The translations under genes and the position numbers were made by a program. 37,122 nt of DNA, from positions 1 through 37,122 of IMG/VR virus record IMGVR_UViG_3300030451_002463; one strand, written 5' to 3'. Every line of letters begins with the position of its first letter. Within the stretch, counting starts at the first letter, position 1. Below the pieces are notes generated by a model. The model made no database searches. It saw only the letters and a program-made list of their open reading frames with translations, and was not told the DNA's origin. The stretch is from a virus. Positions 1 to 37,122 of the stretch are shown piece by piece.

Positions 1-45
1 TATGAGTCTAGGTGACCCTTCGATGTGGGCACGAAATCCAATGAG
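1..45. repeat. Terminal direct repeat, left copy (circle closure)
   Basis: These 45 bases recur at the right end (37078-37122) with only two differences, at positions 22 (G versus A) and 37 (T versus C). Both fall at third codon positions of the terminase gene and are silent (Ser TCG/TCA, Asn AAT/AAC). The reading frame continues through the join, so this is best read as the overlap of a circular or circularly permuted genome and not as a biological terminal repeat. Confidence 0.9.
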
Positions 46-454
46 CTGGAATGCATCGCATACACCCATGTACACAGACAAGTCTATAGCAACAGCATTA
101 GGGCAGTTTGTACCAAACCTAGTACCAGCGAATAACTCGAGGGTAATAGGGTGGAGAAACATGGCACAGCTAATGCACTATAAGAAGGGAGTATTGCCGA
201 ATTTCTTTATTATAGATGGGGCGTGTCCAAACTTAACAAGGACGCTACCAGAGATGATAAGAGATGACAAGAACCCAGAGGATATAGACACTACACTTGA
301 AGACCATATCTGTGATGCTGTGAGGTACAGCTTAACGCATATAGATGCACCAATTAAGCCAGCACCTAAAAAGCCAGTATTACAGCAACAGATTGAGAAA
401 TTATTAGAGTTTGAAGAAAAAGATGACACAATAGATTTTAGGGGAATGAATTAA
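2..454 (+). CDS. terL: Terminase large subunit, C-terminal part (continues from 36134)
   Basis: This is the C-terminal 150 residues of the packaging ATPase/nuclease that begins at 36134 and is cut by the window ends. Joining the two parts through the 45-bp overlap gives one frame of about 465 residues, a normal size for large terminases. The segment opens with a GDPSMW motif whose Asp is a likely second acidic residue of the RNase-H-like nuclease domain. Near the end, an EDHICDAVRY stretch fits the usual third conserved acidic position. The stop overlaps the next ATG as TAATG, indicating coupled translation. It is a partial gene only because of where the circle was opened. Confidence 0.9.
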   Translation: MSLGDPSMWARNPMSWNASHTPMYTDKSIATALGQFVPNLVPANNSRVIGWRNMAQLMHYKKGVLPNFFIIDGACPNLTRTLPEMIRDDKNPEDIDTTLEDHICDAVRYSLTHIDAPIKPAPKKPVLQQQIEKLLEFEEKDDTIDFRGMN

Positions 455-2856
455 TGTACACTGGTAGTCCACATATAACAAATTTTAGTGCAAGACAAGC
501 AGTTCACGCAGAGCTACAATATGATATTTATGGTGCGTGTCCAGTCTATATAAATGTAGAGTACGATGCAACCTCTCACAACAATATGAAACTAACAGCA
601 ACCCCTTCTTTCATGCCAGCAAATGCAACTAGTTATCTTGGTGCATATAGGGTAAAACAAGGTAGATGGGGAATCGTAGAAAAAAAGGCAAACGCTGGTG
701 ATATAGTTGAGGTTGTTCTACAAGGTAGAGTAAAGTTCCCAAATTCATTACAAGAATCTGATAAAGGTAAGGGAATAACTGCATTTAAGCCAACTCAAGA
801 AGTGAAAGAAAATTCTCCAAGCAATCATACTCAACACTTTTGTCGCCCAAATTGTCAATCACTAAATCAAGGTACAAGCGAAAGAGATAGTTTGGTAAAC
901 ACTCTTGGGGTAGTGGTTGAAATTGGTGATGATGGAGAGTTTATAATATGGCAGGGCGTACAAACCCCACAGATATCAGATTACTCTCATGGAGAATCAC
1001 ACAGAGTTCAAGCAAAGCTAGTAGGGACATACGATGGAGGGGATAACGCCCCTATATCAGCTGGAGTTCCAGTTAGGCTATATCTAGACGAAAATGGTGA
1101 CTTAAAAGCTAGAGGTGGATTAGAAATTGGACCTCAAAACAACTCTAGTTTTGATTTTATTGGTAATACAAATGCAGATAACTATTACACTCAATCTGGT
1201 CATTGGGGAATATGTGAGACTGGTGGAAATGCTGGTGACGTAGTTGATATTGTTGTAGCTGGTCATGTGCAAACTAATCAAACTAACGTAACTGAAAATG
1301 CCCTTCTTTCACATTTTGAAGGAAATGGTGACTTCTTTTGTTTGGGAAAAGATATTATAAAACATTCAGATGACAGAATTTTGTCAAATGACACAGGTAA
1401 CTGGGTAGGATACAATATAGCAGACGCAAATGTAAATGTAGATGACACTTTTTCTAATGCGATGAAAATAACAACAACTACAGACAATGAAGATGAAGGT
1501 GCACTGCTACCAGTTTCAGAAATGGAAACTTTAGTAGTAGGGAGAAAATATATAGTCTCTGCCTTAATTGACCACTTAGGTAGTGGTAGTATAACAATGA
1601 GATACGAGCTAGGTGGAGCTACATCTAGTGACATAACAGCTACTACTAACAATAGATATTACAGAGCAGAAATAACGTGTACAGATGCCTCTGGACCTCT
1701 TAAAATTTATAGTGTCGCAGAAACAACAGCAAGAGAAATAAAAGTAGATAATATTTTTGTATATGAAAAATACGGAAACACAGTAGACGAGAATGTTGCG
1801 TCTACCGAATATGATTGGATGCCAAACACCTATGGTACCACAGTTAACACTACTGGAAAGATATGTATTTTCCCAGGAGTAAACAGAGCGAGTATAAAAG
1901 ATTTTAAGGAGCAACACATAGTTACAGCAGAGCTTTTTGGAGGCACTTCCTACACAAATGTAACAGCTAGACAACACGCAGTCGCACTATGTGTTAATAA
2001 ATTTGGTAAATTAATGGCTAAACGCTCAGAGATTTCGAGTTCTAGGCAAGACCTGTATGGTCAATATACAATAGCCGACAATATGTGGGGACTTGCGTTA
2101 GAATCAGGAAGCCCTGGCGACACAATTAAAGTTCTTGTGAGTGGTAGAGTTTCAGATGTAAATACAAGCTCAGATGCTACCTGGGAGGTCGGTGATTTAT
2201 TAAGTCAGATTGACAAGAATGGAAAAAAAGAAAGAGTTACAAGCCAGAAATATTCATTTATAACAAGCAGTGACGATAAAACAATAACAGGCTCTCCTAA
2301 CTGGACAGATTACTCTCCTAATACAACTATAGGTGGATTTAATGTAAATACATCATCTGGTAGGGTAGAGATTACAGGTTCAGGAAATGGAAATTATAAA
2401 AACACAGGTGGGACAGGTAAAGAAGGAGCTATACTAGCTAGAGCTAATTTTAGAGAGATGCACATAGATAACACCACTTTTAATGTAGGTAACTATCTAC
2501 CCTATCGTAGAACTTTTTTAATGAAGGCAGATGTATGGTCATCAGGAGGCACACCTCCAAATATTGCCTTTACTGTAAATGAAAGCACAGCATCAAGCAC
2601 TAGAAGCTTTATTCCTCGTGACGCAGATGGCTCTCACGTTGTAACAACAACACAAAAAACTTTTTACGCTTTTGTGCATTCTTATACTGATACAAGCAGT
2701 GGTAGCTATGAAGACTACATGACTATTTCTCAAACAAACAACACAACAGATACATGGTACTTTACAAATGTAGAGCTATTAAATATGCCATATGCTACAG
2801 CAGAGCATTTAGCATTATGTTTAAACTCAAATATTAAGGAGTGGTATATCCATTGA
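454..2856 (+). CDS. Modular beta-rich virion protein 1 (decoration-like modules with jelly-roll insertions)
   Basis: The 800-residue product has no recognised catalytic motif. It holds three copies of a module with a VxAEL/VQAKL strand, then WG(I/L) and GDxVxVxVxG(R/H)V (about 71-93, 251-273, 544-566), closed by an LGVVVE...IIWQGV strand (about 150-170, degenerate at 458-476). Between the module halves lie segments resembling CBM4/9-type jelly rolls at roughly 310-440 (ending VDNIFVYE) and 610-780. It is followed at once by a second protein of the same design. Its position between terminase and portal is unusual for a fibre gene. Capsid or tail decoration that binds surface glycans is an inference; a tail fibre or spike is the alternative. 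The start at 454 overlaps the terminase stop and has an AGGGGA-type site just upstream. Confidence 0.7.
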   Translation: MYTGSPHITNFSARQAVHAELQYDIYGACPVYINVEYDATSHNNMKLTATPSFMPANATSYLGAYRVKQGRWGIVEKKANAGDIVEVVLQGRVKFPNSLQESDKGKGITAFKPTQEVKENSPSNHTQHFCRPNCQSLNQGTSERDSLVNTLGVVVEIGDDGEFIIWQGVQTPQISDYSHGESHRVQAKLVGTYDGGDNAPISAGVPVRLYLDENGDLKARGGLEIGPQNNSSFDFIGNTNADNYYTQSGHWGICETGGNAGDVVDIVVAGHVQTNQTNVTENALLSHFEGNGDFFCLGKDIIKHSDDRILSNDTGNWVGYNIADANVNVDDTFSNAMKITTTTDNEDEGALLPVSEMETLVVGRKYIVSALIDHLGSGSITMRYELGGATSSDITATTNNRYYRAEITCTDASGPLKIYSVAETTAREIKVDNIFVYEKYGNTVDENVASTEYDWMPNTYGTTVNTTGKICIFPGVNRASIKDFKEQHIVTAELFGGTSYTNVTARQHAVALCVNKFGKLMAKRSEISSSRQDLYGQYTIADNMWGLALESGSPGDTIKVLVSGRVSDVNTSSDATWEVGDLLSQIDKNGKKERVTSQKYSFITSSDDKTITGSPNWTDYSPNTTIGGFNVNTSSGRVEITGSGNGNYKNTGGTGKEGAILARANFREMHIDNTTFNVGNYLPYRRTFLMKADVWSSGGTPPNIAFTVNESTASSTRSFIPRDADGSHVVTTTQKTFYAFVHSYTDTSSGSYEDYMTISQTNNTTDTWYFTNVELLNMPYATAEHLALCLNSNIKEWYIH

Positions 2857-5081
2857 TAAACAATTATAAAGCACAGAGAAATGTAAAAGCAGAGCTTTCA
2901 GGAGCAGTAGACCTAGGAGAGCCAGTATCCTTATACATTAAAGAAGATGAGGTTAAATACTCCTCTAAAAATCTAGCTACTAATGGCAAGTTTCAAGATG
3001 GAACTGTAACACCATTCACAACAGGCACTGGTTCTGTCCAGATGGATGTAGTAGAGTTAGCAACCAATCCAGTATCTGGAAGAACATCTCTTAGATTGCT
3101 AGTAGGGGATGCAAATGATGTAGCTCAAGGAGATTTTAATGTTAGCGTAGGAAAAACATATAAATTTAGCTTTAACAGAACAATTCCCAACCACACAACT
3201 GATTCTAAATGCAAATTTAGACTAGGTATCCCAGGCGATGTAGATGCTTATGCAGATTTAATATCATTTACAAGTAATACAACAACTGGTGTTTTTAGAG
3301 AATCTTTTATATTTACAGCAACTAATTCTACTTTAGAATTTAGAATAAATGAGTCTGGAACAGCTAATGACGCAGAAATATTTATAGACGATATACAGCT
3401 TCATGAGGTAGTAGACCACAGCTACAAGCTAATGGCAGTAAATGACACTATCCCATCTCTAAGTGTAAATTTAGAGGCAGTAGGGAGTGAGCTCGGAACC
3501 AATGGCACATTTGAATCAAATGCAGATAATTGGGTCGCAAAAAGCACGACATTAGCACATGAGACATCAGCACCAATTACAGGCTCTGGTAGTATTAAAT
3601 CTACAAATTCAGCTGCAAGTGGTGGTCCATATCAAAATATGGGCTTAGATAGTACAAAGAATTATAAGGTTACTGGAAAAATGAAATTGCTTTCTGGAAG
3701 CAGTAATGGGAGAGTAACTATATACACAAGTAGGTCAAATGGCACAGGTCAAGAAGGTGCATATGAAGGCTCGGCAGGAGAGCTTGTAGTAGGGGGAAGC
3801 GAGGTGTCTTTTGACGTAGTTATATCCCCTACTGAATCAGATAGAGTGTCAATACAGTTTGCAGTTCAAGTTGCAGACGGAGTATTTTTATTAGATGATG
3901 TATCAGTTAAAGAGGTTTATGGATACGACTACTACAACGCACCAGCGTACAAATTTGGCATTGTATCAAGCGTATACGACCAATCTACTGGAGCAATGAA
4001 AACCTCAGGAGTAGCAGGAGATGAGGTAGATGTAACAGTCCAAGGAGAATGTACAGTTAGAAGTCCTTCTCAAAGCAAAACTCAAAACCATCTTATTGGC
4101 ACAATTACTAATAGTGGGGCAATATCAAATTATGCAAAGTCCAATGATACAGTATTACCTAACTCAGTGGGAGTTATGGTAGAAACAACTACTTCGGCTA
4201 CTTCTCACCCTATAATATTATGGCAAGGCGTAGAGTTTTCAGAGCATTTTGTACATAAAAACTCCCTTCAGGTTATGGCTAAGTGTGATGAGACAATAAC
4301 TAAGTTTAGACCAGTGTCGCTATTCCTTGATTCAGAAGGAGACTTACTTTGTAGACACGATGATATTCCAGAACAAGCCCCTGATTCAGATACAGACCAC
4401 ACAGGTGTTGACCCAGGAAAATGGGGCGTAGCCGAGCTAGGTGGCGTGAGTGGAGATATAATCCCAGTAACAGTAGCAGGGAAAACTCATATTAATACAA
4501 GCTTTAATTTAGTAGAAGGAGCTGTCATAAGACAAATAAGGGAAGATGGTGGTCTAATTGAGTCTTCTAACTATTCACAGTATGCACCAAATGCACTAGG
4601 GACAACTTTAGAAACTGGTACAGGCGATGTTCCAATTACAATATTCCAAGGCACTCCAATCGGAACCATTACAGACTGGAAACGGACGATTAAGGTAACA
4701 GCAAAGGCAAATGGAGCTATAACCCAATACTGCCCAGTTTCTTTGTATTTGGACCAATATGGCAACTACAAATGTATATCTGATGACATACCTAATACAG
4801 CTACAGATTTTAATAATGGAATATGGTGCGATTTTAGAAAATGGGGCGTTGCTCAAGAAACTGTCGCTGATGGTGAAAATGTAGAGATAATAGTTCAAGG
4901 ACGTACAAATGTTGTTGACACTAAAGATAGTGGAGATAGAGGAGAATTTGTAAGAAAAATACATAACACTGGAGTTGTTACTACTAACGATAATACAGGG
5001 TATGCACTATCATCTCTAGGTATAGTAGAAAAAGAATCAAAAACCTCAGATGGAGCACCAGGAGTGATAATAATATTTTAA
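2853..5081 (+). CDS. Modular beta-rich virion protein 2 (paralogue of the preceding gene)
   Basis: About 742 residues, with three modules of the same type as the upstream protein. WG(V) plus GD/GExVxVxVxGxT signatures are near 527-550 and 667-690, counted from the GTG at 2841, and a divergent copy lies near 371-405. The first module is interrupted by two jelly-roll-like segments (about 44-190 and 215-360), each opening with NGxF and ending IDDIQLHE or LDDVSVKE, typical of carbohydrate-binding folds. A GTG at 2841 would extend the protein, but it touches the AAGGAG site (2836-2841) directly. The TTG at 2853 has workable spacing and overlaps the previous stop as TTGA, so it was chosen. The protein ends in a bare IIIF strand. 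Role inferred as virion surface or adhesion. Confidence 0.7.
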   Translation: MINNYKAQRNVKAELSGAVDLGEPVSLYIKEDEVKYSSKNLATNGKFQDGTVTPFTTGTGSVQMDVVELATNPVSGRTSLRLLVGDANDVAQGDFNVSVGKTYKFSFNRTIPNHTTDSKCKFRLGIPGDVDAYADLISFTSNTTTGVFRESFIFTATNSTLEFRINESGTANDAEIFIDDIQLHEVVDHSYKLMAVNDTIPSLSVNLEAVGSELGTNGTFESNADNWVAKSTTLAHETSAPITGSGSIKSTNSAASGGPYQNMGLDSTKNYKVTGKMKLLSGSSNGRVTIYTSRSNGTGQEGAYEGSAGELVVGGSEVSFDVVISPTESDRVSIQFAVQVADGVFLLDDVSVKEVYGYDYYNAPAYKFGIVSSVYDQSTGAMKTSGVAGDEVDVTVQGECTVRSPSQSKTQNHLIGTITNSGAISNYAKSNDTVLPNSVGVMVETTTSATSHPIILWQGVEFSEHFVHKNSLQVMAKCDETITKFRPVSLFLDSEGDLLCRHDDIPEQAPDSDTDHTGVDPGKWGVAELGGVSGDIIPVTVAGKTHINTSFNLVEGAVIRQIREDGGLIESSNYSQYAPNALGTTLETGTGDVPITIFQGTPIGTITDWKRTIKVTAKANGAITQYCPVSLYLDQYGNYKCISDDIPNTATDFNNGIWCDFRKWGVAQETVADGENVEIIVQGRTNVVDTKDSGDRGEFVRKIHNTGVVTTNDNTGYALSSLGIVEKESKTSDGAPGVIIIF

Positions 5082-5089
5082 GGTAAACT

Positions 5090-5251
5090 ATGAAAAAAGA
5101 AATGAAATTAAGCAAAGTACAAGAAAGCAAACTAAGTAAACACAAAAAGCATCACTCTAAGAAGCACATTAGAGAGATGATAAAAGCAATGCTAAGAGGC
5201 AGGTCATTTAACTCTGCTCATGGCATGGCAATGGATAAAGTAGGTAAATAA
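5090..5251 (+). CDS. Small Lys/His-rich basic protein
   Basis: A 53-residue, very basic product (KLSKHKKHHSKKHIREMIKAM core) beginning at an ATG 8 bases after the preceding stop. An AAGG precedes the start. No family recognised. It belongs to a set of tiny Lys-rich proteins interleaved with the head genes (also 5261, 7227, 10217, 34757 and 36000). Such proteins could bind packaged DNA or RNA, but nothing in the sequence proves this. It is tightly spaced before another small gene with its own AAGGAG site. Confidence 0.65.
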   Translation: MKKEMKLSKVQESKLSKHKKHHSKKHIREMIKAMLRGRSFNSAHGMAMDKVGK

Positions 5252-5260
5252 GGAGTTATT

Positions 5261-5431
5261 ATGCCAAAACTAGACGGAAAACACTATAAATACACAAAAA
5301 AAGGTATGATGGAGTACCTTAAAGACAAAAAGAAGAAAAAAAGAAAAAAAAATAATGGAAGCTATGGAGATTCTTTTGTTTCTAGTAATGGTGGTGGTGG
5401 TGAACAAAATAATCCAGGTCAGGGAGGATAA
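5261..5431 (+). CDS. Small Lys-rich protein with Gly-rich tail
   Basis: A 56-residue product: an N-terminal segment (MPKLDGKHYKYTKKGMMEYL), a run of ten Lys/Arg residues, then a Ser/Asn/Gly-rich tail ending GQGG. AAGGAG lies 6-11 bases upstream of the ATG, and its stop directly abuts the portal ATG. The terminal AGGGAGGA codons double as the portal ribosome binding site. Short proteins of this DGxHYxYTxxG type seem familiar from other phage head regions, but the function is unknown. Confidence 0.7.
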   Translation: MPKLDGKHYKYTKKGMMEYLKDKKKKKRKKNNGSYGDSFVSSNGGGGEQNNPGQGG

Positions 5432-7225
5432 ATGGCAACTAAAGACTATGATAAAGCAGTGCCAAACGATATGGAGCTAACCCAGGCAAAGGGTCACGTC
5501 CCTAGCGATAAGGATAAAAAGCTTCTAAAGTATATGGAGCGTATGTTTAATGCTGCTAAAAGTGCACGAGCTCATAAAGTCCCAAGATGGAGACGTAATG
5601 AGGAGCTTTATAATGGTGATTTCTTTAAACCTTTTAAGTTACCTAAGTATAAAACTAGGATTGTAGCTAACAGTGTTCACTCTATTGTTGAGACTGTGTA
5701 CTCTATTTTAACAGATAGACCTAATAAAGTAGACATAATGCCTAAAAAAGAAGAGCAGGTAGAGGCAGCTAGACTGGCACAAGAGGCTGTAGAGTCTGAA
5801 ATGCGTACAAATAAGGCGATAAGAGCTATAAGTGGCATGAAAAGAGATGGCTTAGTGTATGGTAATGGATTTTTAAAGCTATCCTACAACGAAAATGGCA
5901 TAGAATACTCTACACCAGACGTATATACAGTATTTGTAGACCCTCTAGCGACTAGTATAGAAGAGGCAAAGTGCATAATATTTGCGACTCCAACATACAT
6001 AAAAGACGTTAGAGAGAACTACGAAAACGGAGATAAAGTAGTATCAGAGGGTAAATTAGACGAATATAAGTCATTTGTACGAATGAAATCAGACGATGGC
6101 GTAGGTCAAACTACTACAGCATCAGGTGGTACATCAGGAACATCCTCTGAAACAGGGGTAAGCACCTCAGATGTAAGGTCAGACTTCCAAGAGGTAGGTC
6201 CAACAGACGATATGGACGATACAGAGGTGTTTGGTGGACAGGTTTTACTAAAAGAATGCTGGCACTATATGAATGACAAGCTATATTTAACCACATACGC
6301 AGGAAATGTACTGCTTCAGCACGTTGAATCACCTACAGACTTTATACCAGTAGTACAATTTAAGAACTATGCAGACGAACACCAATTTTGGGGCAAAGGG
6401 GAACCAGAGATTGTTGAACCTCTTGCAGTAGGGACAGCTATACTGCTTTCCCAAAGCCTCGATAACATCATTTACCATGGAAATCCAGCATGGGTAATGA
6501 GTAAATCACTATCAAAAACGCCTGGAAACCGACCAAGCGACAAACCAGGACAGGTATTTTGGACAAATGGACCTCATGAGAGCATACAAAGGCTCCCAGC
6601 AGGCAATATGTCCTCATCAAACCTGCCTTTAGCACAGTATATGATGCAGCTTACAGACTCAATTAGTGGTATTCACGATGTAACACAAGGTCGTAACCCC
6701 AGTGGAGTAACAGCAGCAAAAGCAATATCAGCACTACAAGAAGCATCACAGCAAATAATTAGAGCAAAGGAAAGAGAGATAGGATTTGACTCCATAATAG
6801 ACATATATAGGCATACTTTAAGCATATTGGCTAATAACTATGAATCAGCAATAATTATTCGTAGAAACACCCAAATGGGCTACGAATTTAAGCAGATACA
6901 GCCATATGAGCTTACTGATGACATGGACTTTAAATATGTACCAGGCTCAAGTATGCCAGAATCTCGTGCAAGTCGTATTGACCAGGCACTAGAGTATGTT
7001 CAAATGGGACTATTAACCCCAGAGCAATTCTGGAGATGGCATGAAAAGGATATTTCTAAAGATATTTTAGAAGAAATAATTGAACAAAAGAAAATAATGC
7101 AACAAAGACAACAACAGCAGATGGATATATTAAACAATTCAACAGACGAGAATGAAATAATGGAGACACTGCTACAACAACGAGCTCAAATGGGTGCAGT
7201 CCCAGAAGAGGGAGAAGGAGAGTAA
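5432..7225 (+). CDS. Portal protein
   Basis: The 597-residue product would form the dodecameric portal ring at one capsid vertex through which DNA enters and leaves. The N-terminal part has RWRRNEELYNGDFF and RIVANSVHSIVETVYSILTDRP, typical of the portal wing/stem start. The middle has GLVYGNGFLKLSY and VYTVFVDPLA. A later GIHDVTQGRNPSGVTAAKAI stretch is a hallmark of this portal type. The C-terminus is Gln/Met-rich and helical. Residues about 224-266 form a Ser/Thr/Gly/Asp-rich linker that looks like a flexible insertion. Position between terminase and scaffold/capsid genes supports the call. A strong GGGAGGA site precedes the ATG. Confidence 0.88.
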   Translation: MATKDYDKAVPNDMELTQAKGHVPSDKDKKLLKYMERMFNAAKSARAHKVPRWRRNEELYNGDFFKPFKLPKYKTRIVANSVHSIVETVYSILTDRPNKVDIMPKKEEQVEAARLAQEAVESEMRTNKAIRAISGMKRDGLVYGNGFLKLSYNENGIEYSTPDVYTVFVDPLATSIEEAKCIIFATPTYIKDVRENYENGDKVVSEGKLDEYKSFVRMKSDDGVGQTTTASGGTSGTSSETGVSTSDVRSDFQEVGPTDDMDDTEVFGGQVLLKECWHYMNDKLYLTTYAGNVLLQHVESPTDFIPVVQFKNYADEHQFWGKGEPEIVEPLAVGTAILLSQSLDNIIYHGNPAWVMSKSLSKTPGNRPSDKPGQVFWTNGPHESIQRLPAGNMSSSNLPLAQYMMQLTDSISGIHDVTQGRNPSGVTAAKAISALQEASQQIIRAKEREIGFDSIIDIYRHTLSILANNYESAIIIRRNTQMGYEFKQIQPYELTDDMDFKYVPGSSMPESRASRIDQALEYVQMGLLTPEQFWRWHEKDISKDILEEIIEQKKIMQQRQQQQMDILNNSTDENEIMETLLQQRAQMGAVPEEGEGE

Positions 7226-7226
7226 A

Positions 7227-7553
7227 ATGGCTAAAAGAAAAAAGAAAGACGGAGCACGCTCTGCCAAAAGAAGAGCTGCACTTAAAGGATTTGCTAAAGG
7301 TAAATTCCAAAGCCCAGTACATAGTAATGGTTTTAAGCAAGATGTATTAATAGATATGTACGGTGGCGACAAAGGTTTTAAATCTGGGTATTTAAATCCT
7401 CATCAAAGAGTAAGAGCACAAGAAGCAATAGCTGCAGGTAAATCATTTTTTAAACATGGTGGGACAACATATAGAGCCACAGCTGCTACCTCAGCAAAAG
7501 GTGGAACTGTATATTCAGCTACTCCAGACACAAGAGCTGGGAAAGTAAAATAA
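7227..7553 (+). CDS. Basic head-region protein
   Basis: A 108-residue protein with a strongly basic N-terminus (MAKRKKKDGARSAKRRAAL) followed by a mixed Gly/Ala/Thr-rich domain. The ATG at 7227 lies just past the portal stop, with GGAGAAGGAG at 7211-7220. A longer in-frame extension into the portal gene is possible but would bypass this site, so it was not used. No family recognised. Its place between portal and scaffold suggests a minor head or DNA-associated protein. Confidence 0.7.
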   Translation: MAKRKKKDGARSAKRRAALKGFAKGKFQSPVHSNGFKQDVLIDMYGGDKGFKSGYLNPHQRVRAQEAIAAGKSFFKHGGTTYRATAATSAKGGTVYSATPDTRAGKVK

Positions 7554-7603
7554 AATTTTGAAGACCAACACCAAACAAGCGAAAGCTGAAAGGAGCGTCT
7601 ACA

Positions 7604-8530
7604 ATGCCAAGTCCATACAATGATGTGGAGTTAACGGATTCCGATAAGCAATCTATATACGAAAACCCAGGAATGACTGAGGACCAAAATCCTCGTGAAG
7701 CAGGGGTTGACGGTAAAGAAGGCTTCGGAAGCCAACCTCATGATACCGATACTCCAGAAGAAGAAGTTGAAACGCAAGCAGAAACGCAAGCTGAAACTGA
7801 AACAGAAGGAGCAACTGAAGTATATGAGAGCGATGAGTTCAATCTAGAGGACTATGAAGTCGAGATTGATGGTGAAACTTTTGATGGAGCTGATATTCTT
7901 AAGTGGAGAGAAGACTCTTCAAATAAAGAAAATTGGCAAGCATCAAACACCCAGAAGGCTCAAGAAATCGCAAAATGGTCAAAGTTCAACAATAAAATCG
8001 CAGAAGACTCTGAGTTTCGTGACTATGTAAAAGATTTCTTTTACGAGGACGAAAAAGGCTTGAAGGAACTGGGATTAGACAAAGAGCTACGACCCCTAGG
8101 CTTTGAAGAAGAAATCATGGCAGAACCTGAAAAGGGTGAAGTTGACATGAAAATGGAAGAAGTCGAGGGGAGACTAAATCAAATGGAGTTTGAGAGACAC
8201 GTTGATGATTTAGAATTAGAGCTCAATGCAATAGTTGATGACAACAAAGACTCATTTGAAGGTGAAGATGACGAGATTAAGTTCTTAGAGTTTGCTCAAG
8301 AATCTAATTTAACTGATTTGAACCAAGCATTTAAGCTTTGGAGTTACGATAAAATGCAAGATGAACTAGACCATCATAGACAGTTAGATGGAAACAAACA
8401 GCGAAACATGGGGAAAGTTGTTCATAATTCAAAAGTAGGTGCTACGGAAGTATCAACTCCAAAGACCTACAAGAATATGAAGGACATAAACATAAATGAC
8501 CCTGATGTCGCAAAATACTTTAACAAATAA
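7604..8530 (+). CDS. Capsid scaffolding protein
   Basis: A 308-residue, highly acidic, largely helical product placed directly before the major capsid gene, the classical scaffold position. Residues about 46-70 are Glu/Thr repeats (ETQAETQAETETEG), and the C-terminal half is charged and coiled-coil-like (about 175-270), ending in a short basic segment (TPKTYKNMKDI), as scaffolds often use to contact coat protein. GAAAGGAG sits upstream of the ATG. No Ser protease motif was seen, so it is a scaffold and not a fused protease. The call rests on composition and position, not on a specific motif. Confidence 0.8.
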   Translation: MPSPYNDVELTDSDKQSIYENPGMTEDQNPREAGVDGKEGFGSQPHDTDTPEEEVETQAETQAETETEGATEVYESDEFNLEDYEVEIDGETFDGADILKWREDSSNKENWQASNTQKAQEIAKWSKFNNKIAEDSEFRDYVKDFFYEDEKGLKELGLDKELRPLGFEEEIMAEPEKGEVDMKMEEVEGRLNQMEFERHVDDLELELNAIVDDNKDSFEGEDDEIKFLEFAQESNLTDLNQAFKLWSYDKMQDELDHHRQLDGNKQRNMGKVVHNSKVGATEVSTPKTYKNMKDININDPDVAKYFNK

Positions 8531-8541
8531 AGGAGTAAGAA

Positions 8542-9663
8542 ATGTCAGTAAGTTCAATGACGATTAACTGGGATGCTTTATCCTCGTTAACAAGAGACAA
8601 GTTCTTGCCTGTTTTAGTTGATAATATTTTTAACTCAAACCCTTTAGCAGTTAAGCTTCTTAAGAACGCTGAAATGCTAGACGGTGGTAGAAAGATTATT
8701 ACTCCACTAGAATATGCTAAGAACACAGCTCAAGGCTTCTACTCTGGATATGATGTTTTAGATACAACTCCATCCGACCCTGTGACATCAGCAGTGTGGG
8801 ATTGGAAACAGGCGTATGCTAATATATCAATTTCTGGTGAAGAAGAATTGAAAAACTCAGGTGATAGCATGGTGTTATCACTACTAAAATCAAAAATGGG
8901 AAATGCAGAGCGTTCTTTAAAAGACCTTTTCGGAACTAAACTATTTGGTTCTGGAACTGCATCTCCAGGAAGTAACGAAATCACAGCACTTTGTGGTCAA
9001 GGTGTAGTAGCTGACACAGATGTAAGAACAGAATCTGCAGTAGTTGATTCTATTGCAACTGATGCTAATGTATTTCACGCAGTAGGTGGTATTGATAATA
9101 CTATTATTGGTTTCAATAGAAGCCTAGGTGGTGTTAACTCATCAACATATGATTGGTGGGATTCTAAGTTTACATCATTTGCAGTATTAAATGGTGGAGA
9201 CAATGACGCAGCTACATGGGCTGAGTTAACAGCAACTACAGATGGTGTTTCAGATATAACTAAAACAATGACTAGAATGTATGGTGCATTAACCATTGGT
9301 AGTGACCAACCAGACCTTATTATTTGTCCTCAGAACTTGTACGATGCGTATGAATCTGGGCTACAGGCTAATAAGAGATTTGTTGGAACAGACGCTGGTT
9401 TAGCAGATGCAGGTTTCTCTACTCTTAAGTTTAAAGGTGCAGATGTTGTTGCAGATTCACATTGCCCAGATGGCGTAATGTTATTCTTAAACACTAAGTA
9501 TCTTGACTTTAAGACACACAGTAAGAGAAACTTCTCTTTCCAAGACTTCCAGAAACCAATTAACCAAGACGCTAGGACAGCCAAAATCTTCTGGATGGGT
9601 CAGTTAGTATGTACTAACCCAAGAATGCAGGGAATGATTGTTGGTGGACCTAGTGGCTATTAG
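8542..9663 (+). CDS. Major capsid protein
   Basis: The 373-residue product should be the shell subunit. It has the features of HK97-fold phage coat proteins: KIITPLEYAKN followed by SGYDVLDTTPSDPVTSAVWD and WKQAYANISISGEEELKNSG near residues 55-115 (E-loop and spine region). In the middle, QPDLIICPQNLYDAYE and FKGADVVADSHCPDGVMLFLN match the conserved P-domain/A-domain pattern of such coats, and the C-terminus is MGQLVCTNPRMQGMI. It has a strong AAGGAG site and lies between scaffold and decoration genes. I see no cleaved delta domain. It is probably the most highly expressed protein. Confidence 0.9.
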   Translation: MSVSSMTINWDALSSLTRDKFLPVLVDNIFNSNPLAVKLLKNAEMLDGGRKIITPLEYAKNTAQGFYSGYDVLDTTPSDPVTSAVWDWKQAYANISISGEEELKNSGDSMVLSLLKSKMGNAERSLKDLFGTKLFGSGTASPGSNEITALCGQGVVADTDVRTESAVVDSIATDANVFHAVGGIDNTIIGFNRSLGGVNSSTYDWWDSKFTSFAVLNGGDNDAATWAELTATTDGVSDITKTMTRMYGALTIGSDQPDLIICPQNLYDAYESGLQANKRFVGTDAGLADAGFSTLKFKGADVVADSHCPDGVMLFLNTKYLDFKTHSKRNFSFQDFQKPINQDARTAKIFWMGQLVCTNPRMQGMIVGGPSGY

Positions 9664-9677
9664 AAAGGGGGTTTAGT

Positions 9678-10157
9678 ATGAGTTTTATAAATACTGGTGG
9701 TATACCTCCTGGTTCATTAACAGATGTTACAACTGAAGCTAAATGGGATTTAGGTAAAGTTGTATGGTCTGAAGATGGCAAGGGCTATAGATATGTTCAG
9801 TTTGCAGATGCAGTAGCTGTACTTAAAGGTCATGTTATGTGCTATGATGCAGCAGGAAACAACATTGTAACTAATGATGTTTCTGAAGATGCAGACAGTA
9901 ACTTGGCAGCAGGTGTTGCATTGGCAGCAGTTGCTACAAATACAACAAGTCCTCAGTATGGCTTTGTTCAAGTATCTGGACATTGCGATACTATCATTAC
10001 AGATGAGAATGTATCAGATGGAGATTTCTTGATACCTGGAACTGCAGATGGTGCTGCACATACAATGTCAGCAGGTGAGGAACATAAAGTATTTGCTGTA
10101 GCTTCAGCAGCCGACTCAGGTGCAGTCGGTGCTGGATGGCTAAGAGGAATACTATAG
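9678..10157 (+). CDS. Capsid decoration (head stabilising) protein
   Basis: A 159-residue beta-rich protein immediately after the major capsid gene. It has the pattern of small phage decoration proteins: a hydrophobic start strand (VQFADAVAVLKGHVMCYDAAG), GVALAAVATN, GFVQVSGHCDTII, then a GDFLIPGTADG turn and GAGWLRGIL end. A GGGGGT-like ribosome site lies upstream. The GVA...GxVxVxG arrangement loosely resembles the repeated WGVAE...GDxVxVxVxGRT modules of the two large proteins at 454-5081, a resemblance worth structural testing. A terminator hairpin follows the gene. Confidence 0.7.
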   Translation: MSFINTGGIPPGSLTDVTTEAKWDLGKVVWSEDGKGYRYVQFADAVAVLKGHVMCYDAAGNNIVTNDVSEDADSNLAAGVALAAVATNTTSPQYGFVQVSGHCDTIITDENVSDGDFLIPGTADGAAHTMSAGEEHKVFAVASAADSGAVGAGWLRGIL

Positions 10158-10179
10158 ACAACTCTTACGAGTAACAAAC

Positions 10180-10203
10180 TGGGGGCAGGGCAACTTGCCC
10201 CCA
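10180..10203 (+). terminator. Hairpin terminator after the capsid/decoration genes
   Basis: TGGGGGCA (10180-10187) pairs perfectly with TGCCCCCA (10196-10203) around an 8-base loop, and ATATTT follows. The stem is GC-rich in an AT-rich genome and fills the 59-base gap after the decoration gene. The T-tract is short, so read-through to downstream tail genes is likely. It may lower tail-gene expression relative to coat or define an mRNA 3' end. Confidence 0.7.
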
Positions 10204-10216
10204 TATTTGGAGATAA

Positions 10217-10519
10217 ATGAAAGATAGTAAATTAAAAAAAGCAGGGGTATCAGGATATAATAAACCGAAGAGAACCCCAGGTCATCCTAAAAAATCACAT
10301 ATAGTAGTAGCTAAAAAAGGTGACAAGACTAAAACAATTAGATTTGGACAGCAAGGAGTTAAAACAAATCAAACAGCAGGACAAAGAAAAGCATTTAAGA
10401 GTAGACATAAAAGAAATATATTAAAGGGAATATTTAGTGCAGCATACTGGGCAGACAAAGTAAAGTGGAGCCCAAGTAAAACAAAGAGCCCATCTATGAA
10501 ATGGAAAAAAGGAAGTTAG
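10217..10519 (+). CDS. Conserved basic phage protein (IRFGQQG type)
   Basis: A 100-residue, strongly basic protein. Its core (KPKRTPGHPKKSHIVVAKKG, then KTIRFGQQGVKTN, FKSRHKRNI and SAAYWADKVKW) matches a short conserved protein seen in many phages and some bacteria whose function I do not know. It lies between the decoration and adaptor genes, so it is probably carried in or needed for the virion. The ATG follows the terminator, with GGAGAT as ribosome site. Confidence 0.75.
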   Translation: MKDSKLKKAGVSGYNKPKRTPGHPKKSHIVVAKKGDKTKTIRFGQQGVKTNQTAGQRKAFKSRHKRNILKGIFSAAYWADKVKWSPSKTKSPSMKWKKGS

Positions 10520-10520
10520 T

Positions 10521-11363
10521 ATGACAGGCAATGAAATGATAACAAGCTTAGGTTACAGACTAGAGGATACTGGTAATGTTAATTTTACTTCAGCACAAAA
10601 ATTAGTAGCACTAAATGATGCACAGCGTCAAGCAGTATCAATGCTATCAAATGATGCACTTGTTCATTTACAGACATCAAGAAGTATGGGAGGTGCAACA
10701 TCGGATACAAGTTTAGGAAATTTAATTTTTTTTAGTTTACCTACAAGCTCTGCAATAATAACAGATGTAACAGCGACAGCAGCAGACCCAACAGTATTTA
10801 CTAAAACTTCGCATGGATTAGTTGATGGGGATGTAGTTAAACTTTATGATTTTACACAAATGACAGAAATTAATGGAATGACAGGAACAGTAAACGAATT
10901 AGACTCAAACACATTTGAAGTTAATGGAGTATCAGCAGACCCTGCAGAAACTTCAGTAGGTGACGACCTAGGTGGGACAGTAGAAAAATTAGAAACATCA
11001 ATGACTAGAGTAGTAAGCGTATATGACGATACTAACGACAGATTTGTAGAACTAACAACAATAGCAGCTATTGGAGACAACACCTCGTATAACTATGGAA
11101 CTAAAGGAGCATTATTTAACAACAGACTTTACGTTTCATCTTCAGCAGCTACATTAGACTGTACTTTAATATATATAACATCTCCTACAAACATAGTAGC
11201 TACAAATACCGAGATAACATATTTAAGTGACTCAGTACAACAGTTAATAGTAGAGCTAGCAGAAGCACTGCTATGGAGACAAGATAATAGACAAAATAGA
11301 GCAAGTGCAGCAGCTAATAATGCAGCAGCAATGATGCAAGTAATTAACGCTCAAGGAGTATAA
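10521..11363 (+). CDS. Head-tail adaptor-like protein with FCCH-like insertion
   Basis: A 280-residue protein. The N-terminus (MITSLGYRLED, FTSAQKLVALNDAQRQAVSML) and C-terminus (LSDSVQQLIVELAEALLWRQD, Ala-rich helix) look like the helical core of phage connector/adaptor proteins. Residues about 88-140 (DPTVFTKTSHGLVDGDVVKL, then NGMTGTVNELDSNTFEVNG) match the FCCH-like beta domain often inserted in phage structural proteins. It sits before the large tail protein and overlaps its ATG. Likely role: ring bridging portal and tail tube. The gene at 15043 is a second candidate for that function. Confidence 0.65.
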   Translation: MTGNEMITSLGYRLEDTGNVNFTSAQKLVALNDAQRQAVSMLSNDALVHLQTSRSMGGATSDTSLGNLIFFSLPTSSAIITDVTATAADPTVFTKTSHGLVDGDVVKLYDFTQMTEINGMTGTVNELDSNTFEVNGVSADPAETSVGDDLGGTVEKLETSMTRVVSVYDDTNDRFVELTTIAAIGDNTSYNYGTKGALFNNRLYVSSSAATLDCTLIYITSPTNIVATNTEITYLSDSVQQLIVELAEALLWRQDNRQNRASAAANNAAAMMQVINAQGV

Positions 11364-14300
11364 TGCCAAGAATTGAAGCAAATTTAGATGCAGGACTAAA
11401 TACTCAAGATGACCCAAAAAGAGTCGGTTTTAATGGCTTTGTGCAGCTACAAAACATACGCCACGTTAATGGCAAGATAATAAAAAGATTTGGAACAGGT
11501 GCTCAGTCTAGTAATATATCAGGGAACGCTGCATCAAATCCTTCTTGTATTATTAATAACGCAGGCATATTTGTACATAGAAAGCTAACAGGTGCTAGAA
11601 TAGATAATACTAGTAGCAACAATATAACATTTACTGCATCAAATGGAAGGATGAATTTGGCAAGTACAACAGGATTAACTATTCCAGGGCAAACAGCAGA
11701 CCTTAGAAATATATTTAAAGCAGGTGATGTTATAACTATATCAACATCTGAAGAAAATACTCCTACCAATATTAACAAAGCCTTAACAATAGCATCAGTT
11801 GATTCAGCTACTCAAATAACATTTACAACAACACTTGAAGATGATACGTTAAATAATTCAACTGATTGCGTAATAACTTTTGTGTTTGACAGAAATGACG
11901 ATGGCAATACACCTAATAACCTTCAGATAACTGACGCAAATTCATTTGATGGTAGAGCATTAATAGTAACATACGCAGATGGAGCAAATATGGAAATTGG
12001 TATGCTTAATGCAAATGACTATGGAGACTTAGAAACTATTACAACAATAGCAAATGCTTCAGATATGCATATAAGAATGAAAGCATATACAGATGGTGTT
12101 AGATTTGCGTGTGGGCTAGACAACTCTCCATTATTATTTAAGTATATTAACAGGCAGCATTTTAATGGTTTGTTAAAAAATGTTTATAATTCTAATGCAC
12201 ACACAATGTACCCTACATGGTTCATGGATACTGCAGTACCTGTAGTAGAAGCAAATACTTATACTCTTAGTACATTTAAAGCAGATGATGTTGGAGGAAC
12301 AGCAGATAGCATAAGATTTATGAATGGCTCTTTGAATTTAAAAGACAATACATACGATTATAAATTTATTCCTATATACGATGGGAATCAACAAGGATTA
12401 TTATCAGAGCCTGTAGCTCAAGCTTCTACAGGGACAATTTCTACAATACATGATAAAGAAAATAATAGAAGTGTAGTAGACGCATCAAAATCATGTGCCT
12501 TGGCAACAATAACAATAGATATGACAAAATTAAACCCTCGCACAAGTGGAATTAATGTTTATAGAAGCACCAATGGAGGAACTTACTATAAAATAAAAAC
12601 AATTTACATGGGTGATAACGACCCAAATCAACACAATATAGCAGATATATATAATGAAACTGATAGGGTGTGGTTTTCAGGCTCAAACACATTATCCTCA
12701 AGTACTTTAAATGGTAAAATAGTTGTACATGATAGCTTTACTAAAAGTATAGTAAATGGCACAGGTAATAATAATTTTCAATCAACTGGTTACAAATCAT
12801 TTGAAACCTCATCTATATCAGATACCATAGGTACAGGGACATATTCTAGAGTAGAATATGGAGATAATAGGACTTGCAAATTTAATTTTATTTCAGAAGA
12901 GACAGAAAATATCGTAGGTGGAGATGATTCATATTCAGGGGGAAGCCCAAATGGTGGCTGGTATATAGGAGGAGCAGAAAAAGCATTAACAGTAAATGGT
13001 GTAGTAAATACTGATGGGGATTTAATTAATGATTTATCTTTTAATGAGGAGCCTGGTTCAGGTACAGATGGAGATATACATGGTAATTGTGCAGGATATA
13101 ATTTAAATGGTCCTTTTGGAAATTCAGCCTCTGGACATATGGACTTTTTTATATCAAACCCTGGCGATATTTTAAATGACGCAGGTGCGTGTTTTGATAT
13201 TAGCGATGAAAGCTCATCATTAACAAATGGAACCTATATAATAAGTGGATGGATTAGAGCTGTAGGATTAAATCATCGAGATTCAAGGTGGAATTTTTAT
13301 GTAACAACTAATAAAGACCAAGAAGAAAATGCTGATTCTGGTGGCTCAGGGCTACAAAGTATAGCAGTGGGAAGAGGCACAGAAAATGCCAATATGCCTT
13401 GGACGTATTTTCAATATCAAATAGACATACCATCTGGCTCTGATTTATTTGGGGTTGTATTTATAAATACACCAGATGGATTAACTTCTAGTGCATCAGA
13501 CTCAGGAGCAAAAATGAGCGTGCAAGTTTGGGGACTTAGGCTAACAGAAACTGTAAGTGGGTACGATTTAAACCAAAGGTTAAGGGGATTTATGGGCAAT
13601 AATGTTATGGTAAGCTCATCTATAAATAATGAGCAATTCCCTCCAGGTATTCTTAAAGGCAATAGAATACAAGAAGATTCAACAGTATCCTATCCAGTCG
13701 ATGTAGATGATGACAGAAGTTATATATCAGACAACTATGGTCCATTTATTAAATGTGTAGATAATGTTCCAGGGGTAATAAGTGCAGATGACCATAAAGA
13801 TAATTTTATGTTTGGAAGCTCAAATTATCAATTTTACTTTGATGGCTCAGATAACACAGTTCAAAATATGAAACTTGATTTTTTTGACCCAGGATTACCA
13901 GATGGAGCTAGGCATCCTTATGAAACATCTACATCATCAGATGTTAAATTTAAATACGCCACAATGTTAAATGGTAGGCAGTTTGTAGCAAATGTAAAAA
14001 TTACAGGTGAAGAGGAAACAGAAGAATACCCTAATTTTGTAATGTACTCTGAGCCTAATTCACCTGATATAATTCCAACGTCTAATTTTATACAATTACA
14101 AGACCTTCAAGGTGGAGAGATAGTAGGAATAGAAACCCTAATGAGTGATATAGTTGTGTTTATGACAAAGGGTATATTTAGAATAAATGTACCTAGTGCA
14201 GACCCAACTAACTGGAGCTTAGTAGAGGCTCATCCAAACATAGGATGTATAAATGATAAAGGTATAACTAAAGCACCAAATGGAATATTTTTCTTATCAA

Positions 14301-14932
14301 ATGAAGATGTTATATTTTTAGACTCAGGATTTCAAGCAACACCAATAACATATCCGATAAGAGATGATTACCAGTCTACAGTAGCAAGTAGCTCAAGTAT
14401 AATGAAGACACATTATGATGCAAAATATAATAAGCTATATATAACAAAAAGCGTATCAACAAATACAGAGTTTTACATATATGATATATTCAGACAGGTG
14501 TGGTATACAGAAAAACACGCAGGTGTAGAATATGATGAATTTTCTTTTGATAACAACAATAATACGTTATTAATAGAAAGTGCAACGCAAAGCAACATAA
14601 GAAAAGCAGTAGACACGTCAGAGTACAGAGACAAAGGGAGTGTTGCAATAGAGATGATAGCACAGACTGGTGAACAGGAGTTAACCTCTTATGACCAAAA
14701 TGCCTATATAAGAAGAATAAATACCAACACAAATAAAGGCTCTGGCTCAGGAACAGCATTAGACTTACAGGTCGTATCAGGTTCAACCTTTACAGAAAAT
14801 AATTTTTTAAATGGAGTTCAGTCAACTCGTACCAGCCAAAGAGGGAAAAGTGTACAAGTAAAAATATCAGACGATAGCTCGGCAGAAAATGAAGTAAAAG
14901 AAATATCTAGACTTGAGGTAGAGTATGAGTAG
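11363..14932 (+). CDS. Large tail tubular / stabilisation protein
   Basis: A 1189-residue protein. The N-terminus (IEANLDAGLNTQDDPKRVGF, then QNIRHVNGKIIKRFGTG) and later beta-propeller-like pieces (GIFRINVPSADPTNWSLVE, KAPNGIFFLSNEDVIFLDSG, FYIYDIFRQVWY) resemble the stabilisation/tail tubular proteins (T7 gp12 or P22 gp10 type) that plug or extend short tails. Early residues (about 80-170) hold an FCCH-like beta insertion. Residues about 505-735 form a jelly-roll-like insertion (NGTYIISGWIRAVG, then WGLRLTETV) resembling carbohydrate-binding domains and making the protein longer than usual. It supports a podovirus-like tail. The stop overlaps the next ATG by 8 bases. Confidence 0.7.
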   Translation: MPRIEANLDAGLNTQDDPKRVGFNGFVQLQNIRHVNGKIIKRFGTGAQSSNISGNAASNPSCIINNAGIFVHRKLTGARIDNTSSNNITFTASNGRMNLASTTGLTIPGQTADLRNIFKAGDVITISTSEENTPTNINKALTIASVDSATQITFTTTLEDDTLNNSTDCVITFVFDRNDDGNTPNNLQITDANSFDGRALIVTYADGANMEIGMLNANDYGDLETITTIANASDMHIRMKAYTDGVRFACGLDNSPLLFKYINRQHFNGLLKNVYNSNAHTMYPTWFMDTAVPVVEANTYTLSTFKADDVGGTADSIRFMNGSLNLKDNTYDYKFIPIYDGNQQGLLSEPVAQASTGTISTIHDKENNRSVVDASKSCALATITIDMTKLNPRTSGINVYRSTNGGTYYKIKTIYMGDNDPNQHNIADIYNETDRVWFSGSNTLSSSTLNGKIVVHDSFTKSIVNGTGNNNFQSTGYKSFETSSISDTIGTGTYSRVEYGDNRTCKFNFISEETENIVGGDDSYSGGSPNGGWYIGGAEKALTVNGVVNTDGDLINDLSFNEEPGSGTDGDIHGNCAGYNLNGPFGNSASGHMDFFISNPGDILNDAGACFDISDESSSLTNGTYIISGWIRAVGLNHRDSRWNFYVTTNKDQEENADSGGSGLQSIAVGRGTENANMPWTYFQYQIDIPSGSDLFGVVFINTPDGLTSSASDSGAKMSVQVWGLRLTETVSGYDLNQRLRGFMGNNVMVSSSINNEQFPPGILKGNRIQEDSTVSYPVDVDDDRSYISDNYGPFIKCVDNVPGVISADDHKDNFMFGSSNYQFYFDGSDNTVQNMKLDFFDPGLPDGARHPYETSTSSDVKFKYATMLNGRQFVANVKITGEEETEEYPNFVMYSEPNSPDIIPTSNFIQLQDLQGGEIVGIETLMSDIVVFMTKGIFRINVPSADPTNWSLVEAHPNIGCINDKGITKAPNGIFFLSNEDVIFLDSGFQATPITYPIRDDYQSTVASSSSIMKTHYDAKYNKLYITKSVSTNTEFYIYDIFRQVWYTEKHAGVEYDEFSFDNNNNTLLIESATQSNIRKAVDTSEYRDKGSVAIEMIAQTGEQELTSYDQNAYIRRINTNTNKGSGSGTALDLQVVSGSTFTENNFLNGVQSTRTSQRGKSVQVKISDDSSAENEVKEISRLEVEYE

Positions 14933-15041
14933 TATAGGATATAAGTCAACAGACCCAGAAGTGAATAAATTAATAACACGATTACAGCAGATTATATCTG
15001 ACTTAGAGGCAAGAATAAAAAAATTAGAACAAGGAAGTTAA
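14925..15041 (+). CDS. Short coiled-coil protein
   Basis: A 38-residue product starting inside the end of the tail gene. Its last 26 residues (VNKLITRLQQIISDLEARIK, then KLEQGS) keep a clear heptad pattern with Ile/Leu at core positions, so it probably forms a short oligomeric coiled coil. It fills the gap between two structural genes exactly, and its terminal codons (CAAGGAAGT) supply the ribosome site of the next gene. Function unknown. Confidence 0.6.
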   Translation: MSSIGYKSTDPEVNKLITRLQQIISDLEARIKKLEQGS

Positions 15042-15042
15042 T

Positions 15043-16011
15043 ATGACATGGGATAAATTAGTAGATAGATGTTTACTTTTTACAGACGCACCAGGTGGTT
15101 TGTTAAAGGAACTTTTAAAAGAAGCAGAATCAGAGTTATCAAATAAACTTGAACTGTATGATGCTATATATACAATAGAAGTTCCAAATACCATAAAAGG
15201 TTTAGGTGTTTATTCAGCAGATACAGGCTCTGATTCTAGTTATACTAAATTGCCAGCAGATTACTTAAGAGATATTTCTGTAATACATCGTGGCTCAAGA
15301 TTAAAAAAAGTTTCTGAATTTGAAATGCATAGACAAACAGATGGAACTATGACAGGAGGGAGCCCAACATCATACTCAATATCTGGAGACTTTATAGTAT
15401 TTAACAGAGAGCCTTCTGCAGGAGAAAAATTTACATTACACTATAAAAGCTCACTGACTGAATATACAACAGATAAGGTATTAAACGTATATCATTATGA
15501 TGCGATTGCAGGCGATTCAAACGATAGAATATTTTTAGATACTCCTCTAGGAGATAAATTGAACACATATCAAATTTGGTGGGAAATAGCTAATTATACG
15601 TTATCAGCAGGGACTACTGTAGGAACAAGCGTTCCTGGCATCCCTGATATTTGGTATGGAAATAAGTCAAAAAATTTATTAAACTCTATAAATTATGGTG
15701 AAATAGCTCATTTGTCAAGATATCAGCTAAATAACGATTTTGGGTCAGAGATAGGGACATCGTCAGCTGATTCTGACACTCAAAATTCTATAGGGTCATT
15801 AGTAAGAGTAGTAAACTATAGAAATATTGCACCTCTTATACCAGATAGATTTCATACTAGCTTATGCGACTACGCAGTAGCAATAGCAAGTGCTAAATCA
15901 GCACCAGATATATATAACACTTATTGGACAAAATGGACGATGAATATGGACAACTTAATTAATGAAGCAATGGATAGAGACCTTATACACAACATTAAGG
16001 AGGAAATCTAA
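15043..16011 (+). CDS. Tail adaptor / connector protein (P22 gp4-like or tubular A type)
   Basis: A 322-residue protein. The central segment (LPADYLRDISVIHRGSRLKK, VSEFEMHR, GSPTSYSISGDFIVFNREPS, FTLHYKS) is the typical pattern of short-tail adaptor proteins: LPxDYL, then the PxxYxIxGxxIxFxPxP-type strand pair and the YY/HYK strand. The C-terminal helix is compatible with portal docking. It overlaps the following ATG and sits between the tail tubular-like and internal virion genes. Together with the 10521 gene this gives two connector candidates. Confidence 0.7.
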   Translation: MTWDKLVDRCLLFTDAPGGLLKELLKEAESELSNKLELYDAIYTIEVPNTIKGLGVYSADTGSDSSYTKLPADYLRDISVIHRGSRLKKVSEFEMHRQTDGTMTGGSPTSYSISGDFIVFNREPSAGEKFTLHYKSSLTEYTTDKVLNVYHYDAIAGDSNDRIFLDTPLGDKLNTYQIWWEIANYTLSAGTTVGTSVPGIPDIWYGNKSKNLLNSINYGEIAHLSRYQLNNDFGSEIGTSSADSDTQNSIGSLVRVVNYRNIAPLIPDRFHTSLCDYAVAIASAKSAPDIYNTYWTKWTMNMDNLINEAMDRDLIHNIKEEI

Positions 16012-16739
16012 TGCATTTAGCAAACAAAATAAATAAATGGGCACAAAGTGGACCCTATGCTAATTACGCAGAAATAGACCCAGTAACAGCTTTGGTAACA
16101 GCTGGAGCTGCTGCTGCAACCTCAGCAATTAAAGGTTCAATGGCTAGAAAAAAAGCTGTTAAAGAATTAAAAGCAAGAAGGAAAGAGCAACTTAAAGCAT
16201 TAGACCAAGCCTCACAAATGTCTGCAGAAGAGCAGCAAGCAATGGCTAGAATGCGTAAAGGTGCAGAGCAAGGTACAATGGATGTTGCAAAGTTAAATCA
16301 GCAGATGGCACAGCCTTTATATCAGCAAGGAGAAGCACAAGAGGCACAGGCAATGCAAAGAATTACTCAGCAAGGATTAGAGGGCTCAATAGTTGCACAA
16401 GAAGTATCTCGTAAAGTGGGTTCAGATGTAAGAGCGTCTATAGCACAGCAAGCACGTCAAATAGCGATGGATAATGAGCGTACTAAAGCTGATGCAGCAA
16501 GAAGACTATCAGAGGCACAAATGAAAAGAGGTCAACTGCTTAGAGATATTGCAATAAAACGTGGACAAGTAGAGGCAGAATACAAAGCAGGAAGAGCAGC
16601 ACAGCCAAGTGATTGGGATTTATATTTTGATAGTCGTGTTGCTGGAATGGAAAGCTTGGCAGGCTCAGCAAGTAGTGGTGCGTTTTCAGAATTTACATCT
16701 CCTGGAGCTTCAGGTGGTGGTGGCGTAACAGAATATTAA
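16011..16739 (+). CDS. Internal virion / ejection protein candidate, Ala/Gln-rich
   Basis: A 242-residue protein. A hydrophobic Ala-rich stretch (about 25-43, VTALVTAGAAAATSAIKG) is followed by a long Gln/Ala/Lys helical region (about 45-200) and a Gly/Ser-rich tail. This matches small internal virion proteins such as T7 gp14, which insert into the outer membrane during ejection. It overlaps the previous stop by one base and precedes two further internal-protein candidates. Function is inferred from composition and position. Confidence 0.6.
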   Translation: MHLANKINKWAQSGPYANYAEIDPVTALVTAGAAAATSAIKGSMARKKAVKELKARRKEQLKALDQASQMSAEEQQAMARMRKGAEQGTMDVAKLNQQMAQPLYQQGEAQEAQAMQRITQQGLEGSIVAQEVSRKVGSDVRASIAQQARQIAMDNERTKADAARRLSEAQMKRGQLLRDIAIKRGQVEAEYKAGRAAQPSDWDLYFDSRVAGMESLAGSASSGAFSEFTSPGASGGGGVTEY

Positions 16740-16763
16740 GTCGTTTAAAAAAGGAACATTTAA

Positions 16764-17564
16764 ATGTCTACAAAAAAAATAAAAAAACATATAAATACAA
16801 TGGGTTTAAATCCTAATAAGGGTTATAAATATAATGATACTGGCGACTATTTTATTACAGATAAAAACGGAAAATTTCTTAGATTTGCATCAGAGAACGA
16901 AGCAAAAAATTATGGTAAATCATTAGAAGAAGAAGCGTTCGAAAAAGCTTTAAAAAAAGAAGAAACTAAAACTATAGAAAATAAAGTAAAAAGAAATAAA
17001 GAAGTTGAAAAATATAAAAGTTCTTCTGAAATTCAACGAGAAAAATATGATTCTTCTATGGATGAATACTTTAAAATAGATGCAAAGCTACAAAAAGAAA
17101 TTGACGCTATTGTTAATAAAAAAGATGCAGCAGGTATACCTGAGAACCAAAATATGGATGTTGCAGATATTATTTCAAATAACCCAAGATTAAAAAACTT
17201 GCAAAAAAATAAAATAAAAGCAATGAAAAAGGCGTGGGCACTATCTCAGTCTGGCGATGAAGATTTTAGAGAAGAAGCTTTAGATGCCTTTGGTGCCTTA
17301 CCTAAACAAGATTTTGGTAAATTTACACCATCAGCATCACCTGGAGTTCGAGAATATTCTGATGCAAAAGAAAAAAGAGAACAACAAATAGATACAAGTA
17401 TGGATAAAGAAGAAATGATGAGAAAAAATATGGATGTTCAGCCTGGCTCATTTTCAACACCACCTAGAACTAGAGAAGAAGTAGCTAGGACTATACCATC
17501 TCAAATGCCAAAAAAGAAAAAATACACAGACGAAGAACTACTAAGGATAATATCAGGTAAATAA
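16764..17564 (+). CDS. Lys/Glu-rich virion-associated protein, unknown
   Basis: A 266-residue, highly charged product, mostly helical. The N-terminus (MGLNPNKGYKYNDTGDYFIT, then FLRFASENEAKNYGKS) could form a small folded domain, followed by a Lys/Glu coiled-coil-like stretch and a disordered C-terminal third. AAAAGGAA is spaced well before the ATG. Its stop overlaps the start of the giant gene (TAATG), suggesting stoichiometric or assembly linkage. I do not recognise the family; a scaffold or ejection partner is a guess. Confidence 0.55.
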   Translation: MSTKKIKKHINTMGLNPNKGYKYNDTGDYFITDKNGKFLRFASENEAKNYGKSLEEEAFEKALKKEETKTIENKVKRNKEVEKYKSSSEIQREKYDSSMDEYFKIDAKLQKEIDAIVNKKDAAGIPENQNMDVADIISNNPRLKNLQKNKIKAMKKAWALSQSGDEDFREEALDAFGALPKQDFGKFTPSASPGVREYSDAKEKREQQIDTSMDKEEMMRKNMDVQPGSFSTPPRTREEVARTIPSQMPKKKKYTDEELLRIISGK

Positions 17565-20500
17565 TGGCTAACCCATTTAAGAATTTATTTAAAAGTAAAT
17601 ATACTACTTTTTACTCAGTAGACGATTTAAACGAAGAACAAAAAAATTACATACGAGATGAGTATGCTAAATATCAAGCAAACCCAGAGCAGTTTGATGA
17701 GCAGTATGGAACAGCTATAGTAGAGCTAGAGAATCGCTTACGAACCCCAGACCCACTACTAAGAACATACGAATCTATAGAAGATGATACTACAGGAAGA
17801 GGAGCATTCCAACAAAGAAGAACAGTAGGGGATAAAAGACTAAGAGTAGCAGCAGAAGCTAAGGGAAGAAAAAAACTTAAAACATCATACTTGTATGGAC
17901 AAATAGAAGACTACGAACCTAAAAATTCATTAACAGATGTACAATCAGTTATAGACCAAAAAGAAGACAAGGGTGAAATACAAAAAGCTGTACAAGAAAT
18001 TGATAATAAAAAAAGACAATATTATGCAGAAAGATTTGGTTATGATTTATATGAAGACAATGGTAATCAAGCTTGGAAACAATGGATAGAAGCAGTAAGA
18101 GATGACCCTTCATTATTAGAAAAAGTTTTACAAAAGTCTCCAAAAATCACAGAAGCTGCACGAGAAAAACCTGGAATTGAAGAGAGTATGCTAAGAAAGA
18201 AATGGCAAAATTCTTTACAAAAAGGAACCCTCGAAGAAGATTTTTATGACATAGATATTAAAGATTTACAGCGAGCACAAGAAGAAAGAAATAAAAAAGT
18301 TTTTGGAGTAAGTGATGCCATAGCAGATATAAAAAATAATTGGGAAAAATATATCCCAGGTGGTGGATTTATAGAAGCTAAAGAACTACTTGATATATAC
18401 GATTTATCAAAAAGATTTGATGAAAACCCTTCATCATTATCTGATGAAGAATTTAATCAATTAAAAAATTGGGTAGAATATCAAGATTTTCAAAGCACAG
18501 CTACATGGAGTGCACAGCTTGTTCAAATGTTAGCACAAATGCCATCTTTTGGAATTGAAATAGCAGCATCTGGTGGAGCAGTATCAATAGCGAGCAAAGC
18601 AGGTAGGGAAGCAACGATTACTGCAATGCAAAAATATTTAAATGAAGGATTAAAAAGAAAAGTAAGAAATGAAGTAAAAGAAAGAACAGCATTAAAAGTT
18701 GCAAAAAGTGCAGGAACTAAAGTTGCTATTACTACAGTAGGGACATCATTATCTGGAGACGTAGAAGTAAATAAAATACGAAATTTAATGCCTGGATATG
18801 AACAGCTAGATGGGGAGCTTTTTAAAATTTATAATGGCATGGATGAACTATCTGCTGAAAGACAAGCATATTGGGGAACATTTTTAGAGTTTGGTTCAGA
18901 GCAAATAGGTGGTGTTCCTGCAAGATTTGCAAAGTATGTAAACAAAACTAAGGTAGGCAAATATACAGGAAAAAAGTTTTCTAAAGCTTGGAATAAATTA
19001 AATCTTTCTAACAAAGAATATTTAATGAGCACAGCAGCAATGAGAGCTTTTAAAAATGCAAATCCAAACGCAAGCAATAAAGATATAGAAAAAATATTTA
19101 GGACCTTTGGTTATCATGGTGTAATTGAGGAGATGTTTGAAGAAAGAGCATCAGATGCAGGAAGACATATTTTAAATCTTTTATCAACAACGAAAGATGA
19201 AAATGGAAAACCATTAATAGAAGGATTTGAAAACAAAAATTGGCAATGGCAAAATCCCACATGGGAACAGCTATCATTAGAATTAGTAGCTTTTTCTGTT
19301 CCAGGATTTGCAAAAAGAAAATTATCTCAGACGTACAACAATATATACGAAGCTAAACAAAATAAAAAAATAGAAGATTTTAATAATAGAAATAAAGATT
19401 TTGGCGAAAAAATTACAGAGGTAGAGCAAGAAGTAGAGAATAATGAAGTAAGACTTGGAGAGCTATCTAATAAAATTGAAGAGGGTGGCATTGAAAGCTT
19501 AGAGCAAGAAGAAATCGTAGAAATAAAAACTATAATGGAGACTAAGCAAAAAAAGAATGTCCTTCAGTTTATGAGAGATTTAATTATAAGAGACCCATCA
19601 TTAGAAAAAGAAGTTGACCTTGATATAAATTTAGACCAAGAAATGCAAAGAACAAAAGAGCAACTAGAGCAAGAAGGAGTAAGTTTAGAGGGAGAAGGAC
19701 TATCAGGAGATATTAAGTCTGTAAATGTTTTAGGCTTTACAATGTTTAATAATTTAAAGCTAAAATTTGGATTAAGAAAAGGTGCTGATTTAGATACAGC
19801 AATAGAAGAATATTATGGAGCATATTACAGAGGTGGTCTCACAGAAGAACAAAGCGATACTTTTGAGCAGCATTACGATAGGTACGAATCTGATGAAAGT
19901 TACAGAATAGAGGTAAACGAATTTATTAATGATATGATGGAAGATATGGGTATGTCAGATAAAAAAATTGCTGATGTATCCCAAACCCTTACAGAGCAAG
20001 AATTATTTGAAAAAGAGGGCAAATCATACGAATATAAGAGCACGCAAGAGGAAAGAGGTGGCATAGCTGACAAAACTTTCCAATTTATAAGTAATATGTT
20101 TAATAGAGCGTTTAAAAGCGTAAACGTCTCAGCAGGAGTAGCTGATATATATAAGCAGGTACAAAAAAGAAAAGAAAGAATTTCTGCAGAGCGTGCACAA
20201 AAATTAGAAGCAAGAAGGGCAAAAAGGCAAGAACGTCAAGAAGAAAAACAGGCGAAGCGTGAAGCTAAAGAAACTGCCAAAAAAGAGAAGCAAGAAGCTA
20301 AAGAAACAGAAAAGCAAGAAAAGCGTAAAGCTAAAGAAACTGCTAAAGAAGAGAAGCGTGAAGCTAAACAAGATAGAAAGCGTAAAAGGTTAAGACCTGG
20401 AGTTGAGCCTACATTAGATGAAAGATTTGATGACGCACAATATGAAGATTTGCCAGAAACTACCCTTAGTGATTTAGGTCCACCTAGAAGACCAAAAACA

Positions 20501-23500
20501 AAAATAACTGAAGATGAAAGATTTGATGACGCACAATACGATGAGGTTGCCGAGCCAGAGCTTGAAGACCTACCAGATATAGTACCACCTAAGCCTAAAG
20601 AAATTAAGGAAAGAAAAAAACAGGCTAAAAAAATTAAGTCAAAGCCAAAATTATTTAACTTTCTTAATCGTAGAGCTCGTAAGCTTGCTCGTAAAAAAAT
20701 TGAAACAATATCTCCTGTAGCAATTAGAGAGGTAAAAACAAAGCTAGAGCAACAAGCTCCTAAGCAGGTAATACCAGATGACCCTAGACAGCCACTGGAA
20801 ATACTAAGAGATATACTTGGTGATGAGCAGTTCCAGGATTTAACTGGTATATATACAGGTCCAATACAACAAATAGAAACTATAGAGCCACGAATAATAG
20901 AGACTCTAAAGGAGAAATTTGAACCCCTGCCATATGAATCACTAGACTTCTTTGATGTAATACCAGAAAAGAAACAAGAACAAATACTTAAAGAGGTAGA
21001 GAAAAAGGTAGGCAAAGAAACAATCAAACCTATTAGAGACCTTAAGAAGCCTAAAAAGCCAGGAGTAAGAGTAACTGAAGATGAAACATTTGAAGATGCA
21101 ACTTACGATAATGTGCCAGAAACAATTTTAGAAGAACTTCCAAACTTAGAAAAGCCAAAAAAGAGGAAAGCTAAAAAGAAAGATACAAGCTACCAAATTG
21201 TTTCAATAGATAAAGCAGAAAACGAAGGAACATTTATAATAGCTGGAGATGCAGCTAATTTGAATTTAAAAGGTGAACAAGAAGACTTTGGAATTAGGTA
21301 CCCAAGAACATATAAAGGATGGGCAGTAACAAAAGCACCAGCTACTAAAATAAAAAACCAAGCTGACAAGGGTAACAATATAATAGCAATAACAACCCTT
21401 ACCGACCCAGCTAATTCTATGAAAAACAATCCTACGTTTATAGAAGCTTTAAAAAGAGCAGCTATAGAAAATGTGGGTGTAAGAAAATTTAATCAACTTT
21501 TCAAAAAAAATAAAAATAATATACATAAAACAGCTACAGAAGCTAAGGTAAATATGAAGCAAGTTGGCAGAGAAACTTCTGTCCCAGACTTCAATCAAAT
21601 AGCAGGAAAAATTGTTGCAGTTGCTGAAGTAGAAGACATTAGAACTGGAGACGACAGAAAAATAAAACATCCAGCTTATGACCACGAAATTAACTTTAAA
21701 AGCTATAGAGAATTAAAAGAGCCAATATTATTAAAGGACTATGTCGGAGAGCTAAAAGAGGGTGATAAAAGAATAGATTATCCATTTTTAATGGCAAAGA
21801 CATACAATTTAGCAATCACAAACAAAGAATCTCCTACTACTAATTTATTTAAAGAATTTTTAGATACAGGGGACAATAGTTTATTTAATGTAAAGACCAC
21901 AGGTATACAAGTTGCAAGTCCACAAATAAAAGATATAGGTTTAGATGAAGCTGTAAAAGGAATCAAGAGTAAAGACTTGATAAATTTTCATAGATTTGTT
22001 GCAGATTTAGAAGTTGAACAAGGATTGAAATCAACAACTAAGTCAAGCCTAGGTGAGTGGGAAACTGGTGCAGAGCCAAGCCTTTACACAGAAATAACAT
22101 CAGAAATAGATTCTGAACAATTAGAATATATTGCAGCAGCAAAAGGGCTATCAAGACAGCAATTAACTGTGTTAAATTTTAAAGTAGATGAGGCTGGTCC
22201 AGATAGTATGTATGAGGTAGAGTTAGATGTCAATACAGCCAATTTAAAAACATATACAAAAATGTTAACAAGGGCTGGGGTAGAATTTAAAACATTGCCT
22301 ATAACAGGAAATAAATTTAATTTAGTTGTTGTAGATGTGGGTAATGAATTAGTAGATTTATTTAAGGAGGCATCAGATGTCAAAGAAATTAAACAAAGAA
22401 CTGGCAAGGCGAGCTTTATTGGGTCTTTTGAAAGCAGACAAAAAGCAGACAAAGAGTACCTTAAAATCATCACAGAGTACGAACAAAAATATCCAGAACG
22501 ATACTCAGCAGTTCTTAGGAACAACATATCAAATCTCAGACCAAGATTTAACAAAAATCTCCTCCCCAAAAAGCAAAAAGCCCCTAAAGTAAGCTACCAG
22601 CTTAAACCAACTGGAAAACCACTAGATATATATGATGAAATAACTGGAAAAGAAAAGTTTGGATTAAGACCAAAAGGACCTAGAAAGTTAATTAAATATT
22701 GGGAATCTGGAATAATACCAATATCAACACTACTTAAAAGAATAGACCCAAAAATATATTCCTTTCTTTTAAAGCATCAATATAGTGTAGCAATAAGAAC
22801 CAACCAAGCTAAAGAAGATATTATACTCTTAGATAAAATGATTAAACGAATGTCTAAGAAAGACCAAGTTGCATTTAAGTTAGCTATGTTAAACAGTGAT
22901 GGTACAACTCTTAGAGACCTAGCACAGAAATACGATAAGAATGAAGATTTTACAAAAGCTTTGTCAAATGTAAGGCAAGTATTAGATGAACTAAGAGACC
23001 AATTAATAGAGGTAGGAGAGGAAGTAGGCTTTATAGAAGAGTATTATCCAAGAAAGGTTACAGACTATGATGGATTAATAACAGAATTATATGGGGATAG
23101 CGAAGTAAAAGCCTTAATAGAAAAACAAATAGCAGAAAAAGAAAAGAACGAAGAAAGAAAACTATCTGACTCAGAAAAAGCAGACTTAATCAATAAGCTA
23201 ATTAGAGGCTATTCCTACATAAAATCTAGACCATCTTTTATAAAGACAAGAAAGCTTGATACAATAACACCAAAAATTGCAGAATTTTACGAGGACCCCA
23301 TTATCCAACTAAATAACCACATGGAAAGAGTTGTAGAAAGGATTGAGAATAAAAAATTTCTTGGAGCAAGCGAAACATCAGATGAGTCATTAGGTGATTT
23401 TATACAAAAAATTATTGACTCAGGAATTAGCTTAACAGATGCACAACAAAAAGATTTAATGAGAATATTTGGTGCATACTTTAATTTTGAACCAACTAAC

Positions 23501-24841
23501 AGCACATTAGGAGCAATAAAAACTGGAACATATGGTATTTTACTTGGAAGATTTACAAACACTATTACACAAATGCAAGACATGGTTTATGGAATATATG
23601 AAAATAAATGGAATCAAATAAGAACCATAAAAAACCTCGTCAATTATTTTAAAGGAAAGATAGTAGAGACAGAAAGAGTAAAAAGAGCTGATGTTGGTGC
23701 AGACATGATAGGACAAGAATTTAAAATAGAAACTAAGTCTGGATTTGAAAAGTTTATGAATGGAAGTACAAACATAATACTTACAGGCTCTGGATTTAAA
23801 TTAATGGATGGACTCGGCAAATCTGTATTGATTAATAGTGCAATCCAAAAATATAAAACTAAAGCAAAGAAAAACAGGTTATCTAAAAAGGATAAAGACT
23901 ATTTAAAAACATTATTTGGAAACAGTTACGACCAGGTCATTGAAGAGCTAAAAGAAGACACTAGTCCTAGCGAATATACAGAGAACGAATTGTTCATTGG
24001 CTATGCAACCTTGTTAAAATATCAGCCTATAGGAAGAACAGAAGTACCATTAAAATACTTAGAATCAAAAGGTGGTAGAATTTTATATATGCTAAGAACA
24101 TTCTCTATAAAACAGCTTAATGTTTTAAGAGATGAGAGTATGGATATATTAACAGGAAAGCAAGTAGGAAATGAAAAAATGGCATTATTTAATTTATTTT
24201 ATCTTGTAGGCTTAATGACTATGGCAGGAGCAGGAGGAGATGAGATTAAAGATTGGATTAAAGGAAAATCATCATCCATATGGGATAACGTACAAGACAA
24301 TTTGCTTAAAATAATTTTAATAAATAAATATTGGACATCTAAAGTTCAAAGAGAAGCTGCATATAAAGGATATATTAAATCAACTTTTGATAATGTAAAA
24401 AATCTTTTAATAAGTGTTCCACCAATAGATGTAACTATAGATTTTATACAAGGAGTTACAGAGTTTATTTTCAAAGAAGAAAACGATAAAAAGAAAAGCA
24501 AGCTTACGAGATACATTCCTTGGATAGGAGATGTAGTATATAGTAGAAGAGAATGGTCTGAGTTTACAGGTGTAGGTGGTAGAGGTAAAGATGATTATAC
24601 ATACAGAGAGTTAAACTCACTTTATAAAAAATCTTATACAGAGCAAAAAGAATTAGATAAAAGAGAGTTACGAGTATATACTCAAAGTCTACTTGATGCA
24701 TTAAATTACCCTCAAACAAAGTTAAGAAAAGGTAAAGAGGTAAGAAAAATTAATATTGAAAAACATTACAATCATTTGAATGGTAAATATAATATACAAA
24801 TAGGCAAAAATAGTAAAGGCAAATATGAAAAACTCAATTAA
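17564..24841 (+). CDS. Giant internal virion / polyvalent-type protein (2425 aa)
   Basis: This single frame takes about a fifth of the genome. The N-terminus is hydrophilic. Residues about 310-450 include small hydrophobic helices. About 865-945 is a Lys/Glu/Arg KEKE-type coiled coil, followed by three copies of an acidic motif (D-E-x-F-D/E-D-A-x-Y near 951, 983 and 1172) with Pro-rich spacers. The C-terminal third resembles large phage polyvalent or internal proteins: GFIEEYYPRKVTDYDGL (about 1822), a hydrophobic GILLGRFTNTITQ (about 1990), and LRTFSIKQLNVLRDE followed by a short membrane-like helix (about 2172-2220). I see no polymerase, protease or lysozyme motif. Ejection into the host with the DNA is inferred from size, position and neighbours. 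Confidence 0.7.
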   Translation: MANPFKNLFKSKYTTFYSVDDLNEEQKNYIRDEYAKYQANPEQFDEQYGTAIVELENRLRTPDPLLRTYESIEDDTTGRGAFQQRRTVGDKRLRVAAEAKGRKKLKTSYLYGQIEDYEPKNSLTDVQSVIDQKEDKGEIQKAVQEIDNKKRQYYAERFGYDLYEDNGNQAWKQWIEAVRDDPSLLEKVLQKSPKITEAAREKPGIEESMLRKKWQNSLQKGTLEEDFYDIDIKDLQRAQEERNKKVFGVSDAIADIKNNWEKYIPGGGFIEAKELLDIYDLSKRFDENPSSLSDEEFNQLKNWVEYQDFQSTATWSAQLVQMLAQMPSFGIEIAASGGAVSIASKAGREATITAMQKYLNEGLKRKVRNEVKERTALKVAKSAGTKVAITTVGTSLSGDVEVNKIRNLMPGYEQLDGELFKIYNGMDELSAERQAYWGTFLEFGSEQIGGVPARFAKYVNKTKVGKYTGKKFSKAWNKLNLSNKEYLMSTAAMRAFKNANPNASNKDIEKIFRTFGYHGVIEEMFEERASDAGRHILNLLSTTKDENGKPLIEGFENKNWQWQNPTWEQLSLELVAFSVPGFAKRKLSQTYNNIYEAKQNKKIEDFNNRNKDFGEKITEVEQEVENNEVRLGELSNKIEEGGIESLEQEEIVEIKTIMETKQKKNVLQFMRDLIIRDPSLEKEVDLDINLDQEMQRTKEQLEQEGVSLEGEGLSGDIKSVNVLGFTMFNNLKLKFGLRKGADLDTAIEEYYGAYYRGGLTEEQSDTFEQHYDRYESDESYRIEVNEFINDMMEDMGMSDKKIADVSQTLTEQELFEKEGKSYEYKSTQEERGGIADKTFQFISNMFNRAFKSVNVSAGVADIYKQVQKRKERISAERAQKLEARRAKRQERQEEKQAKREAKETAKKEKQEAKETEKQEKRKAKETAKEEKREAKQDRKRKRLRPGVEPTLDERFDDAQYEDLPETTLSDLGPPRRPKTKITEDERFDDAQYDEVAEPELEDLPDIVPPKPKEIKERKKQAKKIKSKPKLFNFLNRRARKLARKKIETISPVAIREVKTKLEQQAPKQVIPDDPRQPLEILRDILGDEQFQDLTGIYTGPIQQIETIEPRIIETLKEKFEPLPYESLDFFDVIPEKKQEQILKEVEKKVGKETIKPIRDLKKPKKPGVRVTEDETFEDATYDNVPETILEELPNLEKPKKRKAKKKDTSYQIVSIDKAENEGTFIIAGDAANLNLKGEQEDFGIRYPRTYKGWAVTKAPATKIKNQADKGNNIIAITTLTDPANSMKNNPTFIEALKRAAIENVGVRKFNQLFKKNKNNIHKTATEAKVNMKQVGRETSVPDFNQIAGKIVAVAEVEDIRTGDDRKIKHPAYDHEINFKSYRELKEPILLKDYVGELKEGDKRIDYPFLMAKTYNLAITNKESPTTNLFKEFLDTGDNSLFNVKTTGIQVASPQIKDIGLDEAVKGIKSKDLINFHRFVADLEVEQGLKSTTKSSLGEWETGAEPSLYTEITSEIDSEQLEYIAAAKGLSRQQLTVLNFKVDEAGPDSMYEVELDVNTANLKTYTKMLTRAGVEFKTLPITGNKFNLVVVDVGNELVDLFKEASDVKEIKQRTGKASFIGSFESRQKADKEYLKIITEYEQKYPERYSAVLRNNISNLRPRFNKNLLPKKQKAPKVSYQLKPTGKPLDIYDEITGKEKFGLRPKGPRKLIKYWESGIIPISTLLKRIDPKIYSFLLKHQYSVAIRTNQAKEDIILLDKMIKRMSKKDQVAFKLAMLNSDGTTLRDLAQKYDKNEDFTKALSNVRQVLDELRDQLIEVGEEVGFIEEYYPRKVTDYDGLITELYGDSEVKALIEKQIAEKEKNEERKLSDSEKADLINKLIRGYSYIKSRPSFIKTRKLDTITPKIAEFYEDPIIQLNNHMERVVERIENKKFLGASETSDESLGDFIQKIIDSGISLTDAQQKDLMRIFGAYFNFEPTNSTLGAIKTGTYGILLGRFTNTITQMQDMVYGIYENKWNQIRTIKNLVNYFKGKIVETERVKRADVGADMIGQEFKIETKSGFEKFMNGSTNIILTGSGFKLMDGLGKSVLINSAIQKYKTKAKKNRLSKKDKDYLKTLFGNSYDQVIEELKEDTSPSEYTENELFIGYATLLKYQPIGRTEVPLKYLESKGGRILYMLRTFSIKQLNVLRDESMDILTGKQVGNEKMALFNLFYLVGLMTMAGAGGDEIKDWIKGKSSSIWDNVQDNLLKIILINKYWTSKVQREAAYKGYIKSTFDNVKNLLISVPPIDVTIDFIQGVTEFIFKEENDKKKSKLTRYIPWIGDVVYSRREWSEFTGVGGRGKDDYTYRELNSLYKKSYTEQKELDKRELRVYTQSLLDALNYPQTKLRKGKEVRKINIEKHYNHLNGKYNIQIGKNSKGKYEKLN
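20417..21110 (+). repeat. Internal acidic motif repeats in the giant gene
   Basis: A 26-base stretch is identical at 20417-20442 and 20513-20538, encoding DERFDDAQY, and a diverged third copy at about 21080-21110 encodes DETFEDATY. Each is followed by an acidic/Leu segment and a Pro/Lys spacer. Near-identity at DNA level of the first two points to recent duplication. They may be binding motifs for a partner protein. Confidence 0.8.
22377..22592 (+). CDS. Possible nested small basic protein (second frame of giant gene)
   Basis: A 71-codon frame lies in the +1 frame of the giant gene. Its ATG is preceded by a perfect AAGGAGG (22364-22370) with 6-base spacing, better than many real genes here. 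The product is Lys/Ser/Thr-rich (begins MSKKLNKELARRALLGLLKA). The main frame reads this site as Lys-Glu-Ala, so chance is possible. No family recognised, and the enclosing frame is certainly coding. Confidence 0.25.
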   Translation: MSKKLNKELARRALLGLLKADKKQTKSTLKSSQSTNKNIQNDTQQFLGTTYQISDQDLTKISSPKSKKPLK

Positions 24842-25256
24842 AAAAATAATAAGATATGTGCTTAAGGATTTAAATATGTATAGTGAAGATGCAGAGAATC
24901 TAGTCTACAGGACTGGTATGTCTGAGAGTAACTATAAACACCTAGAACAAGTTAAAGGTCCAGCACTAGGTTTCTTTCAGGTAGAACCAGATACCATTAA
25001 TGACACTATCAATAACTACCTTAAGTACAGACCAGAAAAATTAGAGCATCTTGTAAAGCGTGGCTTAGATTTATCGGACCCAGAGAATAGCGTGCTTTGT
25101 AGTATATACCTACAGGTAGCTTTTTGCAGATATAAATACTGGAGAAGCCCAAAGCCTATACCAAGTGGTGTAGTGGCACAAGCTAAGTACTGGAAAGAAA
25201 TATACAATGGTCCAGGTAAAGGCACCATAGAACATTTTGTAGAGAATAATGACTGA
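24825..25256 (+). CDS. Lysozyme-like endolysin / transglycosylase-fold protein
   Basis: A 143-residue protein. TGMSES (E34) followed by GPALGFFQVEPDTINDTINN has the pattern of lysozyme-superfamily proteins common in aquatic phages: a catalytic Glu in a G/A-x-x-E-S helix, then GPALGxFQxEP. It would cleave the peptidoglycan glycan strand. No signal peptide is visible, so export would need a holin; small membrane proteins follow within 300 bases. It overlaps the giant gene by 17 bases, so a virion-associated wall-degrading role is an alternative. The C-terminal half (VAQAKYWKEIYNGPGKGT) completes the fold. Confidence 0.8.
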   Translation: MKNSIKKIIRYVLKDLNMYSEDAENLVYRTGMSESNYKHLEQVKGPALGFFQVEPDTINDTINNYLKYRPEKLEHLVKRGLDLSDPENSVLCSIYLQVAFCRYKYWRSPKPIPSGVVAQAKYWKEIYNGPGKGTIEHFVENND

Positions 25257-25542
25257 TTTTAAATGTAGTCAATGTGGCGTTTGCTGTAAACAGGCAGGTA
25301 AAATAGGGCTACCAACTAAAGAGGATGGAAGCTGTAAGTTTTTATCTAATGACAATCAGTGTACCATATACGACACTAGACCAGATATATGTAATATTAA
25401 AACAATGTATAACAAAAGAAAGGCTAATGGCATGGATATAAGCTACAAAGAGTATTTAAAGATGTCTAGCCAGGCGTGTAATGATATGATGGATGCATAC
25501 AACATTGATAAAAAATACAGACTTAACCCAGAGGACTACTAG
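25249..25542 (+). CDS. YkgJ-type cysteine-cluster protein
   Basis: A 97-residue protein with CSQCGVCC near the N-terminus, then CKFL, CTIYDTRPDICN and a late Cys (SQACNDM). This spacing is the hallmark of the YkgJ family, thought to bind zinc or an iron-sulfur cluster; its exact role is unknown. It overlaps the lysozyme gene by 8 bases and ends in TAGTG with the next gene, so it is co-translated with lysis functions. Whether it acts in lysis or metal handling cannot be read from the sequence. Confidence 0.8.
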   Translation: MTDFKCSQCGVCCKQAGKIGLPTKEDGSCKFLSNDNQCTIYDTRPDICNIKTMYNKRKANGMDISYKEYLKMSSQACNDMMDAYNIDKKYRLNPEDY

Positions 25543-25826
25543 TGGACTTTGTTAATTTAATTGAGACCTTTGGTTTACCAGTGGCTGGCGTCATTGGGCT
25601 TGCAATATACGTCTCACGTCAGAATAAATGGATACAGGAGACTCTCATGCAAGAGCTAGAAGAGAGTCAAAATCGTACAGAAGGGATTCTTATCAAGCTT
25701 ATAGACCAGCAGAAGCGTCTACAAACAGATGAGTTCCCAGACTTACATAAAGAGCTTGCACGATTAGAAGGTAGCTACCATTCAATCGTAAGAATAATAA
25801 GCAGTTTAAAACAAAAAAATTCATAG
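25542..25826 (+). CDS. Single-pass membrane protein with coiled coil (lysis accessory candidate)
   Basis: A 94-residue protein starting at GTG, which overlaps the previous stop (TAGTG). Residues about 9-24 (TFGLPVAGVIGLAIYV) form one transmembrane segment, followed by a long Gln/Glu/Leu-rich helix (about 30-90). This architecture is common in phage holin-accessory or antiholin-like proteins (BlyA/YtkC-like layouts). It lies downstream of the lysozyme gene. A role in controlling lysis timing is inferred from layout only. Confidence 0.6.
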   Translation: MDFVNLIETFGLPVAGVIGLAIYVSRQNKWIQETLMQELEESQNRTEGILIKLIDQQKRLQTDEFPDLHKELARLEGSYHSIVRIISSLKQKNS

Positions 25827-25834
25827 GAGGATAA

Positions 25835-26008
25835 ATGAAAGAAGCAGTAATAGCAGTAGTAGAAAAACCAGTAGTAGGAGCTTGTTGCTCATTTAGTGGA
25901 GCACTAATTAATCACATGGAGATGTTAAGTCCATACTTAAACTTCGCATCGGTTTGCGTTGGTTTGCTTGTGGGTCTAATGACACTCAGAAAAATCTGGA
26001 AAGGATAA
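25835..26008 (+). CDS. Small membrane protein, holin candidate
   Basis: A 57-residue protein with a perfect AGGAGG upstream. It has one or two hydrophobic stretches (about 5-27, containing GACCSFSGALI, and 33-50, YLNFASVCVGLLVGLMTL) and a basic tail (RKIWKG), the classical tail of small holins. It sits in the lysis cluster after the lysozyme. The paired Cys (17-18) are unusual. Best holin candidate of the three small genes here, but not proven. Confidence 0.6.
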   Translation: MKEAVIAVVEKPVVGACCSFSGALINHMEMLSPYLNFASVCVGLLVGLMTLRKIWKG

Positions 26009-26014
26009 AATAAA

Positions 26015-26191
26015 ATGATAGCTGGACTAATAGTTAATTACCTTAAAGAAAACAAAGAAGAAATAATAGATGAAATCAACAAGAAGGTTAACATACCTCT
26101 TATATCAGAAGCAAAAGAAGAGGATATATTAAATTCATTGTTTGATGGACTAATGGAAATACTTGAAGGAATATTAGCTAAGAAAAAATAG
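26015..26191 (+). CDS. Small amphipathic protein in lysis cluster
   Basis: A 58-residue protein: a short hydrophobic N-terminus (MIAGLIVNYL), a charged middle (KENKEEIIDEINKKVNIPLI) and an amphipathic C-terminal helix ending KKK. Proteins of this NYLKENKEEI...KVNIP type seem familiar next to holin genes in aquatic phages, but no function is known to me. It starts 7 bases after the previous stop and closes the long structural/lysis block. Confidence 0.6.
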   Translation: MIAGLIVNYLKENKEEIIDEINKKVNIPLISEAKEEDILNSLFDGLMEILEGILAKKK

Positions 26192-26251
26192 TTTGGAATA
26201 AATCTACAGCTGTCGTAAATTCCTATAACAATTAACTTAGGAGTAGCGACT
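26192..26251 (+). promoter_or_regulatory. Leader before DNA-metabolism genes, possible promoter
   Basis: This gap separates the lysis genes from the recombination genes. It contains GGAAT (26195-26199) and ATTCC (26219-26223) flanking the palindrome ACAGCTGT (26206-26213). It also has a weak TTGGAA / 16-base spacer / TAAATT match to a sigma70 promoter and the extended ribosome element AGGAGTAGCGA (26239-26249). A hairpin or operator/promoter is plausible, but no single element is convincing. Confidence 0.35.
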
Positions 26252-26848
26252 ATGAGTAAGATAGATTTATCTAAACTAACGCAACCAACACCAGAAGATA
26301 GGATTAAACACAGACCTCAAAGAGGTAAGAATGGTAAAGAGTTTTTCATACAATACGTTGATGCACGATACTGCATGGATGTACTTGATGATGTGGTAGG
26401 TCCTGAAAACTGGAGTGATGATTACAAAGAAGTAAAGGGTTTGTTGATGTGTGGTGTATCCATCAATGTTAATGGAGTTAAAATAACAAAGTGGGACACT
26501 GGAACTGAAGCAAACTTTGAAGGAGAAAAGTCTATAGTTAGCGACTCATTTAAACGAGCGTGTGTTAAATGGGGTATAGCAAGGGATTTATACGATACTA
26601 AAAAGGCTGGGGGGAACGCTACTCCGAAACCACAAGGGGTTCCTAATGCCCCAGGTCCCCAGCCAGTCTCTCCAACAGCCAAACAAACAGAATACATACT
26701 AGACTTTGGTAAACATAGTGGCAAGTTTATCTCAGATGTTCCTCTTGATTATCTTAAATGGTTTTTAAATCAGAAGGATAATAAGAAGGATGAGAAAAAG
26801 TATAATGTATTTCTAAGTGAATACCACAAAAGAAAAACAAATGATTAA
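26252..26848 (+). CDS. Rad52-like single-strand annealing protein with DUF3820-like tail
   Basis: A 198-residue protein. Residues about 33-115 carry the Rad52/Rad22 core: YVDARYCMDVLDDVVGPENW, then GVSINVNGVKITKWDTGTEA, EKSIVSDSFKRACVKWGIAR and LY. Such proteins coat and anneal single-stranded DNA. A Gly/Pro-rich linker (120-143) leads to DFGKHSGKFISDVPLDYLKW (151-170), the DUF3820 motif also found at the C-terminus of exonuclease X. The exonuclease gene follows with an 8-base overlap, making a two-part recombination system. An AGGAGTAGC element precedes the start. Confidence 0.85.
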   Translation: MSKIDLSKLTQPTPEDRIKHRPQRGKNGKEFFIQYVDARYCMDVLDDVVGPENWSDDYKEVKGLLMCGVSINVNGVKITKWDTGTEANFEGEKSIVSDSFKRACVKWGIARDLYDTKKAGGNATPKPQGVPNAPGPQPVSPTAKQTEYILDFGKHSGKFISDVPLDYLKWFLNQKDNKKDEKKYNVFLSEYHKRKTND

Positions 26849-27575
26849 GCACGTTGAGGGAACTCGATATGGTAGGTTCTATGACATTGGGGATGGTATA
26901 TACGTCCCCAGTGTTACTACGGTTACTAGATATGGATGCCCTACACCTAACTACCTTCTAAAGTACATTGTGAACAACTCAAAGGGTGACTATGATAAAT
27001 ACCTAGAGACTAACTCTGAAGCACTTAGAGTGGGAACTGCTGTACACGATAATTGTGAGAAACTTTTGTTAGGTGAGGACTTACTTATTGAGAATGACCC
27101 AGAGGTACAGAAAGGTGTGATAAGTTTCTGTAAGTGGTATCAAGAGTATTTACCTAAAGTTATATCAGTAGAAGAGGTACTATACGCTAAGAACCATAGA
27201 CAAGGTAAGCTTATATGCCCTTTTGCAGGTAGATGTGACTTAGTGGTAGAGATGAACGATGAGACATGGATGATAGACCTCAAGACATCTAAGAGCTTAG
27301 AGGACTATACTTATGTAATTCAGCTTAGTATGTATAAAATGCTATGGGATATAAGACATCCAGAGAGACCAATAGATAGACTGGCTTTAGTACATTGTAA
27401 AAAGAACTTTATGGGTGCACAGCCTACAGCAAAAACAAAGCTTTTCAAAGAGGTAGAGTTTGATGAGAAGTCTGTGAAGGCAGCTGTAAGATTCTTTTAC
27501 AAGTACCAGGAAGCCTTTGACAATAAAGGAAACCTAAAAACACAACCAAAGTTACAGACTGAATTTAAACTATAG
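26841..27575 (+). CDS. RecB-like PD-(D/E)XK exonuclease
   Basis: A 244-residue protein with the Cas4/RecB-type nuclease motifs in order: GTAVHD (65-70), an acidic EE pair (111-112), GRCDL (130-134), IDLKTSK (145-151) and QLSMYKM (Q161, Y165). It should resect DNA ends to give single strands for the Rad52-like partner encoded just upstream. The ATG at 26841 overlaps the previous stop. A longer in-frame start at 26817 exists, but the sequence before MIKHVEG is simply the other gene read in a second frame. Confidence 0.85.
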   Translation: MIKHVEGTRYGRFYDIGDGIYVPSVTTVTRYGCPTPNYLLKYIVNNSKGDYDKYLETNSEALRVGTAVHDNCEKLLLGEDLLIENDPEVQKGVISFCKWYQEYLPKVISVEEVLYAKNHRQGKLICPFAGRCDLVVEMNDETWMIDLKTSKSLEDYTYVIQLSMYKMLWDIRHPERPIDRLALVHCKKNFMGAQPTAKTKLFKEVEFDEKSVKAAVRFFYKYQEAFDNKGNLKTQPKLQTEFKL

Positions 27576-27588
27576 GAGTAGCGATGAA
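27574..27588 (+). repeat. 15-bp ribosome-site repeat, left flank of methyltransferase
   Basis: AGGAGTAGCGATGAA contains the ribosome site, start codon and second codon start of the methyltransferase. The same 15 bases occur at 28464-28478 at the next gene start, so the methyltransferase is bounded by a perfect direct repeat. Confidence 0.9.
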
Positions 27589-28471
27589 TATTTTAAGTTT
27601 ATTTAATGGGATGAGTACAGGGCATACAGCTTTAGATAATGTAGGAATTAAAGTAGGTAAATATTATTCATCTGAAATAAAACCTGCAGCTATAAAATTA
27701 ACACAACACCATTATCCTGATACAATACAATTAGGAGATGTAACTAAATGGAAAGAATGGGATATTGATTGGGAATCAATAGATATGGTACTTAGTGGTA
27801 GTCCTTGTCAAGATTTGTCACAGATGGGAAAAATAAGTCACAAACATCAGAAGGGTTTAGATGGTAATCGTAGTAGTTTGTTTTGGGTGTTTGTAGATAT
27901 TCTAAATCATATTAAAGAATTAAATCCGAAAGTCCTATTTTTGCAAGAAAATGTAGGCTCTGCACCTAAAAAAGATGTAGGAATTATGTCAAGAGCATTA
28001 GGCGTATATCCAGTTAGAATTAACTCTAAATTAGTGACTGCACAATTAAGAGATAGATATTATTGGACAAATATAAAAACAAAAAAAGATGGGTTTTTTG
28101 GAGATGTTGTAACAGATATTCCACAACCCAAAGATAAAAAAATATTATTAAAAGATATTTTGATAAGTGGAAATACAGATAGAGAAAAACATACTTGCTT
28201 GATGGAGCATTATATAAATGCCTATACTACTAAAGATGATAAATATTTAAAAAATTTTGAAAAATTTATAATTAAAAGACCAAGTGGTATGGTTACAATT
28301 ATTAAAGAAGAAGAGTGCTTAAGGTTGGTTAATAAAATAGAAATGTGTAGGTTACAAGGCTTCCCTGATAATTGGTGTGATACATTGTCATATAGAGATA
28401 CAGGTAGTTTGTTGGGTGATGGGTGGACACTACCAATCATAGAACATATATTTAGCTTTATAAAGGAGTAG
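27584..28471 (+). CDS. DNA cytosine-C5 methyltransferase (Dnmt3-like phage type)
   Basis: A 295-residue enzyme that would transfer methyl from S-adenosylmethionine to C5 of cytosine. Motif I is LSLFNGMSTGHTALDNVG (4-21). The catalytic PC is in SGSPCQDLS (Cys75), the ENV motif is at 122-124, and QLRDRYYW (154-161) is motif VIII. GFPDNW and LLGDGWTLPIIEH form the C-terminal motifs, all close to the Dnmt3-like phage subgroup. No restriction enzyme accompanies it, so anti-restriction or self-marking is likely. Its target is unknown. The gene is more AT-rich and Lys/Ile-rich than its neighbours and is bounded by 15-bp repeats, suggesting transfer as a cassette. Its stop TAG lies inside the next ribosome element. 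Confidence 0.9.
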   Translation: MNILSLFNGMSTGHTALDNVGIKVGKYYSSEIKPAAIKLTQHHYPDTIQLGDVTKWKEWDIDWESIDMVLSGSPCQDLSQMGKISHKHQKGLDGNRSSLFWVFVDILNHIKELNPKVLFLQENVGSAPKKDVGIMSRALGVYPVRINSKLVTAQLRDRYYWTNIKTKKDGFFGDVVTDIPQPKDKKILLKDILISGNTDREKHTCLMEHYINAYTTKDDKYLKNFEKFIIKRPSGMVTIIKEEECLRLVNKIEMCRLQGFPDNWCDTLSYRDTGSLLGDGWTLPIIEHIFSFIKE

Positions 28472-28478
28472 CGATGAA
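28464..28478 (+). repeat. 15-bp ribosome-site repeat, right flank of methyltransferase
   Basis: Identical to 27574-27588. Here it supplies the stop codon of the methyltransferase (TAG at 28469-28471) and the ribosome site and start of the replication gene (ATG 28474). Confidence 0.9.
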
Positions 28479-29157
28479 CGATTATATAGTAATACCAGGC
28501 AGTATTTTAAGGGATGATAACCTTACCTATATGCAGAAGCTTATACTAGCTAAAATCACTAATTTAGATAACGATAAGGGGTGTTTTGCAACCAACAAAT
28601 ACTTTGCAAGACTATTATCTACATCTATAAATAGTGTATCAAAGACAATAAACCAGTTAAAAAGTATGGGATTAATTGAAGTAGAAATAACAAACAATAC
28701 AGACAGAAGTATAACTCTCGCCAAAAAGTGTAGGGGGGATGTCGTAAAAGTTGAGGGGGGGTCGCCTAAAAGTGTAGGGTCTCCCGATACTATTAATATA
28801 GATACTAATATAGATAATAATAAAATATATAAAAGTTTTATTGATTGGTGGAAATTATATGACAAAAAAGTTGGCAAGGACAAGGCTCTTAAGTTCTGGA
28901 CTAAGAAACTTGACCAGTCTCTAGTGGATGATATTATGAACCACACCAAGCGTTATGTAAAAGCTACTGATAAGCAGTACAGAAAGAATCCATACACTTA
29001 CCTGTACAATAGTTCATGGGAAGATGAGATAATGAACGAGGTAGAGGAAGTAAAGTCAAATCCACTAGAAGACCAAAAAAGATTAAGGCTATACAATCAA
29101 ATGAACAATACAGACTTTCAATCAATAGAGGAAGCAAGAGCTCATGCCAATGGTTAA
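28474..29157 (+). CDS. Helix-turn-helix replication initiator-like protein (lambda O / DnaD-like role)
   Basis: A 227-residue protein. Residues about 6-75 (IPGSILRDDNLTYMQKLILA, CFATNKYFARLLSTSINSVS, KTINQLKSMGLIEVE) form a winged helix-turn-helix of the type found in phage replication proteins. A low-complexity linker (about 82-125) follows. The C-terminal part (FIDWWKLYDKKVGKDKALKF, then KNPYTYLYNSSWEDEI) matches the partner-binding end of such proteins. The linker DNA carries iteron-like repeats and an AT-rich tract, so the gene probably contains its own origin. No phage helicase, primase or polymerase was found, so it would recruit host replication proteins. Its ATG lies in the AGGAGTAGCGATGAA repeat. 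Confidence 0.8.
   Translation: MNDYIVIPGSILRDDNLTYMQKLILAKITNLDNDKGCFATNKYFARLLSTSINSVSKTINQLKSMGLIEVEITNNTDRSITLAKKCRGDVVKVEGGSPKSVGSPDTINIDTNIDNNKIYKSFIDWWKLYDKKVGKDKALKFWTKKLDQSLVDDIMNHTKRYVKATDKQYRKNPYTYLYNSSWEDEIMNEVEEVKSNPLEDQKRLRLYNQMNNTDFQSIEEARAHANG
28718..28850. other. Candidate replication origin: three iterons plus AT-rich tract
   Basis: Three imperfect repeats lie head to tail at 28718-28741, 28742-28761 and 28762-28786, each with TCG, an A-run, GTGTAGGG or GTTGAGGG, and a G-run. They are followed by an almost pure A/T stretch (28787-28850) that includes TAATATAGATA twice (28794-28804 and 28806-28816, 12-base period). Iterons next to an AT-rich unwinding element inside the linker of the initiator gene is the lambda O layout. 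Confidence 0.6.
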
Positions 29158-29551
29158 ACTAGGTGATGCTATGCGACCACTTACAAGTAAGTTTGATATT
29201 GATTTAAGCTTAGGAGAGAAGTATGAAGACTCTCTTGCTCAGATATTAACCATATCCAAGATAGAAGTTAAAGCAGAAATAGATAAGTGGAGAGATACAG
29301 GTAACATAGCTATAGAGATTAGATGTAATGGAAAGCTATCTGGATTATCTGTAACTAAAGCAGACCACTGGTGTCATGTTTTATCGCACAAGAATGAAAT
29401 TAAAATGATATTAATATTCCCTATAGAAGAACTAAAAAGAATAGTTAGGGAGCTAGTAGACAAAAAAGAAGCTAAGGTAGTTATGGGTGGTGATAATAAT
29501 AAATCACAGCTCGTACTGGTACCCTTAGATAAACTGAAAGGAGTAGCATGA
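29144..29551 (+). CDS. Small PD-(D/E)XK-like nuclease candidate
   Basis: A 135-residue protein. The pattern FDIDLSLGEKYEDSLAQIL, IEVKAEIDKWRDTGNIAIEI, GKLSGLSVTKADHWCHVL and IFPIEELKRIVREL resembles a phage family with a PD-(D/E)XK fold. In it, an Asp/Glu helix is followed by an E-x-K strand, a T-G-N-x-x-x-E strand and S-G-x-x-x-x-x-A-D-x-W. It may process DNA ends or junctions. It overlaps the initiator gene by 14 bases, and ATG 29150 is an alternative start. Its C-terminal KGVA is encoded by the ribosome element of the next gene. Confidence 0.6.
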   Translation: MPMVKLGDAMRPLTSKFDIDLSLGEKYEDSLAQILTISKIEVKAEIDKWRDTGNIAIEIRCNGKLSGLSVTKADHWCHVLSHKNEIKMILIFPIEELKRIVRELVDKKEAKVVMGGDNNKSQLVLVPLDKLKGVA

Positions 29552-29646
29552 AATACAGAGATGAATTAGAGTTAATAATAATGATAGGAATGCTAGTGGC
29601 AGGAACTATTGGGTTAGTAATGTTAGTGAGGTCAGCATGGATATAA
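29548..29646 (+). CDS. Small single-pass membrane protein
   Basis: A 32-residue product whose middle (LIIMIGMLVAGTIGLVMLV) is one transmembrane helix, with a charged N-terminus (MKYRDE). Its ATG overlaps the previous stop (ATGA) and follows the AAAGGAGTAGC element at the standard spacing, which supports a real gene despite its size. It overlaps the next start by 10 bases. Function unknown. Confidence 0.65.
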   Translation: MKYRDELELIIMIGMLVAGTIGLVMLVRSAWI

Positions 29647-29993
29647 TAAAAAGAATTGAAGAGATATATCCAGAGTGTACAGATGCCTTAATGAATAACT
29701 TTGATAGAGCATACGACCTTTGGGCGAGAAAACAGTCAGACTACGGTGACTCTAATATCCGACTTGGGCTTGACCTAAACTCCTCCTCATCCGAGCGTTC
29801 GCAAAACAATAGGTTAGCCCAGTTGGGTGTAGTCATAAGAATGAATGACAAAATTAGCAGATTAATAAACCTGTATAAGAAAAACATGGAAGATACATCT
29901 GCTGTAACAGAATCAATAGAAGACACAGCTCTTGATATAATGAACTACGCTAATATGCTGATGGTATTGCGTCAAAATAAGTGGGGTAAATAA
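29637..29993 (+). CDS. Nmad1 (DUF1599)-like protein
   Basis: A 118-residue protein. The segments ARKQSDYGDSNIRLGL, AQLGVVIRMNDKISRLINLY and TESIEDTALDIMNYANMLMV match DUF1599, also named nucleotide modification associated domain 1, an all-helical domain found near nucleotide-modifying enzymes in phages. A role with modified or scavenged nucleotides is suggested by the family name only. No thymidylate synthase-like gene is present here. It ends one base before the next start. Confidence 0.75.
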   Translation: MDIIKRIEEIYPECTDALMNNFDRAYDLWARKQSDYGDSNIRLGLDLNSSSSERSQNNRLAQLGVVIRMNDKISRLINLYKKNMEDTSAVTESIEDTALDIMNYANMLMVLRQNKWGK

Positions 29994-29994
29994 A

Positions 29995-30273
29995 ATGACA
30001 ATTAAAGACTTTAGAAAACTAGATAATGGTGGCAAGGTAAAGGGTTTCATGACTATCGTAACAAACGAGGGTTTTGAAATGAAGAACTTTAAGCTGATAG
30101 AAGGAGCTAATGGTTTATTTGTTGGTGCACCTAGCCAGAAAGGTACTGACAAAGAAGGAAACGAGAAGTGGTATGATATGGTGTGGATTCCTAAAGAACT
30201 AAATGAACAGCTTGTAGACCTTGTTGCTAATGAGGTAGACATGAACCAAGAGTCAAACCCTGTACCATTTTAA
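29995..30273 (+). CDS. SpoVG-like protein
   Basis: A 92-residue protein. MTIKDFRKLDNGGKVKGFMT, FEMKNFKLIEGANGLFVGAP, SQKGT and KWYDMVWIPKELNEQL follow the SpoVG pattern: VxxFxLIxGxxGLFVxxPSxK, then a short loop and DIVxP. SpoVG-family proteins bind nucleic acid in bacteria, and phages carry related copies of uncertain role. It sits in the DNA-metabolism block, and its stop overlaps the next ATG (TAATG). Confidence 0.75.
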   Translation: MTIKDFRKLDNGGKVKGFMTIVTNEGFEMKNFKLIEGANGLFVGAPSQKGTDKEGNEKWYDMVWIPKELNEQLVDLVANEVDMNQESNPVPF

Positions 30274-30533
30274 TGTGGACAGGGACAACCACGAGAGGTA
30301 AAGTTGTGTATGTACAGAGAGAAGAACTAGAAAAAGCACACTCTAAAATAATGGAGCAAAATAAACAGCTCTTGAAAAAGATAAGTGAAATGTCTATATT
30401 ATGGGAGCAAACATTAAACATACTTCTGTCATATAATCCGAAACTAGCAGAACAAACTAAAGAAGAGTTGGAGAAGATTAATGAACAGACAAGCGATATC
30501 AACGATAAATCCAGAAGCGATATTTCTGGATGA
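30273..30533 (+). CDS. Small coiled-coil protein, unknown
   Basis: An 86-residue, mainly helical product. The segment REELEKAHSKIMEQNKQLLK is a clear coiled coil, and the C-terminus is Glu/Asn/Asp-rich. Translation is coupled to the SpoVG-like gene through TAATG, and it overlaps the next gene by 53 bases in a different frame. No family recognised. Confidence 0.55.
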   Translation: MWTGTTTRGKVVYVQREELEKAHSKIMEQNKQLLKKISEMSILWEQTLNILLSYNPKLAEQTKEELEKINEQTSDINDKSRSDISG

Positions 30534-30744
30534 TGCTTTTGACCAAGCAATCCTAGGCGTAGCAAATGACGCTGATGGAGACCTTGTTGCAGTATATAGT
30601 CAGAAAGAATGTATTAGCATTTTAAACGTAGATGGCATAGAAGACGAGGACTTTGATTTTTTATGGGCTACGTTTATAGAAACATCCAGGGGTAAGGGAG
30701 CTCCAATAATATTCACACATCTATGGGAATTTTGTGAACACTAA
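30481..30744 (+). CDS. Conserved hypothetical phage protein
   Basis: An 87-residue acidic protein. NPEAIFLDDAFDQAILGVAN, VAVYSQKECISIL and KGAPIIFTH match a short protein often found in phage early regions (PEA-x-x-LDGFD-x-A-x-x-GI, then VYDY-x-K-x-I-x-x-L). Its function is unknown to me. GGAGA precedes the ATG by a usable distance. The following GTG start lies inside its last codons. Confidence 0.7.
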   Translation: MNRQAISTINPEAIFLDDAFDQAILGVANDADGDLVAVYSQKECISILNVDGIEDEDFDFLWATFIETSRGKGAPIIFTHLWEFCEH

Positions 30745-30925
30745 AACATGGAAGCTTATACAATACTGGAGAAATAAATATAACTCAACACCTAATGGCT
30801 GGGCAGTAGCATATATGGTAGGTGAGGAGTATGTATCAGATGTAAGTAAGCAATCACCATCAAAAAGAAATGTCAAGAGTAACAAGAAGACTAAAGAACC
30901 AGCCTTTGACTTGCAAGATGTGTAA
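30734..30925 (+). CDS. Small hypothetical protein
   Basis: A 63-residue protein starting at GTG within the end of the previous gene. The N-terminal half is aromatic and folded-looking (WKLIQYWRNKYNSTPNGWAV), the C-terminal half basic and disordered. Coupling to the upstream gene is the main support. It overlaps a Cys-pair gene downstream by 56 bases. No family recognised. Confidence 0.5.
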   Translation: MNTKTWKLIQYWRNKYNSTPNGWAVAYMVGEEYVSDVSKQSPSKRNVKSNKKTKEPAFDLQDV

Positions 30926-31055
30926 AACCTACACGCTTGGTAAGCCAGTTTACGAGTATATGTTTTGGGGTGACCCAGAGCCAATAAAAATATGCCAAAA
31001 ATGTGCAAAGAGAGAGCATGGAAGTAGAAATAAAAGACCACTGCCAGAATTATAG
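30870..31055 (+). CDS. Small zinc-ribbon-like protein
   Basis: A 61-residue basic protein with CKMC (15-18) and CQKC (42-45), a two-knuckle Cys4 arrangement likely to hold one zinc ion. Between them is a short aromatic loop (YEYMFWGDPEPIKI). The ATG has only a weak A-rich upstream site and lies inside the previous frame. The Cys pattern supports a real protein; a nucleic-acid-binding role is inferred. Confidence 0.55.
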   Translation: MSRVTRRLKNQPLTCKMCKTYTLGKPVYEYMFWGDPEPIKICQKCAKREHGSRNKRPLPEL

Positions 31056-31158
31056 GGAAGCAGAGATGCTTTCAAGTCGAAAAGGAGAATCGAGGAAGGG
31101 CAAATTGTTAACAGGAGCTTGTTATAATTTGGTGCAAACCTTCCTCTTGACTCCATGA
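31018..31158 (+). CDS. Possible 46-residue protein overlapping an RNA hairpin
   Basis: The frame starts at ATG 31018 inside the previous gene and ends in ATGA with the next gene's start (31155), the coupling typical of this genome. The product (MEVEIKDHCQNYREAEMLSS start) has no recognised features. Its second half coincides with a long inverted repeat, so these bases could instead be a structured RNA. Both readings are open. Confidence 0.35.
   Translation: MEVEIKDHCQNYREAEMLSSRKGESRKGKLLTGACYNLVQTFLLTP
31075..31152. other. Long imperfect RNA hairpin of unknown role
   Basis: The main stem is GAGGAAGG (31092-31099) with CCTTCCTC (31139-31146), perfect 8 bp. Inside, AAATT (31102-31106) pairs AATTT (31126-31130) and TAACA (31109-31113) pairs TGTTA (31120-31124) around a GGAGCT loop. 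Outside, AGTCGA (31075-31080) can pair TTGACT (31147-31152) with one G-T pair. No T-tract follows on the plus strand, so it is not an ordinary terminator. It does not fit a tRNA. Confidence 0.55.
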
Positions 31159-31403
31159 TAACAATGTTATCCATATACGCCCCACTGATTTTCACACTAC
31201 ACGCATCACACGAACTATATAATTTTAATAACCCCAGAATTGACCCCAGAGGTACTTACATTCTACTTCAATGGGAGCCAGATGATTTTTACGCAGATGT
31301 AAATAATATTTATAGACCATACTTAAAGGCTAAAGCAGATAACTACTTTAAAAGAAAAGCAAGGATAAAATATTGGCAAAGAAAACAGCTAGGCAGAGAG
31401 TAG
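31155..31403 (+). CDS. Hypothetical protein
   Basis: An 82-residue protein with a hydrophobic N-terminus (MLSIYAPLIFTLHA from the second ATG at 31164) and a charged aromatic C-terminal half (WEPDDFYADVNNIYRPYLKA, then KARIKYWQRK). No ribosome site precedes either ATG, so translation is probably coupled through the ATGA at 31155. The NinG-like gene starts inside its end. No family recognised. Confidence 0.55.
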   Translation: MITMLSIYAPLIFTLHASHELYNFNNPRIDPRGTYILLQWEPDDFYADVNNIYRPYLKAKADNYFKRKARIKYWQRKQLGRE

Positions 31404-31771
31404 TAAAAAGACTGGATGATGTTACATCCAAATATATTAGAGAGCGTGATGCAAAGTGCGTCCAATGCCAGACCACTGAAAACCTCACTAATGGGCACGT
31501 CTTCTCCAGAAGGTCGTACTCAACGAGGTGGGACATATCTAAGGATGGTAATTGTCATACTCAGTGCTGGGGCTGTAACTTTAAGCATTCTAAAGATAAC
31601 TACGATTATTTTAAATGGTATGTAGATACATTTTCTAAAGATAGGTTTGAGAACCTACGCTTTAGATACAAAGAGACTAAGAAGTATACTACAATAGAAT
31701 TAGAGGAGTTGTATGAGGAACTAACCTTAGCATATAAGGAGTTACTAAGTGAAAACCAGACTAACCAATAA
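31373..31771 (+). CDS. NinG-like HNH recombination nuclease
   Basis: A 132-residue protein. CVQCQTTENLTNGHVFSRRS, STRWDISKDGNCHTQCWGCN and SKDNYDYFKWYV give the paired Cys and NGH...N...C-x-x-C layout of NinG/Rap-like HNH proteins, which act on branched recombination intermediates in lambda. It starts at TTG with AAGGA about 9 bases upstream (no ATG is available near the conserved start). In context it could resolve structures made by the Rad52-like and exonuclease pair. Confidence 0.78.
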   Translation: MAKKTARQRVVKRLDDVTSKYIRERDAKCVQCQTTENLTNGHVFSRRSYSTRWDISKDGNCHTQCWGCNFKHSKDNYDYFKWYVDTFSKDRFENLRFRYKETKKYTTIELEELYEELTLAYKELLSENQTNQ

Positions 31772-31955
31772 AGATAGGATAATTGATTCATTAGACGCTA
31801 CCCTAAGAGACCTAGAGATAAGGGCTTGTTGGGTCGGTTTAAAGGCTACAGAGATGAACTACACGCAGAAGCTAGAGTACGTTATGTCATTCTGGAGCGT
31901 AAGCAAAGAAACTGCAGAGAAGGCATTGTATAGTGACAAAACTATCAGCCAGTGA
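31749..31955 (+). CDS. Small hypothetical helical protein
   Basis: A 68-residue protein starting at GTG inside the end of the NinG-like gene, with AAGGAG upstream. It is helical, with LEYVMSFWSVSKETAEKALY possibly forming a short helix-turn-helix-like unit at the C-terminus. The next gene begins at a GTG inside its end. A transcription or DNA-binding role is only a possibility. Confidence 0.5.
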   Translation: MKTRLTNKDRIIDSLDATLRDLEIRACWVGLKATEMNYTQKLEYVMSFWSVSKETAEKALYSDKTISQ

Positions 31956-32364
31956 TAAGGGATATGTAGGAGAGCTATTCTGTGTCTTTTATTTGAACTT
32001 GCACAACTACTCAGCAATGATAGTTCCAAATCGTAGACCCTACGATGTAGCGATGGAACACGATGGAAAACTTATTAAGGTGCAAGTAAAGACCAGTACC
32101 TATAAGAACCATGAGAAGAAGGGATATGATGCTGGGTACTGCTATAGCATTAACAGACGTAGTAGGATTACAAAGAACAATAAAGTCTTCCACTACTATG
32201 AGAATTACAATGATTTTGATTGTGATATATTTGCGTTTGTTCAGCCCAGACTTTATAAGATTGCGTTCTTCCATGTAAAGCAGATTGATGTGAAGTACAG
32301 AAAGATATTAAGACCAGAACACTTTGAGGATTATCCGATTGAGAAGGCTTTGGAGTATATGTAA
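31933..32364 (+). CDS. PD-(D/E)XK endonuclease-like protein
   Basis: A 143-residue protein starting at GTG. KGYVGELFCVFYLNLH (conserved Glu), NRRPYDVAMEHDGKLIKVQV and KTS carry the E...P-x-D...(Q/E)-V-K-T pattern of the PD-(D/E)XK_5 family, related to intron endonucleases and resolvases. The rest is basic and aromatic (GYCYSINRRSR, CDIFAFVQPRLYKIAF). It likely cuts DNA, perhaps junctions or host DNA. It is the last plus-strand gene before the convergent terminator. Confidence 0.75.
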   Translation: MTKLSASDKGYVGELFCVFYLNLHNYSAMIVPNRRPYDVAMEHDGKLIKVQVKTSTYKNHEKKGYDAGYCYSINRRSRITKNNKVFHYYENYNDFDCDIFAFVQPRLYKIAFFHVKQIDVKYRKILRPEHFEDYPIEKALEYM

Positions 32365-32388
32365 AAAAGGGAGCCGAAGCCCCCTTTT
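32365..32388. terminator. Bidirectional terminator between convergent operons
   Basis: AAAAGGGAGC (32365-32374) pairs with GCCCCCTTTT (32379-32388) around a CGAA tetraloop, with one A-C mismatch. TTTTCT ends the plus-strand copy, and the A-run on the left becomes a U-run for the minus-strand transcript. It lies directly after the plus-strand stop at 32364 and just beyond the last minus-strand gene, so it can stop both. Confidence 0.88.
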
Positions 32389-32411
32389 CTATTGCTGATT
32401 TGTGAACCTAG

Positions 32412-32558
32412 TTATTCTCGTGCATCTATACACTTAACACATAGAGGTAAATCAAAACCATCATCCTCAGTTTCAAGTATAGTATACCACTCAACATCAT
32501 CCTTAAGCTCTTCACAATCAAAGCATCTTTCAAAAGCAGGAAGTATAGTTAAAGCCAT
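32412..32558 (-). CDS. Small Cys4 zinc-ribbon-like protein
   Basis: A 48-residue acidic protein with CFDC (12-15) and CVKC (40-43), a likely zinc knuckle pair. The minus-strand ATG (32558) overlaps the upstream stop as TAATG and follows GGAAGGAG. It is the last gene of the inverted cassette, next to the bidirectional terminator. Function unknown. Confidence 0.65.
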   Translation of the reverse strand: MALTILPAFERCFDCEELKDDVEWYTILETEDDGFDLPLCVKCIDARE

Positions 32559-32749
32559 TATTTATCTCCTTCCACTAAGATTATGCTAATCTTATAAGCC
32601 TCAGAGTCATCATGATTTATACCTTGTTCATATCCATTTTTAAATGCAGTTATCTGCTCTAGGTTATAGTTTTGCATAGGTTGTAGGGTCATGTATTCAA
32701 CGTATCCACCACCAGCTTGTTTTTGTAGAACTTGTATTGCGTATTTCAT
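32558..32749 (-). CDS. Small hypothetical protein of inverted cassette
   Basis: A 63-residue protein: MKYAIQVLQKQAGGGYVEYM followed by helical TAFKNGYEQGI and a C-terminal strand (AYKISIILVEGDK), giving a compact alpha/beta look. The start is joined to the upstream stop by TAATG and carries the AAAAGGAGTGGC element. No family recognised; probably an early modulator of host or phage functions. Confidence 0.65.
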   Translation of the reverse strand: MKYAIQVLQKQAGGGYVEYMTLQPMQNYNLEQITAFKNGYEQGINHDDSEAYKISIILVEGDK

Positions 32750-32764
32750 TATGCCACTCCTTTT
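32747..32764 (-). promoter_or_regulatory. Type B ribosome element, copy 3
   Basis: On the plus strand this reads CATTATGCCACTCCTTTT. On the minus strand it is AAAAGGAGTGGCATAATG, combining ribosome site, stop of one gene and start of the next. Exact copies lie at 32923-32940 and 33258-33275. Confidence 0.85.
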
Positions 32765-32925
32765 TTATGTTTAAAAAATTTTTTGCAAATTTCATCCATG
32801 TCATTTTGTGAAAGAAAGATTGCATTTGTACACGACCCATCAACCAATTCTCTAATGATAAAACAGCCAGATTGTTCTTCAAGAATTATGTCGTTGCGTT
32901 TTTTTTCAATTGCTAATAGTTCCAT
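32749..32925 (-). CDS. Small hypothetical protein ending KKGVA
   Basis: A 58-residue protein (MELLAIEKKRNDIILEEQSG start), alpha/beta-looking, with two Cys. Its last codons AAA GGA GTG GCA are the ribosome element of the next gene, so the C-terminal KGVA is fixed by regulation and perhaps not by function. Start and stop both use TAATG joints. No family recognised. Confidence 0.65.
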   Translation of the reverse strand: MELLAIEKKRNDIILEEQSGCFIIRELVDGSCTNAIFLSQNDMDEICKKFFKHKKGVA

Positions 32926-32940
32926 TATGCCACTCCTTTT
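32923..32940 (-). promoter_or_regulatory. Type B ribosome element, copy 2
   Basis: Eighteen bases identical to those at 32747-32764 and 33258-33275. It drives the gene starting at 32925. Confidence 0.85.
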
Positions 32941-33260
32941 TTTGTTCTGATTTGTTTTTGAGCTAAATAAGATGCCTTTAAGATGTTTTTCAAATCATCT
33001 GTTGTTAGCGTTATATTACTTGCTATACAGCTATGAGGATGACATTGAATTATCTCTACATACCTACCACAATCACTCATTCTAGCCTCTACCTCTGTGT
33101 GTTGGTCTTTATATTCTACCATACCACACTTATACTCAACAGATTTTCTGGCTATCACATTTTCTTCAGGTGGGTACAATTTATTATGACCTTCTCCAAC
33201 TAAGTCATTAAGGTTTTCACCATCAAAGTTATGAATGTTGAATTTAGTTTTATTTTCCAT
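32925..33260 (-). CDS. Hypothetical protein of inverted cassette
   Basis: A 111-residue acidic protein with central Cys and His residues (VEYKCGMVEYKDQHTEVEAR, YVEIIQCHPHSC) that might bind a metal, and a C-terminal helix (TDDLKNILKASYLAQKQI). It ends KKGVA for the same reason as its downstream neighbour. TAATG joints lie at both ends. I do not recognise the family. Confidence 0.65.
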   Translation of the reverse strand: MENKTKFNIHNFDGENLNDLVGEGHNKLYPPEENVIARKSVEYKCGMVEYKDQHTEVEARMSDCGRYVEIIQCHPHSCIASNITLTTDDLKNILKASYLAQKQIRTKKGVA

Positions 33261-33275
33261 TATGCCACTCCTTTT
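33258..33275 (-). promoter_or_regulatory. Type B ribosome element, copy 1
   Basis: Eighteen bases identical to the two downstream copies. It encodes the C-terminal KGVA plus stop of the ribbon-helix-helix protein and the start of the 111-residue protein. Confidence 0.85.
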
Positions 33276-33394
33276 AAGTAATTATGTATTATAAAGTTAA
33301 TGTGCTTACCTACACTACGATGGTTCTTTTTAGCATCTTTATCAAGAGCTTTTTTAAGTTCTACATCCATCATTACATTTACGTTCTTAGTCAT
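33260..33394 (-). CDS. Ribbon-helix-helix (Arc/CopG-like) DNA-binding protein
   Basis: A 44-residue protein. VNVMMDVELKKALDKDAKKN followed by HRSVGKHINFIIHNYL has one short strand and two helices in the right lengths for a ribbon-helix-helix dimer, with the G-K-x-I turn before the second helix. As the only clear small transcription-factor fold in the genome, it is the best candidate regulator of the divergent region at 34205-34373. It starts and ends in TAATG joints and ends KGVA. Confidence 0.72.
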   Translation of the reverse strand: MTKNVNVMMDVELKKALDKDAKKNHRSVGKHINFIIHNYLKGVA

Positions 33395-33588
33395 TATTTT
33401 GACCCCCTTGTTAGTTTGATAAATTCAATGTGGCACTCTCTTAATGTGTAGTCTCTATAGTGCTCAGCTTTGAACCTATCTCTTATTATCCAACTCATAT
33501 GTTCCATCTCTGGTAAGAACTCCATAGTATAACCAAGCTCATACCCACCATCTAGTAACCAGTCCTGTGCATAGTCTTTAAGTTTCAT
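33394..33588 (-). CDS. Small hypothetical protein of inverted cassette
   Basis: A 64-residue acidic/aromatic protein (MKLKDYAQDWLLDGGYELGY start, WIIRDRF middle). Its ATG overlaps the preceding stop as ATGA and follows GGGGGTAGC, a variant of the cassette's ribosome element. No family recognised. Confidence 0.6.
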   Translation of the reverse strand: MKLKDYAQDWLLDGGYELGYTMEFLPEMEHMSWIIRDRFKAEHYRDYTLRECHIEFIKLTRGSK

Positions 33589-33926
33589 TTGCTACCCCCT
33601 TTGTATTTTGTAATTGCTTTTATAATTCTTTTAAGCATTTTTATTCTAATGTCTCTAGCAGACAAACTCTTTCTCCACTCCCATGCAAAATTATGTTTAA
33701 GCTCTGCATTGAATAGAAATTTTAAAACTTCTAAATCATTAACTGGAAGATGTAAAAGATATAATTGTCTATTGCTGATATCATCAAAAGTCCATTCACA
33801 ATTTTCTGTGAAATGTGAACTGCCATCCAATAATAATCTTAAATACTTACAGCTTTGAATTAGCTCACTAATTTCACTTAAACCTTCTCTTGTTAATTTT
33901 ATTGTTAGTTTATCATTGTCTTTCAT
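33585..33926 (-). CDS. Hypothetical protein of inverted cassette
   Basis: A 113-residue protein. The acidic/Leu-rich N-terminal half (LTREGLSEISELIQSCKYLR) and strongly basic C-terminal helix (RDIRIKMLKRIIKAITKYKG) suggest an alpha-helical fold. It begins the run of seven genes with overlapping stops and starts, after a 76-base gap containing two competing hairpins. The start carries the AAAAGGAGTAGCAATG element. No family recognised. Confidence 0.62.
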   Translation of the reverse strand: MKDNDKLTIKLTREGLSEISELIQSCKYLRLLLDGSSHFTENCEWTFDDISNRQLYLLHLPVNDLEVLKFLFNAELKHNFAWEWRKSLSARDIRIKMLKRIIKAITKYKGGSK

Positions 33927-33942
33927 TGCTACTCCTTTTGTT
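33921..33942 (-). promoter_or_regulatory. Type A ribosome element shared by two minus-strand starts
   Basis: Twenty-two bases here are identical to 34183-34204. Both place AAAAGGAGTAGCAATG at a start codon. The match extends beyond what ribosome binding alone needs. Confidence 0.8.
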
Positions 33943-33955
33943 AATTATTTCCAGA

Positions 33956-33990
33956 CCCTAGGGTTTCTAGGGAGCCCATTTAGGACTCCC
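33956..33990 (-). promoter_or_regulatory. Two mutually exclusive hairpins in a leader
   Basis: CCCTAG (33956-33961) can pair with CTAGGG (33967-33972). GGGAG (33970-33974) can instead pair with CTCCC (33986-33990), with two further pairs inside. The two share bases 33970-33972, so only one forms at a time. They lie in the only sizeable gap of the inverted cassette, upstream of the gene starting at 33926. No U-run follows either. A translational or attenuation control is possible. Confidence 0.45.
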
Positions 33991-34002
33991 CTCATCAGTG
34001 GA

Positions 34003-34188
34003 TTATATTCTTGGAAATACCCCCCCACAATCATACGAGTCATTATCGCAGTCTGGACATTTATGGGAAATATTGAAATAATCCCCACCCATTGATACCC
34101 ATTTACTCAATTCTGCATCTGTGAAGAATTTATATCCTTTTCCATCACAAGTTTTACAATCTGCTTGTTTATTTAATTTCTTTTTCAT
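34003..34188 (-). CDS. DnaJ-zinc-finger-like small Cys-rich protein
   Basis: A 61-residue protein with CKTCDGKGYKF (CxxCxGxG knuckle) and CPDCDN plus a further Cys (YDCGGVF), resembling one half of a DnaJ-type zinc finger. It is first in the inverted cassette, starting just inside the divergent regulatory region with the 22-base shared ribosome element. Likely zinc-binding; role in host or phage control is inferred from position only. Confidence 0.7.
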   Translation of the reverse strand: MKKKLNKQADCKTCDGKGYKFFTDAELSKWVSMGGDYFNISHKCPDCDNDSYDCGGVFPRI

Positions 34189-34204
34189 TGCTACTCCTTT
34201 TGTT
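34183..34204 (-). promoter_or_regulatory. Type A ribosome element, first cassette gene
   Basis: Identical over 22 bases to 33921-33942. It reads AAAAGGAGTAGCAATG on the minus strand and sets the start at 34188. Confidence 0.8.
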
Positions 34205-34373
34205 TGTTAAACTTTGTTAGTTTATTTATTTGAACGCTACACTAAGTTAAGGACTTCCAGGAAATTATGCAAGAAAAAAAAAGAATTTTCTTTAATCCTC
34301 CTTATAAAAAAAGTTTATTTACTTACTTTTAAATAAGGTGATTTGTATCACTTTTTTGTATTATACTATGCGT
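34205..34373. promoter_or_regulatory. Divergent regulatory region with operator-like palindromes
   Basis: This AT-rich stretch separates divergent genes and holds no gene. GTGAT-TTGT-ATCAC (34338-34351) is a perfect inverted repeat ending 10 bases upstream of TATACT (34362-34367), a -10-like box facing right. For the left-facing genes, TTGCAT (plus-strand 34267-34272) and TAACTT (34244-34249) are spaced 17 bases, a weak promoter match, with the palindrome TTCCAGGAA (34255-34263) between them. AAAGAATTTTCTTT (34280-34293) is a further palindrome. Confidence 0.6.
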
Positions 34374-34649
34374 ATGATAGAAGTATGTTTATTTGCACTG
34401 GGCGTTGGTACTGGCTATGGCTTGTCCACGCTCTCTATTTATATGGGTAACAAAATGGCTGATAATATGGTACAGAAATTCACAGCACCAGTCCAGACCG
34501 AAGAGGAGCCTTCTATCGACACAGAAGTGAACCCCATATATGACTTTTCTGCCTATGAAGAAACACTAAACAACTACACTAACATAGAACCATTACAAGA
34601 CAAAGCAAACACCAACCCAGATGATGATGATTTTAAGCCACTTAACTAG
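34374..34649 (+). CDS. Small membrane-anchored protein with acidic tail
   Basis: About 91 residues: a hydrophobic N-terminal segment (MIEVCLFALGVGTGYGLSTL) that looks like a membrane anchor, then an acidic Asn/Asp-rich tail. No ribosome site precedes ATG 34374 or the in-frame ATG 34368, and TATACT ends at 34367, so the mRNA may start at or near the start codon (leaderless). An extension to GTG 34338 would run through the operator and was rejected. It is the first gene of the long plus-strand block. Confidence 0.6.
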   Translation: MIEVCLFALGVGTGYGLSTLSIYMGNKMADNMVQKFTAPVQTEEEPSIDTEVNPIYDFSAYEETLNNYTNIEPLQDKANTNPDDDDFKPLN

Positions 34650-34650
34650 C

Positions 34651-34755
34651 ATGAAATACAAGCTAAAGCAACGAATAATCGATAGCATTGCATGGGGTAC
34701 TACATTACTTGTAAACCTTGTAATAACTAGTAGAAAAACAAGCATAAAGGATTAA
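34651..34755 (+). CDS. Tiny membrane protein
   Basis: A 34-residue product with a basic N-terminus (MKYKLKQR) and a central hydrophobic helix (IAWGTTLLVNLVI), then a basic end (RKTSIKD). The ATG lies one base after the previous stop. AAAGGA near its end serves the next gene. No family recognised. Confidence 0.5.
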   Translation: MKYKLKQRIIDSIAWGTTLLVNLVITSRKTSIKD

Positions 34756-34756
34756 T

Positions 34757-35362
34757 ATGAAACTAAGAAAAAAGCGTGGTAAGGTTAAAGGATTTGAAGT
34801 TAAGAAGGGTAGAGTAAAGTTTAAACCAGATTACATGATTGAGAAAGATAAGCAAGATAAATTTGAGAGAGCTTATGAAGTAGATTCTGGTGCCTTATTT
34901 AGAGAGGGAAAGATAAAAGTTATTAAGAAAAGAGGTGAGGAATACAACCCATCAAAAGAAGAAGATTTAGAGAGATTAAAAAAGAATATAGTAAAGCCAT
35001 CTGCTAATCAACAAAGGACAAAGGAGCTTATAAGAAAAAGACGTAAGGCAGAGCAAGATAATAAGAAGGCTAATAATGAAAGAGTCAATTTGAGTAAAAT
35101 TAGAAAAGATGCAATGAAATATGACCCTAAATCTGGTAAAATAGTGCCAAGAAAGAAGTATGTAGCTAAGGAGGGTGTAGACCCTACAAAGCCACCCAAA
35201 GCTCCAATCATTAAAGCTGGAAGAAAAATGGAGATAGAAGGAAGAAAAAGAAATCTTGCAAAGAAAGATTCAAAGAGACTTTCAACAAGAAAGTATGCTA
35301 CTAGTGAAGAATTGCGTAGAGTAGATAAATTAAAAAAATATAAAGTAAAGAAAGGTTACTAG
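34757..35362 (+). CDS. Lys/Arg-rich basic protein of terminase region
   Basis: A 201-residue, extremely basic, mostly low-complexity product (MKLRKKRGKVKGFEVKKGRV start, VKPSANQQRTKELIRKRRKA middle). It probably binds nucleic acid and may be disordered alone. It is preceded by AAAGGA at good spacing and lies three genes before the small-terminase-like gene. A role in packaging or DNA condensation is possible. No family recognised. Confidence 0.62.
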   Translation: MKLRKKRGKVKGFEVKKGRVKFKPDYMIEKDKQDKFERAYEVDSGALFREGKIKVIKKRGEEYNPSKEEDLERLKKNIVKPSANQQRTKELIRKRRKAEQDNKKANNERVNLSKIRKDAMKYDPKSGKIVPRKKYVAKEGVDPTKPPKAPIIKAGRKMEIEGRKRNLAKKDSKRLSTRKYATSEELRRVDKLKKYKVKKGY

Positions 35363-35559
35363 TGACAGCATCAAGGCTAGATAAGTACCTTATTAAAATC
35401 CTACGAGGATATAAGAGGACTAACATGATAATAGAGAATGCGTGTGGAAGTGCGTATGAAATAGGCTTTAAAAATGGAATGATAGAGGGAGCTAAGGTTA
35501 ATGGAAAAAAGTATGCAAATAAGGTCAAGAAAGCCCTCAAAGGACAATACAAGTTATAA
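35362..35559 (+). CDS. Small hypothetical basic protein
   Basis: A 65-residue protein starting at GTG that overlaps the preceding stop (TAGTG). A helical core (YLIKILRGYKRTNMIIENAC) is followed by GFKNGMIEGAKVNGKKYANK. No recognised family. Coupled translation supports a real gene. Confidence 0.55.
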   Translation: MTASRLDKYLIKILRGYKRTNMIIENACGSAYEIGFKNGMIEGAKVNGKKYANKVKKALKGQYKL

Positions 35560-35683
35560 GGGTAACTACCACTATAGTGAGACTAGTGAACCTATAGCAA
35601 AGAAGATAAGACAATATTTTAAGAAGGAATGGATATGCCAAACTATACAGAAGAAGCACCAGACTACAAGCCAGAAGAAGTAA
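35501..35683 (+). CDS. Possible small basic protein
   Basis: A 60-codon frame overlapping both neighbours. It covers the gap 35560-35634 that would otherwise be empty, and AAGG lies very close to its ATG. ATG 35513 is an alternative. The product is Lys/Ser/Gln-rich with an aromatic middle (SYKGNYHYSETSEPIAKKIR). Support is weak and it may be chance. Confidence 0.3.
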   Translation: MEKSMQIRSRKPSKDNTSYKGNYHYSETSEPIAKKIRQYFKKEWICQTIQKKHQTTSQKK

Positions 35684-35997
35684 GGAATGATGGCAGAGAT
35701 GCCAAGGGTAGACTAATGAAGGGTCATACTGCTAATCCTAATGGCAGACCTAAGAAGGGGAAGTCTACAGCTGAACAGTTTAGAAGCAATCCAAAGGCAT
35801 TAGATATTTTAAACAAGGTAATACAAATAGCATCAACACTAGGCTCAGAGGATGAGCATAAGGATGCAACAAGCTGTGCAAAGGTCGTAGTAGATAAGAT
35901 TATACCGACACTAAAGGCACAGGATATATCAATAGAGTCAGATTCAGTTACTGGCTTTGTTGTATTACCTAAAGAAGAACCATCACCGAAGGAGTAA
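35635..35997 (+). CDS. Small terminase-like protein
   Basis: A 120-residue protein. The N-terminal GRLMKGHTANPNGRPKKGKS matches the DUF5681-type start seen in small terminase subunits and related DNA-binding phage proteins. The helical rest (AEQFRSNPKALDILNKVIQI, then AKVVVDKIIPTLKA) could form the oligomeric ring. AGAAGGA ends 6 bases before ATG 35635, whereas ATG 35629 would touch it, so the later start was chosen. It lies just upstream of the large terminase. It would recognise phage DNA for packaging. Confidence 0.68.
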   Translation: MPNYTEEAPDYKPEEVRNDGRDAKGRLMKGHTANPNGRPKKGKSTAEQFRSNPKALDILNKVIQIASTLGSEDEHKDATSCAKVVVDKIIPTLKAQDISIESDSVTGFVVLPKEEPSPKE

Positions 35998-35999
35998 AG

Positions 36000-36137
36000 A
36001 TGTCTTTATATGAGAACATAAACAGACGTAAAAAGCTAGGAATAAGTAGACCTAAGAGTAAGTCTACAATCTCTAAGAAGGCGTATGCAAATATGAAGAA
36101 GGGATTTCCTAAGGTTAAGCTAAGAAAGAAAAAATGA
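36000..36137 (+). CDS. Tiny basic protein between terminase genes
   Basis: A 45-residue Lys/Arg-rich product (MSLYENINRRKKLGISRPKS start, VKLRKKK end). AAGGAG lies 6-11 bases before the ATG, and its stop overlaps the large terminase start as ATGA. Small proteins of this YxNINxRKKxGxSRxKxxST kind are common beside phage packaging genes, but the function is unknown to me. Confidence 0.7.
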   Translation: MSLYENINRRKKLGISRPKSKSTISKKAYANMKKGFPKVKLRKKK

Positions 36138-37122
36138 CAGATGTAATCTGGAAACCTCATGAAGGTGCCCAGACATTTGCCTTACAAGTCGGAGATGTAT
36201 ATGAGTGCTTGTATGGTGGTGCAAGAGGTGGAGGTAAGACAGATTGTGGAATGGCGTGGCTGTTAAGAGCTACAGACAATCCAGATGCTAGAATGCTAGT
36301 AATTAGAAGAAATGCTGATGACCTTGCAGACTGGGTAGATAGAGCACATAAGATGTACCCTCATGCAAAGGTAACTGGGAAACCAGCAACAATAAAGTTT
36401 CCCTCTGGAGCAATAATAAGATGTGGGCATTTAAAAGATGAGAGTGCCTACACAAAGTATCAGGGACATGAGTACCAGAGAATATTAATAGAGGAGCTCA
36501 CCCAGATACCATCAGAAGAAAGCTATTTGAAATTGATATCAAGTTGTAGAAGCACAATAAAGGGACTAGAGCCTAAGGTGTTCTGTACAGCAAATCCAGG
36601 TGGTAAAGGTCATCAATGGGTAAAGAGACGCTTCATACAAGGTCATAAGCCTAAGGTGGCGTTTAAAGAGGGTAATTCAAGGTATAGAATGTATATACCA
36701 GCGACGGTAGACAATAACCCTACTCTCATGGAAAATGACCCAGATTACGTTGATTTCCTAGAGAATCTACCAGAGCCATTACGCTCAGCGTGGAGACATG
36801 GAGACTGGGATATATTTGCTGGTCAGTATTTTACTGAATGGAACCCTAAGATGCACGTCATACCAGAGGATGTAGCTAAGAAGTTCGGATATGGTCAGAG
36901 CTTTAATAAAAAGTACATCGGTATTGACTGGGGTTTTAGTGCACCATTTGCGTGTATATGGATAGAGGTAACACCAGACAACAGAGTATTCTGCTATAGG
37001 GAGCTATATGGAACAGAAAAGCACCCTTCAGAGTGGGGACAAGAAATAATGAATATGACTGGAGATGAGGAAATATTTATGAGTCTAGGTGACCCTTCAA
37101 TGTGGGCACGAAACCCAATGAG
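36134..37122 (+). CDS. terL: Terminase large subunit, N-terminal part (continues at 2-454)
   Basis: The packaging motor that translocates DNA into the prohead and cuts it. The ATPase domain has Walker A GGARGGGKT (28-36), Walker B RILIEEL (116-122) and coupling motif TANPGGKGHQW (152-162). The nuclease domain starts at YIGIDWGFSAPFACIW with Asp265 as the first acidic residue. The gene runs off the window after MSLGDPSMW and resumes in frame at the left end. The joined product is about 465 residues. The start overlaps the tiny upstream gene (ATGA). Confidence 0.92.
   Translation, partial: MTDVIWKPHEGAQTFALQVGDVYECLYGGARGGGKTDCGMAWLLRATDNPDARMLVIRRNADDLADWVDRAHKMYPHAKVTGKPATIKFPSGAIIRCGHLKDESAYTKYQGHEYQRILIEELTQIPSEESYLKLISSCRSTIKGLEPKVFCTANPGGKGHQWVKRRFIQGHKPKVAFKEGNSRYRMYIPATVDNNPTLMENDPDYVDFLENLPEPLRSAWRHGDWDIFAGQYFTEWNPKMHVIPEDVAKKFGYGQSFNKKYIGIDWGFSAPFACIWIEVTPDNRVFCYRELYGTEKHPSEWGQEIMNMTGDEEIFMSLGDPSMWARNPM
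37078..37122. repeat. Terminal direct repeat, right copy (circle closure)
   Basis: This copy matches positions 1-45 except at 37099 and 37114, both silent third-codon changes in the terminase. It shows that the sequence wraps. Confidence 0.9.

Follow-up and report, generated by a model that had tools for sequence, protein, structure and literature searches.

Two adjacent genes of this virus encode large proteins, P1 and P2, that we consider, with a probability of roughly 0.6 and on sequence grounds, to constitute a capsid-surface adhesin, in which two three-unit decoration chains would display interchangeable glycan-binding domains. The window, i.e., the whole stretch of 37,122 nucleotides analyzed (IMG/VR record IMGVR_UViG_3300030451_002463), is judged from its genes to be the genome of a short-tailed phage with an SU10/P22-type portal (Pfam SU10_portal, 8e-34) and an SU10-type adaptor (gene at 15043; SU10_adaptor, 2e-8). 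Both ends of the window (1-40 and 37077-37122) fall within the terminase gene and share a repeat of ~40 bases with two mismatches; therefore, the record is probably a complete genome, circular or circularly permuted. P1 and P2 are placed between terL and the portal gene, inside the structural gene cluster, and the positions 454-5081 that an earlier sequence-only reading had assigned to the two proteins were borne out (Table 1).

The most likely start of P2 is TTG 2853 and not GTG 2841, because the motif TTGAT(A/T)AA(C/T)AA(C/T)TA is kept there in 15/15 loci (14 relatives and the window), including those in which P1 is missing and terL directly precedes P2. The AAGGAG at the junction resembles a ribosome-binding site, a purine-rich stretch being present in most of the 15 loci, and the translation of P1 and P2 may thus be coupled. 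A frameshift fusion of the two was ruled out by eye and by the conservation of the P2 TTG even without P1.

Table 1. Features of the P1/P2 locus in the window (P2 amino acid positions are counted from GTG at 2841)
Feature	Positions	Strand	Description
P1	454-2856	+	ORF of 800 aa
P1 unit 1 (U1)	454-954	+	Core only, with a loop of ~50 aa; hhalign P against U2-U6, 7.8e-5 to 4.4e-8
P1 unit 2 (U2)	955-1878	+	Core plus jelly-roll insert; hhalign to U5, P 2.5e-15
U2 insert	1336-1776	+	P1 aa about 295-441; CBM4/22-like jelly roll (predicted)
P1 unit 3 (U3)	1879-2853	+	Core plus insert; PF09956, E 2.2e-6
U3 insert	2302-2793	+	P1 aa 617-780; beta-rich
P1/P2 junction	2836-2864	+	AAGGAG inside the end of P1; TTG 2853 overlaps the P1 TGA stop
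P2	2853-5081	+	Probable TTG start at 2853; ORF listing begins at GTG 2841
P2 unit 4 (U4)	2853-4229	+	Core broken twice; hhalign to U5, P 1e-10
U4 insert 1	2961-3413	+	P2 aa 41-191; CBM_4_9, exchangeable
U4 insert 2	3471-3926	+	P2 aa about 211-362; CBM22/CBM4-like fold (predicted), exchangeable
U4 exchangeable loop	4056-4154	+	10 types in 15 alleles; equivalent to the loop that carries the inserts in P1
P2 unit 5 (U5)	4230-4664	+	No insert; hhalign U5-U6, P 6.1e-18
U5 exchangeable loop	4491-4580	+	9 types among 15 alleles
P2 unit 6 (U6)	4665-5078	+	No insert; unit homology by hhalign; Phage_cement_2, E 0.014, below cut-off
U6 exchangeable loop	4926-5006	+	5 types among 14 alleles

When profiles of the six units, from which the inserts had been cut, were aligned in every pairwise combination, homology was detected by hhalign in 15/15 pairs (P 7.8e-5 to 6.1e-18), whereas the controls, in which the units were aligned with five unrelated proteins of this phage (portal, capsid, adaptor and two from the tail region), gave P >= 0.028. 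The sequence-only reading was therefore right in regarding the proteins as 3+3 copies of one module. P2 used as a query against the window also recovers P1 (6.8e-11), and exactly three units were counted in every complete P1 and P2. The full-length AlphaFold models of P1 and P2 were poor (mean pLDDT 53 and 47), so they were used for the insert folds only; hits in fold searches fell mainly on the CBM inserts, with the core too poorly modelled for comparison with the lambda gpD-like beta-tulip.

The sequence relationships of the core support a cement-like protein, kin to decoration proteins. U3 exceeds the curated cut-off of Pfam Phage_cement_2 (PF09956; 28.4 bits against 24) and is alone among the six units in doing so, U6 reaching 16.2 bits and the others being tied to the family via their homology to U3; in P1 relatives the same family was matched in 10 of 12 at E <= 0.1. 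The core also matches the head decoration family phrog_122 (E 0.03), and no tail family is found among its family matches. Furthermore, a profile built from P1/P2 units only found single-unit homologues just downstream of the major capsid gene in several relatives (L005, L008/L044, L026 and L050), with hhalign controls at P >= 0.22. These comprise the 142-aa proteins of L005 and L044 (about 2e-8; hhalign P 1.1e-8), located directly 3' of the capsid gene and present also in L026 (99% identical), and, one short gene further from the capsid gene, a pair in L050: a 137-aa protein (3517-3930; 1.1e-12, hhalign P 8.8e-13) and a 191-aa protein (2927-3502; 2.3e-7, hhalign P 1.7e-7). A third candidate in L050 (3930-4382, 150 aa) is marginal (P 0.0045 and 0.001). 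Taken with the U3 match, these homologues in the slot after the capsid gene support the earlier proposal that the proteins were grown from decoration modules. Unlike Phage_cement_2, a family of single small domains whose genes adjoin the capsid gene, P1 and P2 carry three fused units per chain with domains inserted in loops, and their genes lie between terL and the portal gene. The relatives suggest a route from single decoration genes to fused three-unit chains. In L050, the consecutive small genes at 2927-5221 (191, 137 and perhaps 150 aa) resemble an unfused three-unit chain.

The loose resemblance of the core to the product of the gene at 9678, claimed in the sequence-only reading, was not found: hhalign gave P 0.05-0.65 against the six units and 0.41 against their combined profile, and this protein was rejected as kin of the units. 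It groups instead with a 171-aa protein of L017 (hhalign P 2e-11), and it is 96% identical in L038 and 32% identical in L037, with the 142-aa unit protein in its place in L043 and L044. Thus some relatives carry, in the gene slot of the 9678 product, proteins kin to the P1/P2 units. This slot (window 9678-10157; L005 14885-15313; L044 11146-11574; L041 1778-2338) holds several unlike proteins, while the capsid protein keeps 81-86% identity; judging from these genes, the decoration slot is itself swapped between phages. A relative of the 9678 product in L006 matches the cement of E217 gp24/Pam3 gp6 type (PF22758) very weakly (E 0.05), and that group bears no detectable relation to the P1/P2 units. 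Two genes after the capsid gene, large fibre-like proteins were seen in L059 (11886-12899), L106 (4014-5258) and L081 (8307-9665), one of which apparently, by eye, ends in a self-cleaving chaperone-like domain.

All four inserted domains that had been proposed were confirmed, at three loops instead of the two originally described. The U2 and U3 inserts follow the GxxIxxIxxxG strand, ahead of the closing strand; U4 insert 1 lies within the D-x-x-G hairpin after PVSLY, and U4 insert 2 between DxIP and the WG-equivalent strand. P2 matches the Pfam family CBM_4_9 (PF02018) at 1.5e-11, and in relatives the family was matched, at E <= 0.1, in 9/13 P2 and 4/12 P1 proteins. Structures of CBM4/16/22 could be placed on 3/4 inserts with agreeing boundaries (Z about 11-14, on models weak overall), and most inserts form one diffuse family joined by BLAST and profile matches. 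Individually, U4 insert 1 matches CBM_4_9 at 8.4e-8 and CBM4/CBM22 structures at VIA Z 12-13, and U4 insert 2 a CBM22 at VIA Z 13.7 (rmsd 4.2); the U2 insert resembles BiXyn10A CBM1 (VIA Z 12.8, rmsd 2.8 over 131 residues) and P2 insert 2 of L025 (BLAST 4e-18), reaching only E 0.017 against CBM_4_9 on its own. In these models, the three inserts have the CBM4/16/22-type jelly-roll fold. The U3 insert, whose low-confidence model shows strands and which is tied to other inserts by a single weak profile match (P 3.9e-4), is probably a jelly roll as well. The earlier idea of glycan-binding jelly rolls is thus supported in fold and family, rather than in binding, for at least three of the four inserts; from their family, we infer that the inserts may bind sugars or polysaccharides. 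Their likeness to CBM families 4/9, 16 and 22 (PF02018 and solved structures) lies in the fold and, for several inserts, in the family profile; in contrast to those families, they ride on a viral scaffold and not on a glycoside hydrolase, and are putative ligand-binders.

Across relatives, P2 appears as a conserved scaffold, with core segments of 77-92% mean identity, interrupted by five cassette sites (two inserts and three loops). Using a 55% identity threshold, on which together with the alignment the type counts here and in Table 1 depend, and relatives that are metagenomic contigs from IMG/VR, some of them partial, we distinguished 7 types among 14 alleles for U4 insert 1 and 9 types among 15 alleles for U4 insert 2. 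Among 14-16 alleles, no pair shares both insert types; 13 pairs share that of insert 1 only and 8 that of insert 2 only. Insert identities are largely bimodal (79-97% within a type at insert 1, mostly 10-25% between types), some different-type pairs at insert 2 being intermediate, and the U6 loop, with many intermediate pairs, is the least clear cassette. At the DNA level, identity to the window falls from ~90% to 20-55% inside the cassettes and recovers at their edges. The combinations of types suggest that inserts and loops of P2 have been exchanged among related phages. P1 stays about 76-94% identical among relatives, inserts included, except in L005.

P1 is optional by gene content, for it is missing in L006, L025 and L027, where the terminase gene abuts P2. 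In more distant capsid relatives, terminase and portal genes are usually adjacent or parted by small unrelated genes, and no units were detected between them; P1 and P2 therefore seem to have been added within a single clade, and all their occurrences seen here are in IMG/VR contigs. A protein that by eye resembles an M15 peptidase occupies that interval in two of the more distant relatives (L048 5700-6323 and L051 1702-2259). No relative of P1 or P2 was found in 50,697 phage records, none of U5-U6, the 142-aa protein or the L050 proteins among isolated phages, and none in cellular genome contigs; when PDB sequences were queried with P1, P2 and the unit profiles, nothing useful came up. In the open-access literature, we found no paper describing decoration units in tandem with inserted CBM domains, nor any reporting that a decoration protein exchanges cassettes, and relative to that literature the three-unit fusion, the loop-inserted domains and the combinatorial exchange are new. 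The earlier remark that this is not a described family accordingly applies to the architecture. Each of the two building blocks belongs to a known family, and other phages are known to have cement proteins, proteins with CBM domains, and capsid surfaces or coats that bind glycans.

Two such systems are instructive. T4 Hoc and Hoc-like head fibres (PMC10385173) likewise combine a conserved capsid-binding part with variable, modular domains on the surface that presumably interact with the environment; Hoc, however, consists of one capsid-binding domain and a string of Ig-like domains, whereas P1 and P2 bear CBM-type jelly rolls in the loops of three scaffold units, and Pfam and PHROG scans found no Ig-like or Hoc family in them. 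In mycobacteriophage Douge (PMC13033339), the virion surface is covered by many glycan-binding domains that aid adsorption; there, it is the major capsid and tail proteins that bear the Ig-like and other domains, and the passages of that report consulted here describe neither a separate multi-unit decoration chain nor cassette shuffling.

How such a coat might work can be outlined as follows. Decoration genes fused into three-unit chains would still dock on the capsid, the units holding P1 and P2 on its lattice, and each chain could plausibly form a covalent pseudo-trimer, since the unit number is constant at three and decoration proteins are mostly trimers, the commonest kind (PMC7602432). 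Exposed scaffold loops would accept CBM-type domains, so that the CBM4/22-type jelly rolls (two in P1 and two in P2) and one variable loop per P2 unit face outward, where they would bind polysaccharides belonging to the host envelope or to the surroundings. Several decoration proteins help attachment via carbohydrate binding (PMC7602432); surface polysaccharide binding by P1 and P2 would bring about reversible adsorption, so that virions accumulate at cells prior to engagement of the tail. The conserved core segments of P2 may serve as crossover sites for recombination between related phages, which would keep reshuffling a combinatorial set of binding specificities. That the head, instead of the tail, carries in this way a recombinable repertoire of glycan specificities, built on the covalent three-unit P2 scaffold with its five exchangeable sites and the optional P1, is a more tentative proposal, which we regard as possible. 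It counts against a P1/P2 coat that a 9678 protein unrelated to the units already occupies the decoration slot, with which this second coat would need to coexist.

That the P1/P2 genes lie between terL and the portal gene, away from the capsid gene, counts against a capsid coat and is also what lends some weight to a different placement: P1 and P2 could be receptor-binding appendages attached to the tail or neck, having borrowed a decoration-type beta fold, with CBM domains that set host range on the tail. Phage CBM-type domains are common in tail proteins, many of the named viral fold matches were tail proteins, and receptor-binding proteins characteristically exchange cassettes. Nevertheless, the family matches of the core point to head decoration and none to the tail, and the single-unit homologues sit in the neighbourhood of the capsid gene, so we hold this placement to be unlikely. 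A secreted or cell-surface role late in infection, in which the proteins would compete for or mask host glycans and not belong to the capsid, is compatible with P1 and P2 being known here from genes alone; against the cement homology, the place in the structural gene cluster and the lack of any secretion signal noted by eye, it seems highly improbable.

A coat on the capsid might also be mainly structural, reinforcing the capsid or spacing and dispersing the particles, with CBM-like domains as mere spacers that vary by drift or by escape from recognition. Jelly rolls do occur in many proteins that bind no sugar, and Hoc aids the dispersion of T4 particles (PMC10385173). Whole-domain swaps between well-conserved flanking cores, together with the lack of any shared pair of insert types, fit selection for binding diversity better, and P1 with its inserts is conserved outside L005, hence not every insert is evolving by drift alone; we judge a mainly structural coat improbable. 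The determinants of phage host choice are generally looked for in tail fibres. If the preferred reading of P1 and P2 as a head coat with recombining sugar-binding domains is true, host-range prediction from tails only would miss a major determinant. The P1/P2 scaffold also indicates that whole domains are tolerated at defined loops of a decoration protein.

Elsewhere in the genome, a jelly roll suspected by eye in the 1189-aa protein at 11363 is not claimed here (only P 0.006 to one insert cluster, no Pfam hit). A 2425-aa protein (17564-24841) has no PHROG or Pfam match, and only pieces of it are similar in relatives (e.g., 97% over a quarter in L039 and 40% over a third in L044, in loci that may be cut). 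The tail-region protein at 10521-11363 matches Pfam E1_FCCH (2e-8); its relatives are of ~280 aa, or of ~200 aa with matches covering less than half of it, a pattern suggestive of an internal domain that is gained and lost among them.

Follow-up and report, generated by a model that had tools for sequence, protein, structure and literature searches.

The eight tiny genes on the minus strand of the window (the whole stretch of 37,122 nucleotides of viral DNA analysed here) are joined by overlapping stop and start codons. The question that this locus raises is whether the block is an almost fixed-ratio translation chain, as a first-pass annotation had proposed, or a place where genes come and go.

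Genes, start joints and borders of the block

All eight open reading frames (61, 113, 64, 44, 111, 58, 63 and 48 residues) and the stop-start joints of genes 2 to 8 (TAATG five times, ATGA once, at 33585/33588) were confirmed. Neighbouring genes overlap by one base in 5 of the 7 pairs of the block, compared with 6 of the 31 plus-strand pairs in the window's gene list, and GC and AT skew are negative at 32–34 kb only, which is consistent with the claim that this is the only minus-strand block. Gene 1 (34003–34188, minus strand like all that follow) encodes 61 residues with two Cys pairs; its product has a homologue in the related block L043 and a weak, below cut-off match to a DnaJ zinc-finger-like domain in Pfam. 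Gene 2 (33585–33926; 113 residues) is cargo for which relatives were looked for and none found, and genes 5 (32925–33260; 111 residues) and 6 (32749–32925; 58 residues) are cargo present in this block only. Gene 3 (33394–33588; 64 residues) is a backbone gene that 9 of 10 blocks have, and gene 4 (33260–33394; 44 residues), coding for a ribbon-helix-helix protein, occurs in all seven whole blocks. The family of gene 7 (32558–32749; 63 residues) is found in four of the seven whole blocks, with the short family F07 in the other three; that of gene 8 (32412–32558; 48 residues, two Cys pairs) is found in five, with a different Cys-pair family in two.

The ribbon-helix-helix assignment of gene 4 held up (PF01402, 22.1 bits versus a Pfam cut-off of 20.5; PHROG 582, E 7.8e-6) and, judged by its sequence, the product is a putative regulator with a CopG/Arc domain. 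Beyond this domain, no function was obtained from PHROGs or Pfam for any of the eight proteins, or from PADLOC for six of them (genes 4 and 6 were outside that scan). A structure prediction for the 64-residue protein from eight sequences reached a pLDDT of 55 and was discarded. In INPHARED, there was no near DNA match to positions 20000–37122 and no tblastn match to the 64-residue protein, and every relative of the terminase and capsid was below 60% identity.

Unrelated genes of the block have a joint in common, AAAGGAGTRGCA(TA)ATG, which doubles as coding sequence for the tail of the preceding gene (KGVA/GGSK). The joints of genes 1 (34189–34200) and 2 (33927–33938) read AAAGGAGTAGCA; those of genes 5 (33263–33274), 6 (32928–32939) and 7 (32752–32763) read AAAGGAGTGGCA and encode KGVA of genes 4, 5 and 6, respectively. 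Over the 20 bases 5′ of the starts, mutual likeness averaged 10.6 of 14 for the eight block genes versus 7.6 for 29 plus-strand genes, a uniformity reached in none of 2,000 random draws of eight from the 37 starts of the window. A scan for the joint plus ATG returned 32 stretches with a single match apiece and was uninformative.

These features might simply be those of an ordinary compact early operon, with coupling via overlaps and a uniform joint selected for even translation, in which genes would turn over by any route and the joint would be uninvolved. Such an operon is quite possible, if short of probable. Phages often have stop codons that overlap the next start, and so does this one (see the plus-strand pairs above), and the joint is in use off the block too, at window position 29537, in several relatives and at some plus-strand genes. 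However, its conservation extends past the Shine-Dalgarno sequence to TRGCA ahead of the ATG and makes it far more uniform than the starts of other window genes; moreover, it is common to genes without shared ancestry and recurs in relatives. Cassette exchange accounts for the uniform joint no less well than dosage control.

The divergent control region postulated beside the block is borne out, being conserved among aligned relatives. It contains an inverted repeat, GTGAT-N4-ATCAC (34338–34351), which does not vary among the 12 sequences aligned. One may speculate that this is an operator; by chance alone, a site of this kind is not rare (expectation 1.17 with one mismatch allowed). A promoter-like leader motif, CTTGCAT-N-AGCGTTCA (34231–34273, minus strand), occurs once in the window and in none of 100 shuffles; among the loci it is confined to this phage group, with two copies in L055, and it may function as a promoter. 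At the other border, folding revealed a terminator hairpin with a T run (32362–32391, minus strand). It had been taken for a bidirectional terminator, which applies to the sense direction (−18.0 kcal/mol, z −4.3), the opposite direction being weak (z −1.7). A terminator consensus scan of 31900–34900 listed none.

A hammerhead-like RNA between genes 1 and 2

Genes 1 and 2 are separated by the block's sole long gap, which holds a hammerhead-ribozyme-like RNA of type I (33946–34004, minus strand), a feature absent from the first-pass annotation. Its lowest-energy fold is a three-helix junction with the core elements CUGANGA ... GAAA ... UH in the correct order and stem I open (33954–33998), and the cut is expected between 33954 and 33953; the RNA of the window may be self-cleaving. 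Five copies of other phages, on four other contigs, were used to build a covariance model, which recovered the window at E 1.8e-17; the matches of this model, in 6 of 14 sources, lie inside this block every time. Across seven copies of the window type, all 112 of 112 cells are paired and five pairs have changed on both sides, which was seen in none of 500 shuffles; in this count the stem III pairs are invariant, core and stem III were preset by the search patterns, and L129, L034 and L055 were excluded, as MAFFT had misplaced their stem II by one column. When the hammerhead region was searched for at the DNA level, the one match spanned 28 bases (E 0.7). The notion that stem III is a palindrome working as a dimer was dropped, as a relaxed scan shows many tetraloops.

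Whether this region could instead be an RNA stability element, a processing site or a decayed, inactive hammerhead has to be weighed against its details, and we consider this unlikely. In the window type, an additional A separates stem II from GAAA, the contact between loop II and the tail that many other copies have is lacking, and Rfam gave no hammerhead match; some hammerhead-like RNAs are indeed inactive, according to the available text of Perreault et al (PMC3088659). On the other hand, the core bases that are usually conserved are all retained in the window and in L043 despite changes on both sides of stem II, and L046 has a canonical core, without the extra A, at a like position, even if its lowest-energy fold is a different structure by 0.8 kcal/mol. 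Rfam is a weak test here, because L046 searched alone stayed below the thresholds (HH9, 21.4 bits; RAGATH-1, 23.2 bits) and was absent from the list when searched within 55 kb. The hairpins are not followed by a T run, which makes a terminator unlikely. No hammerhead was found in L037 and L062, nor in the partial blocks L036 and L045.

The core variants encountered have either the extra A before GAAA or an extra U after CUGAUGA. An extra base has reportedly been seen in the core of a viroid hammerhead. Core variants with activity are known, as far as the consulted part of the literature goes (PMC3088659). A relaxed-pattern scan of viral contigs matched at least 119 stretches, near-duplicate contigs possibly among them. 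The instances counted came to 110 distinct ones after the exclusion of L001, L006, L027, L114–L127, L133 and L135 (contigs already counted), of four genome matches that lack stems, of matches close to a contig end and of duplicate sequences. Among the matches listed, 63 of the 110 instances had a fully paired stem I (5 of 5 positions; shuffles: mean 9.6, maximum 19, with relatedness ignored); the patterns themselves dictated the core as well as CC/GG in stem III, which are hence no independent evidence. With at least four of five stem I pairs as the threshold, 77 among the matches listed counted as structured, some still by chance (e.g. three TTTCG/GGGGA). A scan of genome contigs gave five matches, with stems in L141 only, and the reversed pattern gave one match each in 2 of 10 records. 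The core variants are not listed by Rfam in the loci searched, which suggests that phage hammerheads are under-annotated.

Gene turnover and cargo among related blocks

A comparison of relatives had been suggested to decide whether the locus is hypervariable or fixed; it is hypervariable, with a small fixed backbone. Gene content differs across ten related blocks (75 proteins sorted into families, 21 of them singletons; a cut gene of L035, misframed in both counts, is by eye a relative of an L036 gene). The flank at 31373–32393, in contrast to the cargo, is 92–98% identical in the four closest relatives and 75% in two more. Thus, variable cargo sits at a fixed place with conserved flanks on either side, as in an accessory-gene site. 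Inside the blocks, 249 of 356 homology ends fall between −25 and +12 of a start, compared with a random mean of 62 and a maximum of 81 in 500 draws, the 356 ends not being independent since each block pair was counted in both directions. Selection against broken genes would likewise place ends at gene borders, and this alone would explain them in a compact operon.

The stop-start joints of the supposed translation chain stand; its fixed ratio is doubtful, particularly for gene 1, given the predicted self-cleaving RNA between genes 1 and 2 and the turnover of cargo at the joints.

CopG/Arc-type proteins are often antitoxins or repressors. With a ribbon-helix-helix gene in every whole block, the locus could be of the toxin-antitoxin or small-repressor type, centred on this gene and with its neighbours as toxins. 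The gene that follows it, however, varies by block (F16, F07, F07, F23, F05, F05 and F32), so that the ribbon-helix-helix gene lacks a constant downstream partner that could be its toxin, and nothing notable emerged from PADLOC for the six block proteins in its scan (all but those of genes 4 and 6). We hold such a locus to be very improbable.

The contents had been thought to fit host takeover or the countering of defence. Relatives bear this out: block L034 carries an ArdC protein (PF08401 and PF18818) followed by a hammerhead, and L055 a close homologue of it, again followed by a hammerhead. ArdC adjoins a hammerhead also in L176 and L180, whose proteins match the ArdC family (in a Pfam scan of 69 unrelated proteins), and block L037 contains a protein with DUF2958, a domain of unknown function. 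The eight proteins of the window's own block, in contrast, have no counter-defence domain recognised by PHROGs or Pfam, or by PADLOC for the six scanned. The cargo is probably counter-defence or host-directed, the domain-based proof being confined to relatives; the cargo genes of the window may have the same kind of function, and the block would be expressed early.

The block as a probable exchange site, and known systems

In our judgement, the block is probably a site where accessory genes are exchanged, with cargo swapped at the joints and a hammerhead behind the first cargo gene. Transcription would run from the one divergent control region through to the one terminator, and the 64-residue gene, the ribbon-helix-helix gene, the short slot-7 gene and the last Cys-pair gene would be kept as a backbone while the cargo between them is swapped. 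A joint would consist of Shine-Dalgarno sequence, spacer, ATG, and the last codons and stop of the preceding gene; since it supplies that stop, a joint at the end of a cargo gene would both terminate this gene and couple it to the one that follows. The common joints may mediate the exchange as short homology, on which the Erf/Rad52-type annealing protein and the exonuclease of the phage could act (an Erf-like annealing protein, an exonuclease and NinG are encoded elsewhere in the window). The hammerhead, directly behind the stop codon of gene 1, most likely severs the message there, ahead of gene 2. The downstream messenger would then begin with a 27-nt leader that includes a ready-made joint, the upstream one would finish in a folded 3′ end, and gene 1 would be uncoupled from the other genes. 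The ribbon-helix-helix protein may act as a repressor.

A wider proposition is offered tentatively, and we would sooner doubt than expect it: hammerheads at stop codons may be a widespread punctuation in uncultured phages, with cargo, ribozyme and start joint as a portable unit that enters operons, is cut free at the RNA level, does without its own promoter and terminator and carries ArdC-like counter-defence genes. Small genes adjoining such ribozymes and joints are a place to look for unknown counter-defence genes.

According to the excerpt at hand of Perreault et al (2011; PMC3088659), prophage hammerheads flank single genes or short blocks, including ardA of Agrobacterium tumefaciens and Legionella, and processing of a polycistronic phage messenger was proposed for them. 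Like those, the RNAs described here adjoin small phage genes and an anti-restriction gene, so that the pairing of ArdC and hammerhead is a variant of a known arrangement. Unlike those in the same excerpt (PMC3088659), they involve ArdC, not ardA, and do so in relatives, lie directly behind a cargo stop codon in an exchange site, have an extra A before GAAA or an extra U after CUGAUGA, and come mostly from IMG/VR contigs. The relatives L034, L176 and L180 match the ArdC anti-restriction family (PF08401 with PF18818); the block of the window is without an ArdC gene.

The joints resemble the Start-Associated Sequences of Cluster K mycobacteriophages, in the available portion of that report (PMC3203893), in that one short Shine-Dalgarno sequence precedes many unrelated small genes. 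The Cluster K sequence is GGGATAGGAGCCC and the one here is AAAGGAGTRGCA, which departs from that consensus, so that the joint works alike without being a member; it also differs in encoding the preceding tail and stop and in marking the borders of turnover. The joints likewise recall the boundary sequences proposed for phage mosaicism in the accessible part of that work (PMC3029335), being short homology at the borders of changing cargo; unlike those, the border here doubles as a translation joint, with a putative role in exchange. Finally, the part available of a 2017 review (PMC6155905) describes the role of prokaryotic hammerheads as still open and their link to phages as persistent. The locus described here makes that role testable: close relatives have the same site with and without the ribozyme and with differing cargo, which allows a comparison of what the cut does to the messengers flanking it.

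Layout of the minus-strand block

The window (37,122 bases of a virus record) is probably a nearly complete genome, as its first and last 45 bases (1-45 and 37078-37122) are alike at 43 positions (96%) and lie inside the terminase gene, which leaves the window at one end and re-enters it at the other. Such ends fit a circularly permuted genome that is nearly complete and of which two strain variants are present. On the plus strand, positions 17564-24841 encode a protein of 2425 aa that matched no Pfam family; its gene contains a 33-base repeat at about 20209-20371.

The block at 32412-34188 lies on the minus strand and thus runs against the other genes; a divergent control region bounds it on one side and a terminator on the other. 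The first-pass annotation had its coordinates, gene sizes and joints right (genes 2-8 are connected by ATGA once and TAATG five times), and the observation of an eight-gene block as a whole holds. The divergent control region contains an inverted repeat, GTGAT-N4-ATCAC (34338-34351), which is identical in 12 of 12 relatives and is a possible operator. Five of the eight block starts are preceded by exact copies of AAAGGAGTRGCA and a sixth by one that deviates at two positions; elsewhere in the window there is a single further exact copy (29537, plus strand). When compared with each other, the bases upstream of the eight starts agree at a mean of 10.6 of 14 positions (7.6 for 29 plus-strand genes), and none of 2,000 random sets of eight starts equalled the uniformity of the block. 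This joint extends into the stop of the upstream gene and, being read in frame, gives rise to the protein tails KGVA (12/75 proteins over ten blocks) or GGSK (5/75).

Gene turnover across related blocks

Relatives were collected by a terminase scan of viral_contigs (best 80 of 118 retained). Nine of the 80 included enough of the block for a comparison, so that with the window ten blocks were compared: whole ones from the window and L034, L037, L043, L055, L062 and L046, and partial ones from L036, L045 and L035. Despite a conserved flank (window 31373-32393; identity 92-98% in L034, L037, L043 and L055, about 75% in L062 and L046), the gene lists of the ten blocks differ. Their 75 proteins fell into 35 families, 21 of which occurred once, one of these being the artefact of a misread frame. 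A 64-aa family was present in nine blocks and a ribbon-helix-helix family in all seven whole ones; a 32-aa membrane protein was found in seven blocks, the window and L043 lacking it. Family F06 shifts its slot: it occupies position 2 in L037, position 3 in L043 and position 1 in both L036 and L045. Compared in this way, the block is probably an exchange site, and its cargo changes position.

Of 356 ends of pairwise homology, 249 lay between -25 and +12 relative to a start (62 expected; maximum 81 in 500 draws); after binning, 121 of 189 did so. Exchange at the joint and selection against broken genes could account for this equally well. Among the products of the region at 26252-31771 (plus strand) are an Erf/Rad52-type annealing protein, an exonuclease, a replication initiation protein and a NinG-like endonuclease, and the region also includes a C5 cytosine methyltransferase gene (27584-28471, plus strand). 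Machinery of the annealing protein/exonuclease/NinG type tolerates short homology.

A hammerhead-like RNA behind gene 1

The most interesting element of the block is a hammerhead-like RNA (33946-34004, minus strand), which the first-pass annotation did not mention. Gene 1 ends in a stop codon at 34005-34003 (minus strand), and directly behind it come UCCA CUGAUGA, a nine-pair hairpin, A, GAAACC CUAG GGUC and UGGA. Type I hammerheads have their elements in this order; the cut is predicted after 33954, and the lowest-energy fold is exactly that arrangement. The core has an extra A, and the contact between loop II and the tail is absent in the window type. An Rfam search did not list a hammerhead at this site, and searches of 56 kb and 55 kb did not list the other copies contained in them either. 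The almost fixed-ratio translation chain proposed for the block is doubtful for gene 1.

In seven window-type copies (window, L043, L128, L237, L239 and two in L179), 112 of 112 cells were paired, five pairs having changed on both sides. A covariance model of five copies from four other contigs, excluding the window and L043, was run against 14 sources of the phage group (203,419 bases). It gave six matches with rough E-values (L043, 2.6e-18; window, 1.8e-17; L034, 1.7e-11; L035 and L055, 2.4e-11; L046, 4.2e-4), all in the block, on its sense strand and behind a cargo gene. Of ten whole records, five contain CTGANGAN{8,38}GAAACC, each a single time and within the block, and five lack it; the reversed pattern has one match in each of two records. 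The core of L046 is canonical, and this stretch alone matched the Rfam models HH9 (21.4 bits) and RAGATH-1 hammerhead (23.2 bits), both below threshold, beside two unrelated weak matches. Against a hammerhead speak the lack of a copy in the blocks of L037, L062 and, as far as these partial blocks extend, L036 and L045, the extra A in the window core, and the alternative fold of L046, which is favored by 0.8 kcal/mol. In L055 (4763-4805, minus strand) and L035 (507-549, minus strand), a copy of the leader motif of this block lies behind the hammerhead and before the next joint; that of L055 is a second copy, as if the cargo had brought its own promoter-like stretch.

Hammerhead-like RNAs in other phages and their ArdC neighbors

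An exact-core scan of viral_contigs gave seven matches, including the contig of L043, all with a possible stem I in four letter sets (UCCA/UGGA, UCCAA/UUGGA, CCAUA/UAUGG and UCGCA/UGCGA); in genome_contigs, one of five matches had stems. This one (L141:210-247) has a canonical core, and its contig comes from a metagenome assembly labelled Legionella. Among the matches listed in a relaxed scan, 110 instances were distinct, and stem I was fully paired (5/5) in 63 (shuffles: mean 9.6, maximum 19). Of these listed instances, 77 had at least four of five stem I pairs, and 54 of the 77 had at least four complementary bases between loop II and tail (shuffles: mean 21.5, maximum 35). Location between a same-strand stop and start, outside longer ORFs, applied to 51 of the 77 versus 1 of the 33 listed without stem I, and a lowest-energy fold with all three helices to 51 versus none. 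Where measurable among the listed matches, stem I (taken as five pairs) started 0-4 nt past the stop in 50 of 64, and the cut preceded the next start by 25-42 nt in 47 of 62. Among the matches listed, many contigs of uncultured phages (L144-L255) have a hammerhead-like RNA immediately after a stop codon. In a frequent type, CUGAUGA is followed by an additional U, and loop II complements the tail that comes after stem I (UAGU/ACUA, UUGC/GCAA, GGU/ACC, GAU/AUC).

The genes before the hammerhead in L034 and L055 belong to one family, and the L034 member is ArdC (PF08401 and PF18818). ArdC matched three (L176, L180 and L034) of 69 scanned proteins, nearly all of the 69 being encoded beside hammerheads; the other families listed had one protein each. 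The proposed counter-defence function of the block gains support from relatives, and none from the window's own proteins. Two contigs outside the window's phage group also have ArdC-hammerhead neighbors: in L176 (1604-2745), hammerheads at 1604-1646 and 2703-2745 flank the ArdC gene (1665-2666), and in L180 (3268-4655), one precedes the ArdC gene (3268-3310) and another follows the next gene (4613-4655).

In a literature search that covered a minority of subscription journals, no paper on hammerheads and ArdC was found, nor a title on such an arrangement for hammerheads with phage genomes, metagenomes, marine phages, prophage messenger processing or viromes. Hammerheads of this kind are already known, since Perreault et al (PMC3088659) describe hammerheads on either side of ardA in Agrobacterium, which showed activity upon transcription in E. 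coli, and three Legionella strains in which a hammerhead immediately precedes ardA. Compared with the ardA-associated hammerheads as described there, what differs here is ArdC, the exchange site, the position behind a stop codon and the core variants.
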